Of a stretch of 63,537 nucleotides of DNA, positions 1 through 63,537 are shown one piece after another. The position numbers and the translations under genes are program-made. Source of the DNA: Collinsella tanakaei (lineage in GTDB: Bacteria > Actinomycetota > Coriobacteriia > Coriobacteriales > Coriobacteriaceae). How positions within the stretch are numbered: the stretch's first letter is position 1; each line of letters begins with the position of its first letter. Under the pieces are notes generated by a model that ran no database searches, was not told the DNA's origin, and worked only from the letters and a program-made list of their open reading frames with translations. The stretch lies in assembly GCF_016902615.1 (NCBI RefSeq), contig NZ_JACJMB010000013.1, forward strand, positions 1 through 63,537, given 5' to 3'.

Positions 1-55
1 CGAGCTCCCTGAGCTTGCGGTCGTGCCTGCATCGTAGGCCGACGGACATGAGAAA

Positions 56-103
56 GCCTCCCATCTCTCGGACTTTTATTTCCATGTCCAAGAAATGGGA
101 GGC
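56..103 (-). terminator. Probable terminator of the DJ-1-like gene
   Basis: A long hairpin (GCCTCCCAT at 56-64 against ATGGGAGGC at 95-103, with a second inner stem at 67-73/86-92) lies 50 bases beyond the stop of the minus-strand gene. Read on the minus strand it is followed by CTTTCTC, a weak U-tract. It would end transcription of the DJ-1-like gene. Confidence 0.4.
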
Positions 104-152
104 AGTTCACGTTGTGACACGGGGCCCCGAGCGTTTTGCCGGTTGTTTTGGG

Positions 153-731
153 CTACACCTCGAAGTGCGCGCCCATGAGCTTGGCGAACTCACGGCAGAT
201 CGCCGTGTCGCCCGGCCATGCGGGGGCGGTCACGAGGTTGCGGTCGACGACGGCCTGGTCGGTGTCGACGGGCACGTAGGTGCCGCCCGCAAGCGTGATG
301 TCCGGCCCGACGGCAGGATAGGCCGTTGCCTTGTAGCCTGAAAGGACGCCGGCTGCGGCGAGAACTTGCGGGCCGTGGCAGATGGCGGCGACGGGCTTGT
401 TTGCGGCGAAGAACTCGCGCACGATCTCGAGCACGCGCTCATTCAGGCGGATGTACTCGGGCGCGCGGCCGCCGGTTATGAACAGGCCCTCGTAGTCCGC
501 GGTGTCGACGGCGTCGAAATCGGCGGTGAGGGCGAAGTTGTGGCCGCGCAGCTCGGTATAGGTCTGCTCGCCGAGGAAGTCGTGGACAGCGGTCGCCACG
601 GTATCGCCGGCCTTCTTGTCAGGGCATACCGCATCAACCTGGTAGCCGATCATGGACAGCGCCTGGAAGGGCACCATCGTCTCGTAGTCCTCGGTGAAGT
701 CACCGCACAGCATGAGGACCTTCTTGGTCAT
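153..731 (-). CDS. DJ-1/PfpI family protein
   Basis: The 192-residue product is a single DJ-1/PfpI domain (class I glutamine amidotransferase-like fold). The nucleophile-elbow sequence AICHGPQ places the reactive Cys at about residue 118, followed by His119, and an acidic residue near position 14 to 17 (TEDYE) matches the conserved Glu that polarises this cysteine. Family members act as protein/nucleotide deglycases, chaperones or proteases, so the substrate cannot be read from sequence. The start is set by AAAGGAG seven bases upstream of the ATG; longer upstream extensions of the frame are compositionally non-coding. It stands alone, divergent from the L,D-transpeptidase gene, with a TetR-type palindrome in the shared intergenic region. 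Confidence 0.88.
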
Positions 732-1053
732 ATCGAGCTCCTTTCGCCGAGGGCGGGTCTGCGCCGTCGCCTGATGGACACGTGCGGGAGGTGCGTGACG
801 CCAGCCGAACCTTTGGATTCGGCGGAGTCTGCCTTGTCCCGTGTGGACCACCATACCCCACTCGCGCGTACTTGATTCTGGCGCGTCGTGTCTGTGGCCG
901 CGCCAACTAGGCGAACGGCGCGCGTGCACATGTTGCATAGCGTTGCGCAACATGTGGGAGGATGCTGGAGTTACGATAGCTGTGCTAGTATAAAGGGCGT
1001 TGTACGTCCGGGTTCGCTCGGACGTTTTCGCATCTGTAGAAAGGTTCTGTGCT
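732..1053. other. Divergent intergenic region, DJ-1-like / L,D-transpeptidase
   Basis: This 322-base gap holds no convincing gene. It contains the inverted repeat at 927-956 and a TGTGCTAGTATAAA extended -10-like element at about 981-994 that probably drives the rightward L,D-transpeptidase gene (transcript start near 1000). A leftward promoter for the DJ-1-like gene is less clear; TATGGT-like sequence on the minus strand near 850 is the best candidate. Confidence 0.45.
927..956. promoter_or_regulatory. Palindromic operator candidate (TetR-type)
   Basis: CACATGTTGC at 927-936 and GCAACATGTG at 947-956 form a perfect 10-bp inverted repeat, and a second, compact palindrome GTTGCGCAAC overlaps the right half at 942-951. 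The same GTTGCGCAAC core, preceded by CACAT, occurs in the promoter of the tetR-family gene at 20273-20282, so this is a plausible second binding site for that regulator. Function is inferred. Confidence 0.5.
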
Positions 1054-2913
1054 ATGGCAGATTGTTCCACTTCTTGGTGGCGCCGCAACGCGGTGAAGCT
1101 CGCGCTTGCGTCCACCATGTCCGTTGGCCTTGCCTTCGGTGCGACCGCTGCGTACGCCGCCGAGCCGGCCACCACCTCCGATGTCGCGAAGATCGAGGCG
1201 ACCTCTTTCGCGGTCGTCTCCGAGACCGACCAGGTTGCACTCAGCGCTACCGAGGTCGAGCCTGCTGTCGAGACCGAGTCCGAGGGTTCCGCCGTCACGG
1301 AGACGCCTGTCGAGACCCCTCAGATCGATGCTGCAGGCGACCCGGAGAAGCCCGCTATCCTGGGCGAGGACGAGATGGCCGATTCCGTCGCCGGCGATAT
1401 CGAGGTCGCGACCGACCCTGATGAGAACGAGACCGCGACCGGCACGAACAAGGGCGACGATGAGGACGCAACCTCCGATAAGGAGGAGGCCGATCCCGAG
1501 ACCGACAAGTCCGAGGGGGACGAAACCGACCCGGATGCCGAGGAGAAGCCCGGCGAGGGGGAAGAGGGCGAAGAAGGCGACAAGGATCCTGAGGAGGACC
1601 CCGAGGGCGACAAGGACCCCGATCCCAGCGACCCGGACAACAAGCCCGCGGGCGGCACGGGTTGGAGCACCGATGCCTCCGGCAACAAGTACTACTACGA
1701 GAACAACGTCCTCGTGTGGACCGTAGACAAGAGCGGCAACCGCACCTACTACAAGAACGGTGTCGCCACCAGCCCGGACTGCGTGTTCTTCGAGGACCCG
1801 ACGACGGGCACCCGCTATTGGTACGAGGGCGGCAAGACCGTTTCCAGCCACTCGTTCTATGATCCGGCGACCAATAACTGGTATTGGGCCGATGCTGATG
1901 GCACCATCGCGCGCAGCAAGGACGCGTTCATCCCCACCGACAGCTCCGTGGACATGAACCTCTTCCTGAGCGATACCGCCTATCGTGACTCGCATGGCAA
2001 GTGGGTCCGCTTCGATGACAACTACGTCATGGTCAAGGGCGAGAACCTCTACGACGGCGGCTGGTATTACTTCAATCCCGTGACGAGCGAGATGGTGAAG
2101 CACTTCGCCTACATCACCCCGAAGAACAGCACCCAGGGTAAGTGGGTCTTCTACGACGAGATCACCGGCCGTATGCTGTATGGCGAGCAGTACAAGACCT
2201 CCAACAAGACCGATAGCACCTACCACTGGTACTACCTGAACGACTACACCGGCGCCGTGACGTACGGTTGGTGGACCATTCCCACCTCCGGCAAGCTCGT
2301 GTTCTACGATCGCGTCGCGGGTTGGATGATGTACAACTGGGTCGACACGGGCGACAACGCCGTCGGCACCAACACGAACTGGCATTTCTTCAACCGCTAC
2401 ACCGGCGAGTGCATGACGAAGGATGACCGTGGCAACGCCGCGCACGACAGCTGGCTGCGCATGTACGACGGCACGAGCAAGACCGATAAGTACATCGTCG
2501 TCGACAAGGACAACTTCCGCACCATCATCTTCCAGCGCGTGGGCAACGATTGGGACGTCGCGAAGGTGTTCCGCTGCGGTCTGGGCCGTCCCGACGCCAA
2601 CATGGGCCGCGGCACGCAGGAGGGCGTGTGGACCCTCGGCGAGAACGTGCCGTCCTACCCGGTGCCCGATGAGCTGTGGCGTGCAAACTATCCCCGCATG
2701 GAGAATGACACCACCTCCGGTGTCCGCTGGAGGATCCACTACATCTGGGATCAGGGCTTCCACAGCACTGTGTACACGAGCTCCATTCCGGCTGAGCAGC
2801 AGCTCGAGCGCTACATCTCTGATGGCTGCGTGCGCCTGCTCGACGCCGACGCGAAGTGGCTGTGGGATAACTGCGCGAACGGCACGCGCGTCTATATCTG
2901 GCGTCGCTACTAG
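1054..2913 (+). CDS. Secreted L,D-transpeptidase with cell-wall-binding repeats
   Basis: The 619-residue product starts with a signal peptide (RR at 10-11, hydrophobic core, likely cut after AYA at residue 35). A very acidic, Glu/Asp/Pro-rich linker (about 70-200) precedes five or so aromatic YYY/WYY repeats (about 205-470) resembling choline/wall-binding repeats. The C-terminal third is a YkuD domain: His570 and the motif SDGCVRL with catalytic Cys592 and following Arg. It should cross-link peptidoglycan stem peptides outside the membrane (3-3 links or protein attachment). The ATG is preceded by AGAAAGG nine bases upstream. It is monocistronic, closed by a strong terminator. The acidic linker plus repeats suggests an architecture that reaches through the wall. 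Confidence 0.9.
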
Positions 2914-2950
2914 CCAGAGCGCCTGCGCCCATCATCTTTGAGCGCCTATG

Positions 2951-2986
2951 CGACCCCGTCTGCTTGCAGGCGGGGTCGTTCTTTTT
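2951..2986 (+). terminator. Intrinsic terminator after the L,D-transpeptidase gene
   Basis: CGACCCCG pairs with CGGGGTCG around a TGC/GCA inner stem, followed by TTCTTTTT. It ends two bases before the first large palindromic repeat. Confidence 0.85.
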
Positions 2987-2987
2987 A

Positions 2988-3079
2988 GATGTCCTCCGCA
3001 GGGACGGGGTTATTTGGTGCCACGTGGCCCGCATGCGGGCCACGTGGCACCAAATAACCCCGTCCCCCCGGAGGACATC
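2988..3079. repeat. Terminator-associated palindrome, copy 1
   Basis: A 92-bp near-perfect palindrome centred at 3033: outer arm GATGTCCTCC, then GGGACGGGGTTATTTGGTGC and a fully self-complementary GC-rich centre. It begins immediately behind the terminator of the L,D-transpeptidase gene. Compared with the other copies the core reads TTATTT rather than AGTTC, and the other arm has changed to match. Confidence 0.9.
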
Positions 3080-3130
3080 CACGGCTGTGTCATAATGGGG
3101 ATAACGTCAATCGTTATGGGAGGGTCTGAT

Positions 3131-4282
3131 ATGGCCGCTACAGTGGAGAATAATCTCGATGCGATGCTCAAGCGGGGCTTCTCGAAGAAGATGGCCACGC
3201 TGTATCTCAACAACCTCGAGCGCGAGAAGCGCGACGGCTTCTTCGACGCCGACTATCTCGCCTGGGCGCATGAGCACGGCTTCTACGGCGAGTCGGCGAC
3301 CGCCTATAACCTCACCGAGGACACGATCGACAACTACCTGTCCGATTACGACTACTGCCGCGTCTGGCCGCTGAACGACTGGCAGCGCATCTGGATCAAC
3401 GACAAGCTCACGTTCGCCTACATGTTCTGGGGCACGAAGTTCCAGAAGTACCTGCCCGAGTCCTATTACTACTGCGCGCAGGACCGCCTCGTGCCCCTGC
3501 TCGACAGCCAGATGGACCCGACCATCGACGGCTTCCTTTCCCTGTTGCGCGAGAAGGGCGAGTATGCCGCCAAGCCCTGCAACGGCGAGTGGGCACGTGG
3601 CTTCCACAAGCTCAGCTACGTGGATGGCACCTACTTCATCGACAACAAGCCCTCAGACGAGGCGCACGTGCGCGCGTTCGTGGAGGAGAAGAAGAACCTG
3701 CTCTACACCGAGTTCTTCCATCCGAGCGCCGAGATGGCCCGTATCGACCCGCTCATCCACACGCTGCGCATCCTCATGGTCAACCGCGACGGCGCGCATC
3801 CGTATCCGGCGTCCGCCTACCTGCGCTTCGCCATGGGCACGGGCGGCGACGACTCCAAGGCGAACTACCATCGCCCTGAGTCGCGCGACATCAGCTCCTA
3901 CAACGTCGGTTTCGACATGGAGACCGGTCACTTCGGCGGCGGTCACATCATCTACGGCTACAAGCGCATCGATACCGACCTGCACCCCGACAGCGGCGTC
4001 GAGGCTGCCGGCACCATCGAGGAGTGGCCGGAGATCCGCAGCATGCTCACCGAGATGTCGCTGCGCATCGGCCCGCTCGAGTACCTGGGCTACGACGTGG
4101 GCATCACCGACCGCGGCGTGAAGCTCATGGAGATTAACTCCCACTCCGGCTGCAAGTACCTGCAGGTGTTCCGCCCGTACCGAGTCGACGCCTTCATGAA
4201 CGAGTTCTTCTCCGATAAGCTCGCCAAGATCGACGCGCTCGACGAGGCGGGCATCGCGCGCCGCAACGCGCTGGCGCGCTAG
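3131..4282 (+). CDS. Sugar-transfer associated ATP-grasp protein
   Basis: The 383-residue product resembles the sugar-transfer associated ATP-grasp family (ATPgrasp_ST). An N-terminal helical part (1-120) is followed by nucleotide-binding elements: KPCNGEWARGFHK near 150, LRILMVN near 220 and, near the C-terminus, the Mg-ligating stretch GVKLMEINSHSG. ATP-grasp enzymes join a carboxylate to an amine or thiol through an acyl-phosphate; the acceptor here is unknown. GGGAGGG six bases upstream fixes the ATG. It is followed after seven bases by a second, unrelated ATP-grasp gene and then a family 2 glycosyltransferase, so the three probably build or decorate one glycan. No signal peptide: cytoplasmic. 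Confidence 0.8.
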   Translation: MAATVENNLDAMLKRGFSKKMATLYLNNLEREKRDGFFDADYLAWAHEHGFYGESATAYNLTEDTIDNYLSDYDYCRVWPLNDWQRIWINDKLTFAYMFWGTKFQKYLPESYYYCAQDRLVPLLDSQMDPTIDGFLSLLREKGEYAAKPCNGEWARGFHKLSYVDGTYFIDNKPSDEAHVRAFVEEKKNLLYTEFFHPSAEMARIDPLIHTLRILMVNRDGAHPYPASAYLRFAMGTGGDDSKANYHRPESRDISSYNVGFDMETGHFGGGHIIYGYKRIDTDLHPDSGVEAAGTIEEWPEIRSMLTEMSLRIGPLEYLGYDVGITDRGVKLMEINSHSGCKYLQVFRPYRVDAFMNEFFSDKLAKIDALDEAGIARRNALAR

Positions 4283-4289
4283 GATACGG

Positions 4290-5525
4290 GTGTTTGACGC
4301 CATGGAACGCGAACAGCGCTCGATTCTTCTGCTCGGGGGCTCCCGCCAGCAGGTGGTGGCAATCGAGTGCGCCAAGCGCTTGGGGTATCGCACCATCCTG
4401 TGCGACTACCTGCCCGACAACCCCGGCCAGTTCGCGGCGGACGTGTTCTATCAGGAGAGCACGACCGACCGCGACCGCATGCTCGAGATCGCCCGCGCCG
4501 AGGGCGTCTCGGGCGTGCTCGCCTATGCATCCGATCCCGCGGCGCTCACGGCGGCCTATGTGGCTGAGGCGCTCGGGCTTCCCACGAACCCGCTTGCGGC
4601 GGTGGAGACCCTGAGCACGAAGCACCTGTTTCGCGCCTACCTCGCCGACCACGGGTTCCCGGCGCCGGCGGCGCATCCCGTGCCGGTCGGTTCGGATGCG
4701 GACGAGGTGGCCAAGATCGCCTCGCACATGCGTCAGCCGGTCGTCATCAAGCCGACCGACTCGAGCGGATCGAAGGGCGTGAGTGTGCTCGACCATCCGG
4801 ATGCAGACGCCGTGTGGGATGCGCTCGAGGCGGCCGCGACTTTCTCGCGCAACGGCGTGCTGCTGCTCGAGGAGTACATCCGCGCGGCTTTCCCGCGCGT
4901 TATCGGCGGCGACATCTTCGTCGTGGACGGCATGGTGCGCTTCTGGGGCCTCATGTCATGTCTGCGCGACGAATCGCTCGGCGGCCTCGTTCCCATCGGC
5001 GAGCGCTGCCCCTCGGGGCTGTCCTGCGCCCAGGAGCGCGCGGTGCGCGACCAGATCCAGGCGCTCGTGGACTCGCTCGGCCTTCGCTTCGGCGAGTTCA
5101 ACGTCGAGATCATCGTGGGGGAGGACGATACGCCCTACTTCCTCGAGCTCGGTGCGCGCGCTGGCGGCAACATGATCCCGGTCCAGCTCTCCGACATCTC
5201 CGGCATCGACCTCATCGAGGCGAACGTGCGCGCCGCCATGGGAGACGCTGCGCTCGATGTCGCTTTCGACGGCTCGGACGCGGCGGCGGCCACCTATGTG
5301 CTGCATGCCGACCGCGCGGGCACGCTGGCGGGCGTGGATATCGCCCCCGAGATCGCGCCGTGCATCTACCGCACCGTCATGTACGTTGAGCCCGGTCAGC
5401 CGGTCGAGCGCTTCGACGGTGCCGGCAAGGCGCTCGGCATCTTCTTTTTGCGCTTTGACGACGTGGCGCACATGGAGCGCCTGCTCGACGGCATCACCGC
5501 GCGCATCCGCGCGGTGGTATCCTGA
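4290..5525 (+). CDS. ATP-grasp domain carboxylate-amine ligase-like protein
   Basis: The 411-residue product has a Rossmann-like N-terminal pre-ATP-grasp domain (ILLLGGSRQQVVAIECAKRLG, about 12-35), then an ATP-grasp fold: QPVVIKPTDSSGSKGVS (about 150-166, phosphate loop), LLLEEYI and the metal-binding FLELGARAGGNMIP (about 290-303). Overall it is like carbamoyl-phosphate-synthase/PylC-type ligases and BtrJ-like amino-acid ligases. A GTG start is chosen because AGGA lies five bases upstream; an in-frame ATG at 4302 is the alternative. It lies seven bases behind the previous ATP-grasp gene, so the two are almost certainly co-transcribed and translationally linked. Specificity cannot be read from sequence. 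Confidence 0.8.
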   Translation: MFDAMEREQRSILLLGGSRQQVVAIECAKRLGYRTILCDYLPDNPGQFAADVFYQESTTDRDRMLEIARAEGVSGVLAYASDPAALTAAYVAEALGLPTNPLAAVETLSTKHLFRAYLADHGFPAPAAHPVPVGSDADEVAKIASHMRQPVVIKPTDSSGSKGVSVLDHPDADAVWDALEAAATFSRNGVLLLEEYIRAAFPRVIGGDIFVVDGMVRFWGLMSCLRDESLGGLVPIGERCPSGLSCAQERAVRDQIQALVDSLGLRFGEFNVEIIVGEDDTPYFLELGARAGGNMIPVQLSDISGIDLIEANVRAAMGDAALDVAFDGSDAAAATYVLHADRAGTLAGVDIAPEIAPCIYRTVMYVEPGQPVERFDGAGKALGIFFLRFDDVAHMERLLDGITARIRAVVS

Positions 5526-5609
5526 ATCAGTTGACCTGTCAGACGCCAGGCGCTCGCGCGCAACAGCCGAGTGCCCCGCACAGATTACCTAACCATTGGA
5601 GGCCCCTCG

Positions 5610-6749
5610 ATGCATCGAGACGCCCAGTCGCTTGTTTCCGTCATCATCCCCATCTATAACGTCGAGAAGTTCCTCGATCAGTGTCTCGCGAGCGTGCTTA
5701 ACCAGACCTATCGCAACCTCGAGGTCCTGTGCATCAACGACGGCAGCACCGACTCCTCGCCCGAGATCATCCGCCGCTTTGCGGCCGCCGACCCCCGCGT
5801 CCGCCTGATCGACAAGGAGAACGGCGGTTACGGCATGGCGTGCAACCGCGGCCTGGCCGAGTCGCGCGGCGAGTGGATCTCCATCATCGAGCCCGACGAC
5901 TGGATCGATCCGGGCATGTACGGCGACATGCTCGCGTTCGCCGCCTCGTTCGACGAGACGATCGACATCGTCAAGTGCCCCTGGACCGATATCGTCGACT
6001 GGGATGACCCCAAGAAGCAAGACGAGGTTCGCTGCACCCTCGACGGCGTGTACCCGACCTCGACCGCGCCGGCGCCGCTTACGGCCATGCCGCGCCTCAT
6101 CGAGATGCACCCCTCCATCTGGTCGGCCATCTACCGTCGCGGCTTTCTGGAGGAGAAGGGCATCAAGTTCATCGAGTATCCCGGCAGCGGCTGGGCGGAC
6201 AACCCCTTCCTCGTGGAGGCGTTTTGCCAGGCGGATACCATCGTCTACCTCGACAAGCCCTACTACAACTACCGCTGCGACCTGCGCGGCTCGACGTGGA
6301 ACCACAAGACCGAAGACCTCATCGCGCGCCCGTTCGACCGCTGGATGACCATGACGAAGATCATGCGGCGCATCGGTGTTGCGGACCGCGGCGTGTGGGA
6401 GGCCCACTACATGCGCGGCTTCAACTACGTGCGCGGCGCCATCACCGACGACGGCGCGGACAACCCCGTCGTGCGCAAGAAGACCCGCGAGCTGTTCGAC
6501 ATGATGGACGACGATCTCGTGCTCTCCATGGTGAGCCTCAACAAGGGGCGCAAGAAGTTCTACTTCGAGGTGAAGGGCGAGGCCTGCCCGAAGCTGAAGC
6601 TCACGGGCGAGCGCATGCGCTACCTCATGAGCGAGGGCATGCACGTGCTGCACCTCTACGGCGTATACGGGCTGGCGCTACGCGTGTTCCGCCGCATCCG
6701 CCGTATCGGCTTTTCCGAGGTGGACGTCGCGCAGAAGCGCTACCGATAG
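5610..6749 (+). CDS. Family 2 glycosyltransferase
   Basis: The 379-residue product opens with a GT-A fold typical of family 2: VSVIIPIYNVEKFLDQCLAS at 9-28, VLCINDGSTDSS, ENGGYGMACNRGL and the metal/nucleotide motif IIEPDDWID (EDD variant of DXD) near residue 95. The remaining 230 residues are rich in Trp/Tyr and lack membrane helices. It transfers a nucleotide-activated sugar, probably onto an envelope polymer. The ATG has TTGGAGG seven bases upstream. It is the third gene of the ATP-grasp/ATP-grasp/GT2 group and is closed by a strong terminator, which marks the end of the operon. Confidence 0.9.
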   Translation: MHRDAQSLVSVIIPIYNVEKFLDQCLASVLNQTYRNLEVLCINDGSTDSSPEIIRRFAAADPRVRLIDKENGGYGMACNRGLAESRGEWISIIEPDDWIDPGMYGDMLAFAASFDETIDIVKCPWTDIVDWDDPKKQDEVRCTLDGVYPTSTAPAPLTAMPRLIEMHPSIWSAIYRRGFLEEKGIKFIEYPGSGWADNPFLVEAFCQADTIVYLDKPYYNYRCDLRGSTWNHKTEDLIARPFDRWMTMTKIMRRIGVADRGVWEAHYMRGFNYVRGAITDDGADNPVVRKKTRELFDMMDDDLVLSMVSLNKGRKKFYFEVKGEACPKLKLTGERMRYLMSEGMHVLHLYGVYGLALRVFRRIRRIGFSEVDVAQKRYR

Positions 6750-6782
6750 CGACGGGCTCAACCGCATTTTTTTGCACCATGA

Positions 6783-6819
6783 GGCCGCGCGGGCATACGC
6801 TTCCCGCGCGGCCGTTTTT
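6783..6819 (+). terminator. Intrinsic terminator of the ATP-grasp/GT2 operon
   Basis: GGCCGCGCGGG (6783-6793) pairs perfectly with CCCGCGCGGCC (6803-6813), followed by GTTTTT. Confidence 0.9.
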
Positions 6820-6924
6820 GTGACATATCGCACCGCCCTTCTGCGCCGGCGGGACTTCGTGGTAACCTCGATGGTTGAAAAATTCGCCAGCAACCTCCAT
6901 TTCCGACAGCGAGAGGAAGCATTC

Positions 6925-9621
<2,697 letters not shown>

Positions 9622-9654
9622 GAGCGGCCGGTATCGGGGAGCGACCATGGATGC

Positions 9655-9692
9655 AGGGGCGCAGGCCGAAGGCGGTTCTGCGCCCCTTTCTC
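9655..9692 (+). terminator. Intrinsic terminator after valS
   Basis: AGGGGCGCAG (9655-9664) pairs with CTGCGCCCCT (9678-9687), followed by TTCTC. The T-tract is short. Confidence 0.7.
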
Positions 9693-9836
9693 GTGGCCGC
9701 ACGGGCGGGGGCAGGCGGCGCACATGGGTTTCCGCCCGTGCGCTCCGTGCTACCATCGTTGCCGCCGAAACGGCTTATTTGCGGACACGAGATTCGACAC
9801 ACTCCGGATCACATGACACGTAGGAGTTGATTGCAC

Positions 9837-11213
9837 ATGCCCAAGCGCACGCACGCGTACGCGGTGCCCTTCGAGGTGCCGGAGCTTCCCTTCGATGAGG
9901 CGGTCGCCCTGGCCGCCGATACCGGTCGCATCTCGGGCGACGCCGGGCCCCTGCTCGAGACCGTCGTGGACATGCTCGAGGAGCTCGGGCGGCCCGACGA
10001 GCATTACGATTGCATTCAGGTTGCGGGCACGAACGGCAAGACGTCGACCACGCGCTTTTGCGCCGCCATCCTTCGGGGCGAGGGCCTGCTGTGCGCGCTT
10101 TACACCTCGCCGCAGCTCGTGCGCTACCCCGAGCGCATGGAGGTCGACGGCCGCGTCGTGAGCGATGCGGTCTTTGCCCACGGGGTGTCTGTCGCTGTGG
10201 AGGCGGGCAGGCGCGTGAACGCCGCGCGGGTCGCGGCGCGCAAGCAGGCCTATACCATCACGCCGTTCGACCTGCTGACCGTCGCCGCCCTCGTCATCTT
10301 CGCCGAGGCGGGCGTCGACGCGGCGGTCCTTGAGGTCGGCATGGGAGGCCGCTGGGACGCCACGAGCGCGACGGACCCGGTGGCGGTCGCCATCACGGGC
10401 ATCGGTCTCGATCACATGCGGATTCTCGGTGACACGCTCGCCCAGATCGCCGCGGAGAAGGCGGCCGTCATCAAGCCGGGGCGTGCGGTCGTGCTCGGGG
10501 AGGGGACGCACGAGCCGAGCGTCCAGCGCGTCATGGATGAGCGCTGCGCCGCGTGCCACGTGGACCCGCTCGTGGTGGCGCACGAGGTGATCTCGCTGCC
10601 GGGCTTTCTGGGCGACACCATCACGTTTGCCGTCCGCACCCCGCTCGCAAGCTATGAGCTGAGCATCCCGAAACCGAGCTATCAGCCGCAAAACGCCGCC
10701 TGCGCGGTCGTTCTCGCCGAGGCCTACCTGGGCCGTGCGCTCGATGAGACGCGCCTGCAGGCAAGCCTCGCCGCGTGTCCGACGCCGGGGCGCTTCGATG
10801 TGGTCCGCATCGATCCGCTTGTGCTCATCGATGCGTGCCACAACCCCCAGAGCTGCGAGAACTTCGTCGACGCCCTGAACGAATTCGGCCAGGATGTGGC
10901 GAGCCGCCCGTGCCTGCTTCTCGCCGCGCTGTCCGACAAGGACGTCCGCGGCATCGTGCGCGCGCTCGTGCCGGCGTTTCCGCGCGTCGCGGTGACCGCG
11001 ACGGCTTCCGAGCGCGCGCTGCCGCCCGAGGACCTGCGCGACATCGTTGCATCCGAGCTCGCCGAGGAGGGTAGGGCGGCATCAGACCTCGCGGGGGTGT
11101 ATCCCACGGTCGCCTACGCCCTCCAGGCGTTCGAGGAGGCGGGGGAGCCGCTGGTCGCTGCGGGCACGATCACGCTCGCCGGCGAGGTCGCGGGCCTGCT
11201 GCGCGCCGAATGA
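9837..11213 (+). CDS. folC: Folylpolyglutamate synthase / dihydrofolate synthase
   Basis: The 458-residue protein is a Mur-ligase-family enzyme: P-loop VAGTNGKTSTTRF near 62-74, TSPQLVRYPERM, VLEVGMGGRWDAT and TGIGLDHMRILGDT central motifs, and a C-terminal domain with LIDACHNPQSCENF near 335. It adds glutamate to (dihydro)folate, retaining it in the cell. The ATG is preceded by TAGGAG with 10-base spacing; a TTG six bases earlier is in frame but too close to that site. A GTGCTACCAT -10-like element lies about 90 bases upstream. Whether it is bifunctional (FolC) or only a polyglutamylase cannot be told from sequence. Confidence 0.93.
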   Translation: MPKRTHAYAVPFEVPELPFDEAVALAADTGRISGDAGPLLETVVDMLEELGRPDEHYDCIQVAGTNGKTSTTRFCAAILRGEGLLCALYTSPQLVRYPERMEVDGRVVSDAVFAHGVSVAVEAGRRVNAARVAARKQAYTITPFDLLTVAALVIFAEAGVDAAVLEVGMGGRWDATSATDPVAVAITGIGLDHMRILGDTLAQIAAEKAAVIKPGRAVVLGEGTHEPSVQRVMDERCAACHVDPLVVAHEVISLPGFLGDTITFAVRTPLASYELSIPKPSYQPQNAACAVVLAEAYLGRALDETRLQASLAACPTPGRFDVVRIDPLVLIDACHNPQSCENFVDALNEFGQDVASRPCLLLAALSDKDVRGIVRALVPAFPRVAVTATASERALPPEDLRDIVASELAEEGRAASDLAGVYPTVAYALQAFEEAGEPLVAAGTITLAGEVAGLLRAE

Positions 11214-11288
11214 CGCCGGATTCTGCCCCTCCATGCGAGGGTGGCGCACGGGTGCGGAGGGCCCGCGCCCGCCTGTTGCTTGCCCTCG

Positions 11289-11420
11289 CCGATATTAGGC
11301 GCCCGTGTTCATGCGGCCGGCGTGGACGGACTGGACGGAAGGCGCCCATCTGGGCACATCTGCGCTCACGCGGTGCCTTCGGACAGGACCCGCTCACAGG
11401 GGTGCCTAATATCGGAAATG
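11289..11420. repeat. TATTAGG-ended repeat element, copy A
   Basis: Left end CCGATATTAGGCGCCC (11289-11304) and right end GGGTGCCTAATATCGG (11399-11414) are inverted repeats with one mismatch, enclosing a ~95-bp poorly conserved interior. The same ends occur at 22.75, 24.3 and 63.1 kb. It fits a miniature inverted-repeat element or a two-site structured element. No transposase is present. Confidence 0.75.
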
Positions 11421-11726
11421 GGGAGCATTCAGGCGCCGTGGGACGACCGCTTGCACCGGGCGGGCAGGTCTGGCGGCCCCGTTTCGCATCGGGAACGGGA
11501 AGGGGACGTCCTTTGGGCGGCGACGCGCTTCGTCTGCCGTCCGCGTGGGCCGCACCTCAGAAGCGAGGCCCCGCCGATCGTCATGCTCAACGCCTCGCGT
11601 TGGGCTCGTGTGCCCGTTTTGCGTTTCCTGCGCGCAAGGTGTGGTCAAACCGTCAAGTTGAACTTTAGGGTGAATGTCTGCTCTATACTGAAACCGTTGG
11701 TTTACCGATTGGAGCGGCACTACCGT
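11421..11726 (+). promoter_or_regulatory. Promoter region of the RlpA-like gene
   Basis: No gene is credible in this 306-base stretch. TTGAAC (11658-11663) and CTCTATACTG (TATACT at 11684-11689) form a promoter candidate with a long 20-base spacer, 37 bases before the start codon. Confidence 0.4.
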
Positions 11727-12902
11727 ATGAGTACGTTCTCACCTTCGCGTCGGGCGGACGCCCGCCCGTTTGCACGCATCGCCTGCACTGCCGGCCTCAC
11801 GGCGGTCCTCGCATGCGCGGGCGCCCTCGGCCCCTGGACCCAGGCGGCCTATGCCGCCTCGGAGGAGACGACAGCAGAGCTCGAGCAGCTGGGCGCCCAG
11901 GTGCGCGAAGCCGCCGCAGCGCATGATGCGGCGATCGCCGCGGCTTCCGACCTCGACAGCCAGATCAGCGCGCAGGCGGCCGAGATCCTTCGTATCGAGC
12001 AGGAGGTTCTGCCGGCCCAGCGCCAGCGCGCCGCGCAGGCGGCCGCGCACCTCTACAAGATGCGCGAGTCGTCGGGCAACATCGTCTCGATGCTGTTCTC
12101 GACGAACTCCCTCACCGATTTCATCACCTCGATGAAGTACCTGACGACCATCCAGGACGACAACGTCGAGATCCTGCAGGACCTCGAGGAGACGAGCGCC
12201 GAGCTGTCGGCGCGCATGGCCGAGCTCTCGTCCATGAAGGACGAGGCGGTCGCACAGGAGCAGACCGCCTCTGCCGCCCTGTCGCAGGTGTCCGCAGCGC
12301 AGCAGGCCATGCAGGAGCGCGCCGACAGCGAGGATGCCGCCGAGGCCGAGGCAGCGCGCCGCGCCGCCGAGGATGCCGCCGAGCTGCAGCGTCAGATGGA
12401 GGAGCGCCAGGCAGCCGAGCAGGCGGCTGCAGCCGAGGCCCAGCAGCAGCAAGCTCAGCAAGAGCAGGCGCAGCAGGACGAGCAGGCAGCCGAGCAGCCG
12501 CAGGCGCCCGACCAGAACACCGCGGCCGAGACGCCGTCTCAGTCCGAGCAGGACGCGACGACCGGGCCTGATGACACCACCGACCAGGAATCCACCGATA
12601 CATCTGACTCATCTGGCTGGATGACCGGCGTCGCCTCGCATTACGGTACGGGCGACGGCCTGATGGGCGGCACCACCGCGAGCGGTGACATCGTGACCGA
12701 GACCTCCATGGGCGTGGCCATGCTCAACGTCCCGCTCGGCACCTATGTCGAGATCCGTTATGGTGGCAAGTCCGTCATCGCCGTCGTGAACGACCGCGGG
12801 CCGTACGCACACGGCCGCGTCATCGATATGCAGCCGGCCGTCGCCCGCGCGCTCGGGTTCCTCTCGGTCGGCGTCGGTACGGTCGAATACCGCTTCCTGT
12901 AG
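11727..12902 (+). CDS. Secreted coiled-coil protein with RlpA-like double-psi barrel
   Basis: The 391-residue product has a signal peptide (core LTAVLACAGALG, cut near AYA at about 44), a long Ala/Glu/Gln-rich coiled coil (about 45-215) of the PcsB/peptidase-scaffold kind, a Gln/Ala/Asp low-complexity linker (about 215-295) and a C-terminal RlpA-like double-psi beta barrel with ASHYG, NVPLGTYVEI and the signature VVNDRGPYAHGRVIDM (about 345-375) including the catalytic-type Asp. Such proteins act in the wall, often as lytic transglycosylases or resuscitation/separation factors. The ATG has TTGGAG twelve bases upstream. The combination of a coiled-coil hydrolase scaffold and an RlpA barrel in one Gram-positive secreted protein suggests a division hydrolase. 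Confidence 0.85.
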   Translation: MSTFSPSRRADARPFARIACTAGLTAVLACAGALGPWTQAAYAASEETTAELEQLGAQVREAAAAHDAAIAAASDLDSQISAQAAEILRIEQEVLPAQRQRAAQAAAHLYKMRESSGNIVSMLFSTNSLTDFITSMKYLTTIQDDNVEILQDLEETSAELSARMAELSSMKDEAVAQEQTASAALSQVSAAQQAMQERADSEDAAEAEAARRAAEDAAELQRQMEERQAAEQAAAAEAQQQQAQQEQAQQDEQAAEQPQAPDQNTAAETPSQSEQDATTGPDDTTDQESTDTSDSSGWMTGVASHYGTGDGLMGGTTASGDIVTETSMGVAMLNVPLGTYVEIRYGGKSVIAVVNDRGPYAHGRVIDMQPAVARALGFLSVGVGTVEYRFL

Positions 12903-12924
12903 CAGGGCGAAAACATGCCCGTCA

Positions 12925-12970
12925 AGCCGCGGCTGCATGCGCGAGCAGGCGTATGCAGCCGCGGCTTTTT
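12925..12970 (+). terminator. Intrinsic terminator after the RlpA-like gene
   Basis: AGCCGCGGCTGCAT (12925-12938) pairs perfectly with ATGCAGCCGCGGCT (12953-12966), followed by TTTT. Confidence 0.92.
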
Positions 12971-13117
12971 GTCGCGAATGTCGTGAGGCGACTCTTTCGG
13001 TCCCGTGTAGGGGTGCGGCGCGCTTCGGGAGCATCGCTTGCACGCGACGGGCCCGCGCGGCGCACCCTGCGCTAGAATGGGCGCGAACGCAAGACGGCCG
13101 AGAGAATCGAGGGTATC

Positions 13118-14209
13118 GTGGCGAAGGTTGATGAGGCGCGCGTCGCGCGCGTGATGGAGCGGTTGGGGAGAGCGCATCCCGAAAGCCAGCTGCTCGTGAC
13201 CGATCCGTGGTCGATCTTCTACCTCACGGGCTTCTTTGCGGAGATGTTCGAGCGCTTCTCCGGTGTGCTGCTCGCGCCCGGCGCGCGCCCGGTGATATTC
13301 GACAACGCCCTGTATCCCATCGATACCTACGACAACGCCGACGTCGTGGTGTTCAACGACACCGACGACCTGTCCGAGGTGCTCATGGCGCATATCGACC
13401 CGACGCTTCCGCTCGGCGTCGACGCGCAGATGCGCTCGGGCTTCCTGCTGCCGCTGCAGGAGCGCGGCGCCGCCTCATCGTTCTTCCTCGGCTCGTATAC
13501 CGTCGCCGAGACCCGTGCGCACAAGGACGAGCGCGAGCGCGAGCTCATGCGGCGCTCGAGCGCCATCAACGATGCCGTCATGGCGAAGCTGCCCGAGCTG
13601 GTCCACGAGGGCGTGACCGAGCACGAGATCGCCGCGCAGATGCTCGATTTGTACCGCGGGCAGGGGGCGGAGGCCTTTTCGTTCCCGCCCATCGTGAGCT
13701 TCGGGGCGAACGCTGCGAACCCGCACCACGAGCCGGACGCCACCGTGCTCGCGGACGGCGACGTCGTGCTGTTCGATATCGGCGGGCGCTACCAGAGCTA
13801 CTGCTCGGATATGACGCGGACGTTTTTCTGGGGCGAGCCCGATGAGGAGTCGCGCCGCATCTACGACATCGTGCGCCGCGCGAACGAGGCGGCCGAGGCC
13901 CTGGTGGCGCCGGGCGTGCGCATGTGCGATCTCGACCGGGCGGCGCGCCGGGTCATCGAGGACGCCGGCTACGGTCCCTACTTCACGCACCGACTCGGTC
14001 ACTCCATCGGGTTGGAGGACCACGAGCCGGGCGATGTGTCGGCGGCAAACGATGCGATTGCGGAGCCGGGTATGACGTTTTCCATCGAGCCCGGCATCTA
14101 TCTGCCCGGGCGCACCGGCGTGCGCATCGAGGACCTCGTGCTCGTGGGCGAGCAGGGTGCCGAGATTCTGAACGCCTATCCGAAGGTGCCGCAGCGCATC
14201 GACCGGTAG
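13118..14209 (+). CDS. M24 family Xaa-Pro-type aminopeptidase
   Basis: The 363-residue protein is a pita-bread metallopeptidase with an N-terminal creatinase-like domain (1-125). All five expected dinuclear metal ligands are visible: Asp in VVLFDIGG, Asp in YCSDMTRTFF, His in HRLGHSIGLEDHE, Glu in TFSIEPGIY and Glu in VRIEDLVLV. It removes N-terminal residues from proline-containing peptides in the cytoplasm. A GTG start is used, with GAGGG about six bases upstream; TGCGCTAGAATG at 13068-13079 supplies a good extended -10 box, implying a ~35-base leader. PepP or PepQ cannot be separated by eye. Confidence 0.92.
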   Translation: MAKVDEARVARVMERLGRAHPESQLLVTDPWSIFYLTGFFAEMFERFSGVLLAPGARPVIFDNALYPIDTYDNADVVVFNDTDDLSEVLMAHIDPTLPLGVDAQMRSGFLLPLQERGAASSFFLGSYTVAETRAHKDERERELMRRSSAINDAVMAKLPELVHEGVTEHEIAAQMLDLYRGQGAEAFSFPPIVSFGANAANPHHEPDATVLADGDVVLFDIGGRYQSYCSDMTRTFFWGEPDEESRRIYDIVRRANEAAEALVAPGVRMCDLDRAARRVIEDAGYGPYFTHRLGHSIGLEDHEPGDVSAANDAIAEPGMTFSIEPGIYLPGRTGVRIEDLVLVGEQGAEILNAYPKVPQRIDR

Positions 14210-14351
14210 GTGAGGGGCGCCTGTTGCCTTCGCATATCGTGCGCAGCACGATACACTATGTCGAAAGCGTGTCATCTGTCGGGTATGCCGCGGTGCGCGT
14301 TAGAATGAAGCACACTGTGTATCTCGACCGGGACTGAAAGGTTGTTCTGTC

Positions 14352-14783
14352 ATGTCTCAATACATCCAGGAGATCATGTCGCCCGAGCTCATGGGTGCCA
14401 TCTACGCGCTCGTCGGCTTCATCGCCGCGCTGTACGTGCTCTCCGTCGTGTACGTGTTCATCGACGCCAAGCGCCGCGGCGTGGGTGTCTTCTGGCTGTG
14501 GGGCATCGTCGCGCTCATCCCGTTCGTCGGTCTCATCGCCTACCTGGTGCTGCGCCCGAACTCCTACCTCGCCGACCGCGAGGAGCAGGAGCTCGACATG
14601 GCCCTGCGTGAGCGCCAGCTTGCCCAGTACGGCACGTGCCCGCAGTGCGGTAGCCCCATCGAGAAGGATTTCGTGGTGTGCCCGGTGTGCAACACGCAGG
14701 TCCGCAACGTCTGCCCGAGCTGCCATCGCCCGCTTGACGCCCATTGGAAGGTCTGCCCCTACTGTCGCACCCATATCCAGTAG
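14352..14783 (+). CDS. Membrane protein with C-terminal zinc ribbons
   Basis: The 143-residue product has two membrane helices (about 15-36 and 45-67, the first with a phospholipase-D-nuclease-like N-terminal character, WGIVALIPFVGLIAYLVLRP), a charged linker and a tandem zinc-ribbon tail with four CxxC pairs (CPQCGS, CPVCNT, CPSCHR, CPYCRT). The tail is presumably cytoplasmic. The function is unknown; similar two-helix plus double-zinc-ribbon proteins are widespread in Actinobacteria. GAAAGG lies ten bases before the ATG and a GCGTTAGAATGA promoter element at about 14298-14309. The gene is monocistronic with its own terminator. Confidence 0.8.
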   Translation: MSQYIQEIMSPELMGAIYALVGFIAALYVLSVVYVFIDAKRRGVGVFWLWGIVALIPFVGLIAYLVLRPNSYLADREEQELDMALRERQLAQYGTCPQCGSPIEKDFVVCPVCNTQVRNVCPSCHRPLDAHWKVCPYCRTHIQ

Positions 14784-14788
14784 CACTG

Positions 14789-14815
14789 CGCCCTCCGCAT
14801 CCCGGAGGGCGTTTC
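14789..14815 (+). terminator. Intrinsic terminator after the zinc-ribbon gene
   Basis: CGCCCTCCG pairs with CGGAGGGCG and is followed by TTTCT. The short palindromic repeat begins directly behind it. Confidence 0.8.
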
Positions 14816-14816
14816 T

Positions 14817-14864
14817 GTCTCCATCGGGGACGGGGCGCCTCGGTGCCCCGCCCCCGATGGAGAC
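14817..14864. repeat. Terminator-associated palindrome, copy 2 (short form)
   Basis: A 48-bp version of the family: GTCTCCATCGGGGACGGGGC on the left and the complementary arm on the right, with the middle GGTGCC section reduced. It looks like an internally deleted copy and lies immediately behind the zinc-ribbon terminator. Confidence 0.75.
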
Positions 14865-14869
14865 GACGC

Positions 14870-14898
14870 TAGACCTTGCACGCCATCAGTGGTACAAC
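14870..14898 (+). promoter_or_regulatory. Candidate promoter of the thrS leader
   Basis: TAGACC (14870-14875), a 17-base spacer and an extended -10 TGGTACAAC (14890-14898). Transcription would begin near 14905 and include the leader peptide and attenuator. Confidence 0.5.
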
Positions 14899-14931
14899 TG
14901 ATGCACCAACGACCCGAAGGAGCTTGGCCCC

Positions 14932-14976
14932 ATGCCCTGTGCGCTTGCACATATCGCTCGAACTCAGACTATCTAG
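14932..14976 (+). CDS. thrS leader peptide
   Basis: A 14-codon frame, MPCALAHIARTQTI, is preceded by AAGGAG with nine-base spacing. Two Thr codons (ACT at 14962 and 14968) stand at codons 11 and 13, just before the first strand of the downstream hairpin set. This is the arrangement expected of an amino-acid-sensing leader peptide controlling threonyl-tRNA synthetase. It is too short to be judged by coding statistics; the call rests on the ribosome site, codon placement and the adjacent attenuator. Confidence 0.65.
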   Translation: MPCALAHIARTQTI

Positions 14977-15060
14977 GCGTCTGTCGTATCCTATGGCCGG
15001 CAGGCCACGGACAGGCGCCGCATAGCGCTCGCCGCCATCCGTCATGGCGCGAGCGTTTTT
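14976..15060 (+). promoter_or_regulatory. Transcription attenuator of thrS
   Basis: Three mutually dependent structures are visible. Hairpin 1 pairs GGCGTCTGTC (14976-14985) with GACAGGCGCC (15010-15019) around an inner TGGCC/GGCCA stem. The antiterminator pairs GGCGC (15014-15018) with GCGCT (15025-15029). The terminator pairs CGCTCG-C-CGCCAT (15026-15038) with ATGGCGCGAGCG (15044-15055), followed by TTTTT. A ribosome stalled at the leader Thr codons would mask 14976-14985, free 15010-15019 and favour the antiterminator. Confidence 0.7.
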
Positions 15061-15103
15061 GTTGATTCGCACATACCCGATGTCTTTCAGAAAGAGGATT
15101 CAC

Positions 15104-16867
15104 ATGAAAGCGCTGTATAACGACGGCACGGTTGCCGAACTGCCCGCAGACGAGGTCACGCACGTCATCCGTCACTCCGCCGCTCACATCATGGCGCAGG
15201 CCATCAAGCGCCTGTACCCCGAGGCCGACTTCGCCTACGGCCCCGCGACGGACAACGGCTTCTACTACGATGTCGACCTGGGCGACACGAAGCTCTCCGA
15301 GGACGACCTGCCCGCCATCGAGGACGAGATGCGCAAGATCGTGAAGGAGAACCTCAAGTTCACGACGTTCGAGCTCGACCGCCCCGAGGCCATCAAGCTC
15401 ATGGAGGAGCGCGGCGAGAAGTACAAGGTCGAGCACATCGGCGACCTCGATGAGGACGCTCGCATCACGTTCTTCCAGCAGGGCGAGTACATCGACATGT
15501 GCGTCGGTCCGCACATCACCTACACGAAGGCCCTGAAGGCCTTCAAGCTCACGGGCGTGTCGGGCGCCTACTGGAAGGCCGATAAGAACAACAAGATGCT
15601 CACGCGCGTGAACGGCACCGCGTTCGCCACGAAGGAGGAGCTCGAGGAGCACCTGCGCATGCTCGAGGAGGCCAAGAAGCGCGACCACCGCAAGATCGGC
15701 CGCGAGATGGACCTGTTCATGATGCGCGACGAGGCGCCCGGCTTCCCGTTCTTCCTGCCCAACGGCATGATTCTCAAGAACGAGCTGCTGAACTACTGGC
15801 GCGAGATCCACCACAAGGCGGGCTACGTCGAGATCTCCACGCCGCTCATTATGAACAAGCAGCTGTGGAAGACCTCCGGCCACTGGGACCACTACAAGGA
15901 CAACATGTACTCCACGATCATCGACGACGAGGAGTACTGCATCAAGCCGATGAACTGCCCGGGCGGCGTGCTCGTGTACAAGAGCCGCCCGCACAGTTAT
16001 CGCGAGCTGCCCATCCGCGCCGGCGAGATCGGCCTTGTGCATCGCCACGAACTCAAGGGCGCGCTGCACGGCCTGTTCCGCGTGCGCTGCTTCAACCAGG
16101 ACGATGCGCACCTGTTCGTCCGTCCCGACCAGCTGACCGACGAGATCGTGGGCGTGGTGAACCTCATCGACTCCGTCTACCAGAAGTTCGGCTTCACTTA
16201 TCACCTCGAGCTCTCCACGCGCCCGGATGACTCCATGGGCTCGGATGAGGACTGGGAGGCCGCCGAGGCGGGCCTGCGCGAGGCTCTGGAGCGCCTGGGC
16301 AAGGAGTATGTGGTCAACGAGGGCGACGGCGCCTTCTACGGCCCGAAGATCGACTTCCACCTGGAGGATTCGCTCGGCCGCACCTGGCAGTGCGGCACCG
16401 TGCAGCTCGACTTCCAGATGCCGCTCAACTTCGACCTCGAGTATGCGGATGCCGACGGCACGAAGAAGCGCCCGATCATGCTGCACCGCGTCTGCTTCGG
16501 CTCCATCGAGCGCTTCATCGGCATCCTGATCGAGCACTACGCCGGCAAGTTCCCCACGTGGCTCGCGCCGGTGCAGGTGAAGATCCTGCCCGTCTCCGAG
16601 AAGAGCCGCGCCTACGCGCATACCGTGGCCGATCAGCTCGACGCCGCGGGCATCCGTGTGGTGGTGGACGATCGCGACGAGAAGATCGGCTACAAGATCC
16701 GCGAGGCGCGCAGCATCGACCGCGTGCCCTACATGCTCATCCTGGGCGAGAAGGAGGCCGAGGCCGGCAACATCTCCGTGCGCGACCGCACGAACGAGAC
16801 GCATGAGTCCTCGGTTGAGGATTTCATCGAGAAGGTTTCCGCCGAGATCGCCGAACGCCTGAGCTAG
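15104..16867 (+). CDS. thrS: Threonyl-tRNA synthetase (no complete TGS domain)
   Basis: The 587-residue class II synthetase has an N2 editing domain with HSAAHIMAQA (HxxxH near 24-33) and the paired CVGPH near 131, then the catalytic core: motif 1 region NYWREIHHKAGYVEISTPLI, zinc/substrate residues MNCPGG (Cys), motif 2 RCFNQDDAHLF, and motif 3-like GSIERFIGILIEHY, followed by an anticodon-binding domain. Only about 12 residues precede the editing domain, so the usual ~60-residue TGS domain is missing and the protein is shorter than typical bacterial ThrRS (~640). The ATG has AAAGAGGA six bases upstream. Expression is predicted to be controlled by the upstream leader-peptide attenuator. Confidence 0.96.
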   Translation: MKALYNDGTVAELPADEVTHVIRHSAAHIMAQAIKRLYPEADFAYGPATDNGFYYDVDLGDTKLSEDDLPAIEDEMRKIVKENLKFTTFELDRPEAIKLMEERGEKYKVEHIGDLDEDARITFFQQGEYIDMCVGPHITYTKALKAFKLTGVSGAYWKADKNNKMLTRVNGTAFATKEELEEHLRMLEEAKKRDHRKIGREMDLFMMRDEAPGFPFFLPNGMILKNELLNYWREIHHKAGYVEISTPLIMNKQLWKTSGHWDHYKDNMYSTIIDDEEYCIKPMNCPGGVLVYKSRPHSYRELPIRAGEIGLVHRHELKGALHGLFRVRCFNQDDAHLFVRPDQLTDEIVGVVNLIDSVYQKFGFTYHLELSTRPDDSMGSDEDWEAAEAGLREALERLGKEYVVNEGDGAFYGPKIDFHLEDSLGRTWQCGTVQLDFQMPLNFDLEYADADGTKKRPIMLHRVCFGSIERFIGILIEHYAGKFPTWLAPVQVKILPVSEKSRAYAHTVADQLDAAGIRVVVDDRDEKIGYKIREARSIDRVPYMLILGEKEAEAGNISVRDRTNETHESSVEDFIEKVSAEIAERLS

Positions 16868-16883
16868 GTTCGATCAGGCTTGA

Positions 16884-16923
16884 AAGCGTCCCATCGGGCA
16901 CTGTGCCCGATGGGACGCTTTTT
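16884..16923 (+). terminator. Intrinsic terminator after thrS
   Basis: AAGCGTCCCATCGGGCA (16884-16900) is perfectly complementary to TGCCCGATGGGACGCTT (16904-16920) with a three-base loop, then TTT. Confidence 0.92.
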
Positions 16924-17011
16924 GTCTCCTTCGGGGACGGGGCAGTTCGGTGCCACGCTGCGCCCGGCCGGGCGCAGCGTGGCACCGAACTGCCCCGTCC
17001 CCGAAGGAGAC
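16924..17011. repeat. Terminator-associated palindrome, copy 3
   Basis: An 88-bp perfect palindrome with no loop: GTCTCCTTCGGGGACGGGGC, AGTTCGGTGCCA and a GC-rich self-complementary centre. It starts at the last T of the thrS terminator. Confidence 0.92.
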
Positions 17012-17128
17012 ACCGTTTCCGTCAGGTTTTCTGCCGTGCGGAACGCGCGAATCTCGCGATACCGACGGGAGGGGACAGCGCGGCAGGTATACTGAGCAGG
17101 TACGAAAACAGGGGAGGGGGAATCGGCT

Positions 17129-18232
17129 GTGTCGCAGGCGTCATCTATGCTCGCGCGTGAGTTCTCCCGGGCGGAGTGTGCCCGCGCCTCGTGGTTCGTT
17201 GCGGCGCGCAACGTGCCGGAGGCCATCGCGAAGCTCGGGCTTATCGGCCCGTCTGATCGGCTCGTTGTCCGCGCGAATGACTTCGCCGATGCGTTTTTGC
17301 GCTCTTTCGGCTCCCGCTCGCTCACCTTTGCCCAAGATGTCACGCCCGAGGCTTTCCGCGCTGCGACCTGGGCACCCGTCCATCCCGCAGCGACCGGTTC
17401 CATGGAGCCGCGCGAGGCCGGCCATGTTTCGTACGCCGACGGGGCGGGCGCGCGCTTCGACCGCGTGTTCTGGTTCGTGAACTCCATCGGATGCCGCGGC
17501 CTTGCGGTGCCCGACCTGCGTGCTGTGGCTGAAGCTGCCCGCGAGGCGGGCGCCATGCTCCTTGTTGATAACACCGTGGCGTCATCGTTTTGCTGCCAGC
17601 CGCTCGCGCTCGGTGCGCACGTCGTCTTCGAAGCGCTCGACCGCGTGGCGGAAGGGCGCCTGTTCAGCAAGGCTGTCGCTATCTCGGTGGCGCGCGATGT
17701 CGTCGGCAAGGGCAGGAAGCAGCACGCCGAGCCCTTGGCCCACGATGCGTACTGCCTGCTCGCGCAGCGCCTGGGCGGGGAGTTCTCCCAGGTGCGCTTC
17801 AACGTGGCCGAAGATGACCTGGAGCGTATCGCGCAGGGCATGGAGACGCTCGATGCGCGCATGCAGCGCCACATGGACAACGCCCGCGTCATCGCCGAGT
17901 ACCTCGCCGCCAGCCCCTTCGTGCCCCGCGTTGCCTATCCCGGGCTCAAAAGCCATCCCTGCCATGAGACGGCGGCGCGCATCCTGCAGCACGGCTTCGG
18001 CCCCGCGCTCGATTTCGAGCTGCCTTATGGCGTGACGGCCGGCGGGTTCCTGAAGCGCTGTAGCCGGTCCGGCCGGTCGTATGCCGCCGGCGGCCCCCAT
18101 ACCCGCATGTCCGCTCTTGATGGCGACGATGGGCACTATATCCGCCTGTTCGCCGGCGTGGACGATCCGCTCGACATCGTCGACAGCCTCGACCAGGCGA
18201 TGCGCCTGTACTGCAATCCTCCTCACGCCTGA
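17129..18232 (+). CDS. Cys/Met-metabolism PLP-fold protein lacking the lysine motif
   Basis: The 367-residue protein has the gross layout of cystathionine gamma-synthase/lyase-type fold-I enzymes: a cofactor-site Asp in MLLVDNTVASSF (about 140-151), a C-terminal subdomain, and a near-C-terminal IRLFAGVDDPLDIVDSLDQAM that corresponds to the family's RLSVGLE..DLIxDL. The expected SATKYxxGHSD Schiff-base segment is replaced by a stretch reading EALDRVAEGRLFSKA, where the lysine position appears to be Asp or Arg; Lys in FSKA is a possible but shifted substitute. The SLGGxESL motif is also gone. It may be a pseudoenzyme or a divergent activity. GTG start, with GGGAGGGGG ten bases upstream; followed by mntP in the same direction. 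Confidence 0.75.
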   Translation: MSQASSMLAREFSRAECARASWFVAARNVPEAIAKLGLIGPSDRLVVRANDFADAFLRSFGSRSLTFAQDVTPEAFRAATWAPVHPAATGSMEPREAGHVSYADGAGARFDRVFWFVNSIGCRGLAVPDLRAVAEAAREAGAMLLVDNTVASSFCCQPLALGAHVVFEALDRVAEGRLFSKAVAISVARDVVGKGRKQHAEPLAHDAYCLLAQRLGGEFSQVRFNVAEDDLERIAQGMETLDARMQRHMDNARVIAEYLAASPFVPRVAYPGLKSHPCHETAARILQHGFGPALDFELPYGVTAGGFLKRCSRSGRSYAAGGPHTRMSALDGDDGHYIRLFAGVDDPLDIVDSLDQAMRLYCNPPHA

Positions 18233-18306
18233 TGGGCGGCGGGCAGCCGCCCGCGCCCGACAACCGGATACGCTCGCTTTTCGATCCATGCACCGGGGAG
18301 GATGCA

Positions 18307-18882
18307 GTGGACGCTTCGTTTTCCATCGCCAATCTCATCGAGGCGCTCGTCCTGGGCGTCGCGCTCGCCATGGACGCTATGGCCGTCACGCTGTCGAACA
18401 CGCTGTGCGAGCCGGACATGCCGCGCTCCAAGAAGCTCGCCATGCCCATGGCGTTCGCCCTGTTCCAGATGGCGATGCCCATCGCCGGCTTCTTCGGCGG
18501 GACGCTGATCGCGCCGCTCATCGACGCCTACGCCGGCATCGTCTCGCTCGCCATCCTCGCCTTCGTGGGCGGAAAGATGGTCGTCGAGGCTGTCGGCGAG
18601 ATGCGCGAACCCGAGAGCTGCAGCACGGCTCGGCTCAGCTGGGCGACCATCGGCATGGAGGCCGTCGCGACCTCCATCGACGCCTTCGTCGTCGGCGTGT
18701 CGTTCGCGGCGAGCGGCAAGGACATCGTTCTTTACGGGGGCGCCATCGGTATCACGACGCTTCTGTGCTGCTTGGCGGTGCTTGCGATCGGAAGGCGCCT
18801 GGGCGAGCACTTCGGCGCCCGCGCCCAGCTCGCCGGCGGTATCGTCCTGATCGTCATCGGCCTGAAGGCGTTTTTGGGGTAA
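18307..18882 (+). CDS. mntP: MntP-type manganese efflux protein
   Basis: The 191-residue integral membrane protein has six predicted helices and the MntP/DUF204 pattern: paired Asp-containing helices ALAMDAMAVTLS (about 21-32) and ATSIDAFVVGVSF (about 121-133), each contributing to the metal path. It exports Mn2+ from the cytoplasm. A GTG start is preferred because GGGGAG lies seven bases upstream and it gives the usual family length (~190); the frame remains open upstream into the previous gene's tail. It starts 75 bases after the PLP-fold gene and probably shares its transcript, leaving no space for a yybP-ykoY riboswitch. Confidence 0.88.
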   Translation: MDASFSIANLIEALVLGVALAMDAMAVTLSNTLCEPDMPRSKKLAMPMAFALFQMAMPIAGFFGGTLIAPLIDAYAGIVSLAILAFVGGKMVVEAVGEMREPESCSTARLSWATIGMEAVATSIDAFVVGVSFAASGKDIVLYGGAIGITTLLCCLAVLAIGRRLGEHFGARAQLAGGIVLIVIGLKAFLG

Positions 18883-18967
18883 GGCGGGCCGTTTTGCGGG
18901 CGGGTCCTGACTCGCCTGCGCCCGGCGCGGGACGCGCAGGATGCGAGACCCTTCGCGCTGCCTTTCC

Positions 18968-19618
18968 CTACGGGCGCGCCTTAAGCGTCGCGGTCGAGCC
19001 CCAGGAGCTGAGCTTTTCCACGGATGCGAACCCGCCGGCAAGCAGCGCCTCCGTCTCGTGAGGGACGGTCAGGGGGCAATCGAAGTGGTAGGGCTCGTCA
19101 TCGCCCGCGCCCTGCTCGCGCCTCAGCCGGGCAAGCTCGCCTCGCAGTTGCGCCTCCTCCTCTTCGGTCCGGGCGAAGTAGTCGGTCAGGATGAGGTAGC
19201 CGTCCGGCGCCAGCGCGTCGCGCACCCGCCGGTAAAGCGCGATCTTCTGCTCTTGGGTGAAGTGGTGGAGCGACTCCACCGACACGGCCGCGTCGAACCG
19301 ATTCCGACCGAGCGGCACCTCGAAGTACGATCCGCAGATGAGCTCGATGTCGCGCTCGCGGAACTTCTCGCGCAGGGCCTGCAGCATGCCGTGCGCGAGA
19401 TCGATGCCCGTGACGCGCGCGGTGGGGTTTCGTCGGAAGTACCACTCGAGCTCGAGGCCTGTCCCGCAGCCGAGGTCGAGAACGCGCGCGCGGGGATGCG
19501 TCGGGAGCAGGCTTGCGGTAAACGGGTAGAACTCCCGGGCGCCCTCTATGGCGGTGAGCTGGTGCTCGTCGTATATATCGAGGCGCGAGTCGAAGAACTC
19601 GCCCATCTTCTCGAGCAT
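18968..19618 (-). CDS. Class I SAM-dependent methyltransferase
   Basis: The 216-residue protein contains the Rossmann methyltransferase motifs: VLDLGCGTGLELEWY (motif I, about 46-60), VTGIDLAHGML (motif II), FDAAVSVESLHHF (motif IV, about 109-121) and LAPDGYLILTDYFAR (post-motif). The substrate is unknown. The ATG has AAAGGACG seven bases upstream. It is convergent with mntP and lies 36 bases downstream of the tetR-family gene on the same strand, so the two probably form an operon in which the regulator controls the methyltransferase. Confidence 0.88.
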   Translation of the reverse strand: MLEKMGEFFDSRLDIYDEHQLTAIEGAREFYPFTASLLPTHPRARVLDLGCGTGLELEWYFRRNPTARVTGIDLAHGMLQALREKFRERDIELICGSYFEVPLGRNRFDAAVSVESLHHFTQEQKIALYRRVRDALAPDGYLILTDYFARTEEEEAQLRGELARLRREQGAGDDEPYHFDCPLTVPHETEALLAGGFASVEKLSSWGSTATLKARP

Positions 19619-19654
19619 GGCCGTCCTTTCTTTTCGATCGAGGTCGCGTGCTCC

Positions 19655-20233
19655 CTAGTGGGTCCGGCCCTTCCGCGGCGGAGCGGGCTGGGCGAACCGC
19701 CAGAACGCATCCTCGACGAGCTCGGCGACCGTGTCGTCGGGGATGTCGATCTCGCAGGAGACGATCTGGGTGGCGATGCCGTGCGAGAACAGCCAGACCT
19801 TGAGGAAGGTCGCCCTCGCGTCGGCGTCGGTGCCGCCCGTGACGGCTTGGACGTTCTCGATGGTCGCACGGTTCCATTCCGCCTCCGACACCCCCTGCAG
19901 GGTCGAGCCCGCCATCGTGCAGTTCATGAACAGCGCGTTGAAGATATGCGGTTCGGTGCGGGCGAACGAGATGTAGGCGATGCCCTGGCTCACCAGCCTG
20001 TTGCCATCGGTCATCCGCTCGTCCATATAGGCGTTGTAGTAGACGTTGAGCTCGTCGATGAGGTGACGTTTGAGTTCGTCCATCCCCGTATAGAGCCGAA
20101 ACAGCGGTTTGGTCGAGGTGTCGAGCCTGGCGGCAAGGGACCGGGCGTTCACGGATTCCAGCCCGCTGGCGCGGACCAGTTCGACGGCGGCGGCGATGGC
20201 GGTGTCACGGGTGAGTTTGGGTTGCGGCGGCAT
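19655..20233 (-). CDS. TetR-family transcriptional regulator
   Basis: The 192-residue protein has an N-terminal helix-turn-helix (about 8-50: TRDTAIAAAVELVRASGLE then SLAARLDTSTKPLFRLYTG, the recognition helix region) and an all-helical ligand-binding C-terminal part. The ligand is unknown. GAGGAGG precedes the ATG by five bases. Its promoter contains the palindrome GTTGCGCAAC between the -35 area and a TGTTACTAT extended -10, which argues for autorepression. It lies upstream of the methyltransferase gene in the same direction. Confidence 0.88.
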   Translation of the reverse strand: MPPQPKLTRDTAIAAAVELVRASGLESVNARSLAARLDTSTKPLFRLYTGMDELKRHLIDELNVYYNAYMDERMTDGNRLVSQGIAYISFARTEPHIFNALFMNCTMAGSTLQGVSEAEWNRATIENVQAVTGGTDADARATFLKVWLFSHGIATQIVSCEIDIPDDTVAELVEDAFWRFAQPAPPRKGRTH

Positions 20234-20249
20234 GGTACCTCCTCAGAAG

Positions 20250-20290
20250 TTCGCCTCTGAATAGTAACACATGTTGCGCAACGTATGGTG
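20250..20290 (-). promoter_or_regulatory. tetR promoter and operator
   Basis: On the minus strand, TGTTACTAT (extended -10) is read at about 20268-20260 and the palindrome GTTGCGCAAC occupies 20273-20282 just upstream of it. A repressor bound there would occlude RNA polymerase. The same core occurs at 942-951. Confidence 0.55.
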
Positions 20291-20501
20291 CTCAATATCG
20301 AGCTCTCATCGCGGCATGGGAACCGAGAGTTGAAACGGATGCGATGCCGGTGGATGCGACGCTTCGCGTGTGTGGCGGGATCAGGGCGCAGGGGGAGTGC
20401 GGGACCTGCGACGGCGCGGCGCGGCAGGGTCCATGCGTGCCGGCGGGATCCTGCCGGCGCCGAGCTGCGACGCGCCCGCCCCCTTAGCGTCCGTGGCCGC
20501 G

Positions 20502-20858
20502 CTATTTCCCTTGGTCGTCGAAGACGCTTTCCGGCTCGAGCTCATGGGCGCGCCGGCACAACAGCTCGTCCATTTCCTGCTGGATGCTGCGGTAGACCTC
20601 CAGGGCGCGCTTGCCCTGCGGGGTGAGCGTCGACCCGCGCGCGCCGTCGCGGGCGAGCAACTCATAGCCGAGTTGCGCCTCGGCCTCCTTGATGATGCGC
20701 CAGGCCTTCGAGTACGCCATGCCCATGCGCTTCGCCGCGCGGTTGAGTGAGTGCTCCTGCTCGACACCCTCCATGAGAAGGGCGATGCCGTGGCCGAATG
20801 CGCCGGGCAGATTCTCATCGCTGATGAAGGTGAGGCGTGTTTTCGGCTTGATCGTCAT
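20502..20858 (-). CDS. ModE/LysR-type winged-helix regulator
   Basis: The 118-residue protein is a single ModE N-terminal-type winged helix: GHGIALLMEGVEQEHSLNRAAKRMGMAYSKAWRIIKEAE (about 22-60, helix-turn-helix) and the wing/dimer segment ARGSTLTPQGKRALEVYRSIQQEM. There is no molybdate-binding (MOP) domain. Such stand-alone ModE-like proteins often regulate molybdate uptake or molybdoenzymes, none of which are in this window. It is divergent from guaB with back-to-back TACAAT -10 boxes. No target can be assigned. Confidence 0.82.
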   Translation of the reverse strand: MTIKPKTRLTFISDENLPGAFGHGIALLMEGVEQEHSLNRAAKRMGMAYSKAWRIIKEAEAQLGYELLARDGARGSTLTPQGKRALEVYRSIQQEMDELLCRRAHELEPESVFDDQGK

Positions 20859-20929
20859 CCGGTGCGCTCCCTTACGCTAAAGCCCTCGCTCGCATTTTGC
20901 CACACACGCCGCAAAATCCGCGTGAAGTT

Positions 20930-20975
20930 CCTACCCATAGCATTGTAGCAGCGGCGATTGCTCTACAATAGCCGA
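20930..20975. promoter_or_regulatory. Divergent promoters, ModE-like gene / guaB
   Basis: CTACAATAG at 20963-20971 supplies a rightward TACAAT -10 box (guaB) and its mirror, ATTGTA at 20942-20947, supplies the leftward TACAAT box. Together they form an imperfect inverted repeat, so the two promoters overlap and may be mutually exclusive. Confidence 0.5.
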
Positions 20976-21070
20976 GGACCGCTCATACGGTCCATCCGCG
21001 AAACCGTGCGGCGTGGCACGTGCCGCTGTGCTCGTGCCTGGATCGCACCACGATCTGAAGAGGAGTACCT

Positions 21071-22582
21071 ATGGCAATGTTTTTCCCCGGCGAGTCCCAC
21101 ACGTTCTCTGAGTATCTGCTGGTTCCTGGTTATTCGTCTTCCGAGTGCATCCCCGCGAACGTTTCGCTCAAGACCCCGCTCGTGCGCTTCAAGCGCGGCG
21201 AGGAGCCGGCGATCAGCCTGAACATCCCCATGGTTTCCGCCATCATGCAGTCCGTCTCCGGCGAGCGCATGGGTATCGCGCTGGCCACCGAGGGCGGCAT
21301 GTCGTTCATCTACGGCAACCAGACCCCCGAGCAGGAGGCGGCCATGGTCAAGGCCGTCAAGGACCACAAGGCCGGCTTCGTCGAGTCCGACTCCACCCTC
21401 ACGCCCGACATGACCATGGAGCAGGTCATCGCCCTGAAGAACAGGACCGGTCACTCCACCATGCCCGTGACCGACGACGGTACGCCGCGCGGTCGCCTGC
21501 TCGGCATCGTCACGAGCCGCGATTACCGTCCCTCCCGCGACGACCACTCCAAGAAGGTCGCGGAGTTCATGACGCCGCGCGAGAAGCTCATCGTGGGCGA
21601 TAAGAACATCACCCTCAAGCGCGCCAACGACGTCATCTGGGACAACAAGCTGAACGCGCTGCCGTGCGTCGACGAGAACGATCACCTGGTCGGCATCGTG
21701 TTCCGCAAGGACTACGATTCGCACAAGACCAACCCCAACGAGCTGCTCGACGCCAACAAGCGCTACATGGTCGGCGCGGGCATCAACACGCGCGACTACG
21801 CCGAGCGCGTGCCGCTGCTCATCGAGGCGGGCGCCGACGTGCTGTGCATCGACTCCTCCGAGGGCTTCTCCGAGTGGCAGAAGCGCACCATCGAGTGGAT
21901 CCGCGCGAATTACGGCGACTCCGTCAAGATCGGCGCGGGCAACGTCGTCGACGCCGACGGCTTCCGCTTCCTTGCCGACTGCGGCGCCGACTTCGTGAAG
22001 GTCGGCATCGGCGGCGGCTCCATCTGCATCACGCGTGAGACGAAGGGCATCGGCCGCGGCCAGGCCACGGCGGTCATCGACGTCTGCCGCGCGCGCGACG
22101 AGTACTTCGAGGAGACCGGCATCTACGTGCCCGTGTGCTCCGATGGCGGCATCGTCTACGACTACCACATGACGCTTGCGCTCGCCATGGGCGCCGACTT
22201 CATGATGCTCGGCCGCTACTTCGCCCGCTTCGACGAGAGCCCGACCGAGCGCGTGAACGTGAACGGCCAGTACATGAAGGAGTACTGGGGCGAGGGCTCT
22301 GCGCGCGCCCGCAACTGGCAGCGCTACGACCAGGGCGGCGAGACGAAGCTCGGCTTCGTCGAGGGCGTCGACTCCTACGTGCCCTACGCCGGCTCCCTGA
22401 AGGAGGGCGTGCGCCAGACGATCTACAAGATCAAGTCCACGATGTGCAACTGCGGTGCGCTCACCATCAAGGAGCTGCAGGACAAGGCGCGCCTGACGCT
22501 CGTCTCCTCGACGTCCATCGTCGAGGGCGGTGCGCACGACGTCGTCGTGAAGGATTCGCAGCAGTCGGTGAGCTACAACTAG
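21071..22582 (+). CDS. guaB: IMP dehydrogenase
   Basis: The 503-residue protein is an IMPDH/GMPR TIM barrel with an inserted pair of CBS domains (about 108-235; [22 protein letters not shown]). The catalytic loop is [15 protein letters not shown], with the nucleophilic Cys near residue 319, and a phosphate-binding DGGIVYDYH plus [11 protein letters not shown] follow. It makes XMP from IMP with NAD+, the committed step of GMP synthesis. The ATG has AAGAGGAG six bases upstream. The ~95-base leader can form a GGACCG/CGGTCC hairpin (20988-21004 area), but no known purine riboswitch was recognised. N-terminal sequence [17 protein letters not shown] is a variant form seen in a distinct IMPDH subgroup. 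Confidence 0.93.
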
Positions 22583-22625
22583 GATTTCGCCATCCTGCGC
22601 ATCCGTTTTTCTCTTTGAGTGCGTA

Positions 22626-22662
22626 ACGGGGTCTGCGGCATATGGGCCGCGGACCCCGTTTT
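22626..22662 (+). terminator. Intrinsic terminator after guaB
   Basis: ACGGGGTCTGCGGC pairs with GCCGCGGACCCCGT (one G-U), then TTTT. Confidence 0.92.
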
Positions 22663-22749
22663 CTATGCCGATCTAGCTGTTCGTGCGGCCATGTCGCTGG
22701 GGTGGTTGTCCGCGAGGTTGCGGGACGCGTCCGTGTTGCTTCTCTACGA

Positions 22750-22890
22750 CGATATTAGGTCCATGTTTTTAGGGGCTTGGGCAGAAGGCATGTAAGTCAG
22801 GCGTGTTTGCGCAGGTCGGAACTGTCAGGAGGGTGTTCTTGGATTCGATGCGCCGCTGAGAGCGCCTAATGTCGGAAATAGCTTGCACAT
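22750..22890. repeat. TATTAGG-ended repeat element, copy B
   Basis: Left end ACGATATTAGGTCC (22749-22762) and right end AGCGCCTAATGTCGGAAATA (22861-22880), with the shared flanks TTGCTTCTCTA on the left and GCTTGCACAT on the right. The interior is unlike the other copies. It lies 90 bases downstream of the guaB terminator and 145 bases before the next gene. Confidence 0.7.
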
Positions 22891-23034
22891 CCCGGCCCGG
22901 TAGCCTCCTCGTGAGGTGGGCCAAGTGCCGCATGTCCGACAGTGTAGGGCTCTCGGCATGAAGTATCAGAAAAAAAGAGATATAAAACGTAAAACAAAAC
23001 ATAAAGCAGCAAAATAATATGCTATATTCAATCC
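22891..23034 (+). promoter_or_regulatory. AT-rich promoter region of the nuclease-like gene
   Basis: The 80 bases before the ATG are conspicuously A-rich for this genome (runs of AAAAAAA and ATAAAACGTAAAAC). TAATATGCTATATT (about 23014-23027) is a good -10 region, but it lies only about ten bases before the start codon, so the transcript would be nearly leaderless. No ribosome-binding site is apparent. Confidence 0.45.
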
Positions 23035-24093
23035 ATGAAGTGCATTGTCTCACATACATCGGCTTGCGCGTGGCTCGTCCATCATGCGACTCCTCGCACC
23101 ACGGGGGACCGTGCGTCGCGCGCCGGCATCACCGGCGCGTGCGTTCCGCCTGCCTCGTATCGAGAGAAGCTTCGCTTCATGCTCGATCTGCATGATGGGC
23201 CGGTAGACTTTCTCGTGGAGCGGCCGGGCGACCTGCGCCGCAACGCCGATGCGGTCGCCCATCTCTGCACGTGCGACCTACCGGCCGGATCGTTCATTCA
23301 GGTCCCGAGCGGCTCCATTGACGTGGAGCTCTACGTCACCAGCCCGGAGCTGACGTATGTCCAGCTCGCCTACGGGGCATCGATGCAGATGGCAGCGTAT
23401 GTCGGCATGGCGCTTTGCGCCGACTACCGACTCGATCCCTTCTCTGTGGGCGGCGTGCTGCAGCGCCAGAGCTCCGATGCTCGCGTGACGACGGTCGCGC
23501 GCTTGAGGAACTATGTCGAGCGAGCGGCTCGCGTCTGCGGCCGCAAACGGGCGGCGGCCGCGCTCGATTTCGTGTGGGAGCGCTCGCGGTCTCCCAAGGA
23601 ATCGGGGCTGGCGCTGTTTTATGGCATGCCCGTTCGTTTCGGGGGCATGAGCCTGGGGGATGTCACGATGAACCCGCGTGTCCGGGTGTTCGGGGGCGTC
23701 GATATGCTGGGGCATGCGCGCTATGAGGAGCGCTATCCGGACATTTTGATCTCGCGGTCCCTGATCGACGGCGGGCTCCTTGCCGTTGCGTTCGATTACG
23801 ATGCCGACTCTGTGCATGCGGGCTCAGAGAAAGCCCTCGAGGACCGGCGGCGGACGAACTCCATCGCCACGGTCGATAACCTTCTCCATTTCTCGGTATC
23901 CACCACCGACCTAGATGACATCACCTACCTTCGGCTGTTGGGTGATCGCGCCCGACGTGCCCTGAAGCTCCGGAGCCGGCCCCCGTTGCAGGTCGCCCGC
24001 GGCAGCGCGGAGGGAAGACGCCTTCTTGCGGAGTACCGCGAACGCCAGGAGCGGGTGTGGCAGGAGGTCGTGGTATCCCGGATGCCCTTCTAG
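23035..24093 (+). CDS. Putative DUF559/AbiEi-like PD-(D/E)XK-fold protein
   Basis: The 352-residue protein shows the layout I associate with the AbiEi/VSR-like families common in Coriobacteriia: an N-terminal ISHTSA-like segment (VSHTSACAWLVHH), VYVTSPELTYVQLAYG near 110, a helical middle, and a C-terminal half with SRSPKESGLALFYGMPVRFGG, then FDYDADSVHAGSEKALEDRRRTN, where Glu in SPKES, Asp in DYDADS and the E/K/R-rich end resemble a PD-(D/E)XK core. Nuclease activity is inferred only. No signal peptide or helices. The gene stands alone between two TATTAGG-ended repeats and has an AT-rich, SD-less start, which suggests recent or mobile acquisition. Confidence 0.55.
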   Translation: MKCIVSHTSACAWLVHHATPRTTGDRASRAGITGACVPPASYREKLRFMLDLHDGPVDFLVERPGDLRRNADAVAHLCTCDLPAGSFIQVPSGSIDVELYVTSPELTYVQLAYGASMQMAAYVGMALCADYRLDPFSVGGVLQRQSSDARVTTVARLRNYVERAARVCGRKRAAAALDFVWERSRSPKESGLALFYGMPVRFGGMSLGDVTMNPRVRVFGGVDMLGHARYEERYPDILISRSLIDGGLLAVAFDYDADSVHAGSEKALEDRRRTNSIATVDNLLHFSVSTTDLDDITYLRLLGDRARRALKLRSRPPLQVARGSAEGRRLLAEYRERQERVWQEVVVSRMPF

Positions 24094-24298
24094 AAACGCT
24101 GGTCAATGCATCCTGCAGCTGGCGCGCTCGTTGCGGGTGCGCGGACGCGTGCAGCGCCGGCGCCCTGCCTATGCGTCTTCCTTGCTTCTCGCATGCAGCC
24201 GTAACGTCTGCAGCTCCGCCAGCGAAACCCGCAAGCCTGTGTTTCCCGTGGCGGGAGTCTTGCCGGGGGAGGAGGATGACAAGGCGACTGCTACGTAT
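24094..24298. other. Intergenic spacer without a gene
   Basis: I see no credible gene, terminator or promoter in the 205 bases between the nuclease-like gene and repeat copy C. Open frames here are short and have no ribosome-binding site. Confidence 0.5.
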
Positions 24299-24456
24299 TG
24301 ACGGTATTAGGCGCCCGATTTCGACCTTTGGGGACCTGGCCACCGCAAACGAACCCCTGCACGTGATTTACCTGCGAAAACGAGGCCCCCTTGAATGCCG
24401 TGAGTACGAGCGTTGAATCTGGCCAACCTAATAACGGTAATACGTTGCACATGGAC
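24299..24456. repeat. TATTAGG-ended repeat element, copy C
   Basis: Left end TTGACGGTATTAGGCGCCC (24298-24316) and right end CCTAATAACGGTAATACG (24427-24444) followed by TTGCACAT. The TTGCACAT right flank is identical to copy B. The terminal repeats match less perfectly than in copy A. Confidence 0.65.
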
Positions 24457-24598
24457 CGGCGTCACCCTCCGCGCGAAGGGCGGCCAGGGCGGTTGGGCGC
24501 GATTTATGGCTGCCGGGCGGGGCCGGGCACCCGCAAGCCCGCGCCCGTGCGCCCCATCGATCTTTAAATAACCGGGTCGTCGCGTGCGGTCCATGCAG

Positions 24599-24611
24599 TT
24601 TTGCTAGAATC
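24599..24611 (+). promoter_or_regulatory. leuS extended -10 promoter element
   Basis: TTTTGCTAGAAT gives TGCTAGAAT, an extended -10 box, 72 bases before the leuS start. Similar TGCTANAAT boxes precede pepP-like, rimP and rpoD genes here. Confidence 0.55.
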
Positions 24612-24681
24612 TGGAACGTTACCGTATCGACGGCGGACGGGGCCGTGCTTTTCGTTTCGCCGTATCCGCAAAGGAGCCCGT

Positions 24682-27249
24682 ATGTGCGACTGCACCGACC
24701 ATAAGGAGATCCCCGCCTACGACGCGGCTGCGATCGAGGCCAAGTGGATCGAGGCGTGGGACCGCGACAACGTCTTCGCGGTCGACATCGATCCGAACAA
24801 ACCGAAGAAGTACGTGCTGGAGATGTTCCCGTACCCGTCGGGCGATCTGCACATGGGCCATGCGCGCAACTACACCATCGGCGACGCCATGGCGCGCCAG
24901 GCGCGCATGCGCGGCTTCGACGTGCTGCACCCGATCGGCTTCGACGCCTTCGGTCTGCCCGCCGAGAACGCGGCCATCAAGCACAACACCCAGGCCGCCG
25001 CGTGGACCTATAAGAATATGGACCAGGCGCTCGCCACCATGAAGCGCATGGGCTTCTCCTACGACATGGATCGTCTCGTGAAGACCTGCAGCCCCGACTA
25101 CTACCGCTGGGGCCAGTGGATTTTCGAGAAGATGTGGGAGCGCGGCCTCGTCTACCGCAAGAAGAGCCCGGTCAACTGGTGCCCCACCTGCAAGACGGTG
25201 CTCGCCAACGAGCAGGTGACCGACGGCCAGTGCTGGCGCTGCGGCTCCGAGCCCGAGAAGCGCGACCTGGAGCAGTGGTACTTCAAGATCACCGACTACG
25301 CCCAGGAGCTGCTCGACGACCTGGAGAAGCTGCCCGGCTGGCCCGAGCGCGTCAAGCAGATGCAGGCGAACTGGATCGGCCGCTCCGAGGGCGCCGAGGT
25401 CGACTTCACGCTGTGCGACGCCGAGGGCAACCCCATCGAGGGCGACGAGGGCAAGATCACCGTCTTCACGACGCGCGCCGACACGCTGTTCGGCTGCACG
25501 TTCTTCCTGCTCGCTCCCGAGTACGAGGGTCTTCACGACCTGGTGTGCGGCACCGAGTACGAGCACGACGTCATGGCGATCGTCGAGGGCGCGAAAAAGA
25601 TCTCCGCCGTCGAGCGCGCCCAGGGCACGCTCGAGAAGCACGGTGCGTTCACCGGTCGCTACGTCGTGAACCCGGTCTCCGGCACGAAGGTGCCCGTGTG
25701 GGTCGCCGACTACATCGTCTCCGACTACGGCACCGGTGCGGTCATGGCCGTGCCCTGCGGCGACCAGCGCGACTTCGAGTTCGCCCGCAAGTACGACCTG
25801 CCCATCGTGCCGATCATCCTCATGGACGACGAGCTCGCTGCGCTCGAGGAGGCCGGCGAGTCCATCGACACCTATCATGCCGAGACGGTTGACTGGGACA
25901 GCGCGCATGCCGCCGAGGGTACCCTCGTGCAGTCCGGCAAGTACACCGGCATGCGCGGCGGCAAGCACTCCGAGGGCGAGGCGGCCATCGTCGCCGACCT
26001 CGAGGCCGCCGGCACCGGTCGCCGCAAGGTGGAGTACCGCCTGCGCGACTGGCTCATCAGCCGCCAGCGCTACTGGGGCAACCCCATCCCGGCCATCCAC
26101 TGCGAGCATTGCGGCATCGTGCCGGTGCCCGAGGACCAGCTGCCGGTCATGCTTCCCGACAACCTCGACCTCGGCGCGGGCGAGACGCTCGCCGAGTGCG
26201 CGGAGTTCTACGAGACGACCTGTCCGGTCTGCGGCCGTCCCGCCCGCCGCGAGACGGACACCATGGACACCTTCACGTGCTCCAGCTGGTACTACCTGCG
26301 CTACTGCGACCCGCATAACGAGGAGCTGCCGTTCTCGCGCGAGGCGGCCGACCGCTGGATGCCCGTCGACAACTACATCGGCGGCATCGAGCACGCGATC
26401 TTGCACCTGCTGTACTCGCGCTTCTTCACGAAGGCGCTGCGCGATATGGGCATGCTCGACGTCGACGAGCCGTTCACGAACCTGTTGTGCCAGGGCATGG
26501 TGAAGGACGAGAACGGCGAGACCATGTCCAAGTCCAAGGGCAACGTCGTGCCGCCCTCGAGCGTCATCGAGCCCTACGGTGCCGACACGATGCGCCTGGC
26601 GATCCTCTTCATCGCGCCGCCCGAGAAGGACTTCGACTGGGATCCGGACGCGGTCGCCGGCGCGAACCGCTTCCTGAAGCGCGCGTGGCGCATCGTCTGG
26701 ACGCTCGCGAACGCCGCCGATGCCGACGCTGCGCTCGATAAGGGCACACTGTCCGCCGCCGCGCTCAAGCTCTACCGCGAGCGCCATCGCACGATCGCCA
26801 AGTGCACCGAGGATTTCGACCGCCAGCAGTTCAACACCGCCATCTCGGCGATCATGGAACTCGTGAACGCCGCGAGCGCCTATATCAACGCGGGTGAGGA
26901 GCTCGACGGCGCGCTCTGCCAGCTGGTCGCCACCGACATCGTGTCGGTCATGGCGCCGATCTGCCCGTTCTGGGCCGATGAGCTGTGGCACGCCGCGCTC
27001 GGCCACGACAGTTACGCCTACACGGCGAGCTGGCCTGCGTTCGATCTGGCGGAGACCGTCGAGGACGAGGTGGAGATCGCCGTCCAGGTGCTCGGCAAGA
27101 TGCGCGCGCACACCACGGTGCCCACGAACGCCACGACCGAGCAGATGCAGCAGGCCGCCATGGAGGCTGCCGCCAAGTGGCTCGAGGGCAAGACGCTCGT
27201 CAAGGCCATCTGCGTGCCGGGCAAGCTCGTGAACCTCGTGTTGAAGTAG
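24682..27249 (+). CDS. leuS: Leucyl-tRNA synthetase
   Basis: The 855-residue class I synthetase has HIGH as [12 protein letters not shown] (about 51-62), zinc-like CPTC...CWRCGSE, the CP1 editing domain ([13 protein letters not shown], with the Asp-containing [17 protein letters not shown] near 345-361), zinc-ribbon CEHCG...CPVCGRP, and KMSKS as [10 protein letters not shown] near 615, then the anticodon-binding helices. The ATG is preceded by AAAGGAG with five-base spacing; the in-frame extension upstream lacks a site. It attaches Leu to tRNA-Leu and edits mischarged Ile/Met. Monocistronic with a strong terminator. Confidence 0.97.
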
Positions 27250-27273
27250 TCCGTCTATCCAGCCAAGGTGCAT

Positions 27274-27327
27274 AAAGGGCCGGGTCGCGATTCCGTAGCG
27301 CAACGGATCGCGGCCCGGCCCCTTTGT
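27274..27327 (+). terminator. Intrinsic terminator after leuS
   Basis: AAAGGGCCGGGTCGCGAT (from 27274) pairs with ATCGCGGCCCGGCCCCTTT (to 27325) with one or two mismatches. Confidence 0.88.
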
Positions 27328-27464
27328 TACATTCGCGTGTCCCAAGCGACCGTTCACCCATCAAATGGGTTCAAACGGTGATGATAGTTCTAAGATTTCA
27401 TTATCAGATGCAATAAATTCTTATTGCCTGTATCACGTCATCGGAAAAGGGAAGAGGGGATGAC

Positions 27465-28889
27465 ATGCATCTTCAGACTCAAGCGCTGGTCATCGTAGTG
27501 GTCTACCTTGTGGTCATGCTGGGCATCGGCTTCATCGTCGGCAAGCTCAACATCAAGAGCAGCGAGGACTACATGATCGCGGGCCGCAGGATGGGCCTGT
27601 TCTTCGTCGCGTTCTCGCTGTCGGCCAACAACATCGGCGGCGGCTCCACCACCGGTCTCGCGCAGCGCGCCTATGGCGACTGGGGCATCAGCGCCGTGTG
27701 GTACGTGCTCGCTGCGTCGATCGCCATGATCCCGCTCGCGTACTTCGCGCCGAAGATTCGCAAGACCATGGCCGTGACGATTCCTGAAGTCGTCGGGCGC
27801 CGGTTCGGCAACGTGTCGAGCTCCATCACCGCTGTGCTGTCGGTCCTGTCGCTGTTCTGCCTGACCTCCTCGCAGATCGCCGCCGCCGGAAGCGTCGTCT
27901 CCACACTGCTCGGCATCCCCACGAACGTCGCACTCGTCGCCGCGGGCTTCGTCGTGATCTTCTACACCACGTTCGGCGGCATGATCGCCGACCAGGTGGC
28001 CGACCTCATCCAGTTCTGCGTCATCCTCGTCGGCCTCGCCATCGCGACGCCGATCGTCATCAACGGCTGCGGCGGCTGGGAGGCCGTGTCCGCGGCCCTG
28101 CCGCCGGCGAAGCTCGACTTCACGACCATCGGCGTCGTGACGATCATCGGCTACATCTTCAACTACTTCTGCACGTTCTTGGCCGGCCCCGAGATGGTCT
28201 CGCGCTTCGAGTCCGCCAAGGACGAGAAGACCGCCACGCACGCCGCCTGGCTGTCCGCCGTCCTCATGGCCGCCATGGCGTTCTTCCCGACCCTGCTCGG
28301 CCTGTGCGCCGCCGCCACCATGCCCGATCTGCCGAATGCCGGCGCCAACGCCATGCTCGAGGTCACGACGACGCACGCTCCCGAGTTTGTCGCCGGCATC
28401 GTCTGCGCGGCCATCATCTGCGCCACCATGTCGTCGGCCGACTCCAACCTGCTGTGCATGTCGACCATCATCATGAACGACCTGTACCTGAAGTACGGCG
28501 GCCGAAAGCTCACCGATAAGCAGACGGTGTTCTACACCCGCGCCTGCAACGTCGTGTTCGCGATTATCGCCATCGGCATCTCGATGTTCGGCGTCCCAAT
28601 CGTGACCATGAACACGTTCGCGTTCGGTATTCGCTGCGCCGGCCCGTTTGCCGCCTACGGCCTGGGTCTCGTGGTGAAGAACGCCACGAAGAACTCCGGT
28701 ATCATCTCGCTGATCGGCGGCACCATCGGCTTCGTCTTCTGGCAGATCCTCTCCGGCGGCGACTTCCTGTTCGGTATCCTGCCCGTCGTGTTCGGCTGCG
28801 CGGTCTCCGTCGTGGTGTTCTTCATCGTGAACGCCATCGAGTGGAAGCGCGGCGTGCCCGCAGCGCCGTCAGCCTACCTGGAGAAGTAG
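27465..28889 (+). CDS. Sodium:solute symporter (SSS) family transporter
   Basis: The 474-residue protein has about 13 hydrophobic helices and typical SSS features: SEDYMIAGRRMGLFFVAFSLSANNIGGGS at 24-55 (Na+-binding region), TVPEVVGRRFG-like TIPEVVGRRF near 107, and SSADSNLLCMSTIIMNDLY near 330-348. It would couple Na+ uptake to import of an organic solute; substrate cannot be assigned. The ATG has AGGGGATGAC close upstream. The preceding 130 bases are AT-rich, consistent with its own promoter, and a terminator follows. Confidence 0.9.
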   Translation: MHLQTQALVIVVVYLVVMLGIGFIVGKLNIKSSEDYMIAGRRMGLFFVAFSLSANNIGGGSTTGLAQRAYGDWGISAVWYVLAASIAMIPLAYFAPKIRKTMAVTIPEVVGRRFGNVSSSITAVLSVLSLFCLTSSQIAAAGSVVSTLLGIPTNVALVAAGFVVIFYTTFGGMIADQVADLIQFCVILVGLAIATPIVINGCGGWEAVSAALPPAKLDFTTIGVVTIIGYIFNYFCTFLAGPEMVSRFESAKDEKTATHAAWLSAVLMAAMAFFPTLLGLCAAATMPDLPNAGANAMLEVTTTHAPEFVAGIVCAAIICATMSSADSNLLCMSTIIMNDLYLKYGGRKLTDKQTVFYTRACNVVFAIIAIGISMFGVPIVTMNTFAFGIRCAGPFAAYGLGLVVKNATKNSGIISLIGGTIGFVFWQILSGGDFLFGILPVVFGCAVSVVVFFIVNAIEWKRGVPAAPSAYLEK

Positions 28890-28920
28890 CGTAAAGCGCC
28901 GTTTACCCATACGGACCACC

Positions 28921-28947
28921 GAAGCCCCTGCCTGCGCGGGGCTTCTT
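28921..28947 (+). terminator. Intrinsic terminator after the SSS transporter
   Basis: GAAGCCCC pairs with GGGGCTTC, followed by TTG. The T-tract is poor. The next palindromic repeat starts 25 bases further on. Confidence 0.6.
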
Positions 28948-28971
28948 GCTGCGTGTGGATAGCGCGCCGTA

Positions 28972-29056
28972 TCCTCATCGGGGACGGGGCAGTTCGGTGC
29001 CATCGGGGCGCGGCTGCGCCCCGATGGCACCGAACTGCCCCGTCCCCGATGAGGAC
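28972..29056. repeat. Terminator-associated palindrome, copy 4
   Basis: An 85-bp palindrome: TCCTCATCGGGGACGGGGC, AGTTCGGTGCCA and ATCGGGGCGC around a GGCT loop, with every arm base paired. Confidence 0.92.
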
Positions 29057-29338
29057 AAGTGCTTACCGTAAACTTACCTGGTATCAGCAGGTCGGAGCCG
29101 ATATCATGTCTTTGGCAACATGCTGCGTGGATTGTCGCGTAGTTGGTCATATCGAGCTACAGAAGGCCATATGTTACCCCTGTGCTATCAAATCGCACTT
29201 TTCTTGGTTCTATGCTATGGTTATGGACTGAAGGTACGTATAGTTTACGTTTGAATGCGGTAAGGTCTCATGTGTGATATGATCGGATTCCGAGACTTTG
29301 TTCGCATCCGTTCGGAAGAGAGTAGAGGAGAGCAGCCC
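29057..29338. promoter_or_regulatory. Leader/promoter region of the capsule operon
   Basis: No gene is credible between the repeat and 29338. Two extended -10 candidates lie here, TGCTATGGT (near 29212) and TGATATGAT (29275-29283). The second is about 55 bases upstream of the small leader frame and is my preferred start of the capsule operon transcript. Confidence 0.45.
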
Positions 29339-29542
29339 GTGGCTTCGCCTCAGCAAACAAAAAATCGTAATGGGTGGGGGTCGCTCCATACGGTAGGTGC
29401 TCGCGCTGCTTGCGGAGTATCCTGCGGAGCGGTTTTCTCATTCCCGGTACATGAGAGCACGGCACTGCCTCTCTTGGAATCCACCCGACAAATCAATATG
29501 TGCGCACCTGGACGCATGGGCTGGGGGAGTGATGTCGCATGA
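29339..29542 (+). CDS. Small leader frame overlapping wzz
   Basis: A 67-residue frame opens with GTG after GAGGAG (ten-base spacing) and ends in an ATGA overlap with the start of the Wzz-like gene. That coupling is the only evidence for translation; the product (beginning VASPQQTKNRNGWG) matches nothing I recognise and its composition is not typical of this genome's proteins. It may be a short coupled upstream peptide rather than a functional protein. Confidence 0.35.
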   Translation: MASPQQTKNRNGWGSLHTVGARAACGVSCGAVFSFPVHESTALPLLESTRQINMCAPGRMGWGSDVA

Positions 29543-30198
29543 CGCTCCTCGAGTTGCTCACGCTTCTTCGGAAGCATCTCAAATTCGTGATCGTGCTTCC
29601 CGTGGTGTGCGCGGTCGCCATGTTCTTCGTTGCGTATTTCATGATGGCAGACGAATATACGGCCGTCACGAGCATGTACGTGCTTGCGTCATCGGAGGAT
29701 CAGGGCGGATCGGCTCTGTCCACGGACCTGTCCGCCAGTCAGATGATCACCAACGACGTTGCCACCTTGCTGACGAGCAACCGTGTGGTGGCTGATGCGG
29801 CGCAAGAGCTAGGCCTCGAAAATCTCGGTGACTTCGACATCTCCGTTTCAAGCGAGACCACGACGCGCGTGCTGTCGGTATCCGTGACGGGCGAGAACCC
29901 CGTGGTCGCGGCGGATATTGCCAATGCCCTGGCAACCAACGTGTCGTCGATCGCTCAGGAAGTCATGAACGTCGAGAGCGTGAACATCGTCGACCTCGCC
30001 TCTGTGCCCAACAGCCCGAGCGGCCCGAACCGTGTGCTCTACGTTGCCGTTGCCTTCATGGCCGGTCTGCTCGCCGCTGTGGCGATTGTTGTTCTTGTCG
30101 ACATGCTCAACACGCGCGTTCGTAATGCGGAGCAGGTCGAGGAGCTGTTGGGTCTGCCCGTGATCGGGCGCATTCCCCAGGTGAAGGGAGGTCGATAG
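29539..30198 (+). CDS. Wzz/CpsC-type chain-length determinant
   Basis: The 219-residue membrane protein has an N-terminal helix (about 13-37, LKFVIVLPVVCAVAMFFVAY), an extracytoplasmic domain (about 38-165) and a C-terminal helix (about 172-192) followed by a cytoplasmic tail. It corresponds to the CpsC/YveK adaptor that positions and activates the BY-kinase and sets polymer length. The ATG overlaps the stop of a 67-codon frame. Next gene, three bases on, is the cognate kinase; the gene order wzz-kinase-phosphatase is the usual Wzy-dependent capsule head. Confidence 0.9.
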   Translation: MTLLELLTLLRKHLKFVIVLPVVCAVAMFFVAYFMMADEYTAVTSMYVLASSEDQGGSALSTDLSASQMITNDVATLLTSNRVVADAAQELGLENLGDFDISVSSETTTRVLSVSVTGENPVVAADIANALATNVSSIAQEVMNVESVNIVDLASVPNSPSGPNRVLYVAVAFMAGLLAAVAIVVLVDMLNTRVRNAEQVEELLGLPVIGRIPQVKGGR

Positions 30199-30201
30199 CG
30201 C

Positions 30202-31125
30202 ATGGGACGCAGAAGGAACGCTGATGCCGACGAGCGCGCTCTGCAAAATGCTGCGAGCACGCTTCTGGCGAACATCCGCTTCGGCGGTGTGGATAAGCCG
30301 ATCAAGTCCATCGTCGTGACCTCTTCGGTTGCTGATGAAGGCAAAACAACGGTCACCTATCACCTTGCTCGCGCTATTGCCTCAAGCGGCAAGCGCGTGC
30401 TGGTGGTCGAATGCGATATGAGGAATCGCTCTGCAGCTCATGTTCTGGGTACGACCGCCCGTTTTGGAATCTATGCCGTGCTGTCCGGCAAGGTCGAGCT
30501 GGAGCAGGCGGTCGTCCAGACCAAGTGGAGTAACCTCTATTTCCTCGATTCCGAGCCTCAGATTCCGAATCCCTCCGACATCCTGTCCTCCATGCGCTTC
30601 CGTAGCCTTATGAGCGTCATGGAGCAGAAATTCGATTACGTGCTGCTGGATACGCCGCCAGTGGGGGCGTTCGTCGACGCTGCCGTCATCGCCGAGCTTG
30701 CCGATACGACCGTGATGGTCGTGCGCGAGAACTTCGTCAAGCGCGGCGAGCTCGTTGCCGCATACGATCAGCTCATGAAGGCCGGTGCGCATGTGGCGGG
30801 TGTCGTCATGAACATGTGTGATATGGAGACCAACAGTTATTACTCCTATTACGGCAAGGATGGCAAGCGCGGGTCAGCTGGGGGCAGCGGTCATGAGGGC
30901 CCGTCACTTCCGAAGGACCAGGGTGTCGACATGAACAAAGTCGCCGCCCAACCTGTTGTCGCTCAGCCAAAGCAGGTACGTAAGGCTGATCCCGGCGCAA
31001 CGCTCGAGTATGCATCTCTCGTAACGAATTCGAGTGCTGCCGCGGGTGTCGAGCCGGTGGTGCAGCCGGTCGGCAGGCATAGCGGTACGGTCGGTCAGCG
31101 GATGGCACCCGGCCGCTCGGTGTGA
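30202..31125 (+). CDS. CpsD-type bacterial tyrosine kinase
   Basis: The 307-residue BY-kinase has the Walker A-like SSVADEGKTTVTYHLA (about 34-49), Walker A' VLVVECDMRNRS (about 62-74), and Walker B YVLLDTPPVGAF (about 136-147). A tyrosine cluster, YYSYYG near 200, sits after the kinase core and would be the autophosphorylation site. The C-terminal ~90 residues form a low-complexity Ala/Val/Gln-rich tail longer than in typical CpsD. It is phosphorylated/dephosphorylated to regulate polymerisation. Three-base spacing from the Wzz-like gene. Confidence 0.92.
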   Translation: MGRRRNADADERALQNAASTLLANIRFGGVDKPIKSIVVTSSVADEGKTTVTYHLARAIASSGKRVLVVECDMRNRSAAHVLGTTARFGIYAVLSGKVELEQAVVQTKWSNLYFLDSEPQIPNPSDILSSMRFRSLMSVMEQKFDYVLLDTPPVGAFVDAAVIAELADTTVMVVRENFVKRGELVAAYDQLMKAGAHVAGVVMNMCDMETNSYYSYYGKDGKRGSAGGSGHEGPSLPKDQGVDMNKVAAQPVVAQPKQVRKADPGATLEYASLVTNSSAAAGVEPVVQPVGRHSGTVGQRMAPGRSV

Positions 31126-31136
31126 GGCGGTAAGGC

Positions 31137-31793
31137 ATGAGAGACATGCATTGCCATATCCTTCCCGGTGTGGACGACGGTGCGCGCGATCTGGAGGAGA
31201 GCCTCGAGATGCTACGGGCGGCGAAATCCGCCGGCATCACCGAAATCGTGTGCACGCCCCACTGTCGCGACCCGTACTTCGACTATAACGCGATGTGCGA
31301 GGCCTTTGAGCGGCTTCGGGCCCATGCCGACGGCTTCCCCCTCAGCTTGGGCTTTGAGGTGTACCACAACAAGTTCATGGAGCTTGGGATGGAGTGGGCC
31401 GATCGGCTGGCATTCGAGGGCACGCGGGAGTTCCTTCTCGAACTCCCCGTCGGTGCGGATTCCAGGGAGTACCGCATGTTCGAGCAGACCATTTTCGAGC
31501 TGCGTGGACGGGGTTACAGCGTCATCATCGCGCATCCCGAGCGCTATCGGGCCATTCAGCAGGATCCGGAGGTGGCAAGGCGTCTGGTCCGTCAGGGATG
31601 CGCGCTGTGCGCGTCGGCTGACTTCGCCGCGCTCTCACCCTTCGATCGGACGCGGCGATCAGCAAAGCATCTGCTCGACGAGGGGCTCTATCGCCTTATC
31701 GCGAGCGACGCCCACTGCCCGGCTCACTACCGAACCTTCGAGAAGGTGAAGGGGCGTTATGGCGAGCGGCTGGGTGGACCGGCCAGCAGGTAG
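31137..31793 (+). CDS. CpsB/YwqE-type PHP phosphatase
   Basis: The 218-residue PHP-domain protein begins MRDMHCHILPGVDDGA, containing the HxH and DDG metal ligands, and has CTPHCRDPYF, IIAHPERYRAI and ASDAHCP, the remaining metal-binding histidines and aspartate. It dephosphorylates the BY-kinase. GGCGGTAAGGC precedes the ATG. It closes the three-gene regulatory head of the operon; a 226-base spacer with strong RNA hairpins follows before loaP. Confidence 0.92.
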   Translation: MRDMHCHILPGVDDGARDLEESLEMLRAAKSAGITEIVCTPHCRDPYFDYNAMCEAFERLRAHADGFPLSLGFEVYHNKFMELGMEWADRLAFEGTREFLLELPVGADSREYRMFEQTIFELRGRGYSVIIAHPERYRAIQQDPEVARRLVRQGCALCASADFAALSPFDRTRRSAKHLLDEGLYRLIASDAHCPAHYRTFEKVKGRYGERLGGPASR

Positions 31794-31803
31794 GGGAGTC
31801 AGT

Positions 31804-31863
31804 CAGTTATCCGCCGCAAGGAGACCGCCACGTTACGCATGGTCTCTTTATGGCAGATAACTG
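31804..31863 (+). ncRNA. Candidate LoaP-responsive RNA hairpin
   Basis: Between the phosphatase and LoaP-like genes, CAGTTATC (31804-31811) pairs with GATAACTG (31856-31863), and AGGAGACC (31819-31826) pairs with GGTCTCTT (31841-31848) inside it, leaving bulges between the two stems and a 14-base loop. It has no T-tract, so it is not a terminator. A bulged leader hairpin is what LoaP proteins are known to bind; a role in antitermination of the downstream genes is inferred. Confidence 0.45.
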
Positions 31864-31981
31864 CCTTGTGCAGGGAATCTGCATGACATATCTCGATGGT
31901 GAGCAATCGTCGCCTGGCGCGCGTTGTGTCTCCACGGGGGAATGAATATGCCGTGTGCGCTTAGGCTCGCCGTGGGCGGAG

Positions 31982-32009
31982 CCTTGCTTGAGCTGGAATT
32001 CGAGCAAGG
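31982..32009 (+). promoter_or_regulatory. Hairpin covering the loaP ribosome-binding site
   Basis: CCTTGCTTGA (31982-31991) pairs with TCGAGCAAGG (32000-32009), whose 3' end includes the AAGGGGG ribosome site for the 32020 start. An in-frame ATG at 31948 with GGGGG upstream reads through it. Either a longer isoform is made or translation of the upstream start would open the hairpin. Confidence 0.4.
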
Positions 32010-32019
32010 GGGTGATGCC

Positions 32020-32535
32020 ATGCGTACGTATGTGTTGCAGGTTGTAACCGGCCGGGAGCACAAGACCGTGGCAGAGCTCGAGCATCTTTTGGGCGATCGG
32101 CTGCGGGGAAAGCTCTTCGTGCCGCGATATCGTTTCAAGAAAAGGATCAAAGGCACCTGGGAGATGACAGAACAGCTCCTGACGCCGGGCTACGTATTTA
32201 TCGAATCCTCAATGACGGATATCGAGGATATTGCCCGTGTTATTCGAGAGGCGCCCGCGTTCGCGCGGGTGCTTGCGCAAAACGGCAGAATCGTTCCCCT
32301 CAGCGCCGATGAGACGCAGTGGCTTGATAAGCTGACCGGGACTTCACGTGTGGTGGATCCATCGGTCGGGTTTATCGAGGGCGACCGCGTCGTTATCACG
32401 CAGGGACCGCTCGTCGGCCTTGAGTCGCAGATCGTGAAGATCGACCGGCACAAGCAGCTCGCCTACATCGAGGTGCGCCTACTGGGGCGCGTCAAGGTTG
32501 TCAAGGTTGGCGTCGAGATTGTCAGGAAAACCTAG
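32020..32535 (+). CDS. loaP: LoaP/NusG-family specialised antiterminator
   Basis: The 171-residue protein has an NGN domain (MRTYVLQVVTGREHKTVAELEH at 1-22, LLTPGYVFIESS near 55-66) and a KOW domain (SVGFIEGDRVVITQGPLVGLESQIVKID near 110-137), the usual size of LoaP. It travels with RNA polymerase and lets it read through terminators in long polysaccharide operons. The start is set by AAGGGGG seven bases upstream and by the family N-terminus; an in-frame ATG at 31948 would add 24 residues. It is inside, not at the head of, the operon. Specificity hairpins are visible at 31804-31863 and 32575-32596. Confidence 0.8.
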   Translation: MRTYVLQVVTGREHKTVAELEHLLGDRLRGKLFVPRYRFKKRIKGTWEMTEQLLTPGYVFIESSMTDIEDIARVIREAPAFARVLAQNGRIVPLSADETQWLDKLTGTSRVVDPSVGFIEGDRVVITQGPLVGLESQIVKIDRHKQLAYIEVRLLGRVKVVKVGVEIVRKT

Positions 32536-32574
32536 ACGGCAGGAGGAGAGAGATTCTTCCTGCATAAGTCGTTT

Positions 32575-32596
32575 AAGCGAAACAAGGGTTTCGCTT
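32575..32596 (+). promoter_or_regulatory. Hairpin between loaP and the surface-protein gene
   Basis: AAGCGAAAC (32575-32583) pairs perfectly with GTTTCGCTT (32588-32596) around a four-base loop. It lacks a T-tract. It could be an antiterminator recognition site, a processing site, or an mRNA stabiliser. Confidence 0.4.
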
Positions 32597-32618
32597 TACG
32601 GATAGAAAGGAATGGCCG

Positions 32619-33260
32619 ATGAAGAAGAAGGTATTGTCGGTTGTCGCTACCGCAATGGTCCTTATGGCGTCTCTGCCGGGCGTTGCGATGGCGGCCCAGT
32701 TCAATAGCCCGAACGGCACGACGGTGACCGCTCCGAACACGAACGTTGCCCTCTCTGTTTCGGGTGACGTGACGAGCGCAAGCGGTAGCGGCTACATCTC
32801 GGTTGAACCGGTTTCCACCGTTGCCAGCAATGTACCTGCTGGCGTGACGCCGCTGGCGAGCTTCGAGGTCGTTGCCGTGGGCGACGTCCAGTTCACCAAG
32901 CTGACGCTGACCTTCTCTGTTGGCGCCCAGTATGCCGGTGCAAAGGCGACGGTGTACATCACCCACAGCGATGGTACCAGCGAGGTCGTGGAGACGACCG
33001 TTGCTTCCGATGGTACAGTCACGCTCGATGTCGACCGTCTGTCCGTCTTCAGTATCGTGGTCGACGAGTCCACGGTTTCCGCTGATGGCGCTTCCACCGG
33101 TTCCACTTCTGCTGCCGGTACCACCGGCACCGTGAAGGACACCTCGGCCACTTCTCCGGCGACCGGCGTTGTCATTCTTCCGATCGCTGGCGTGACCGCT
33201 GCCGCCGCTGCCGGCGCGGCCGCTGTCGCCGTCGAGCTTCGCAAGAAGATCTCCAAGTAG
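32619..33260 (+). CDS. Secreted sortase-substrate protein, SPATG sorting signal
   Basis: The 213-residue protein begins with a signal peptide (MKKKVLSVVATAMVLMASLP, cut near AMA at about residue 26). The rest is Thr/Ser/Val-rich, probably a beta-sandwich, with a Ser/Thr-rich stretch near 150-170. It ends in SPATG, a hydrophobic helix (VVILPIAGVTAAAAAGAAA) and RKKISK: a sorting signal of the NPxTG/LPxTG class. It should be exported and covalently anchored to the envelope. AGAAAGG lies eight bases before the ATG. It lies directly before a class B sortase gene, which is presumably its anchoring enzyme. Confidence 0.8.
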   Translation: MKKKVLSVVATAMVLMASLPGVAMAAQFNSPNGTTVTAPNTNVALSVSGDVTSASGSGYISVEPVSTVASNVPAGVTPLASFEVVAVGDVQFTKLTLTFSVGAQYAGAKATVYITHSDGTSEVVETTVASDGTVTLDVDRLSVFSIVVDESTVSADGASTGSTSAAGTTGTVKDTSATSPATGVVILPIAGVTAAAAAGAAAVAVELRKKISK

Positions 33261-33342
33261 GTTTTCGCTGCGCATGTTCATGCATCCTGGAGTTCATAGC
33301 CGGTAGCACCGTGTCCAGTAGAGACAACGGATTGAGGACCGC

Positions 33343-34161
33343 GTGGATAAGAATTCAACGTCAGAATCGTCTGAGAACGAAACCACGGGTAAGCGTAAGG
33401 GCATCATCCTGTTGGTTGGTGCCCTTATTGTCCTTGTGCTGATTGCCGGGGCAGGTGCGTTCTACCTTGTTTCTTCCCATATGTCTGCCGAGCGGGATAT
33501 CGAGCGCCAGCAGGAGCTGGCAAGGCCCGAGGAAGATGCCGAGGAAGAAACTACTGAGGATCTGCCCGCCAATCCCATTGACTTCGCTGCGCTCCAGGCT
33601 GAGAATCCCGATGTGTATGCATGGATTACTATCCCTGGGACGAATGTCGACTACCCCGTTGCGCAGAGCCAGGTGGATGACAACTACTACCTGCGCCGTA
33701 ATCTCGATGGGGAGTTTTCGGAGTACGGGACCGTCTATAGTCAGAGCATGAACGCGACTGACTTTTCAGATCCGGTGACGGTGCTGTACGGGCATAACTC
33801 CATCGATGGCATGATGTTCGGCACGCTTCACCGGTTCGAGGACAAAACGTTCTTCGATGAGCATGAGGAGATGTACATCTATACGCCGGGTCACATCCTG
33901 ACGTATCGCATCATTTCCGCGTATCGCTATGATGACCGCCACATCCTCAACAGCTTCAATATGAGTGATGTGGACGTGCGGCAGGAGTACTTCAATTTCG
34001 TGCTCGCTCCCACATCCATGGTGGTGAATGTTCGCGAGGGGGCTACGCTCAGCGTCGACGACAAAATCGTGCAGTTGAGCACTTGCCCCACTGAAGGATC
34101 TGCGAGCGGAAATCGCTATATCGTGACAGGGGTACTTGTTGACGACCAGCAAACATCCTAA
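33343..34161 (+). CDS. Class B-type sortase
   Basis: The 272-residue protein has a short charged N-terminus, a membrane helix (about 20-45, IILLVGALIVLVLIAGAGAFYLV), an acidic linker and a sortase domain: VDYPVAQSQVDDNYYLRRNLDG near 105-126, catalytic His in TVLYGHNSIDG near 150, catalytic Cys in VQLSTCPTEG near 247 and Arg in GNRYIVTGV. The layout (long insertion before the Cys, extracellular) is class B. GTG start is used. It is the sortase of the preceding SPATG protein, and its stop is directly followed by an LCP ligase gene. Confidence 0.9.
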   Translation: MDKNSTSESSENETTGKRKGIILLVGALIVLVLIAGAGAFYLVSSHMSAERDIERQQELARPEEDAEEETTEDLPANPIDFAALQAENPDVYAWITIPGTNVDYPVAQSQVDDNYYLRRNLDGEFSEYGTVYSQSMNATDFSDPVTVLYGHNSIDGMMFGTLHRFEDKTFFDEHEEMYIYTPGHILTYRIISAYRYDDRHILNSFNMSDVDVRQEYFNFVLAPTSMVVNVREGATLSVDDKIVQLSTCPTEGSASGNRYIVTGVLVDDQQTS

Positions 34162-34165
34162 TGAC

Positions 34166-35584
34166 ATGGGAAGCAAAATGACATCGGGTGTGGATTTTGA
34201 CCCCATGCATAACGATAATACTTCGCGACACGCAGGACGTCACTTCAAGCAGCCATCTTCACAACAGATGGTTGATGCTACGGTTTCGTCGGATCTGGGC
34301 GGTGTAGTGGCCTCAGAACGGAAGCCTGATTCTCCTGCGGTGGAAGAAGCCCCTGTCAGAGGAAAGCGTTTCAAGCGCGCGGCAACCACCCAAGATGGCA
34401 ACGAGCCTCAGGGCGGTGAAAGCTCGAAGGTAGTTGTGCGCACAGCGGAGGAGACATCTCAGCTAGAACGTTCTTCTCGCGATGTGTCCGGTGGAGGTTC
34501 TGGCTTCGCGGTAATCTCTGAATTGCCGGAAACCAACCACGCAGGGACGAAACGTAGAAGGCGCCGCAAGATGCCTCTTCCGGCAAAGATTGCGATTATC
34601 GTTGTCGCCGTTTTGCTGGTCACGGGCGGTGGTACTGCCCTTGCCCTGCGATTCATGGTCGATCAAGGCGCATCGGCGATTCGTGAAGCATCTAATCCGG
34701 AAGACATTCAGACGGCAGAAGATGCCTCCACTGAAGACAAGGGTTTGACGGTTGAGTACAACGGCACGACGTATCGCTACAACGAGAACATCGTTTCAAT
34801 CGTTGTCATGGGATACGACCGTCGCGCTGATGTGAGCGTCACCGGTGCTGCCGGACAGGCTGATGCCGTGATGGTGGTGGCATTCGATACCGAGACGGGC
34901 GGCATGCGTGTCATCGGTATTTCTCGTGACACCATGGTGGATGTGGATGAGAAGGTTGGCGATGCATTTATCGGCCAGGATAGGATGCAGCTTGCCTTGT
35001 CGTTCAGCTACGGCGATGGATACGGGACGAGTGCAGACAATGTCGTTCGTGCGGTGTCTCGTATCCTGTACAACATGCCCATGAATTACTATGTGGCGCT
35101 CGACATGAGCGGCATCGGTCCTCTTAACGATGCCATCGGTGGCGTGACGTTGACGCCGTTGGCTACGATTCCCGACACATCAATTATCGAGGGTGTAGAG
35201 ACGACGCTTTACGGATATGAGGCGATGCGATATGTGCAGTATCGCGACACTTCGTATTTGGAGAGTTCGCTCGATCGTCAGGCACGACAATCGCAGTATT
35301 TGCAGGCGTTCTTCTCGCAGGCTCTTTCCGCTGCGAAGGGTGATCCCGCGGTACTTATCGGACTGTATCAGACGGCGCTTGAGTATGGATTCACTAATCT
35401 CGGGGCAAGTGAGTTTGCCTATCTGGCAAGCTTGCTCGTTGAGCATGGTATGGACAGTCTTGATGTGACTACGCTTGCTGGTACGCCTTCGAAGGGTGTC
35501 CAGTATGTGGAGTATGAGCTGGATCAGGCGAGTGTCTATCAGACGGTGCTTGATGTGTTTTACACGCCGGTTGCTGAGGAGTGA
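34166..35584 (+). CDS. LytR-CpsA-Psr (LCP) family ligase
   Basis: The roughly 472-residue protein has a long charged cytoplasmic N-terminus (Arg/Lys/Glu/Ser-rich, about 1-145), one membrane helix (about 150-175, PAKIAIIVVAVLLVTGGGTALALRF) and an LCP domain: IVVMGYDRRADVSV near 225, ADAVMVVAFDTETG, VIGISRDTMVDVDE near 255 with catalytic Arg/Asp, and YVQYRDTSYLESSLDRQARQSQYL near 365 with the phosphate-binding arginines. It transfers lipid-linked glycan to peptidoglycan. The chosen ATG (34166) follows the sortase stop by four bases; GTG/TTG or ATG at 34178 are alternatives. Last gene before a 490-base gap. Confidence 0.88.
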   Translation: MGSKMTSGVDFDPMHNDNTSRHAGRHFKQPSSQQMVDATVSSDLGGVVASERKPDSPAVEEAPVRGKRFKRAATTQDGNEPQGGESSKVVVRTAEETSQLERSSRDVSGGGSGFAVISELPETNHAGTKRRRRRKMPLPAKIAIIVVAVLLVTGGGTALALRFMVDQGASAIREASNPEDIQTAEDASTEDKGLTVEYNGTTYRYNENIVSIVVMGYDRRADVSVTGAAGQADAVMVVAFDTETGGMRVIGISRDTMVDVDEKVGDAFIGQDRMQLALSFSYGDGYGTSADNVVRAVSRILYNMPMNYYVALDMSGIGPLNDAIGGVTLTPLATIPDTSIIEGVETTLYGYEAMRYVQYRDTSYLESSLDRQARQSQYLQAFFSQALSAAKGDPAVLIGLYQTALEYGFTNLGASEFAYLASLLVEHGMDSLDVTTLAGTPSKGVQYVEYELDQASVYQTVLDVFYTPVAEE

Positions 35585-36077
35585 CGGAGCGCGGCGTTCG
35601 TGTGCGATGTGGTCGCCATGTCGTTTGCGTGCGTTGGTGAGAGCTGAGAACTTAGAAATATGCAAAGAGCCGTTCTTAAGTACTTCTGTTTTCTGAGTTG
35701 GCATGAGCATCGATGTTTGTATCCAAGAAGAGTTAACGGTCGAGCGGCACTATAGATTCTAATAAGACAAATGAAGTGCTGAGACGCTTGTAAAAACGCA
35801 AATTAGGGTTTGAGACTTTGAAAATGGAATTATTTGGTCATTATTCGCATACTGGTCATGATGGAGGGGAGGCTATCGACGCGTCACTCGAGCAATTCAA
35901 GGCCAACACGTTGCTTCCCTGCCAAGCAGACCCGGTACCTTTCCTGGTTACGCAAGCCCATTCTAGCAGTTTTCAATACCTGTATTTCGCCGTTTTCGAG
36001 GGTCACGGGGCCGCCTGGGACGGCCTCTCTGCGCCTGTGATGCGGCTCCTTTCAAAGTCTTTATGGTGGTGGCATAG
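35585..36077. other. Spacer in the capsule locus, no clear gene
   Basis: This 493-base gap has no credible gene. Short frames at about 35818-36081 and 35834-36040 lack ribosome sites, shift frame relative to one another and may be remnants. A weak TATAGA element near 35750 could be an internal promoter. It sits where a GC-rich conserved head meets the glycan assembly genes, and may mark an old recombination junction. Confidence 0.45.
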
Positions 36078-36875
36078 ATGACGAATGACGTCATGAGGAG
36101 GACCGCGGCTGCCACGGCCCGGGACGATGACGCCTTGATTGAGCTCGGCGATCTCACCGGTGGCCAAAGCGAAGCATTTTGCTGCCATGACTCCATGATG
36201 GCCAATGCAACTGACACTGAGGGATACGACCCCGAGGTCGTGGCCGCCGCCGAGAGGCTCTCGAGGCGTTACGCATACCGCTTCGTCAAGCGCGCCTTCG
36301 ACATCATCTTCAGCTTGATAGTCCTGATCTGCTTCTGTTGGCTCTTCGCCATTGTTGCTATCGCCGTCAAGCTCGACGACCCGAAGGGCCCTGTCCTCTT
36401 CAGGCAGAAGAGGGTCACCAAGGACGGGCGGGAGTTCACCATCTACAAGTTTCGGAGCATGTTTGCTGACGCCGAGGAGCGCCTCGCAGAGCTCAGAGCC
36501 CTCAACGAGAAGACCGGGCCTGTCTTCAAGATGCGTGACGATCCGCGCGTGACACGCGTGGGCCGCGTGCTGCGTCGCGTCTCGCTCGACGAACTGCCTC
36601 AGTTCGTCAATGTCCTGAAGGGCGACCTCTCGGTGGTGGGTCCTAGGCCCGCATTGCCCTCCGAGGTCGCGGAGTACACGCCGTACCAGCGCCAGCGCAT
36701 TCTCGTGAAGCAGGGTATTACCTGCTATTGGCAGACGCGCAGAAACCGCGACTCAATCACTTTCGACGAGTGGGTCGACCTGGACCTTCTCTACATCAAG
36801 AAGTGCAGTCTCTGGACCGATTTCAAGCTTATTATCCAGACCGTGGGCTGTGTCCTTACCTTCCAGGGGGAGTAG
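36078..36875 (+). CDS. Initiating polyprenyl-phosphate sugar phosphotransferase
   Basis: The 265-residue protein is of the WbaP/CpsE C-terminal type: one membrane helix (FDIIFSLIVLICFCWLFAIVAIAV, about 75-98), then LFRQKRVTKDGREFTIYKFRSM near 112-133 and the catalytic DELPQFVNVLKGDLSVVGPRPAL near 173-195. It lacks the N-terminal five-helix domain of WbaP. It moves a hexose-1-phosphate from a nucleotide sugar to undecaprenyl phosphate, starting the repeat unit. Start is uncertain: ATG at 36078 has a GGTGG upstream, and ATGs at 36093 and 36195 are alternatives. Confidence 0.9.
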   Translation: MTNDVMRRTAAATARDDDALIELGDLTGGQSEAFCCHDSMMANATDTEGYDPEVVAAAERLSRRYAYRFVKRAFDIIFSLIVLICFCWLFAIVAIAVKLDDPKGPVLFRQKRVTKDGREFTIYKFRSMFADAEERLAELRALNEKTGPVFKMRDDPRVTRVGRVLRRVSLDELPQFVNVLKGDLSVVGPRPALPSEVAEYTPYQRQRILVKQGITCYWQTRRNRDSITFDEWVDLDLLYIKKCSLWTDFKLIIQTVGCVLTFQGE

Positions 36876-36878
36876 AGC

Positions 36879-37997
36879 GTGCGCATAGCGATGATCGGAC
36901 AGAAGCGCACGGGGTCGCGCGAGGGCGGCGTGGAGGTGGTGGTGACCGAGCTTGCTCGCCGTATGGCGGTGCTCGGCCACGAGGTCACCTGCTACGACCG
37001 CTCGGGTACCGACGTCAACGGCAGGCCTGCGCCGAGCGAGCCCTACGAGCTCGACGGCGTCCGCGTGGTGCCGGTCCGTACCATAGATGCCAAGGGCATG
37101 GCGGCACTGAGTTCAAGCTATTTTGCTACGCTTGCGGCGATCAAGGACCATCCTGACGTCATTCACTACCACGCCGAGGGCCCTTGCGTCCCGCTGCCGC
37201 TCGCGCGTCGCGCGGGAATCCGCACGGTCTCGACCATCCACGGGCTCGACTGGCAGCGTGCCAAGTGGGGCAAGCTGGCGAGCGCCTACATCAAGATGGG
37301 GGAGAGGAACGCCGCCCGTCGCGCCGACGAGGTCATCGTGCTCTCCCGCTCGGCCCAGAGCTACTTCAGAGAGGTGTATGGACGTGAGACCCGCTTCATC
37401 CCCAACGGCATAGAGCCCAAGGAGCCGCGTCCCGCGCGCGTCATCGCCGAGCGCTGGGGGCTCTCACGAGGCTCTTATGTGCTCTTCCTCGGACGCATCG
37501 TGCCCGAGAAGCGCCCCGAGCTTCTCATCAAGGCCTTCCGCGGTCTCGACACCGACAAGCGCTTGGTCATCGCCGGCGGGTCATCGGATACCTCTGAGTA
37601 CCTTGACGAGATCGAGCGGCTCGCCGCCGGCGACCCACGGATCATCCTGACGGGTTTCGTCCAGGGGGAGGCCCTGGAGGAGCTCTACTCCAACGCCTAC
37701 TGCTACGTGCTGCCCTCCGACGTGGAGGGCATGCCGATGAGCCTTTTGGAGGCCATGGCGTACGGGCGCTGCTGCGTCACGAGCGACATCCCCGAGTGCG
37801 CGGACGTGACCGGGGGGACGGGGATCACGTTCCCCAAGGGAGACGCAGAAGGGCTGCGAGGGGTTCTCGCCTTCCTTCTTGCAAACCCGGAGGAAACCGA
37901 GGTGAAAGGCGACTCCGCACGGATGCGCGCCCGCGAATCCTTCGGCTGGGACAACGTCGTTCGCTGGACGCTCGAGCTCTACGGAGGAGATCAGTGA
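36879..37997 (+). CDS. Family 4 glycosyltransferase
   Basis: The 372-residue GT-B protein has an N-terminal acceptor domain with GGVEVVVTELARRM and a C-terminal donor domain: YVLFLGRIVPEKRPELLIKAF near 200, VQGEALEELYSNAYCYVLPSDVEGMPMSLLEAMAYGRC near 260-298, containing the E-x7-E donor motif (Glu of EGMPMSLLEAMA). It adds a sugar to a lipid-linked acceptor. GTG start, three bases after the previous stop. Its last codons overlap the next GT gene (GTGA), so the two are translated together. GC-rich, unlike the cassette that follows. Confidence 0.9.
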   Translation: MRIAMIGQKRTGSREGGVEVVVTELARRMAVLGHEVTCYDRSGTDVNGRPAPSEPYELDGVRVVPVRTIDAKGMAALSSSYFATLAAIKDHPDVIHYHAEGPCVPLPLARRAGIRTVSTIHGLDWQRAKWGKLASAYIKMGERNAARRADEVIVLSRSAQSYFREVYGRETRFIPNGIEPKEPRPARVIAERWGLSRGSYVLFLGRIVPEKRPELLIKAFRGLDTDKRLVIAGGSSDTSEYLDEIERLAAGDPRIILTGFVQGEALEELYSNAYCYVLPSDVEGMPMSLLEAMAYGRCCVTSDIPECADVTGGTGITFPKGDAEGLRGVLAFLLANPEETEVKGDSARMRARESFGWDNVVRWTLELYGGDQ

Positions 37998-39283
37998 GAG
38001 TACTGCTCGTCAACAAGTTCCACTATCGCAAGGGTGGGGCCGAGACGTATTACTTTGAAATCGGCTCTGCCCTTCAGGACATGGGCCATGAAGTTGCCTA
38101 CTTCTCTATGCACCACCCTAACAATCTTTCGTGCGATCAGGAGAGGTACTTCGTTACCCAGCGCGAGTACAACGACGTTAGAAACCCCTTCAAGGCGGTT
38201 GCAGACGGCCTCGCGTTGGTCTACTCGTTTGAGGCGAAGCGCAATTTTCAAGCGCTTTGCGATGACTTCCGCCCAGACGTCATCCACCTCAACAACGTGC
38301 ACCGGCAGATAACCCTGTCCATTCTGGATGTGCCGTACTTGAATGAGCACCACATCCCAGTGGTCTACACGGCGCATGACTACGTTACCATTTGCCCTGG
38401 CTATCTCATGCTTGACGGGCAGGGCAGGGTCTGCGACCGCTGTCTGGAGGACGGGCGCTACCGGCACTGCATCGAGAACAAATGCATCAAGGGTTCTCGT
38501 TCCAAGAGCGCGCTTGCAGCTCTCGAGGCTTTCTTCAACCGGTCGAGGCATATGAATGACCGAATTGATCGCGTCATAGCCCCATCGCGCTTCATGGCTG
38601 AGAAGCTCTTGGAGGGTGGGTGGCCCGAGGACAAGGTTACTGTTCTGCAAAACTTTGCAAGCGACGCCATTCTCGACCGCGCTCGTACGGGCGGACTGGA
38701 TCAGACTGATCGAGAACACCCCTACCTTCTCTATTTCGGGCGCATTTCCAAGGAGAAGGGCGTCGGCATGCTTTTGGATGCGTTTCTCGCAGCCATGCCC
38801 TTCCTTCAGGGCTGGCGCTTGGTAATCGCTGGAGACGGACCTGAGTTCGGGGCGTTGAAGGATAAGGTCCGCTCGTTAGGCCCTCGCTGCTCCGTCGAGC
38901 TTGTCGGCTACCAGAGGAGCGAGAGACTGCAGAACTACGTCGGGCGAGCCTCTCTCGCGGTCACGAACTCCATGTGCCGGGAGAACATGCCGTTCTCGGT
39001 AATCGAGGCGTTTGCGGCGGGCACGCCCGTCGTGGGGTCTCGCATCGGCGGCATTCCGGAGCTGGTGTCCGAAGGGGAGACAGGTTTCTTGTGCGAGCCA
39101 GGTGACGTCTCATCGCTTACTAAGGCGATTATTCGAGGCGTGTCGTTTTGTGGTGACCTTGACGCGTATCGCGCTATGCAAGGTCGCTGCCGTGACTACG
39201 TGGTGGAGAACTGTGACCAAAGTCATTTCATGGAGCGTCTTGTTGAAATATATCAGAAGGAAATCGAAATTAAACGGTGTTAG
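37994..39283 (+). CDS. Family 4 glycosyltransferase
   Basis: The 429-residue GT-B enzyme starts VRVLLVNKFHYRKGGAETYY, has IPVVYTAHDYVTICPGYL near 117, four Cys around 143-162 (CDRCLEDGRYRHCIENKC, likely a zinc or disulfide site) and the donor motif FGRISKEKGVGMLLDAF near 249, ENMPFSVIEAFAAGTPVVGS near 330-350. GTG at 37994 overlaps the upstream TGA and has GGAGGAG five bases upstream. It is the last GC-rich gene of the locus; its final ~40 bases are already AT-rich, so the junction with the imported cassette is near 39270. Confidence 0.9.
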   Translation: MRVLLVNKFHYRKGGAETYYFEIGSALQDMGHEVAYFSMHHPNNLSCDQERYFVTQREYNDVRNPFKAVADGLALVYSFEAKRNFQALCDDFRPDVIHLNNVHRQITLSILDVPYLNEHHIPVVYTAHDYVTICPGYLMLDGQGRVCDRCLEDGRYRHCIENKCIKGSRSKSALAALEAFFNRSRHMNDRIDRVIAPSRFMAEKLLEGGWPEDKVTVLQNFASDAILDRARTGGLDQTDREHPYLLYFGRISKEKGVGMLLDAFLAAMPFLQGWRLVIAGDGPEFGALKDKVRSLGPRCSVELVGYQRSERLQNYVGRASLAVTNSMCRENMPFSVIEAFAAGTPVVGSRIGGIPELVSEGETGFLCEPGDVSSLTKAIIRGVSFCGDLDAYRAMQGRCRDYVVENCDQSHFMERLVEIYQKEIEIKRC

Positions 39284-39411
39284 CGCAGCTTACAGTTGAA
39301 AATAAAGATTGGAATTCTTGGATTATCGCGGGTATAAAGAATAACGCTGACTAATACAACGCTTTCTGGGTGATGTTTAGTTCGCACATGTGAAACATAT
39401 AAGTCTATAGA

Positions 39412-40659
39412 GTGAATATTGATAAAGTGGCTGATAATATGACTGATAAGAATTTAGAAGAGAAGAAAAAAAAACATATAAGAAGTCTGGAACTTGATGT
39501 ATATAAACAACTGACCTATTCATTCTTTCTGCTAACGTTCATAGCTAAGGCGTTAACAGATGGAATATTCATTACATTAGGTCAAAAAGGGTTAATTACA
39601 AATTCTAAGTATATGGCAATGGGCGGTGTAATTTTTTTTGGCCTGGGCTATATGATAAAAAATCGGAGATTCGATAACTTTTGGAATGAATTTAAGCAAT
39701 TGTTTGCACTATTTGCAGCTATAGCATTTTTTACGTGTGTGTTAATCATATACAGAAGGAATTATGCAGCATGGCAGATAAGAGATTTATTAAATCTCTT
39801 TACGCCAATGATATTTGCATATGTCGTGCTCAACACCCTTGATAGTGGAGATATTGTTAAAGGGATGCGAATAGCATTATATTTTTCAATATGTGGATAC
39901 GTTATCCAACTAATTTTAAAAGGAACGACTATACAAGAAATTATATCAGCATCAGATTATTCAAAATCGCTTTCGCCCCTTGAGTCTAACGATTTCGCAG
40001 CTTTATCAATTATGCTGTGCTTCTTTTTCTGCTATATTCGCGACAATAAAATCGATACAATTGCTTCATTTTTGTTTGCTATAGCTACATTTAAAAGACT
40101 TGCAATGATCTTTGCCCTACTCGCCTTTGTTCTTCCAAAAATCATTAATACAAGAAAGGCCATTCCAAGAGGCTATAGATTCTTATTGGTAATTGTTCTT
40201 ACACTAATAACAATTATATATTTATATCTATTGTTACCATTTAGTCCGGATGTTCAAATCTTTGGCTACAATTTGAAATATCTATCAATGGGAAGAGCTC
40301 ATTTTCTAACTGAATTATTTATAAACAACTATAAATCTTTTGGCTATGGTTCAGTGGAAGCAACACTGGGTCACAGTCTAGAGATGTATTTGATTCGGCT
40401 GTGCTTAGAGCTATCACCTATTGCAGTTATTGTATTTATTACGTGCATGATGAATATTGCATGGACAAATATATACTGTGTAATACTCATAATCTTCCAA
40501 TTAATCAATTTAATAACAGCAGATTCAATTAGTGCGATATTTGCATGGGAAGTAATGTATATATTGCTTGGTTTAGTTCATGGAACTTGTAAAAATGACA
40601 CCGGAATTAATTATGCGATTATTGAAATGAATTCTAGAAGAAAGAATTTACCGAGCTAG
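39412..40659 (+). CDS. Wzy-type polysaccharide polymerase (AT-rich)
   Basis: The 415-residue protein has ten to twelve hydrophobic helices and a large periplasmic-type loop near 250-300 (RKAIPRGYRF... then FSPDVQIFGYNLKYLSMGRAH), the architecture of O-unit polymerases. There is no conserved motif, as is usual for Wzy, and the identity is by topology and context (next to Wzx and glycosyltransferases). GTG start at 39412 has no good ribosome site; ATG at 39439 (MTDKNLEEKK) is an alternative. The first gene of the cassette, about 35% GC by eye. Confidence 0.7.
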   Translation: MNIDKVADNMTDKNLEEKKKKHIRSLELDVYKQLTYSFFLLTFIAKALTDGIFITLGQKGLITNSKYMAMGGVIFFGLGYMIKNRRFDNFWNEFKQLFALFAAIAFFTCVLIIYRRNYAAWQIRDLLNLFTPMIFAYVVLNTLDSGDIVKGMRIALYFSICGYVIQLILKGTTIQEIISASDYSKSLSPLESNDFAALSIMLCFFFCYIRDNKIDTIASFLFAIATFKRLAMIFALLAFVLPKIINTRKAIPRGYRFLLVIVLTLITIIYLYLLLPFSPDVQIFGYNLKYLSMGRAHFLTELFINNYKSFGYGSVEATLGHSLEMYLIRLCLELSPIAVIVFITCMMNIAWTNIYCVILIIFQLINLITADSISAIFAWEVMYILLGLVHGTCKNDTGINYAIIEMNSRRKNLPS

Positions 40660-40667
40660 GAGAATGT

Positions 40668-41465
40668 ATGTTTTCATATATTACAATTTGTACAGACGAT
40701 ACTTACGTTCCAGGAGTAATTGCGCTAAATAAGTCCCTGCACATGGTGGCGTCAAAATATAACCTCAACGTGCTTGTGGATCCTCTTTCTGTGTCAGAAA
40801 ATTGTATTAGACATTTAAAAAATGCTGATGTATCTGTCATTTTTGCTGAACATGTTGAAATTAATGACTACATTAGAAAACAAAACACACTAAACCAGTC
40901 ACCTAATTGGAGTAACACTCTTTTCAAATTACGAATATTTGGACTCGAACAATTCGATAAAATAATATATCTAGATTCCGATATGATAATCATTCAAAAT
41001 ATCGATAGTTTATTTTCCCTAGAACATATGACCAGTGTTCAAGCTGGCAATATGTTCGACAATTCTTGGGTTAAGTTAAATTCTGGATTAATGGTAGTAC
41101 ATCCTAAGAAACAACTTGAGGAAGAATTAATCGCGCTTCTATCTAGTGAGTTTCTTAATCAGATGCTTAATGGAAAAGGAATTGGGGATCAGGATGTAAT
41201 AAATTGGTACTATTCAGATTGGCCACAGATTTCGAAACTTCATTTACCCGAGTCTTATAACCAATTTGTGACATTGTTACCTCAGTACCAACATTATGGT
41301 TATTTACATAATTTAAACGATGTCTATGTCCTGCATTATGTTGGAAAAACTAAACCGTGGAATTATGGGCTGTGTGAGTATCTTCATTTGATTGCCAGGG
41401 CACTTAGATGGCGATCGATATTAGAGATTAAAGCCGTTTGTATATTTTGGAAGATTATTGGGTAA
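40668..41465 (+). CDS. Family 8 glycosyltransferase
   Basis: The 265-residue GT-A enzyme begins MFSYITICTDDTYVPGVIAL (nucleotide-binding), has the DXD motif in IIYLDSDMII near 103-112 and the GT8-type GLMVVHPKKQ and QDVINWYYSDWPQ near 176-190, then HYVGKTKPW near 225. It probably transfers a galactose or glucose residue with retention of configuration. GAGAATG is close to the start, with GGAG eight bases before. AT-rich. Confidence 0.88.
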   Translation: MFSYITICTDDTYVPGVIALNKSLHMVASKYNLNVLVDPLSVSENCIRHLKNADVSVIFAEHVEINDYIRKQNTLNQSPNWSNTLFKLRIFGLEQFDKIIYLDSDMIIIQNIDSLFSLEHMTSVQAGNMFDNSWVKLNSGLMVVHPKKQLEEELIALLSSEFLNQMLNGKGIGDQDVINWYYSDWPQISKLHLPESYNQFVTLLPQYQHYGYLHNLNDVYVLHYVGKTKPWNYGLCEYLHLIARALRWRSILEIKAVCIFWKIIG

Positions 41466-41469
41466 TAGT

Positions 41470-42507
41470 ATGAATACAAGTTCAAGCGTAAAGATACAAA
41501 AGAATTTTTATAGAGATATAGATGGGTACAGGTGTATCGCTGCACTTTCAATTATCGCAATGCATGTATATGTTAAAGGCGAGTATACCGATATAGAGCC
41601 GTCAATTAGTTTGGCAATTTCGAAACTTGGAATATTTGTAACCCTATTCTTTATAATTAGCGGATTCGGAATGTGCTGTGGGTATTTTGAAAAAATCAAG
41701 AATAGCGAAATATCCGTTGAAACATTTTATAGTAGAAGAATAAAAAAAATACTACCATTCTTTTCCTTATTAGTAATTATTGATATTATTGTTGAACGCT
41801 TTGCTTCGAGTTCTTTATGGGAGGGCATTGCAAATCTTTCGCTTGTTTTCAATCTATTGCCTGACTTAAACATCCAGGTTATCGGAGTGGGATGGGCGCT
41901 CGGTGTAATTTTTCTTTTCTATTTGCTTTTTCCTTATTTTGTGTTTCTTCTTAGTTCAAAACCACGAGCTTGGATTGCTTTTGCCCTGTCTATAATTCTT
42001 AGTCTTTCGTGTATATTTTATTTCCATAAGGCCGATGGACAGATCGATGACAGAAGATTTATTTATCAGGCAATGTTTTTTGTGGCTGGTGGGTTACTGT
42101 TTCTTTATAGAAATCAAATCGAGGGAATTAGTGGACGAAATTCAATACTTCTTAAAATCCTCTGTATTGGAGTATTGCCGCTGATAGTAATTAGCGTTCC
42201 TTCCTGGCTTTCTAACATAAAGCAATTAGTTATATGGATTCCATGGATGATGCTTGCTATTCATAGAGAACATAGATTGTTCACCAATAAATTCACTTCA
42301 TTTATCAGTCGGATTAGTTTGGAGATGTATTTATCTCATCTATTTATATTTCAAATAGTGAATCTTATTGGAATCCCACATTTGTTTGGATTTGGGATAA
42401 CGTCGTATATATTCACGTATGTTTTAGTCTTGGTAGGTACAGCTGTGTTTTCCCTCGTTGCTCAAAAAATCATTCAATGTGTATGTGCTGCCGCTTCAAG
42501 AAAATAA
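41470..42507 (+). CDS. Acyltransferase 3 family membrane protein
   Basis: The ~345-residue protein has about ten membrane helices. The first contains the family signature GYRCIAALSIIAMHVYV (about 17-33, conserved R and H of ACYL_TRANSF_3), and a conserved GVGWALGVIFLFYLLFP near 143-159. It would O-acetylate the polysaccharide or attach succinyl groups. The start is taken at 41470, overlapping no gene; an in-frame TTG at 41458 is weaker. It overlaps or abuts the GT8 stop at 41465, so coupling is likely. Confidence 0.85.
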   Translation: MNTSSSVKIQKNFYRDIDGYRCIAALSIIAMHVYVKGEYTDIEPSISLAISKLGIFVTLFFIISGFGMCCGYFEKIKNSEISVETFYSRRIKKILPFFSLLVIIDIIVERFASSSLWEGIANLSLVFNLLPDLNIQVIGVGWALGVIFLFYLLFPYFVFLLSSKPRAWIAFALSIILSLSCIFYFHKADGQIDDRRFIYQAMFFVAGGLLFLYRNQIEGISGRNSILLKILCIGVLPLIVISVPSWLSNIKQLVIWIPWMMLAIHREHRLFTNKFTSFISRISLEMYLSHLFIFQIVNLIGIPHLFGFGITSYIFTYVLVLVGTAVFSLVAQKIIQCVCAAASRK

Positions 42508-42542
42508 CAATAGTTATGCATTAATCAAAATTAGGAGTTCAA

Positions 42543-43640
42543 ATGAAGGTTTTATTTGTTAACCCGATTTTATATACACCTGAGAATGCTCAGATACCTA
42601 AAGTTAATAGCATAGAAGATACGATGGCATGTAGCTTATGCAGAGCATTTGAACGGAAAGGAATTGACGTCACTCTTGCAGCAGCTTCAGAATGGAAACC
42701 TTTGCATGATCCAATATGCTCGTATAAAATTATTTGGCTAAAAAGTTATTTCAAGAAGTTTTTTCCTATACATAGGATCCCTGTGAATCTTGGGCTAATT
42801 AATACACTGCTTTCAAATAGCTATGACGCCGTTATTTCCAGTGAAGTTTTTTCTATTGATACGTTGATTTGTGTGATATTTGCACGTAAAAAAACAATTA
42901 TATGGCATGAAATGGCCAAGCACAATCGTATGGGCAAAGGCCTGCTTTCACGTTTTTGGTATAATGTTATTGCAAGAACGTTTATGCGCGGAATTCCAGT
43001 GATAGCTAGAAGTGCTCAGGCGCGACAATTTATTTCAAAATACTGCAATAATGTCTCCCCCACAATTATTGAGCATGGTGTTGATTTTGATATATTTTCC
43101 TTAGCACAAGGAAAAACTGATACATTTTGCGTTGTTTCGCAACTTATAAAAAGAAAACGTATTGATAAGATCATAATTGCATTCTCCAGGTATCATTACA
43201 GCATCAATCAATCATGCAAGCTATATATTATTGGAAGTGGACCAGAGAAAGAAAGTTTAATTCAATTAACTTCTAAACTAGGCATAGCAAATGTAGTGTC
43301 CTTTATGGGGCAATTAAATCATTTGAAGCTGCAGCATTATCTTTCAGAAGCTAAAGCTATGCTCGTATATACCGAAAAAGACAATAGTATGATTTCAATC
43401 GTTGAATCAATAGCTAGTGGGACGCCCGTTGTCACCACTTCAGTGCCTCTGAATTCATCATATATTCGAATGTATAGTCTTGGGGTTGTCAATGACAATT
43501 GGGATGAATCAGATCTAAGAAATATTGACAGCAATTTAAATTTCTACGTTTCAAATTGCTGTCAATATAGAAAAGCAATGTCAACTGATTATAAAGTTAA
43601 TCAATTTATCAATTGTATCGAAACAGAGTTGAGAATATGA
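42543..43640 (+). CDS. Family 4 glycosyltransferase
   Basis: The 365-residue GT-B enzyme begins MKVLFVNPILYTPENAQIPK, with VSQLIKRKRIDKIIIAFSRYH near 202-222, LYIIGSGPEKESLIQL and the C-terminal donor motif VYTEKDNSMISIVESIASGTPVV near 278-300 (E-x7-E). AGGAG lies eight bases before the ATG. Its stop overlaps the next start (ATGA at 43637). The AT-rich composition is unlike the two upstream GT4 genes, which indicates separate origin. Confidence 0.88.
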   Translation: MKVLFVNPILYTPENAQIPKVNSIEDTMACSLCRAFERKGIDVTLAAASEWKPLHDPICSYKIIWLKSYFKKFFPIHRIPVNLGLINTLLSNSYDAVISSEVFSIDTLICVIFARKKTIIWHEMAKHNRMGKGLLSRFWYNVIARTFMRGIPVIARSAQARQFISKYCNNVSPTIIEHGVDFDIFSLAQGKTDTFCVVSQLIKRKRIDKIIIAFSRYHYSINQSCKLYIIGSGPEKESLIQLTSKLGIANVVSFMGQLNHLKLQHYLSEAKAMLVYTEKDNSMISIVESIASGTPVVTTSVPLNSSYIRMYSLGVVNDNWDESDLRNIDSNLNFYVSNCCQYRKAMSTDYKVNQFINCIETELRI

Positions 43641-44749
43641 AACGAATAATGGTCGACTGTTATCTGGCTCATAATTTTGGGGATGACTTGTTCTTAATTA
43701 CCCTTGCATCAAATTTCCCTAAGGTTCAATTTCAAGTAATAGCAAATCAATCTTATAACTTCATAGAAAGGCTTTGTCCCAATATCAATATCTTGCATTG
43801 CGTCAATGACAAGTGCTTAAATTTACTGAAGCGGCTTAAGAATAAGCGCGATGAACTATTAATTATTCACAAAGCAGATGCACTTGTCACAATTGGTGGT
43901 TCTTTATATATAGAAAAACCCTCAGGTTGTAATCCACGATTGTTAATAGATAAATACCGTAGATATTTTCGAGATGTTGTAAGAGCAAATAATGCAAAGA
44001 ATTACTATGTTATGGGAGCAAATTTCGGCCCATACTCCTCTAAGTCTTTCCTTAGGTTCTATACTCGCTTCTTTGAAAAATTCTGTGAAGATGTATGTTT
44101 CCGCGATAGATTCTCTGCTAATCAATTCTCTAGTGTAACTAATGTTAGATATGCCCCTGATATTTTGTTTGGAGCGGGATTGCCTAATGTCTCAAAGCGA
44201 CATCAGGTATTTATTTCGGTCATTGATCTACAGAATTGTGATCATTTCGGTAGACTTTCTGAAAAATGTGAAGCATATGAACAAATGATTCTGGAATATA
44301 TCAAACGATATGCCGATATAGAGTATAAAATAATACTATGTTCTTTTTTTGGGTCTGATGGGGATTCTTTGGCAGTAAAGAGAATTTCTGTCAAAGCTAG
44401 TGAAGCTAATATTTCTATCCAAGAATTGTATTATACAGATAATATAGAAGAGATTTTAAGCGAAATTTCTATGTCAGAGATTGTAATAGGTACAAGGTTT
44501 CATGCTACGGTTATCGGCTTAGCTGCTGGGGCTGCAGTAGTACCTATTATTTACAGCACAAAGACTTTGCACGTGTTGGATGATTTGGGGTTCAATCGAA
44601 GGAATACGATTGATCTCAGTAGTGATGAATGGTTATCCTTAGATTTGAACACGTTGCCTGACCCGCTAACTTTCAACGTTGATCGAGAAAAAGCCCTTTC
44701 AAAATGCCAATTCTCTGCACTCAGTAAGTTTATTGAATCTAGCGAATAG
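43637..44749 (+). CDS. Polysaccharide pyruvyl transferase family protein
   Basis: The 370-residue protein begins MKRIMVDCYLAHNFGDDLFLITLA, which has the family's NxGDD segment, and has NYYVMGANFGPYSS near 123-136 and IVIGTRFHATVIGLAAGAAVVPI near 284-306, the GxRFHA motif of WcaK/PssM-type transferases. It may place a pyruvate ketal on the polysaccharide, adding negative charge; some members transfer other groups. Overlap ATGA with the previous gene indicates translational coupling. AT-rich. Confidence 0.85.
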   Translation: MKRIMVDCYLAHNFGDDLFLITLASNFPKVQFQVIANQSYNFIERLCPNINILHCVNDKCLNLLKRLKNKRDELLIIHKADALVTIGGSLYIEKPSGCNPRLLIDKYRRYFRDVVRANNAKNYYVMGANFGPYSSKSFLRFYTRFFEKFCEDVCFRDRFSANQFSSVTNVRYAPDILFGAGLPNVSKRHQVFISVIDLQNCDHFGRLSEKCEAYEQMILEYIKRYADIEYKIILCSFFGSDGDSLAVKRISVKASEANISIQELYYTDNIEEILSEISMSEIVIGTRFHATVIGLAAGAAVVPIIYSTKTLHVLDDLGFNRRNTIDLSSDEWLSLDLNTLPDPLTFNVDREKALSKCQFSALSKFIESSE

Positions 44750-44773
44750 CATAAGTTTGCATAGAAGACTAAG

Positions 44774-45817
44774 GTGAACGATAAAAAGATGAACGATAAA
44801 ATCATTAGCATCATAATACCCGTATACAACACTGAGAAAGATTACTTACGAAAATGTTTAGAGCCATTTCTTTTGAATGAAGACCCACGAATTGAAATTG
44901 TCGTTGTCGATGATGGTTCAAATTCGGAAACGGCTGCATTGCTTTCAAATATGACTTTCGGTTGTGTAAATCAACTTAAGATTGTTCACAGGGCTAATGG
45001 TGGCCAAAATGCAGCTAGAAATACGGGCATAAATGAAGCAATCGGAGAATATATAGAATTTCTCGATAGCGATGACTATATTGATTGGAATTCACAACTG
45101 GAAATAATTCGCGTTCTTGAGATTTACCATCCTGACTTACTTTCTTTTCGCGCTCAACAAATGAGTGCTTCAGGTAAAACAATATGTACTTGGGGTCCGG
45201 TAGCTGAAGGAGAAGCTTATCGAGAAATCTCAAAAAGCGAAATGTTGATGGAGTGTTCATCGTTATGGATGCAGATATATAAGCGCAGTATATTTCGACA
45301 GTATGAGATCAACTTGATAGAAAGCATATATATAGGTGAAGATATTGCTGCAGTTGTCCCCCTCATTCTAGCTTCAAAGACGCTCGGAGTTGTCGATAGT
45401 ATCCTTTATCACTTTGTTGAAAGACCGACCAGTGTCACTCATAAGGTAAATACGAATCGTTTACTCGACATATTGAAAGCTTTTGAATCCATTATTTCTT
45501 GGATGAATCAGAATGCTAATATTTGTGAATTCGATTATAAGGAATCGATGTCCTTAGTTGAGAGGCTCGCCATTAAGCACGTTTGTTTTGCAGGGATTGC
45601 TAGGGCGGTAGAGTGGGATGGACCTTGCTCGACGGCTATTCCTAAATTGTTATCATGGATGGAACTACATTTTCCCAACTGGAGGAATAACTCCTTGTTT
45701 AAATCTGATCCTACTATGCACCATTTAAATTACTACTTGATATTAAATGGTTACTACAGAACATATCTCCTGTTCTTAAAAACAAAGCGTAAAATTAAGT
45801 GCCTATTTTTTAGGTGA
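44774..45817 (+). CDS. Family 2 glycosyltransferase
   Basis: The 347-residue GT-A enzyme has IISIIIPVYNTEKDYLRKCL near 10-29, IVVVDDGSNSETA near 44, RANGGQNAARNTGINEA near 75 and IEFLDSDDYIDWNS near 97-110. It transfers a sugar to the growing repeat unit. GTG start with AAGG upstream. It ends 48 bases before the flippase gene. Confidence 0.9.
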   Translation: MNDKKMNDKIISIIIPVYNTEKDYLRKCLEPFLLNEDPRIEIVVVDDGSNSETAALLSNMTFGCVNQLKIVHRANGGQNAARNTGINEAIGEYIEFLDSDDYIDWNSQLEIIRVLEIYHPDLLSFRAQQMSASGKTICTWGPVAEGEAYREISKSEMLMECSSLWMQIYKRSIFRQYEINLIESIYIGEDIAAVVPLILASKTLGVVDSILYHFVERPTSVTHKVNTNRLLDILKAFESIISWMNQNANICEFDYKESMSLVERLAIKHVCFAGIARAVEWDGPCSTAIPKLLSWMELHFPNWRNNSLFKSDPTMHHLNYYLILNGYYRTYLLFLKTKRKIKCLFFR

Positions 45818-45865
45818 TCTTATTAGTTTCGACCTTTCTTACTGTTTTATGTATTGGGTTGCTTT

Positions 45866-47305
45866 ATGGGAAAATATAAATATTTATTATTAAATACAGG
45901 CTTATTTGCTTTAAACTCATTTGCCACTAAATTCATATCATTCTTTTTAGTGCCGCTATATACATCCTGTATGTCGGCAGCCGAATACGGCCTTACTGAT
46001 ATGGCAACTACTGTAATCTCTCTTTTGCTTCCTATTGTCACATTAAATATCTCAGATGCAGCAATTCGGTATATCGTCGAGGATTCTTCCAACGGAGAGA
46101 AATATGCTTTCTGGTCTTTTCTTATTACGGGACTATCTGTACTTGCAATTTCGATATTCTCCCCATTACTGGATCTAGAAGTCTTTGGTGGGCTTGGACT
46201 ATATAAGGCTTGGTTTGTTTTAGATTATGCGGCATATTCATTTATGAACTTATGTGGGGAGATTTCACGCGGTTCTGGCAAAATAAAAATCATTCCTATA
46301 TGCGCCGTTGTTTCATCGCTGGTTACTCTTATGTGTGCAGTGGTTTTTATTGCTGCTTTAGGTCTAGGAATTATTGGATATTTCATATCTATTTCAGTTG
46401 GGCCAATGTTTGCGATTGGCATATACCTTACTATTGGTGACATTGGTAAGGCCGTTATACATGGGGCTAAGACAACACTTCAAGAAGGAAAGATTTCGCT
46501 TCGCGAGACCCTTTCCCCAATGGTAAATTACGCGCTTCCATTAATTCCAAATTCGCTATTTTGGTGGCTTGGAACCTCGGTCAATCGATTTTTTATTACA
46601 GGAATGTTGGGAATTTCTGCATCGGGCATGTTTGCAGCAGCTGGAAAAGTCCCCGGACTTCTTAACACCGCCTATGGGATATTTCAACAGGCTTGGCAGC
46701 TCTCGTCGTTTCAGGAAGCCGGTGAAAAAGGAATCTCAGATTTCTTTTCGACGATTTTTAGAACAATGGCTGGAGCGCTAACAATATTATGTGCGTCTCT
46801 CTCTTTATTGTCCCCTGTTTTGGCGAGTATTTTGCTTAAAGGTGAAACATACGGTTCGTGGCCGATGATCCCTCTTCTTCTATTTGCGAATCTACTAAAT
46901 ATATTTAATTCATATTATGGAACTGTTTATACCTCAACGATGAATACAGCTTACATTATGAGAACAACAGTATTTGGGGCAGTTTCTTGCGTAATATTTA
47001 CTCCTATATTGATAACTGTGTTCGGTATCATTGGCGCCTGTTTTGCTTCTATTATTGGCCAAGGCATTGTTTTCGCATTACGTGCCAGGGATTCTCGAAA
47101 ATATATTGCTTTTGATCCAAGTTGGAAGACGCTCATTCCTACAATGTTTATATTGATGCTGCAAGCTCTGTTGACAGCTGTTCAATTTCCAGAGTGGACG
47201 ATTATCTCAACGGTGTGTTTACTATTGGTAGCTCTTATTCAAGGCATTGAGCTGTTCGGTATTTTTAAAAATTTATTCAAACGTTTTCTATGCAAACGCT
47301 TCTAA
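45866..47305 (+). CDS. Wzx-type oligosaccharide flippase
   Basis: The 479-residue protein has twelve to fourteen helices in the polysaccharide-transport/MOP superfamily layout (N-terminal FALNSFATKFISFFLVPLYTSCMSAAEYG, about 13-41, and a central NYALPLIPNSLFWWLGTSVNRFFI near 213-236). It flips undecaprenyl-linked repeat units to the outer face for the polymerase. The ATG has no strong ribosome site; TTG twelve bases earlier is in frame. It is the last intact gene of the AT-rich cassette, and the sequence becomes GC-rich within 30 bases after its stop. Confidence 0.85.
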   Translation: MGKYKYLLLNTGLFALNSFATKFISFFLVPLYTSCMSAAEYGLTDMATTVISLLLPIVTLNISDAAIRYIVEDSSNGEKYAFWSFLITGLSVLAISIFSPLLDLEVFGGLGLYKAWFVLDYAAYSFMNLCGEISRGSGKIKIIPICAVVSSLVTLMCAVVFIAALGLGIIGYFISISVGPMFAIGIYLTIGDIGKAVIHGAKTTLQEGKISLRETLSPMVNYALPLIPNSLFWWLGTSVNRFFITGMLGISASGMFAAAGKVPGLLNTAYGIFQQAWQLSSFQEAGEKGISDFFSTIFRTMAGALTILCASLSLLSPVLASILLKGETYGSWPMIPLLLFANLLNIFNSYYGTVYTSTMNTAYIMRTTVFGAVSCVIFTPILITVFGIIGACFASIIGQGIVFALRARDSRKYIAFDPSWKTLIPTMFILMLQALLTAVQFPEWTIISTVCLLLVALIQGIELFGIFKNLFKRFLCKRF

Positions 47306-47324
47306 ACCACTTTGGAGATAGGGA

Positions 47325-47560
47325 TCACGTGGCGTTCCCCCTCTCCCAGTAGCCCATGTCGTAGCGCGGGACGGCGAACAGGGCCCTCCCGGGCGTCCGG
47401 TAGCGGCCGGAGAGGCACAGCCGCCGCACGGCCTCCCGGGCGCCTCCGCCCGCCCTGCGCACGCGCTCGAGCCAGCAGAACCATGCGAGGTAGAGCGGCA
47501 GCCTCCTGGTCGACGCGCCGTTCATCCCGCCGAGGAAGCCCTTGAGTGAGTAATCGCGCC
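47325..47560 (-). pseudogene. IS1595-family (ISXO2-like) transposase, 3' fragment
   Basis: On the minus strand the frame SLKGFLGGMNGASTRRLPLYLAWFCWLERV is the C-terminal end of an ISXO2-type DDE transposase (compare NxxHSRLKxFLxxFxGVSTKYLxxYLxWF). The 5' end is missing: upstream the frame enters the IS21 left end at 47561. Only about 78 codons remain, so it is inactive. It sits directly beyond the AT-rich cassette. Confidence 0.75.
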
Positions 47561-48700
47561 TGTTAGCACCCTCGGTATCGCGATTCGGCACCGCTCCATC
47601 CATCGCCCGATATTGCCGTTCGGCACCAGCCGTATTCCCGTTCGGCACCGCCTCCGCCTACGCTCGGCTCGCCATGCAACCGAGAGAGAAGGAGGCAAGA
47701 CATGGCGAGGAAGATTAGGGCCAGGGAGGTCCTGCGACTGCTCGAGTCGGGCATGTCGCGAAACGCGATCGCGAGGTCGCAGGGAATGTCGAAGCACAGC
47801 GTCCAGGCGGTGTCCGAGGCCGCCGAGGCGGCGGGGATCGGCTGGGCGGAGGCCGAGGGGATGTCGGATGCGGAGGTCTACGCCGCGCTCTTCCCCGAGA
47901 AGGTCCGCGACCGGGACGTCTACCCGGACCCCGACTGGGAGCGCGTGCACCGCGAGCTCGCCCGGGTCGGGGTCACGCTCAAGCGGCTGCACGAGGAGTA
48001 CCGCGACGAGCAGGGGTCGAAGGGCGAGCCCTTCATGTCCTACGACCGCTTCTGCAAGCGCTACCGCGAGTTCACGGTGAGGAAGCAGGTCGTGAGCCGC
48101 GTCGGGCACAGGGCCGGCAGGATTCTTGAGGTCGACTGGGCGGGGCCGACGATGTCGCTCGTCGACCCCGCCACGGGCGAGGTCTCCAAGGTCTTCCTGT
48201 TCGTGGCCTGCCTGCCCTTCAGCCGCCTGTCCTACGTCGAGCCTACGCTGGACATGAGAGAGGATACATGGCTTCGCTGCCACGTGCACGCGTTCGCCTA
48301 CACGGGCGGCTCGACGCCCTGCATAGTGCCCGACAACCTCAGGACCGGCGTGAGGGCCCACCCGCGCGAGGGCGAGGTCGAGCTGAACGAGGCCTATCGC
48401 GAGATGGCCGCCCACTACGGCTCGGCGGTGATGCCGGCGCGCGTCGCGACGCCACGCGACAAGCCGAGTGCCGAGAACGAGGTGTGGCAGGCCGCCCTGG
48501 AGATCATCGCCGCGCTGCGGGACGAGGTCTTCACCGATTTCAACCAGCTCAAGAGGGCTGTGGCGGAGAAGCTTGTGTATTGCGCGTCTGAATGAACGGC
48601 GCACCATGAGCCGTCGAGCGCCGTTCCGTTGAGTACTGCACTTAGTTAGTACCAGCGTTCTGCAAAAGCGGTACCGGCGTTCCACGCAGACGGTACCACG
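47561..48700 (+). mobile_element. Internally deleted IS21-family element
   Basis: The left end begins TGTTAGCACCCTC at 47561 and carries three ~22-bp repeats of the type GGTATCGCGATTCGGCACCG (47574, 47609, 47631). The right end, read in reverse, carries the same pattern (GGTACCGTCTGC..., GGTACCGCTTTT...) near 48706-48652. Multiple terminal repeats are a hallmark of IS21. Between them is a truncated istA; istB is absent. The right-hand terminus is placed only approximately. Confidence 0.7.
47702..48595 (+). pseudogene. istA: Truncated IS21 IstA transposase
   Basis: The 297-residue frame begins with a helix-turn-helix (REVLRLLESGMSRNAIARSQGMSKHSVQ, about 7-34) and shows the three catalytic acids: Asp in EVDWAGP near 142, Asp in IVPDNLRTGV near 212 and Glu in KPSAENEVWQ near 261. 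A full IstA is about 500 residues, so the last ~40% and all of istB are gone. GGAGGCA lies six bases before the ATG. It cannot transpose by itself. Confidence 0.82.
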
Positions 48701-48702
48701 CG

Positions 48703-49437
48703 ACGGTACCTGCGGGCACCAAGTTCTACATCAACGGCAGCGAGATCGACGTGACCGACGAGGCGGAGCCTTCGCTTCTGTTCGACGACGTCGTGAACTC
48801 CGACAACACCGAGGGCGCGGGCGCGTATCGCACCGCGCTGCGCGACCGCGCGACCGAGGTCCTTCACCTCGGGGACATCGACAAGTCCCGCCTCAACTTC
48901 CAGGAGCGCTATCTCGATCTTGTCGACGCCAACAACGCCAACGTGTGGCTGCGCGCGAGCGAGGACGTGACGGCTTACTGGCCCTATCCCGAGGGCACCG
49001 ACAGCGACACCGAGTTCCGCCTTGTGCACTTGGAGGGCCTGCACCGCGAGATGGGCACCGACGACGTCATCGACAGCATCGAGAGCGCGAACGCCGTTGA
49101 GGTCGACGTGACCAAAACCCCGGATGGCATCCGCTTCACCACGGACGGGTTCTCGCCCTTCGTGCTCGTCTGGACGAGTTCCGAGGAGCCGGACACGCCG
49201 GATACCCCCGACAAGCCGGGTGACCCGGGTAATCCAGATGACCCTGACGATCCGGATACGCCGGATGACCCGTATGTTCCCGACAACCCGACCGAGCCCG
49301 GGCAGCCCGCCGGTCCCGGCGAACCTTCAGGGAGCATTCCCCAGGCGGGTGATGTCTCCGGCGTGATTAGCATCGTGGCGGCGGCCGGAGCCGCGCTTAC
49401 GGGTGCCGGCGCGGTCATCTGGAAGCGCCGCCGGTAG
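48703..49437 (+). pseudogene. 3' end of a cell-wall-anchored surface protein
   Basis: The frame begins inside a domain (VPAGTKFYINGSEIDVTDE at 48706) with no start codon or signal peptide; GTG at 48751 is in frame but has no ribosome site. It has about 150 residues of mixed beta/alpha sequence, a Pro/Asp-rich stalk (PDTPDTPDKPGDPGNPDDP) and ends SIPQAGDVSG, a hydrophobic helix and KRRR. IPQAGD is a variant LPXTG sorting signal. The 5' part was lost where the IS21-type element inserted. Not expressed as a secreted protein unless fused. Confidence 0.72.
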
Positions 49438-49570
49438 TCATCGGTGAGCGCATCTGCCCCGGTATGCCGGGGGCGGGCCCCTGTTCCCTTCTCCTGTTGG
49501 CATCGGAAGGGCCTGCCCCCATCCGGCATCGGAGTCGTTCCAATTCGACAGCTGCTCGGCCCCATGACAA

Positions 49571-49607
49571 GGCGGCGGTCCCTCTTCCAGGGCCGCCGTC
49601 TTCTTCG
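49571..49607 (+). terminator. Intrinsic terminator after the surface-protein remnant
   Basis: GGCGGCGG-T-CCCT pairs with AGGGCCGCCG, with a bulged T, followed by TCTTCTTCG. Moderate strength. Confidence 0.6.
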
Positions 49608-49955
49608 TTTTGGCGCGCTCACGCTTAACACCCGCACGGCTTTGTGTCGCTTCCATGGCCTGTGCCCGACGTTCAGGGTGCGGGCTTATTCTTTGGCCGC
49701 CTTACGGAAGGGGCAGATGGTATGGATGACGTGCGAGATGGAGTGGGGCGGGTCGATGAGGGCGCGGTGTGGTTGCATCAGGGGCGGTATTCTGTTCATC
49801 GCGCCCTCACTCAGGGGTGTACCGGACGACTTCGGCTTGGCGAACCCCAGCCGCCCGAACCGTGTGCTCATGCGCCGCGACCGGCACGCGCCACCCACTA
49901 AAACATCGACCCGGCTGCTAATATGGGGCTATCGAGTCCTGCGGGAGGTGCACGC
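49608..49955. other. Intergenic region before the DUF3990 module
   Basis: No gene is convincing. On the minus strand 49686-49798 reads MNRIPPLMQPHRALIDPPHSIS... to a stop with GC-rich third positions, and may be the 3' end of a lost gene. On the plus strand a 59-codon frame begins at 49722. TGCTAATATGG at 49915-49925 is a good extended -10 for the DUF3990 gene, 30 bases upstream of its start. Confidence 0.4.
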
Positions 49956-50582
49956 ATGCTGCTTTATCATGGATCAAAGCATGGGATAGAGGGCGATATC
50001 ATGCCCTTGAGTCGTGATCGATGCGATTTTGGCAGCGGCTTTTATATGGGAACGGATGTCCTTCAGCCCCTGACGCTCGTATGTGGCTATGAAGATGCGC
50101 ATATCTATACGCTCGATGTCGACATGAGCGGCCTATCCGTTATCCGGTTTGATTCGGATTTGGATTGGGCACTTTATATCGCCTACAACCGCGGTCGTCT
50201 TGAACATGTGCGGGATTCGAAGCTCTATCATCGCGTCTCTCATCTCGCAGACGGCGCCGATGTCATCGTCGGAAGTATTGCCAACGACCGCATGTTCGTC
50301 GTGTTCGATCGATTCGTTACAGGCCAGCTGACGGATACCGCTTTAATCGCATGCCTGTCCGCACTGAACATCGGGGACCAGTATGTCGCGAAAACCGAGC
50401 TGGCATGTCGCAGGGTTCGCGTCGTCGAGGACCGCTGTCTGAGCGAAGCCGAGCGCGCGGAATTCGCCGCCATGAGTTTCGAGAACCGCAAGCTCGGCGT
50501 TTCGATTGCCGACCGCATCGCGCGCCAGCATCGGCGCGACGGTAGGTATTTCGACGAGATCGTCGGTGGTGAGGACGCATGA
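49956..50582 (+). CDS. DUF3990-type protein, putative ADP-ribosyltransferase-fold toxin
   Basis: The 208-residue protein begins MLLYHGSKHGIEGDIMPLSRDRCDFGSGFYMGTDVLQP, which matches the DUF3990 pattern: LYHGS, then DFGxGFYxT. A conserved ADVIVGSIANDRMFVVFDRF lies near 108 and TDTALIACLSALNIGDQYVAKTELACRRVRV near 130-160. The YHGS and FYMGT elements recall the His-Tyr core of ADP-ribosyltransferase-fold toxins, but the catalytic Glu is not identified. GGGAGG lies seven bases before the ATG. Its stop overlaps the next start, ATGATG, so it is coupled to a small partner, as in toxin-antitoxin modules. Confidence 0.72.
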   Translation: MLLYHGSKHGIEGDIMPLSRDRCDFGSGFYMGTDVLQPLTLVCGYEDAHIYTLDVDMSGLSVIRFDSDLDWALYIAYNRGRLEHVRDSKLYHRVSHLADGADVIVGSIANDRMFVVFDRFVTGQLTDTALIACLSALNIGDQYVAKTELACRRVRVVEDRCLSEAERAEFAAMSFENRKLGVSIADRIARQHRRDGRYFDEIVGGEDA

Positions 50583-51025
50583 TGCTCGATTCGCTTTCGC
50601 TTCAGCTGTGCGATATCCAGGGAAGGCTTTTTGCGCTCGCCTGCGAGCAGGGGTGTGCGAGCGTCCCGTTTGTCGAGGCGTTCATGCGCGGGAAAACCGC
50701 TGAGGCGCTCGACCGGCCGTACGACCGGGCCCAGTGGATGGGGGAGGAGTACCTCTTCGAAGAGGTCGATGAAGCGGCGGGTGGTCTGCCTCGCACGGAT
50801 GGCATCTTGGCCGAGGATGTCATGTACTGGATGGGTTACACCTACCGCTACTGGCACTTCTATACCGGTGAGTCGAGTTGCGACATGTACGCTGTGGCAG
50901 ATGTGCATGTGATGGCGCGCGTGTACCCGGGTTTCCATACGCTAGATGTCGAGGTGGCTATCGACCGCCTGCGGCAGATGGCTGCCGAGGGTTCCGACGA
51001 GGGGTCGGGTTCGGCAGAAGCATGA
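50579..51025 (+). CDS. Partner protein of the DUF3990 module (possible antitoxin)
   Basis: The 148-residue protein is acidic, with predicted helices: RAQWMGEEYLFEEVDEA near 50-66, then AEDVMYWMGYTYRYWHFYTGESSCDMYAVADVHVMAR near 78-114. I recognise no domain. The start overlaps the DUF3990 stop (ATGA), so the pair is translated as a unit. Two palindromes lie just beyond its stop. Unlike the common DUF3791 partner, the Trp/Tyr-rich core is different, so this may be a distinct antitoxin family. Confidence 0.6.
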   Translation: MMLDSLSLQLCDIQGRLFALACEQGCASVPFVEAFMRGKTAEALDRPYDRAQWMGEEYLFEEVDEAAGGLPRTDGILAEDVMYWMGYTYRYWHFYTGESSCDMYAVADVHVMARVYPGFHTLDVEVAIDRLRQMAAEGSDEGSGSAEA

Positions 51026-51056
51026 GCACCCCTCGCAATGGGCATGGCGCTGCGCC

Positions 51057-51092
51057 ACCCCTGACGGAATATCATGATGTTCCGTCAGGGGT
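51057..51092. repeat. Palindrome sharing a core with 51127-51150
   Basis: ACCCCTGACGGAATATCATG (51057-51076) continues into its own complement to 51092, a 36-bp near-perfect palindrome with TATCATGATG at its centre. It carries GGAATATCATGATGTTCC. Not followed by a T-tract. Confidence 0.7.
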
Positions 51093-51126
51093 AAGCGCTT
51101 TTATCTGGGAAGATGCCGTTTTGAGG

Positions 51127-51150
51127 TCCGGAACATCATGATATTCCGGA
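51127..51150. repeat. Second palindrome, inverted copy of the 51057 core
   Basis: TCCGGAACATCATGATATTC starts at 51127 and ends at 51150. Its core GGAACATCATGATATTCC is the reverse complement of the core at 51066-51083, so the two palindromes are inverted copies 45 bases apart. Could be operators or the ends of a small element. Confidence 0.6.
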
Positions 51151-51210
51151 AGGCCTCCAGCGGTAGTGGGCGATACAGTCGTGCGAAAGGCGCGGCGCGC
51201 CGTCGCGTCT

Positions 51211-51296
51211 GTCCTCATCGGGGACGGGGCTGTTTGGTGCCATCGGGGCGCGCTCGCGCCCCGATGGCACCAAACAGCCCCGTCCCCGATGAGGAC
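51211..51296. repeat. Terminator-associated palindrome, copy 5
   Basis: An 86-bp palindrome: GTCCTCATCGGGGACGGGGC, TGTTTGGTGCCA and TCGGGGCGCG around a CT loop, arms fully complementary. It differs from copies 3, 4 and 6 by TGTTT in place of AGTTC, and its partner arm has changed to match. No terminator is adjacent. Confidence 0.92.
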
Positions 51297-51379
51297 GACC
51301 TGATCGATTGTGTGCAATTTGTATGGGTGACACGACCGAAATCGACCGCTTACGGAGATGTACTACCCATTTCACCTGC

Positions 51380-51452
51380 ATATGCTATGATTGGCACGCA
51401 ATTGAAGCTGTAACGTGAAAGGAGTGCGGGTCCGCCCGCGCTTCTTTTTTGT
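51380..51452 (+). promoter_or_regulatory. rimP-nusA promoter and leader terminator
   Basis: ATATGCTATGAT (TGCTATGAT at 51383-51391) is an extended -10. The leader then folds GGAGTGCGGG (51421-51430) with CCCGCGCTTC (51435-51444), ten base pairs including two G-U, followed by TTTTTTGTTT. This is an intrinsic terminator between the promoter and the rimP ribosome site GGGGAGG (51454-51460). Confidence 0.65.
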
Positions 51453-51467
51453 TTGGGGAGGTGTTGC

Positions 51468-51965
51468 ATGGTCAAAAGTGCGCTCGAGCAGCAGATCATC
51501 GATGCGCTGGAGGCGGTCGCCCCGGCTCACGGCATCGACGTCGTGGATGTCGAGATCGTGGGTGCGACGAAGGCCCCCTGCGTCCGCGTGCGCATCGACC
51601 GGGCGGATGGCGATCCCATCTCGCTCGATGAGGTTACCGCGCAGAGCAGTTGGGTAAGCGAAACCGTGGAGGGTCTCGACCCGATCGCGGGCTCCTACAC
51701 GCTCGAGGTCTCGAGTCCGGGCATGGCGCGCCCGCTGCGCCGGCCCCAGGACTTCGTCCGCTTCACGGGCGAGGCGGTCGAGCTCACGACCACGGCCGTG
51801 GAGGGGCGGCGCCGCTACAAGGGCACCATCTCCGCCGTCGACGAGTCGTGCGTGACACTCGCACTCGAGGATGACGACCAGACCGTGACGATTCCCCATG
51901 ACGAGATCAAGAAGTGCACCTTGAAGCCGGTCTATGACTTCAAGGGCGGAAAGGGTGGCAAGTAA
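51468..51965 (+). CDS. rimP: Ribosome maturation factor RimP
   Basis: The 165-residue protein has the RimP N-terminal domain (about 5-80, HGIDVVDVEIVG, SRTVEGLDP-like SETVEGLDPIAGSYTLEVSSPGMARPLRRPQDFVRF) and the C-terminal SH3-like domain (about 90-150). It helps 30S subunit maturation. The ATG is preceded by GGGGAGG seven bases upstream. It heads the nusA-infB operon, as in most bacteria. Its TAA overlaps the nusA ATG. Expression probably depends on the leader terminator. Confidence 0.92.
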   Translation: MVKSALEQQIIDALEAVAPAHGIDVVDVEIVGATKAPCVRVRIDRADGDPISLDEVTAQSSWVSETVEGLDPIAGSYTLEVSSPGMARPLRRPQDFVRFTGEAVELTTTAVEGRRRYKGTISAVDESCVTLALEDDDQTVTIPHDEIKKCTLKPVYDFKGGKGGK

Positions 51966-53224
51966 TGGCATCGGAGATGATGGAAGCTCTCATGGCGCTG
52001 TGCCAGGAGAAGCATATCGACCAGCTCTACCTCATCGACAGGCTCGAGCAGTCGCTCGCCAAGAGCTATGCCGAGATCCTGCACCTCGACTGGGGTGCGA
52101 AGGTCACGATCGACCGCGCCACCGGCAAGATCTACGTCTACAAGCTCATTCCCATCGACGACTCCATGGACGAAGAGGGCAACTACACCGAGTTCGAGGA
52201 GATCGACGTCACCCCGAAGGACACCTCCCGCATCGCCGCGCAGCACGCGAAGGCCGAGATCAACGCCATCGTGCGCAACTCCGCGCGCGAGCAGATCTAC
52301 GAGGAGTTCTCGAGCCGCATCGGCGACATCATCACCGGCACGGTGCTGCAGTCCACGCCCGACTTCACGATCGTGAAGATCCGCGAGGGCGTGGAGGCGG
52401 AGCTGCCCCACTTCGACCTGCGCCGTTACGAGAACGAGCGCAACGAGCGCCCGCAGGGTGAGCGCTACATGCACAACCAGCGCATCAAGGCCGTCATCAT
52501 CGACGTGCGCGACCCGAACTCCACGCTGCCGCCGGTCCGCGGCGAGCACTCCCGTCCGCCCATCGTCATCTCCCGTACGCACCCGGCGCTCATCCGCCGT
52601 CTGTTCGAGCTCGAGGTGCCCGAGATCTACGAGGGCACCGTCGAGGTCATGTCCATCGCCCGCGAGCCCGGCCAGCGCTCCAAGGTGGCCGTCCGCTCGC
52701 TCGACGACCGCCTCGACCCGGTGGGCGCCTGCGTCGGCCCGAAGGGCAGCCGCGTGCGCACCGTCGTCTCCGAGCTGCGCGGCGAGCGCGTCGACGTCAT
52801 CCTGTGGGATGCGGACCCTGCCGCCTACGTGGCCAACGCCCTGTCGCCCGCGAAGGTGACCCGCGTGCTTATCGACGAGGAGAAGAACTACGCCGGCGTC
52901 ATCGTGCCCGACGACCAGCTGTCGCTCGCCATCGGCAAGGAGGGCCAGAACGCCCGTCTCGCCGCGCGCCTGACCGGCTGGCACATCGACATCAAGAGCG
53001 AGTCGCTCGCCGCCGACATCCTGCGCAACGTCCCCGTCGCGCCTGCGGTGCCCGAGGTCGAGGACCTGCTCGACGACGATGAGCCCGAGCGCTGCGCGTA
53101 TGTGTCCGAGTCCGGCGTCCGCTGCCGCAACCAGGCCCGTCCCGGTTCGCGCTACTGCGGCGTCCACGACCCGGAGGACATGGGCGACCACGACGCCTTC
53201 GAGGATGCCGAGGACCTCATCTAA
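51965..53224 (+). CDS. nusA: Transcription factor NusA with a C-terminal Cys-His tail
   Basis: The 419-residue protein has the N-terminal RNA-polymerase-binding domain (1-130), S1 domain (about 130-205, [18 protein letters not shown]), and two KH domains (about 205-340, [47 protein letters not shown]). Beyond residue 345 it has a tail with [11 protein letters not shown] and [10 protein letters not shown], a Cys2-Cys-His arrangement that could bind zinc. TAATG overlap with rimP. The ylxR and ylxQ genes usual between nusA and infB are absent, and infB follows after 97 bases. Confidence 0.95.
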
Positions 53225-53321
53225 CGGGTAGCGCGCCCGAGGTTTGCGGGCGCACCCGAAGAGTCGGTACCCGTTGAGATTGATGCTGGGCGATTGCGCC
53301 CGAGAGGTAGGTGATTGGCAT

Positions 53322-55994
<2,673 letters not shown>

Positions 55995-56450
55995 GTGGTA
56001 GATGTGAAGCAGACCGCCGCAACCCGCCGCACCGGCGAGCAGCTTCGCGAGAAGCTCGGCTACATCCTGCTGTTCGAGATCTCCGATCCCAGGCTCGACC
56101 TCGTGACCCTCACGGGCACCGAGGTGAGCGTCGACCGCACGTACGCCCGCGTGTACGTGTCATGCGAGCCCGAGCGCTACGCCGAGGTCCTCGAGGCCCT
56201 GGATAGCGCCCGCGGCCGCATCCGCAGCCTGCTCGCCCGCTCGCTCGACTGGCGCGTCGTGCCCGAGCTCGATTTCAGGATCGACCGCTCGACCGACGAG
56301 GCCGAGGCCATCGCCCGCGCGCTCGAGAACGTGCCGGCGACCATGGACGTCGAGAAGGACGAGGACGGCTACCCCGTGGCGCCCGCGGACGATGAGGCGG
56401 ACGCCGGGGATTCCCTAGATGTCGACCAGGAGGCACATCTCGATGAATAG
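55995..56450 (+). CDS. rbfA: Ribosome-binding factor A
   Basis: The 151-residue protein has the KH-like RbfA core (about 8-110: TRRTGEQLREKLGYILLFEISDPRLDLVTLTGTEVSVDRTYARVYV) and an acidic tail. It matures the 30S subunit. A GTG start at 55995, directly after the infB TAG, is used; GTG at 56004 is the alternative. Its last codons overlap the nrnA start. The weak ribosome site is typical of a coupled gene. Confidence 0.93.
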   Translation: MVDVKQTAATRRTGEQLREKLGYILLFEISDPRLDLVTLTGTEVSVDRTYARVYVSCEPERYAEVLEALDSARGRIRSLLARSLDWRVVPELDFRIDRSTDEAEAIARALENVPATMDVEKDEDGYPVAPADDEADAGDSLDVDQEAHLDE

Positions 56451-57486
56451 CTGCTGTGCGAGCATCCCGTCTGAGACGCTCCACGATTATCGACGCATCC
56501 TCGAGCTCATCGAGGATGCGTCCTCCATCGCCATCTCGGGCCACACCTCGCCCGACGGCGATGCCTTAGGCTCGGTGCTCGGCCTCGGCCTGGCGCTTTG
56601 TGCCCGCTATCCGGAGAAGGACATCGCGTTTCTTCTGGCCGATCGCGGGTGCGTACCGCGCATCTACCGCTTCATGGAGGGCGCAGACCGCCTCATCCCG
56701 GCGGCCGAGTACCCGCTCGACCCGGACCTGTTCATCTCGGTGGACTGCCCGGTCGTCGAGCGTCTGGCCGATTCCGCCGCGGTGCTCGCGCGTGCGCGGC
56801 ACGTCGTGTGCTTCGACCACCATCCGGCACGCGAGGAGTTTGCCGAGGTCAGCGTGCGCTTCGTGAGCGCGGCGGCGACGGCGGTCATCATCGACGAGTT
56901 CCTGCGCGCCTGCGAGATCCCCATCTCGAGCGGTATCGCCACCTGCCTGCTCTGCGGGCTTGTGACCGATACGGGGCGCTTCCAGTACCAAAACGCCGAC
57001 CCGGCCGCCTTCGCGTGCGCCGCGCGCCTGGTGGATGCGGGGGCCGAGCCCTCGGTCGTCGCGCTCGAGGTGTACCAGAGCCAGCGGCTCGAGTACCTGA
57101 AGCTCGAGAGCCTCGTCATGGGGCGCATTCACACGGTGGCCAACGGCCGCGTGGCCTACAGCTACGCCTACGCCTCGGACCTCACGTCGCTGCATGTCAC
57201 GCCCGATGAGTGCGACGGCCTCGTGGACGTCGTCCGCGCCGTCCAGGGGGTGGAGGTCTGCCTGTTCGTGAAGGAGACCGAGCGCTGCCGCGAGGTGCGC
57301 GGCAACCTGCGCTCCAAGTGCGACCTGGACGTCTCCGGGGTCGCGGCGCATTTCGGCGGCGGCGGCCACGCCGCGGCGGCGGGCTTCACCTACGAGGGCA
57401 GCATCGTCGAGACGCTCTCCGACGCCCTGCCGATGCTCTGCGAGCTCGTGGGCGAGGACCCCACCGGCCTGCGCGTCGAGCTCTAG
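56443..57486 (+). CDS. nrnA: DHH/DHHA1 phosphoesterase (NrnA-like)
   Basis: The 347-residue protein has the DHH motifs SGHTSPDGDALGS near 33-45, DLFISVDCP near 96, VVCFDHHPAREEF near 118-130 and DTGRFQYQNADP near 177, then the DHHA1 domain ending GGGGHAAAAGF near 320. It degrades oligoribonucleotides and/or pAp and c-di-nucleotide products. The start overlaps the rbfA stop and follows AGGAGG by about ten bases. Gene order after rbfA is the usual one for Gram-positives. Confidence 0.92.
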   Translation: MNSCCASIPSETLHDYRRILELIEDASSIAISGHTSPDGDALGSVLGLGLALCARYPEKDIAFLLADRGCVPRIYRFMEGADRLIPAAEYPLDPDLFISVDCPVVERLADSAAVLARARHVVCFDHHPAREEFAEVSVRFVSAAATAVIIDEFLRACEIPISSGIATCLLCGLVTDTGRFQYQNADPAAFACAARLVDAGAEPSVVALEVYQSQRLEYLKLESLVMGRIHTVANGRVAYSYAYASDLTSLHVTPDECDGLVDVVRAVQGVEVCLFVKETERCREVRGNLRSKCDLDVSGVAAHFGGGGHAAAAGFTYEGSIVETLSDALPMLCELVGEDPTGLRVEL

Positions 57487-57497
57487 CGGGGATGCGC

Positions 57498-58439
57498 ATG
57501 GCACGTCGCACACCAAGCACAATCAATCTTCTGCTCGCGGTCAACAAGCCCGTGGGCATCACGTCGCACGACGTCGTGGCGCGCGCCCGCCGTGCGCTCG
57601 GTGAGCGCCGGGTGGGGCACGCCGGCACGCTCGATCCGCTCGCCTCGGGCGTGATGGTGCTCGGCGTCGGGCAGGCGACCCGTCTGCTTGGCCGCGTGAC
57701 GCTCGATACGAAGCGCTACCTGGCAGACATCGCGTTCGGCTTCGAGACGAATACCGATGACGCCGAGGGTGAGCCCACGCGCACCGTCGCGCCGGCACCC
57801 GAGCTGTTCTTGGAGGAGACGGCCCGCTGCGCCCTGGCTGCTAGCGTGGGCGTGCAGTCGCAGGTCCCGCCGGCGTTTTCCGCCATCTCGGTCAACGGCG
57901 TGCGCGCCTACAAGCGCGCCCGCGAGGGGGGCGACGTCGATCTGCCCGCGCGCGAGGTCATCGTGCACGAGGCCGACCTCATCGCCGTCACGGAAGTCGA
58001 CGGCGCGCCCGTCTGGACGGTCGCCTACACCGTGAGCAAGGGGACCTATATCCGCGCGCTGGCGCGCGACCTGGGTCGCGCGGTCGGCGGTGCGGCGCAT
58101 ATCGCCTCGCTCTGCCGGACCGCATCGGGCTGCGTGGCGCTCGCATCGTGCGCGGCGCTCGACGAGCTTTCGCCCGCGTACGCGCGCGACCATATGCTCG
58201 ATCCCGTGCGCGTGCTCGGGTGCGCCGCCATCGAGGTGCCCGAGCGCCATGTGGAGGACATCCGCTGCGGACGGCGCCTGCCGAGCGCATTGATCGGGCA
58301 GGCCACGGCTCCGGTGGGGGAGGGCGACCCGGTCGCGCTGGTGCGCGCAGGCGAGCTTCTCGCCATCGGTTGCATCACGGGCGGGCGTCTCGCCATGTCC
58401 GATGTCTTCCCGCAGCCCATCGAGGGCGTATGCCTATGA
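57498..58439 (+). CDS. truB: tRNA pseudouridine(55) synthase
   Basis: The 313-residue protein has the TruB catalytic motif VGHAGTLDPLASGVMVLGVG near 39-58 with Asp near 46, the N-terminal NKPVGITSHDVV, RYLADIAFGFETNTDDAEGE near 75-95, and a PUA-like C-terminal domain. It converts U55 to pseudouridine in tRNAs. The ATG at 57498 is preferred (GGGG seven bases upstream); ATG at 57492 is in frame. Its stop overlaps ribF (ATGA at 58436). Confidence 0.93.
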   Translation: MARRTPSTINLLLAVNKPVGITSHDVVARARRALGERRVGHAGTLDPLASGVMVLGVGQATRLLGRVTLDTKRYLADIAFGFETNTDDAEGEPTRTVAPAPELFLEETARCALAASVGVQSQVPPAFSAISVNGVRAYKRAREGGDVDLPAREVIVHEADLIAVTEVDGAPVWTVAYTVSKGTYIRALARDLGRAVGGAAHIASLCRTASGCVALASCAALDELSPAYARDHMLDPVRVLGCAAIEVPERHVEDIRCGRRLPSALIGQATAPVGEGDPVALVRAGELLAIGCITGGRLAMSDVFPQPIEGVCL

Positions 58440-59437
58440 TGCCTGCAACAAGCGAACTGCGCCGCATCTTTCTGCTGGATGATGGCGGCGCCCCTGTCGT
58501 TCGTCTCGACGGGCATCCGACGGCGCGGCGCGCGCCCGCCGTCGTTGCCATCGGGGCGTTCGACGGTTTTCATATCGGCCACCAGGAGCTCGTCGCGAAG
58601 ACGGTCGCCGACGCGCGCGAGCACGGCGTGGCCGCCTACGTGGTGACCTTCGACCCCGATCCCGACTGCGTGGTGGGGCCCGGCTCGGCGAAGCGCCTGC
58701 TGACAACCGACGACCGCCTGGCGATGCTTGCGGCATCGGGCGTCGACGGCGTGGCGGTCGTGCCCTTCACGCCCGCGGTCGCCCACCTCGATCACGCCTC
58801 GTTCTTCGAGCGCTTCCTGGCGCCCGTCCTCGACGTGCGCGCCGTCCACGTGGGGGCCGACTTCCGCATGGGCGCGGGCGGCGCCTCGGACGTGGATGCG
58901 CTGAGGAGCTGGGGCAGCGAGCGCGGCGTGGCGGTATTCGGCCACCATCTCGTGTCTGCCGACGGCACCGTCGTGTCCGCGACGCGGATCCGAGGCCAAC
59001 TCGCGTCCGGCGAGGTGGAGGCCGCCGCCTATGAGCTGGGGCGCCCCTACGTCGTGCGCGGGCGCGTGGTGGCCGGTCGCGGCCAGGGCACGCACATGGG
59101 CTTTCCCACGGCGAACATCGAGGTGAGCGCCGCGATGCAGATGCCCGCCGACGGCGTTTACGCGGGCCTCGCCCTCGTGGACGGCACCGTGTGGCCCGCC
59201 GCGGTGAACGCCGGGCTTCCGCCCACGTTCGCCACCGCGGCGGGCTCGGCGCATCTGGAGGCGAACCTCATCGGGCTTACAGCCAACGTGCGCGGCAGCA
59301 CCATCGCGCTCGCGTTCACGCGGTTCATCAGGCCCTCGCGGGTCTTCGCGTCGCAAGACGAGCTCATTGCGACCGTTCTGGCCAATATCGATCAGATCCG
59401 CACGCAGTACGGGGGAAGCGGGGTGCGCATCGCATGA
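58436..59437 (+). CDS. ribF: Bifunctional riboflavin kinase / FMN adenylyltransferase
   Basis: The 333-residue protein has an N-terminal nucleotidyltransferase domain (AIGAFDGFHIGHQELV near 39-54; FTPAVAHLD, VHVGADFRMGAGG near 141-153, SATRIRGQLASGE near 185-197) and a C-terminal riboflavin kinase domain (GRVVAGRGQGTHMGFPTANIEV near 215-236; YAGLALVDG). It makes FMN and FAD. The start lies in an ATGATG overlap with truB. Its end overlaps the dnaG ATG at 59434. Confidence 0.93.
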   Translation: MMPATSELRRIFLLDDGGAPVVRLDGHPTARRAPAVVAIGAFDGFHIGHQELVAKTVADAREHGVAAYVVTFDPDPDCVVGPGSAKRLLTTDDRLAMLAASGVDGVAVVPFTPAVAHLDHASFFERFLAPVLDVRAVHVGADFRMGAGGASDVDALRSWGSERGVAVFGHHLVSADGTVVSATRIRGQLASGEVEAAAYELGRPYVVRGRVVAGRGQGTHMGFPTANIEVSAAMQMPADGVYAGLALVDGTVWPAAVNAGLPPTFATAAGSAHLEANLIGLTANVRGSTIALAFTRFIRPSRVFASQDELIATVLANIDQIRTQYGGSGVRIA

Positions 59438-61425
59438 TTTCCGATGAGGACAAGGACCGCGTCCGAGCGGCGACCGATCTGGTGCAGCTCGTCCAGGAGA
59501 CGGTCGAGCTCAAGCCGCGCGGGCAGGAGTTCTGGGGCTGCTGCCCGTTTCACGGCGAGAAGACCCCGTCGTTCCATGTGATCCCCGCCACCCAGGTGTG
59601 GCACTGCTTCGGGTGCGGCGAGGGCGGCGACTGCTTCACCTACGTCATGAAGCGGGAGAACCTCTCGTTTCCCGAGTCCATCCGCTATCTCGCCGACCGC
59701 GCCGGCATCGAGATCGCCGACGACGTCGCAGCGGGCGCCCGTCGGGGGACGAAGCGCTCGCGCATCATCGACGTATGTGAGGAGACCTGCTCGTTCTATC
59801 ACACGATGCTCATGCGCGGCAAAGACGGCCGCGGCCGCGAGTACTTCGCATCCCGCGGGCTCGGCTCGGGCGTGTGCCAGCGCTACCGGCTCGGGTTCGC
59901 TCCGGGGCGCGGCGCGCTCGTGTCGCACCTGTCGAGCGCGGGCTTCACGCCCCGCGAGATGGTCGACGCCAACGTCGCCATCCGCCGCGACCGCGGCGGA
60001 CTGTCCGATCGCTTCTACGAGCGCGTCATGTTCCCCATCTTCGACGAGCAGGGGCGCTGTATCGCCTTCGGCGGGCGCATCATGGGCGCCGGCGAGCCGA
60101 AGTACCTGAACACCGCCGAGACCCCCGTCTTTCACAAGAAGCGCAACCTCTACGGCTTCAACTGGGCGAAGGAGCATATCGTCGCCGCGAACGAGGCCGT
60201 GGTGGTCGAGGGCTACACCGACGCCATCGGCTGCTGGGAGGCGGGCATCAAAAACGTCGTGGCGACGCTCGGCACGGCGCTGACCGAGCACCACGTGAAG
60301 ACGCTCGCGCGTTTCGCCAAGCGCATCGTGTACCTCTTCGACGGCGACGCCGCCGGCCAGAAGGCGGCCGAGCGCGCCATCCAGTTCGTGGAGCACGGTT
60401 CGATCGATTTGCGCTGCGTCATCCTGCCGGATGACCTCGATCCGGCCGACTTCATCGCGTCCCGCGGCGGCGAGGAGCTGCGCGGGATGCTCGATCGCGC
60501 CGAGCCCCTGCTCGATTTCGTGTTCCGCAAGCTCGAGGACAGAAGCGACACCTCCACGCCGGGCGGCCGCGCGCGGGCGCTCGAGGATGCGCTTCGGCTC
60601 ATCTACCCCCTGCGCGACAGCTACATGATCGACACGTACTACATGCAGATCGCCGACCGCGTGGGCGCCGATGCCGATATGGTCCGCCAGGCGGCACCGC
60701 GGGTGTTCCGCACGGTGGAGGCCGAGGAGCGCACGAGGCGCGAGCGCGAGCGTCGCTACGCGGGGGCGCGCCAGCAGCAGGGGGGTGCCCGTGGCGGCGC
60801 CGTCGCGCGCGAGGACGATGAGTTTTCCGAGGAGCCCTACGACTACCTGCCCGCGGAGGCGGGAGAGATGCCGGGGGAGCCAGCCGCGCCTGCACGCGCC
60901 GCCGCGGCTGCCCCGCAGGTGCTCACCGACCTCGAGCGCCGCTCGCTTGCCGGCGAGCGCGAGCTGCTCTGCCTGCTCACGAGCTATCCGGACAGCTTCC
61001 GGCCGTTCGCCGACCGCATCACCGAGATCGACTGGGTCGATGCGCGCGGCGAGGCCATCGCCTGGGCGGTGCTTGCCACCCCGGAGGGATCGGCGGTCCC
61101 CGACGTCATGAGCGCGGTGCGCGCCGTCTGCCCGGAGGCGCCCCAGCTCGTGAGCGCGGGCACGATTGCGGTCACGAGCGCGCACCCGACGGAGACCAAC
61201 ATCGAGTTTCTGCTCGACACGCTGGAGCTCTACACGGTGCGCCGGCGCATGAAGGCTGCGCAGGCCCGCCTGCGCAGCGACCGCAGCCTGACCTCGGAGG
61301 TGCGGCGCGAGATGGCCATCCAGGCGACGCGCGACGCCGCGCGCGTGCGCGAGCTCGAGCGCGCTGTCGAGGGCGTGGCAGATCCGTTCCGCACGATGGA
61401 TGCCGCGCAGGGCGGTACCACGTGA
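59434..61425 (+). CDS. dnaG: DNA primase
   Basis: The 663-residue primase has a CHC2 zinc finger (CCPFHGEKTPSFHV and CFGCGEGG, about 36-66), the core catalytic domain (YPIFDEQGRCIAFGGRIMGAGEPKYLNT near 205-230; toprim VVVEGYTDAIG near 257 and YLFDGDAAGQKA near 302), a disordered Arg/Ala/Glu linker (about 425-480) and a C-terminal DnaB-interacting helical domain. ATGA overlap with ribF, GGGGGAAG upstream. It synthesises replication primers. rpoD follows after 158 bases. Confidence 0.95.
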   Translation: MISDEDKDRVRAATDLVQLVQETVELKPRGQEFWGCCPFHGEKTPSFHVIPATQVWHCFGCGEGGDCFTYVMKRENLSFPESIRYLADRAGIEIADDVAAGARRGTKRSRIIDVCEETCSFYHTMLMRGKDGRGREYFASRGLGSGVCQRYRLGFAPGRGALVSHLSSAGFTPREMVDANVAIRRDRGGLSDRFYERVMFPIFDEQGRCIAFGGRIMGAGEPKYLNTAETPVFHKKRNLYGFNWAKEHIVAANEAVVVEGYTDAIGCWEAGIKNVVATLGTALTEHHVKTLARFAKRIVYLFDGDAAGQKAAERAIQFVEHGSIDLRCVILPDDLDPADFIASRGGEELRGMLDRAEPLLDFVFRKLEDRSDTSTPGGRARALEDALRLIYPLRDSYMIDTYYMQIADRVGADADMVRQAAPRVFRTVEAEERTRRERERRYAGARQQQGGARGGAVAREDDEFSEEPYDYLPAEAGEMPGEPAAPARAAAAAPQVLTDLERRSLAGERELLCLLTSYPDSFRPFADRITEIDWVDARGEAIAWAVLATPEGSAVPDVMSAVRAVCPEAPQLVSAGTIAVTSAHPTETNIEFLLDTLELYTVRRRMKAAQARLRSDRSLTSEVRREMAIQATRDAARVRELERAVEGVADPFRTMDAAQGGTT

Positions 61426-61540
61426 TAAGGCCGCCTACCGGGATCTGTTGCGTGAACGAGTATGCGGTATGCAGTGCGTTTGCCGTCCATGGGGATAATC
61501 CTTGACGCACGAACAGATTTCGGCTAGGCGGGTATAGAAC

Positions 61541-61558
61541 GTTGTGCTAAAGTAATGT
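61541..61558 (+). promoter_or_regulatory. rpoD extended -10 promoter element
   Basis: TTGTGCTAAAGTAATG contains TGCTAAAGT, an extended -10 box, about 30 bases before the rpoD start codon. A more distant TTGACG at 61502 is too far for a -35 of this box. Confidence 0.45.
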
Positions 61559-61583
61559 GTCCTATGTCATGAAGGGAGAATCT

Positions 61584-62912
<1,329 letters not shown>

Positions 62913-62917
62913 TGCCC

Positions 62918-62948
62918 TGTGCCCCCGATACCCTCGGGGGCACATTTG
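62918..62948 (+). terminator. Intrinsic terminator after rpoD
   Basis: TGTGCCCCCGA pairs with TCGGGGGCACA, followed by TTT. The palindromic repeat begins at its last base. Confidence 0.85.
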
Positions 62949-63033
62949 TCTCCATCGGGGACGGGGCAGTTCGGTGCCACCGGGGCGCGAGCGCGCCCCG
63001 GTGGCACCGAACTGCCCCGTCCCCGATGGAGAC
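62948..63033. repeat. Terminator-associated palindrome, copy 6
   Basis: An 86-bp perfect palindrome: GTCTCCATCGGGGACGGGGC, AGTTCGGTGCCA and CCGGGGCGCG around an AG loop. It begins at the end of the rpoD terminator. Confidence 0.93.
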
Positions 63034-63097
63034 AAAGCGTCTTGTGCGGCCTGCCGCATCCGGGAGGTTGGTTTGCGTCCCGATGTTGCTCTCTATT

Positions 63098-63236
63098 GAC
63101 GGTATTAGGTCCGCCGCAGGAGCAGCGCGCGTTACACCCATCCATCGGGGCGGAAAAGCCCTGTTGAGCACGCGTTGAAACAGCCGTCTTCACGTGTGGC
63201 GAGGCTCCGGGTGCCTAATATCGGAGATAGATGGCA
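63098..63236. repeat. TATTAGG-ended repeat element, copy D
   Basis: Left end TTGACGGTATTAGGTCC (63097-63113) with flank GTTGCTCTCTA, nearly identical to copy B, and right end GTGCCTAATATCGGAGATAG (63211-63230). It lies between copy 6 of the palindrome and the tRNA-Asn terminator. Interior is again different. Confidence 0.7.
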
Positions 63237-63404
63237 TCGGGAGGGCGATCGTCCGCCGTGGTGAGCGGCCGCTTCAGGCGCGGGGCACGGGTACCTGGCA
63301 CTGGCCTCTCGATGGGGGCACGCACGGACGTGCGGGACCCATGCCGCTGGGGGAGAGCCGAGGTTCTCACCGTACCCGAGACGAAGCTGAGGGTGCCCGA
63401 CACG

Positions 63405-63434
63405 AAAAAGCCCCGCCGGGTGACCGGCGGGGCT
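63405..63434 (-). terminator. Intrinsic terminator of tRNA-Asn
   Basis: On the minus strand AGCCCCGCCGG pairs with CCGGCGGGGCT, then TTTTTCG. It directly follows the tRNA. Confidence 0.9.
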
Positions 63435-63443
63435 GAAACGTTC

Positions 63444-63518
63444 TGGCTCCTCGAGTAGGACTCGAACCTACAACAACGCGGTTAACAGCCGCGGGCTCTA
63501 CCATTGAGCTATCGAGGA
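63444..63518 (-). tRNA. tRNA-Asn (anticodon GTT)
   Basis: On the minus strand, a 75-base cloverleaf: acceptor TCCTCGA/TCGAGGA, D arm AGCTCAATGGTAGAGC, anticodon arm CGCGGCTGTTAACCGCG with GTT, T arm TGTAGGTTCGAGTCCTACT-like and encoded CCA at the 3' end. An intrinsic terminator follows. The promoter is beyond the window edge. Confidence 0.95.
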
Positions 63519-63537
63519 ATCTCGGTTGCCTGTTCGC

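Follow-up and report, generated by a model that had tools for sequence, protein, structure and literature searches.

A sortase, its predicted small secreted substrate and a divergent LCP ligase form a conserved gene module in a capsule cluster of Collinsella tanakaei

What is the role of a sortase that lies, together with a substrate of its own, next to the polymer-attachment ligase of a capsule cluster? The question arises from contig NZ_JACJMB010000013.1 of Collinsella tanakaei, of which positions 1 to 63,537, the whole stretch of 63,537 nucleotides that was analysed, are called the window here. The genome containing it comprises 2.45 Mb in 92 contigs. We refer to a 213-aa secreted protein with an SPATG motif as SUB and to a class B-type sortase as SRT. 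On the + strand, the order is CpsC, CpsD, CpsB, LoaP, SUB, SRT, LCP ligase, sugar-1-P transferase and the rest of the capsule genes:

29539..30198, + strand: CpsC/Wzz chain-length protein (PF02706)
30202..31125, + strand: CpsD tyrosine autokinase (TIGR01007, over cut-off)
31137..31793, + strand: CpsB phosphatase (PF19567)
32020..32535, + strand: LoaP antiterminator (NF033641, 151.6 bits, above the cut-off of 125)
32619..33260, + strand: SUB, small secreted sortase substrate of 213 aa, proposed as capsule acceptor or anchor (ORF; conserved family)
33343..34161, + strand: SRT, class B-type sortase of the LCP-linked subfamily, 272 aa (PF04203, TIGR03064, tree)
34166..35584, + strand: divergent LCP glycopolymer ligase (PF03816, LytR_cpsA_psr domain, 66.9 bits, cut-off 24.6)
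36078..36875, + strand: polyprenyl-phosphate sugar-1-P transferase (PF02397)
36879..47305, + strand: remaining capsule cluster with glycosyltransferases, an acyltransferase, a pyruvyl transferase, a Wzx-like flippase and a possible Wzy

The original prediction had SUB and the sortase between loaP and the LCP ligase, and this is where the ORFs and the profile matches put them, all four on one strand. It also had the pair inside a capsule cluster, in good agreement with the Pfam and NCBIfam matches, which assign Wzy-type capsule genes to both sides. CpsB/C/D, an initiating transferase and Wzx, by which a Wzy-type capsule locus is recognised, are all found in the window. The possible Wzy (39412-40659) is a 415-aa protein in the place of the Wzy polymerase, with no Pfam match. 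Between the LCP gene and the sugar-1-P transferase gene, about 490 bases (35585-36077) of the + strand carry no long gene and no Rfam match; an Rfam scan of the window from 24 to 50 kb gave no match at gathering scores. Since promoter and terminator counts between 28.85 and 37 kb are close to the shuffled mean (4 versus 3.6 and 9 versus 6.4), we claim no operon boundary.

The sortase was predicted to be of class B. This is borne out by a PF04203 score of 42.7 bits (cut-off 26.6), by the 15 distinct PDB sequences which an SRT profile matches at E<=0.001, most of them named sortase B, and by the presence of the His, Cys and Arg residues. The NCBIfam class B model TIGR03064 is narrowly missed (148.7 bits, just below the equivalog cut-off of 153.75), and thus we use the name class B-type. 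SRT carries a hydrophobic anchor at its N terminus, and its expected catalytic residues are invariant in 27 sequences:

33793..33795, + strand: SRT His151, expected catalytic
34084..34086, + strand: SRT Cys248 in QLSTC, expected catalytic
34114..34116, + strand: SRT Arg258, expected catalytic

The same genome holds four PF04203 matches, three of them above the cut-off, and the next best place found with SRT as query shows 37% identity. The nearest relative is encoded in Collinsella tanakaei ET10. In 148 relatives' genomes (own included), SRT scores form two groups: an upper one of 27 places in 26 genomes (E<=2.4e-66, 42-100% identity), and the remaining matches at 6e-31 or weaker. SUB relatives occur in 26 of the 148 genomes, and 21 of these are among the 26 with an upper-group sortase. 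Scanning 84,980 species genomes with the sortase gave 245 relatives, of which the best 80, 35 from Coriobacteriia and 45 from Bacillota, make up the 80-locus set used below. A tree was built by a quick method from 110 sortases, i.e., these 80, the window, three more of the group and 26 controls. A branch with support 99 splits off the 26 controls, and 4 changes along the tree suffice for the label "LCP next door". Judged by sequence, SRT belongs to its own subfamily of Coriobacteriia and Clostridia, apart from the control sortases. In a Lachnospiraceae-family sample, 39 of 200 genomes hold such a sortase at E<=1e-50.

The gene order proposed for a search in other Coriobacteriia, sortase and then LCP, is found there and in Bacillota as well: 75 of the 80 loci (best 80 of 245 relatives) have an LCP gene within 1 kb downstream on the same strand. 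The five exceptions among these best 80 are L118, L132, L136, L153 and L170, and the contigs of L153 and L170 end within 600 bases downstream of the sortase. As controls, we took 40 class B sortases outside the subfamily from the same order, 39 from relatives' genomes and one from the own genome. None of the 40 has an LCP gene within the 4.7-8.5 kb covered around each, a few of them lying on short contigs (L183 has only about 0.5 kb downstream). The LCP profile of the control scan recovers the canonical LCP of the own genome at 2e-29. As the order is conserved in relatives and no control carries an LCP gene, the link between sortase and LCP is not due to chance. Within the own genus, two LCP genes are present in 6/6 genomes with the sortase versus 2/37 without it. 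In 30 short Lachnospiraceae-family loci, the LCP gene lies within 1 kb downstream (17), directly upstream (8) or is absent (5, one of them cut), and in an overlapping sample of 20 wider loci it lies within 1 kb of the sortase in 19. Sets of sortase and LCP, in part with a substrate, are doubled within one locus in L123, L138 and L145, and also in L280 and L292; the two substrates in L123 differ in length (100 and 179 aa).

Subfamily sortases without LCP are found in L077 (the same as L118), L081 (the same as L132), L136, L078, L085 and L086. All of these except L136 come from Enteroscipio, Eggerthella and, judged by genus code, their kin and Gordonibacter, and look like one lineage. Downstream of the sortase, these five loci encode an SPKTG protein of about 235-255 aa without N-terminal Ser-Pro.

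Sortase, substrate and LCP, the triad for short, constitute a real, conserved module, and the trio recurs in two bacterial phyla. How far the capsule genes belong to it is a separate matter. The original prediction took the link to be coincidental if the pair were frequently found outside capsule loci with no co-expression, and in part this outcome is seen: only 12 of the 80 loci (best 80 of 245), all of them Coriobacteriia, have CpsB, C or D in the stretch of up to 9 kb covered, and when 95 neighbours of eleven triads (one triad having CpsBCD) were scanned with Pfam, no family was common to more than two. LoaP is found near the pair in a minority of cases (5 of the best 80 of 245). Two observations speak for the link. 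The first comes from the 20 wider Lachnospiraceae-family loci, 17 of which have CpsB, C or D near the sortase. The order CpsB-CpsD-CpsC-SRT-LCP-SUB was found in L278, L284 and L296 of the Lachnospiraceae-family sample, while in L287 the sole capsule-head match is to the CpsD profile, 6.3 kb away. The second is the co-occurrence with CpsB, which is encoded in 24/26 relatives' genomes with the sortase versus 49/122 without it (Fisher p 6e-7, only a guide because the genomes are related). Outside the own genus the counts are 19/20 versus 20/85, and within it there is no difference (5/6 versus 29/37). The triad often, but not always, has capsule genes as partners. The predicted tie of a dedicated sortase-substrate pair to the polymer-attachment ligase stands, whereas its constant partner is the LCP gene and not the capsule operon, and the emphasis should be placed on the LCP rather than on the latter.

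A phenotype is available from Mediterraneibacter gnavus (M. gnavus), in the part of the report considered here (PMC13121745). There, srtB4 lies in the CPS cluster RGna_12030-12060 and is needed for capsule display, as demonstrated by deletion and complementation, and disruption of the LCP gene RGna_12040 gives the same capsule-display phenotype. We take srtB4 to be RGna_12035, the only sortase tag inside RGna_12030-12060. That report considers it unlikely that the sortase makes CPS directly; it mentions candidate targets near its sortase genes and, in the part considered, names no SrtB4 substrate.

As for the substrate of the window, the original prediction described a small secreted protein with an SPATG sorting signal. 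A signal peptide, the SPATG motif, a hydrophobic segment and a basic tail are indeed accommodated within its 213 aa:

32619..32693, + strand: SUB signal peptide, predicted cut AMA|AQ after residue 25 (simple cleavage scorers)
32706..32711, + strand: SUB Ser30-Pro31 near the mature N terminus, hypothetical acceptor or recognition site (alignment of relatives)
32718..33068, + strand: SUB beta-sandwich domain, residues 34-150, about 115 residues (AlphaFold model)
33153..33167, + strand: SPATG sorting motif of SUB (sequence; SPxTG-like in most relatives)
33168..33257, + strand: SUB hydrophobic segment and basic tail, ELRKKISK (sequence)

SUB matches no Pfam or NCBIfam family at E<=1. In an alignment of 20 rows of SUB relatives, Ser30 is invariant and Pro31 is conserved in at least 90%; Arg208 and Lys209 of the tail are invariant in the same alignment. 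The AlphaFold model has a mean pLDDT of 77 overall and of 82-97 in 10-residue blocks within the beta domain, and a fold search with it gave no PDB match at E<=0.001.

Of the 80 loci (best 80 of 245), 62 encode, on the strand of the sortase and no more than 4.5 kb from it, a protein that has both a signal peptide and a sorting signal; a like search of the 40 control loci gave 2 sorting-signal proteins. A laxer look adds three substrates (L129, L134 and L162, two of them cut). After both looks, 15 of the best 80 of 245 hold no complete substrate nearby; one of these is cut right at the sortase, and L124 and L128 encode a protein that lacks the hydrophobic tail. Substrate lengths range from 71 to 255 aa, with the exception of a second protein of 738 aa in L091, one of 711 aa in L148 and one of 285 aa in L288, a locus without LCP. 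Their middle parts vary, from the beta domain of Coriobacteriia to other domains, low-complexity Ser/Thr/Pro stretches or almost nothing. In several substrates, only about 18-30 mature residues are left: counted from the predicted signal cut to the sorting site, about 22 in L159 and L165 (74 aa) and about 18 in L294 (71 aa). This is too little for an adhesin or an enzyme, and enough for an acceptor.

In three Eggerthellaceae loci (L124 at 8645-8671, L128 and L148), a small protein upstream of the sortase stops right after the motif and has no hydrophobic tail; the ends read SPKTGDAL, SPQTGDAL and SPKTGGIL. In L124, a hairpin with a T run follows the small protein. The sortases of L124, L128 and L136 start with a lipobox-like LAGC or LGGC.

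These sizes bear on two alternative explanations. According to one of them, the substrate is an ordinary surface protein, an adhesin or immune-facing, which has its own sortase and simply accompanies polysaccharide genes. It is common for sortase and substrate genes to be adjacent, and triads occur away from capsule genes, too. We nevertheless regard this explanation as improbable: many substrates are too small for adhesins, the LCP adjacency (75/80 for the best 80 of 245 versus 0/40) is left unexplained, and loss of the sortase in M. gnavus takes the capsule off the surface (PMC13121745, as far as covered here). According to the other, the LCP attaches the capsule to peptidoglycan in the ordinary way, while the sortase anchors an accessory protein which aids retention or positioning non-covalently, e.g., as organiser, spacer or glycan-binding tether. 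This would equally account for the sortase phenotype of M. gnavus (PMC13121745, same scope), and the beta-sandwich of the Coriobacteriia substrate, well predicted in the model, would suit such a protein. Against it, the substrate middle differs by lineage and is nearly absent in several cases (about 18-30 mature residues), and SUB has no fold match at E<=0.001; we consider an accessory protein of this kind unlikely. For the same reason, the SUB model being without a PDB match at E<=0.001, the nucleator and the glycan-binding tether suggested by the original prediction gain no positive support.

The two ends of the substrates were considered separately. Ser-Pro is found within the first 12 mature residues of 49 of 59 substrates versus 9 of 197 other signal-like ORFs according to one scorer. 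The 59 include one CpsC false positive (L117) and two substrates from LCP-less loci (L118 and L132); the 197 are any ORFs of the same loci with a signal-like start, including membrane proteins and some spurious ORFs. A second scorer yields 58 of 66 substrates beside an LCP, where one of the 66 is again the CpsC of L117, and L101 and L123 hold the SP with the cut misplaced. In the Lachnospiraceae-family sample, Ser-Pro was counted by eye in only 7 of 14 LCP-adjacent substrates; being missing in the other 7, it was dropped as a universal substrate feature. Ser-Pro is, on these sequences, common but not universal, and an acceptor role for it is hypothetical.

At the other end, the C-terminal tail is conserved in Coriobacteriia, which could hint at signalling: substrate processing would be the signal, with the cleaved C-terminal fragment or the wall-bound peptide reporting the envelope state and controlling capsule synthesis. 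C-peptide signalling has a precedent in streptococci, and CpsBCD regulators are close by in the Lachnospiraceae-family sample. However, the tail is not conserved between phyla and there is no recurring sensor kinase among the top 25 of 135 neighbour families of the eleven triads, so that a signalling role appears very improbable.

We now turn to the ligase, whose usual reaction is the direct bond of a polymer to a peptidoglycan sugar. The start of the LCP gene is probably the ATG at 34166, the listed ORF beginning with TTG at 34136. We name it divergent because it misses the cut-off of NCBIfam TIGR00350 (57.8, cut-off 62.3). Besides this divergent gene (69.9 bits), the own genome has one other LCP gene, which is canonical (143.9 bits) and lies on a different contig. 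Two positions of the window LCP, mapped by us onto TagT and LcpA, are of interest:

34856..34858, + strand: Gln (AGQAD) where canonical LCPs have Arg, position of TagT R95 and LcpA R128
34925..34927, + strand: Arg of SRD, position of TagT R118 and LcpA R149 (Arg in 76/76 triad LCPs)

In the partner LCPs, three aligned active-site positions carry Arg in 76/76, and the fourth, equivalent to R95, carries Gln in 68, Met in 4, Arg in 3 and Glu in 1 of the 76. For canonical LCPs, 12 of 31 loci were recovered and 6 align at the columns used; these have Arg at the R95 position in 6/6, and one other row has Asp at the SRD column. Mutational data come from LcpA of Actinomyces oris (A. oris), in the part of PMC6381275 considered here: glycosylation of GspA requires the Arg residues that correspond to TagT R118 and R227, whereas the one corresponding to R95 is dispensable for protein glycosylation. 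Since TagT R95 is described there as distal to the wall teichoic acid substrate, the exchange of R95 to Gln, taken alone, is no sign of a protein acceptor.

With triads often found at a distance from capsule genes, the polymer they handle may not be capsule. The LCP would then glycosylate the substrate with a polymer not made by the neighbouring capsule genes, and the capsule would be attached elsewhere, for which the own genome has a second, canonical LCP. This we find quite improbable, given that CPS genes accompany the triad both in the window and in the Lachnospiraceae-family sample, and that disruption of the LCP gene of the cluster impairs capsule display in M. gnavus (PMC13121745, same scope).

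From these observations, we propose that the three genes act as one envelope-attachment module, in which the LCP loads a polymer on the small protein and the loaded protein is attached to the wall by the sortase; our confidence in this is evenly divided. Among the three roles considered by the original prediction, the protein-glycan conjugate comes out best, since it agrees with the tight linkage of LCP and sortase, with the small and variable substrates, with LcpA-GspA of A. oris and with the capsule phenotype of M. gnavus. As to its chemistry, we infer secretion, sorting, the protein as LCP acceptor, the capsule as polymer and the order of the steps. After export by Sec, SUB would remain in the membrane through its C-terminal segment. 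Polymer linked to polyprenyl pyrophosphate, in the window most likely made by this capsule cluster, would be taken by the divergent LCP and transferred to a hydroxyl residue of SUB, plausibly one in a Ser/Thr/Pro-rich stretch, either close to the mature N terminus or ahead of the SPxTG motif. The class B-type sortase would cut SPAT|G and join the loaded protein to peptidoglycan. A small protein would thereby link the capsule to the wall, in place of the direct bond to a peptidoglycan sugar that LCP enzymes usually make. The absence of Ser-Pro in 7 of 14 Lachnospiraceae-family substrates and in a few others counts against a conjugate, as do triads away from capsule genes, the lack of a CpsB excess within the own genus, the loci with no complete substrate and the subfamily sortases without LCP.

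Tentatively, and with some doubt, this may be put more generally: in a sizeable minority of Coriobacteriia and Lachnospiraceae, a specialised LCP could ligate capsular polysaccharide to a small protein dedicated to this purpose, at its smallest a peptide of about 18-25 residues, which a dedicated class B-type sortase fixes to the wall, and this could be the reason why M. gnavus needs its sortase. Such a mode of capsule attachment is without description in the literature found by our searches. These searches, with most results judged from brief entries, gave no sortase-LCP linkage beyond PMC13121745 and the A. oris work, and the word "sortase" is absent from the part of the E. lenta capsule paper PMC13174815 that was available. 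From a biological point of view, capsule retention by gut commensals bears on colonisation, phage resistance and inflammation. The small gene beside the sortase-LCP pair is a concrete candidate for the missing substrate or mechanism in M. gnavus, and, if the proposal is true, LCP enzymes acting on a protein acceptor would have a second example besides A. oris.

How does the module compare with known systems? Streptococcal-type Wzy capsule loci contain CpsB, CpsC, CpsD, LCP, sugar-1-P transferase and Wzx. The same genes are found here, but the window additionally has a sortase and a substrate ahead of the LCP gene. A parallel in the way of working is exosortase/PEP-CTERM in exopolysaccharide loci, where a sorting enzyme with dedicated C-terminal signals is tied to polysaccharide genes; the enzyme is, however, unrelated, the envelope is Gram-negative and there is no LCP. 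With class B sortases (TIGR03064; PDB 5b23, 4y4q, 4ux7, 1qwz and others), SRT shares the sequence family, the His/Cys/Arg residues and an SPxTG-type motif, which is reportedly also used by a C. difficile sortase. Unlike them, it falls in a subfamily of its own, slightly below the NCBI equivalog cut-off, and is LCP-linked. The srtB4 cluster of M. gnavus (PMC13121745, in the part considered) likewise combines a class B sortase gene and an LCP gene within a CPS cluster, but in a different phylum, and it is likened here by gene arrangement, not by kinship of the SrtB4 sequence. In A. oris, according to the part of PMC6381275 considered, the LCP gene lies immediately downstream of the gene of a sortase-anchored protein, and LcpA glycosylates this protein, GspA. 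An LCP gene beside a sortase substrate gene is thus common to both, with the sortase gene in between here. A. oris relies on the housekeeping sortase SrtA and on a glycan described in that source as coming from an unknown pathway, whereas the window has a dedicated class B-type sortase, a capsule cluster and a divergent LCP.
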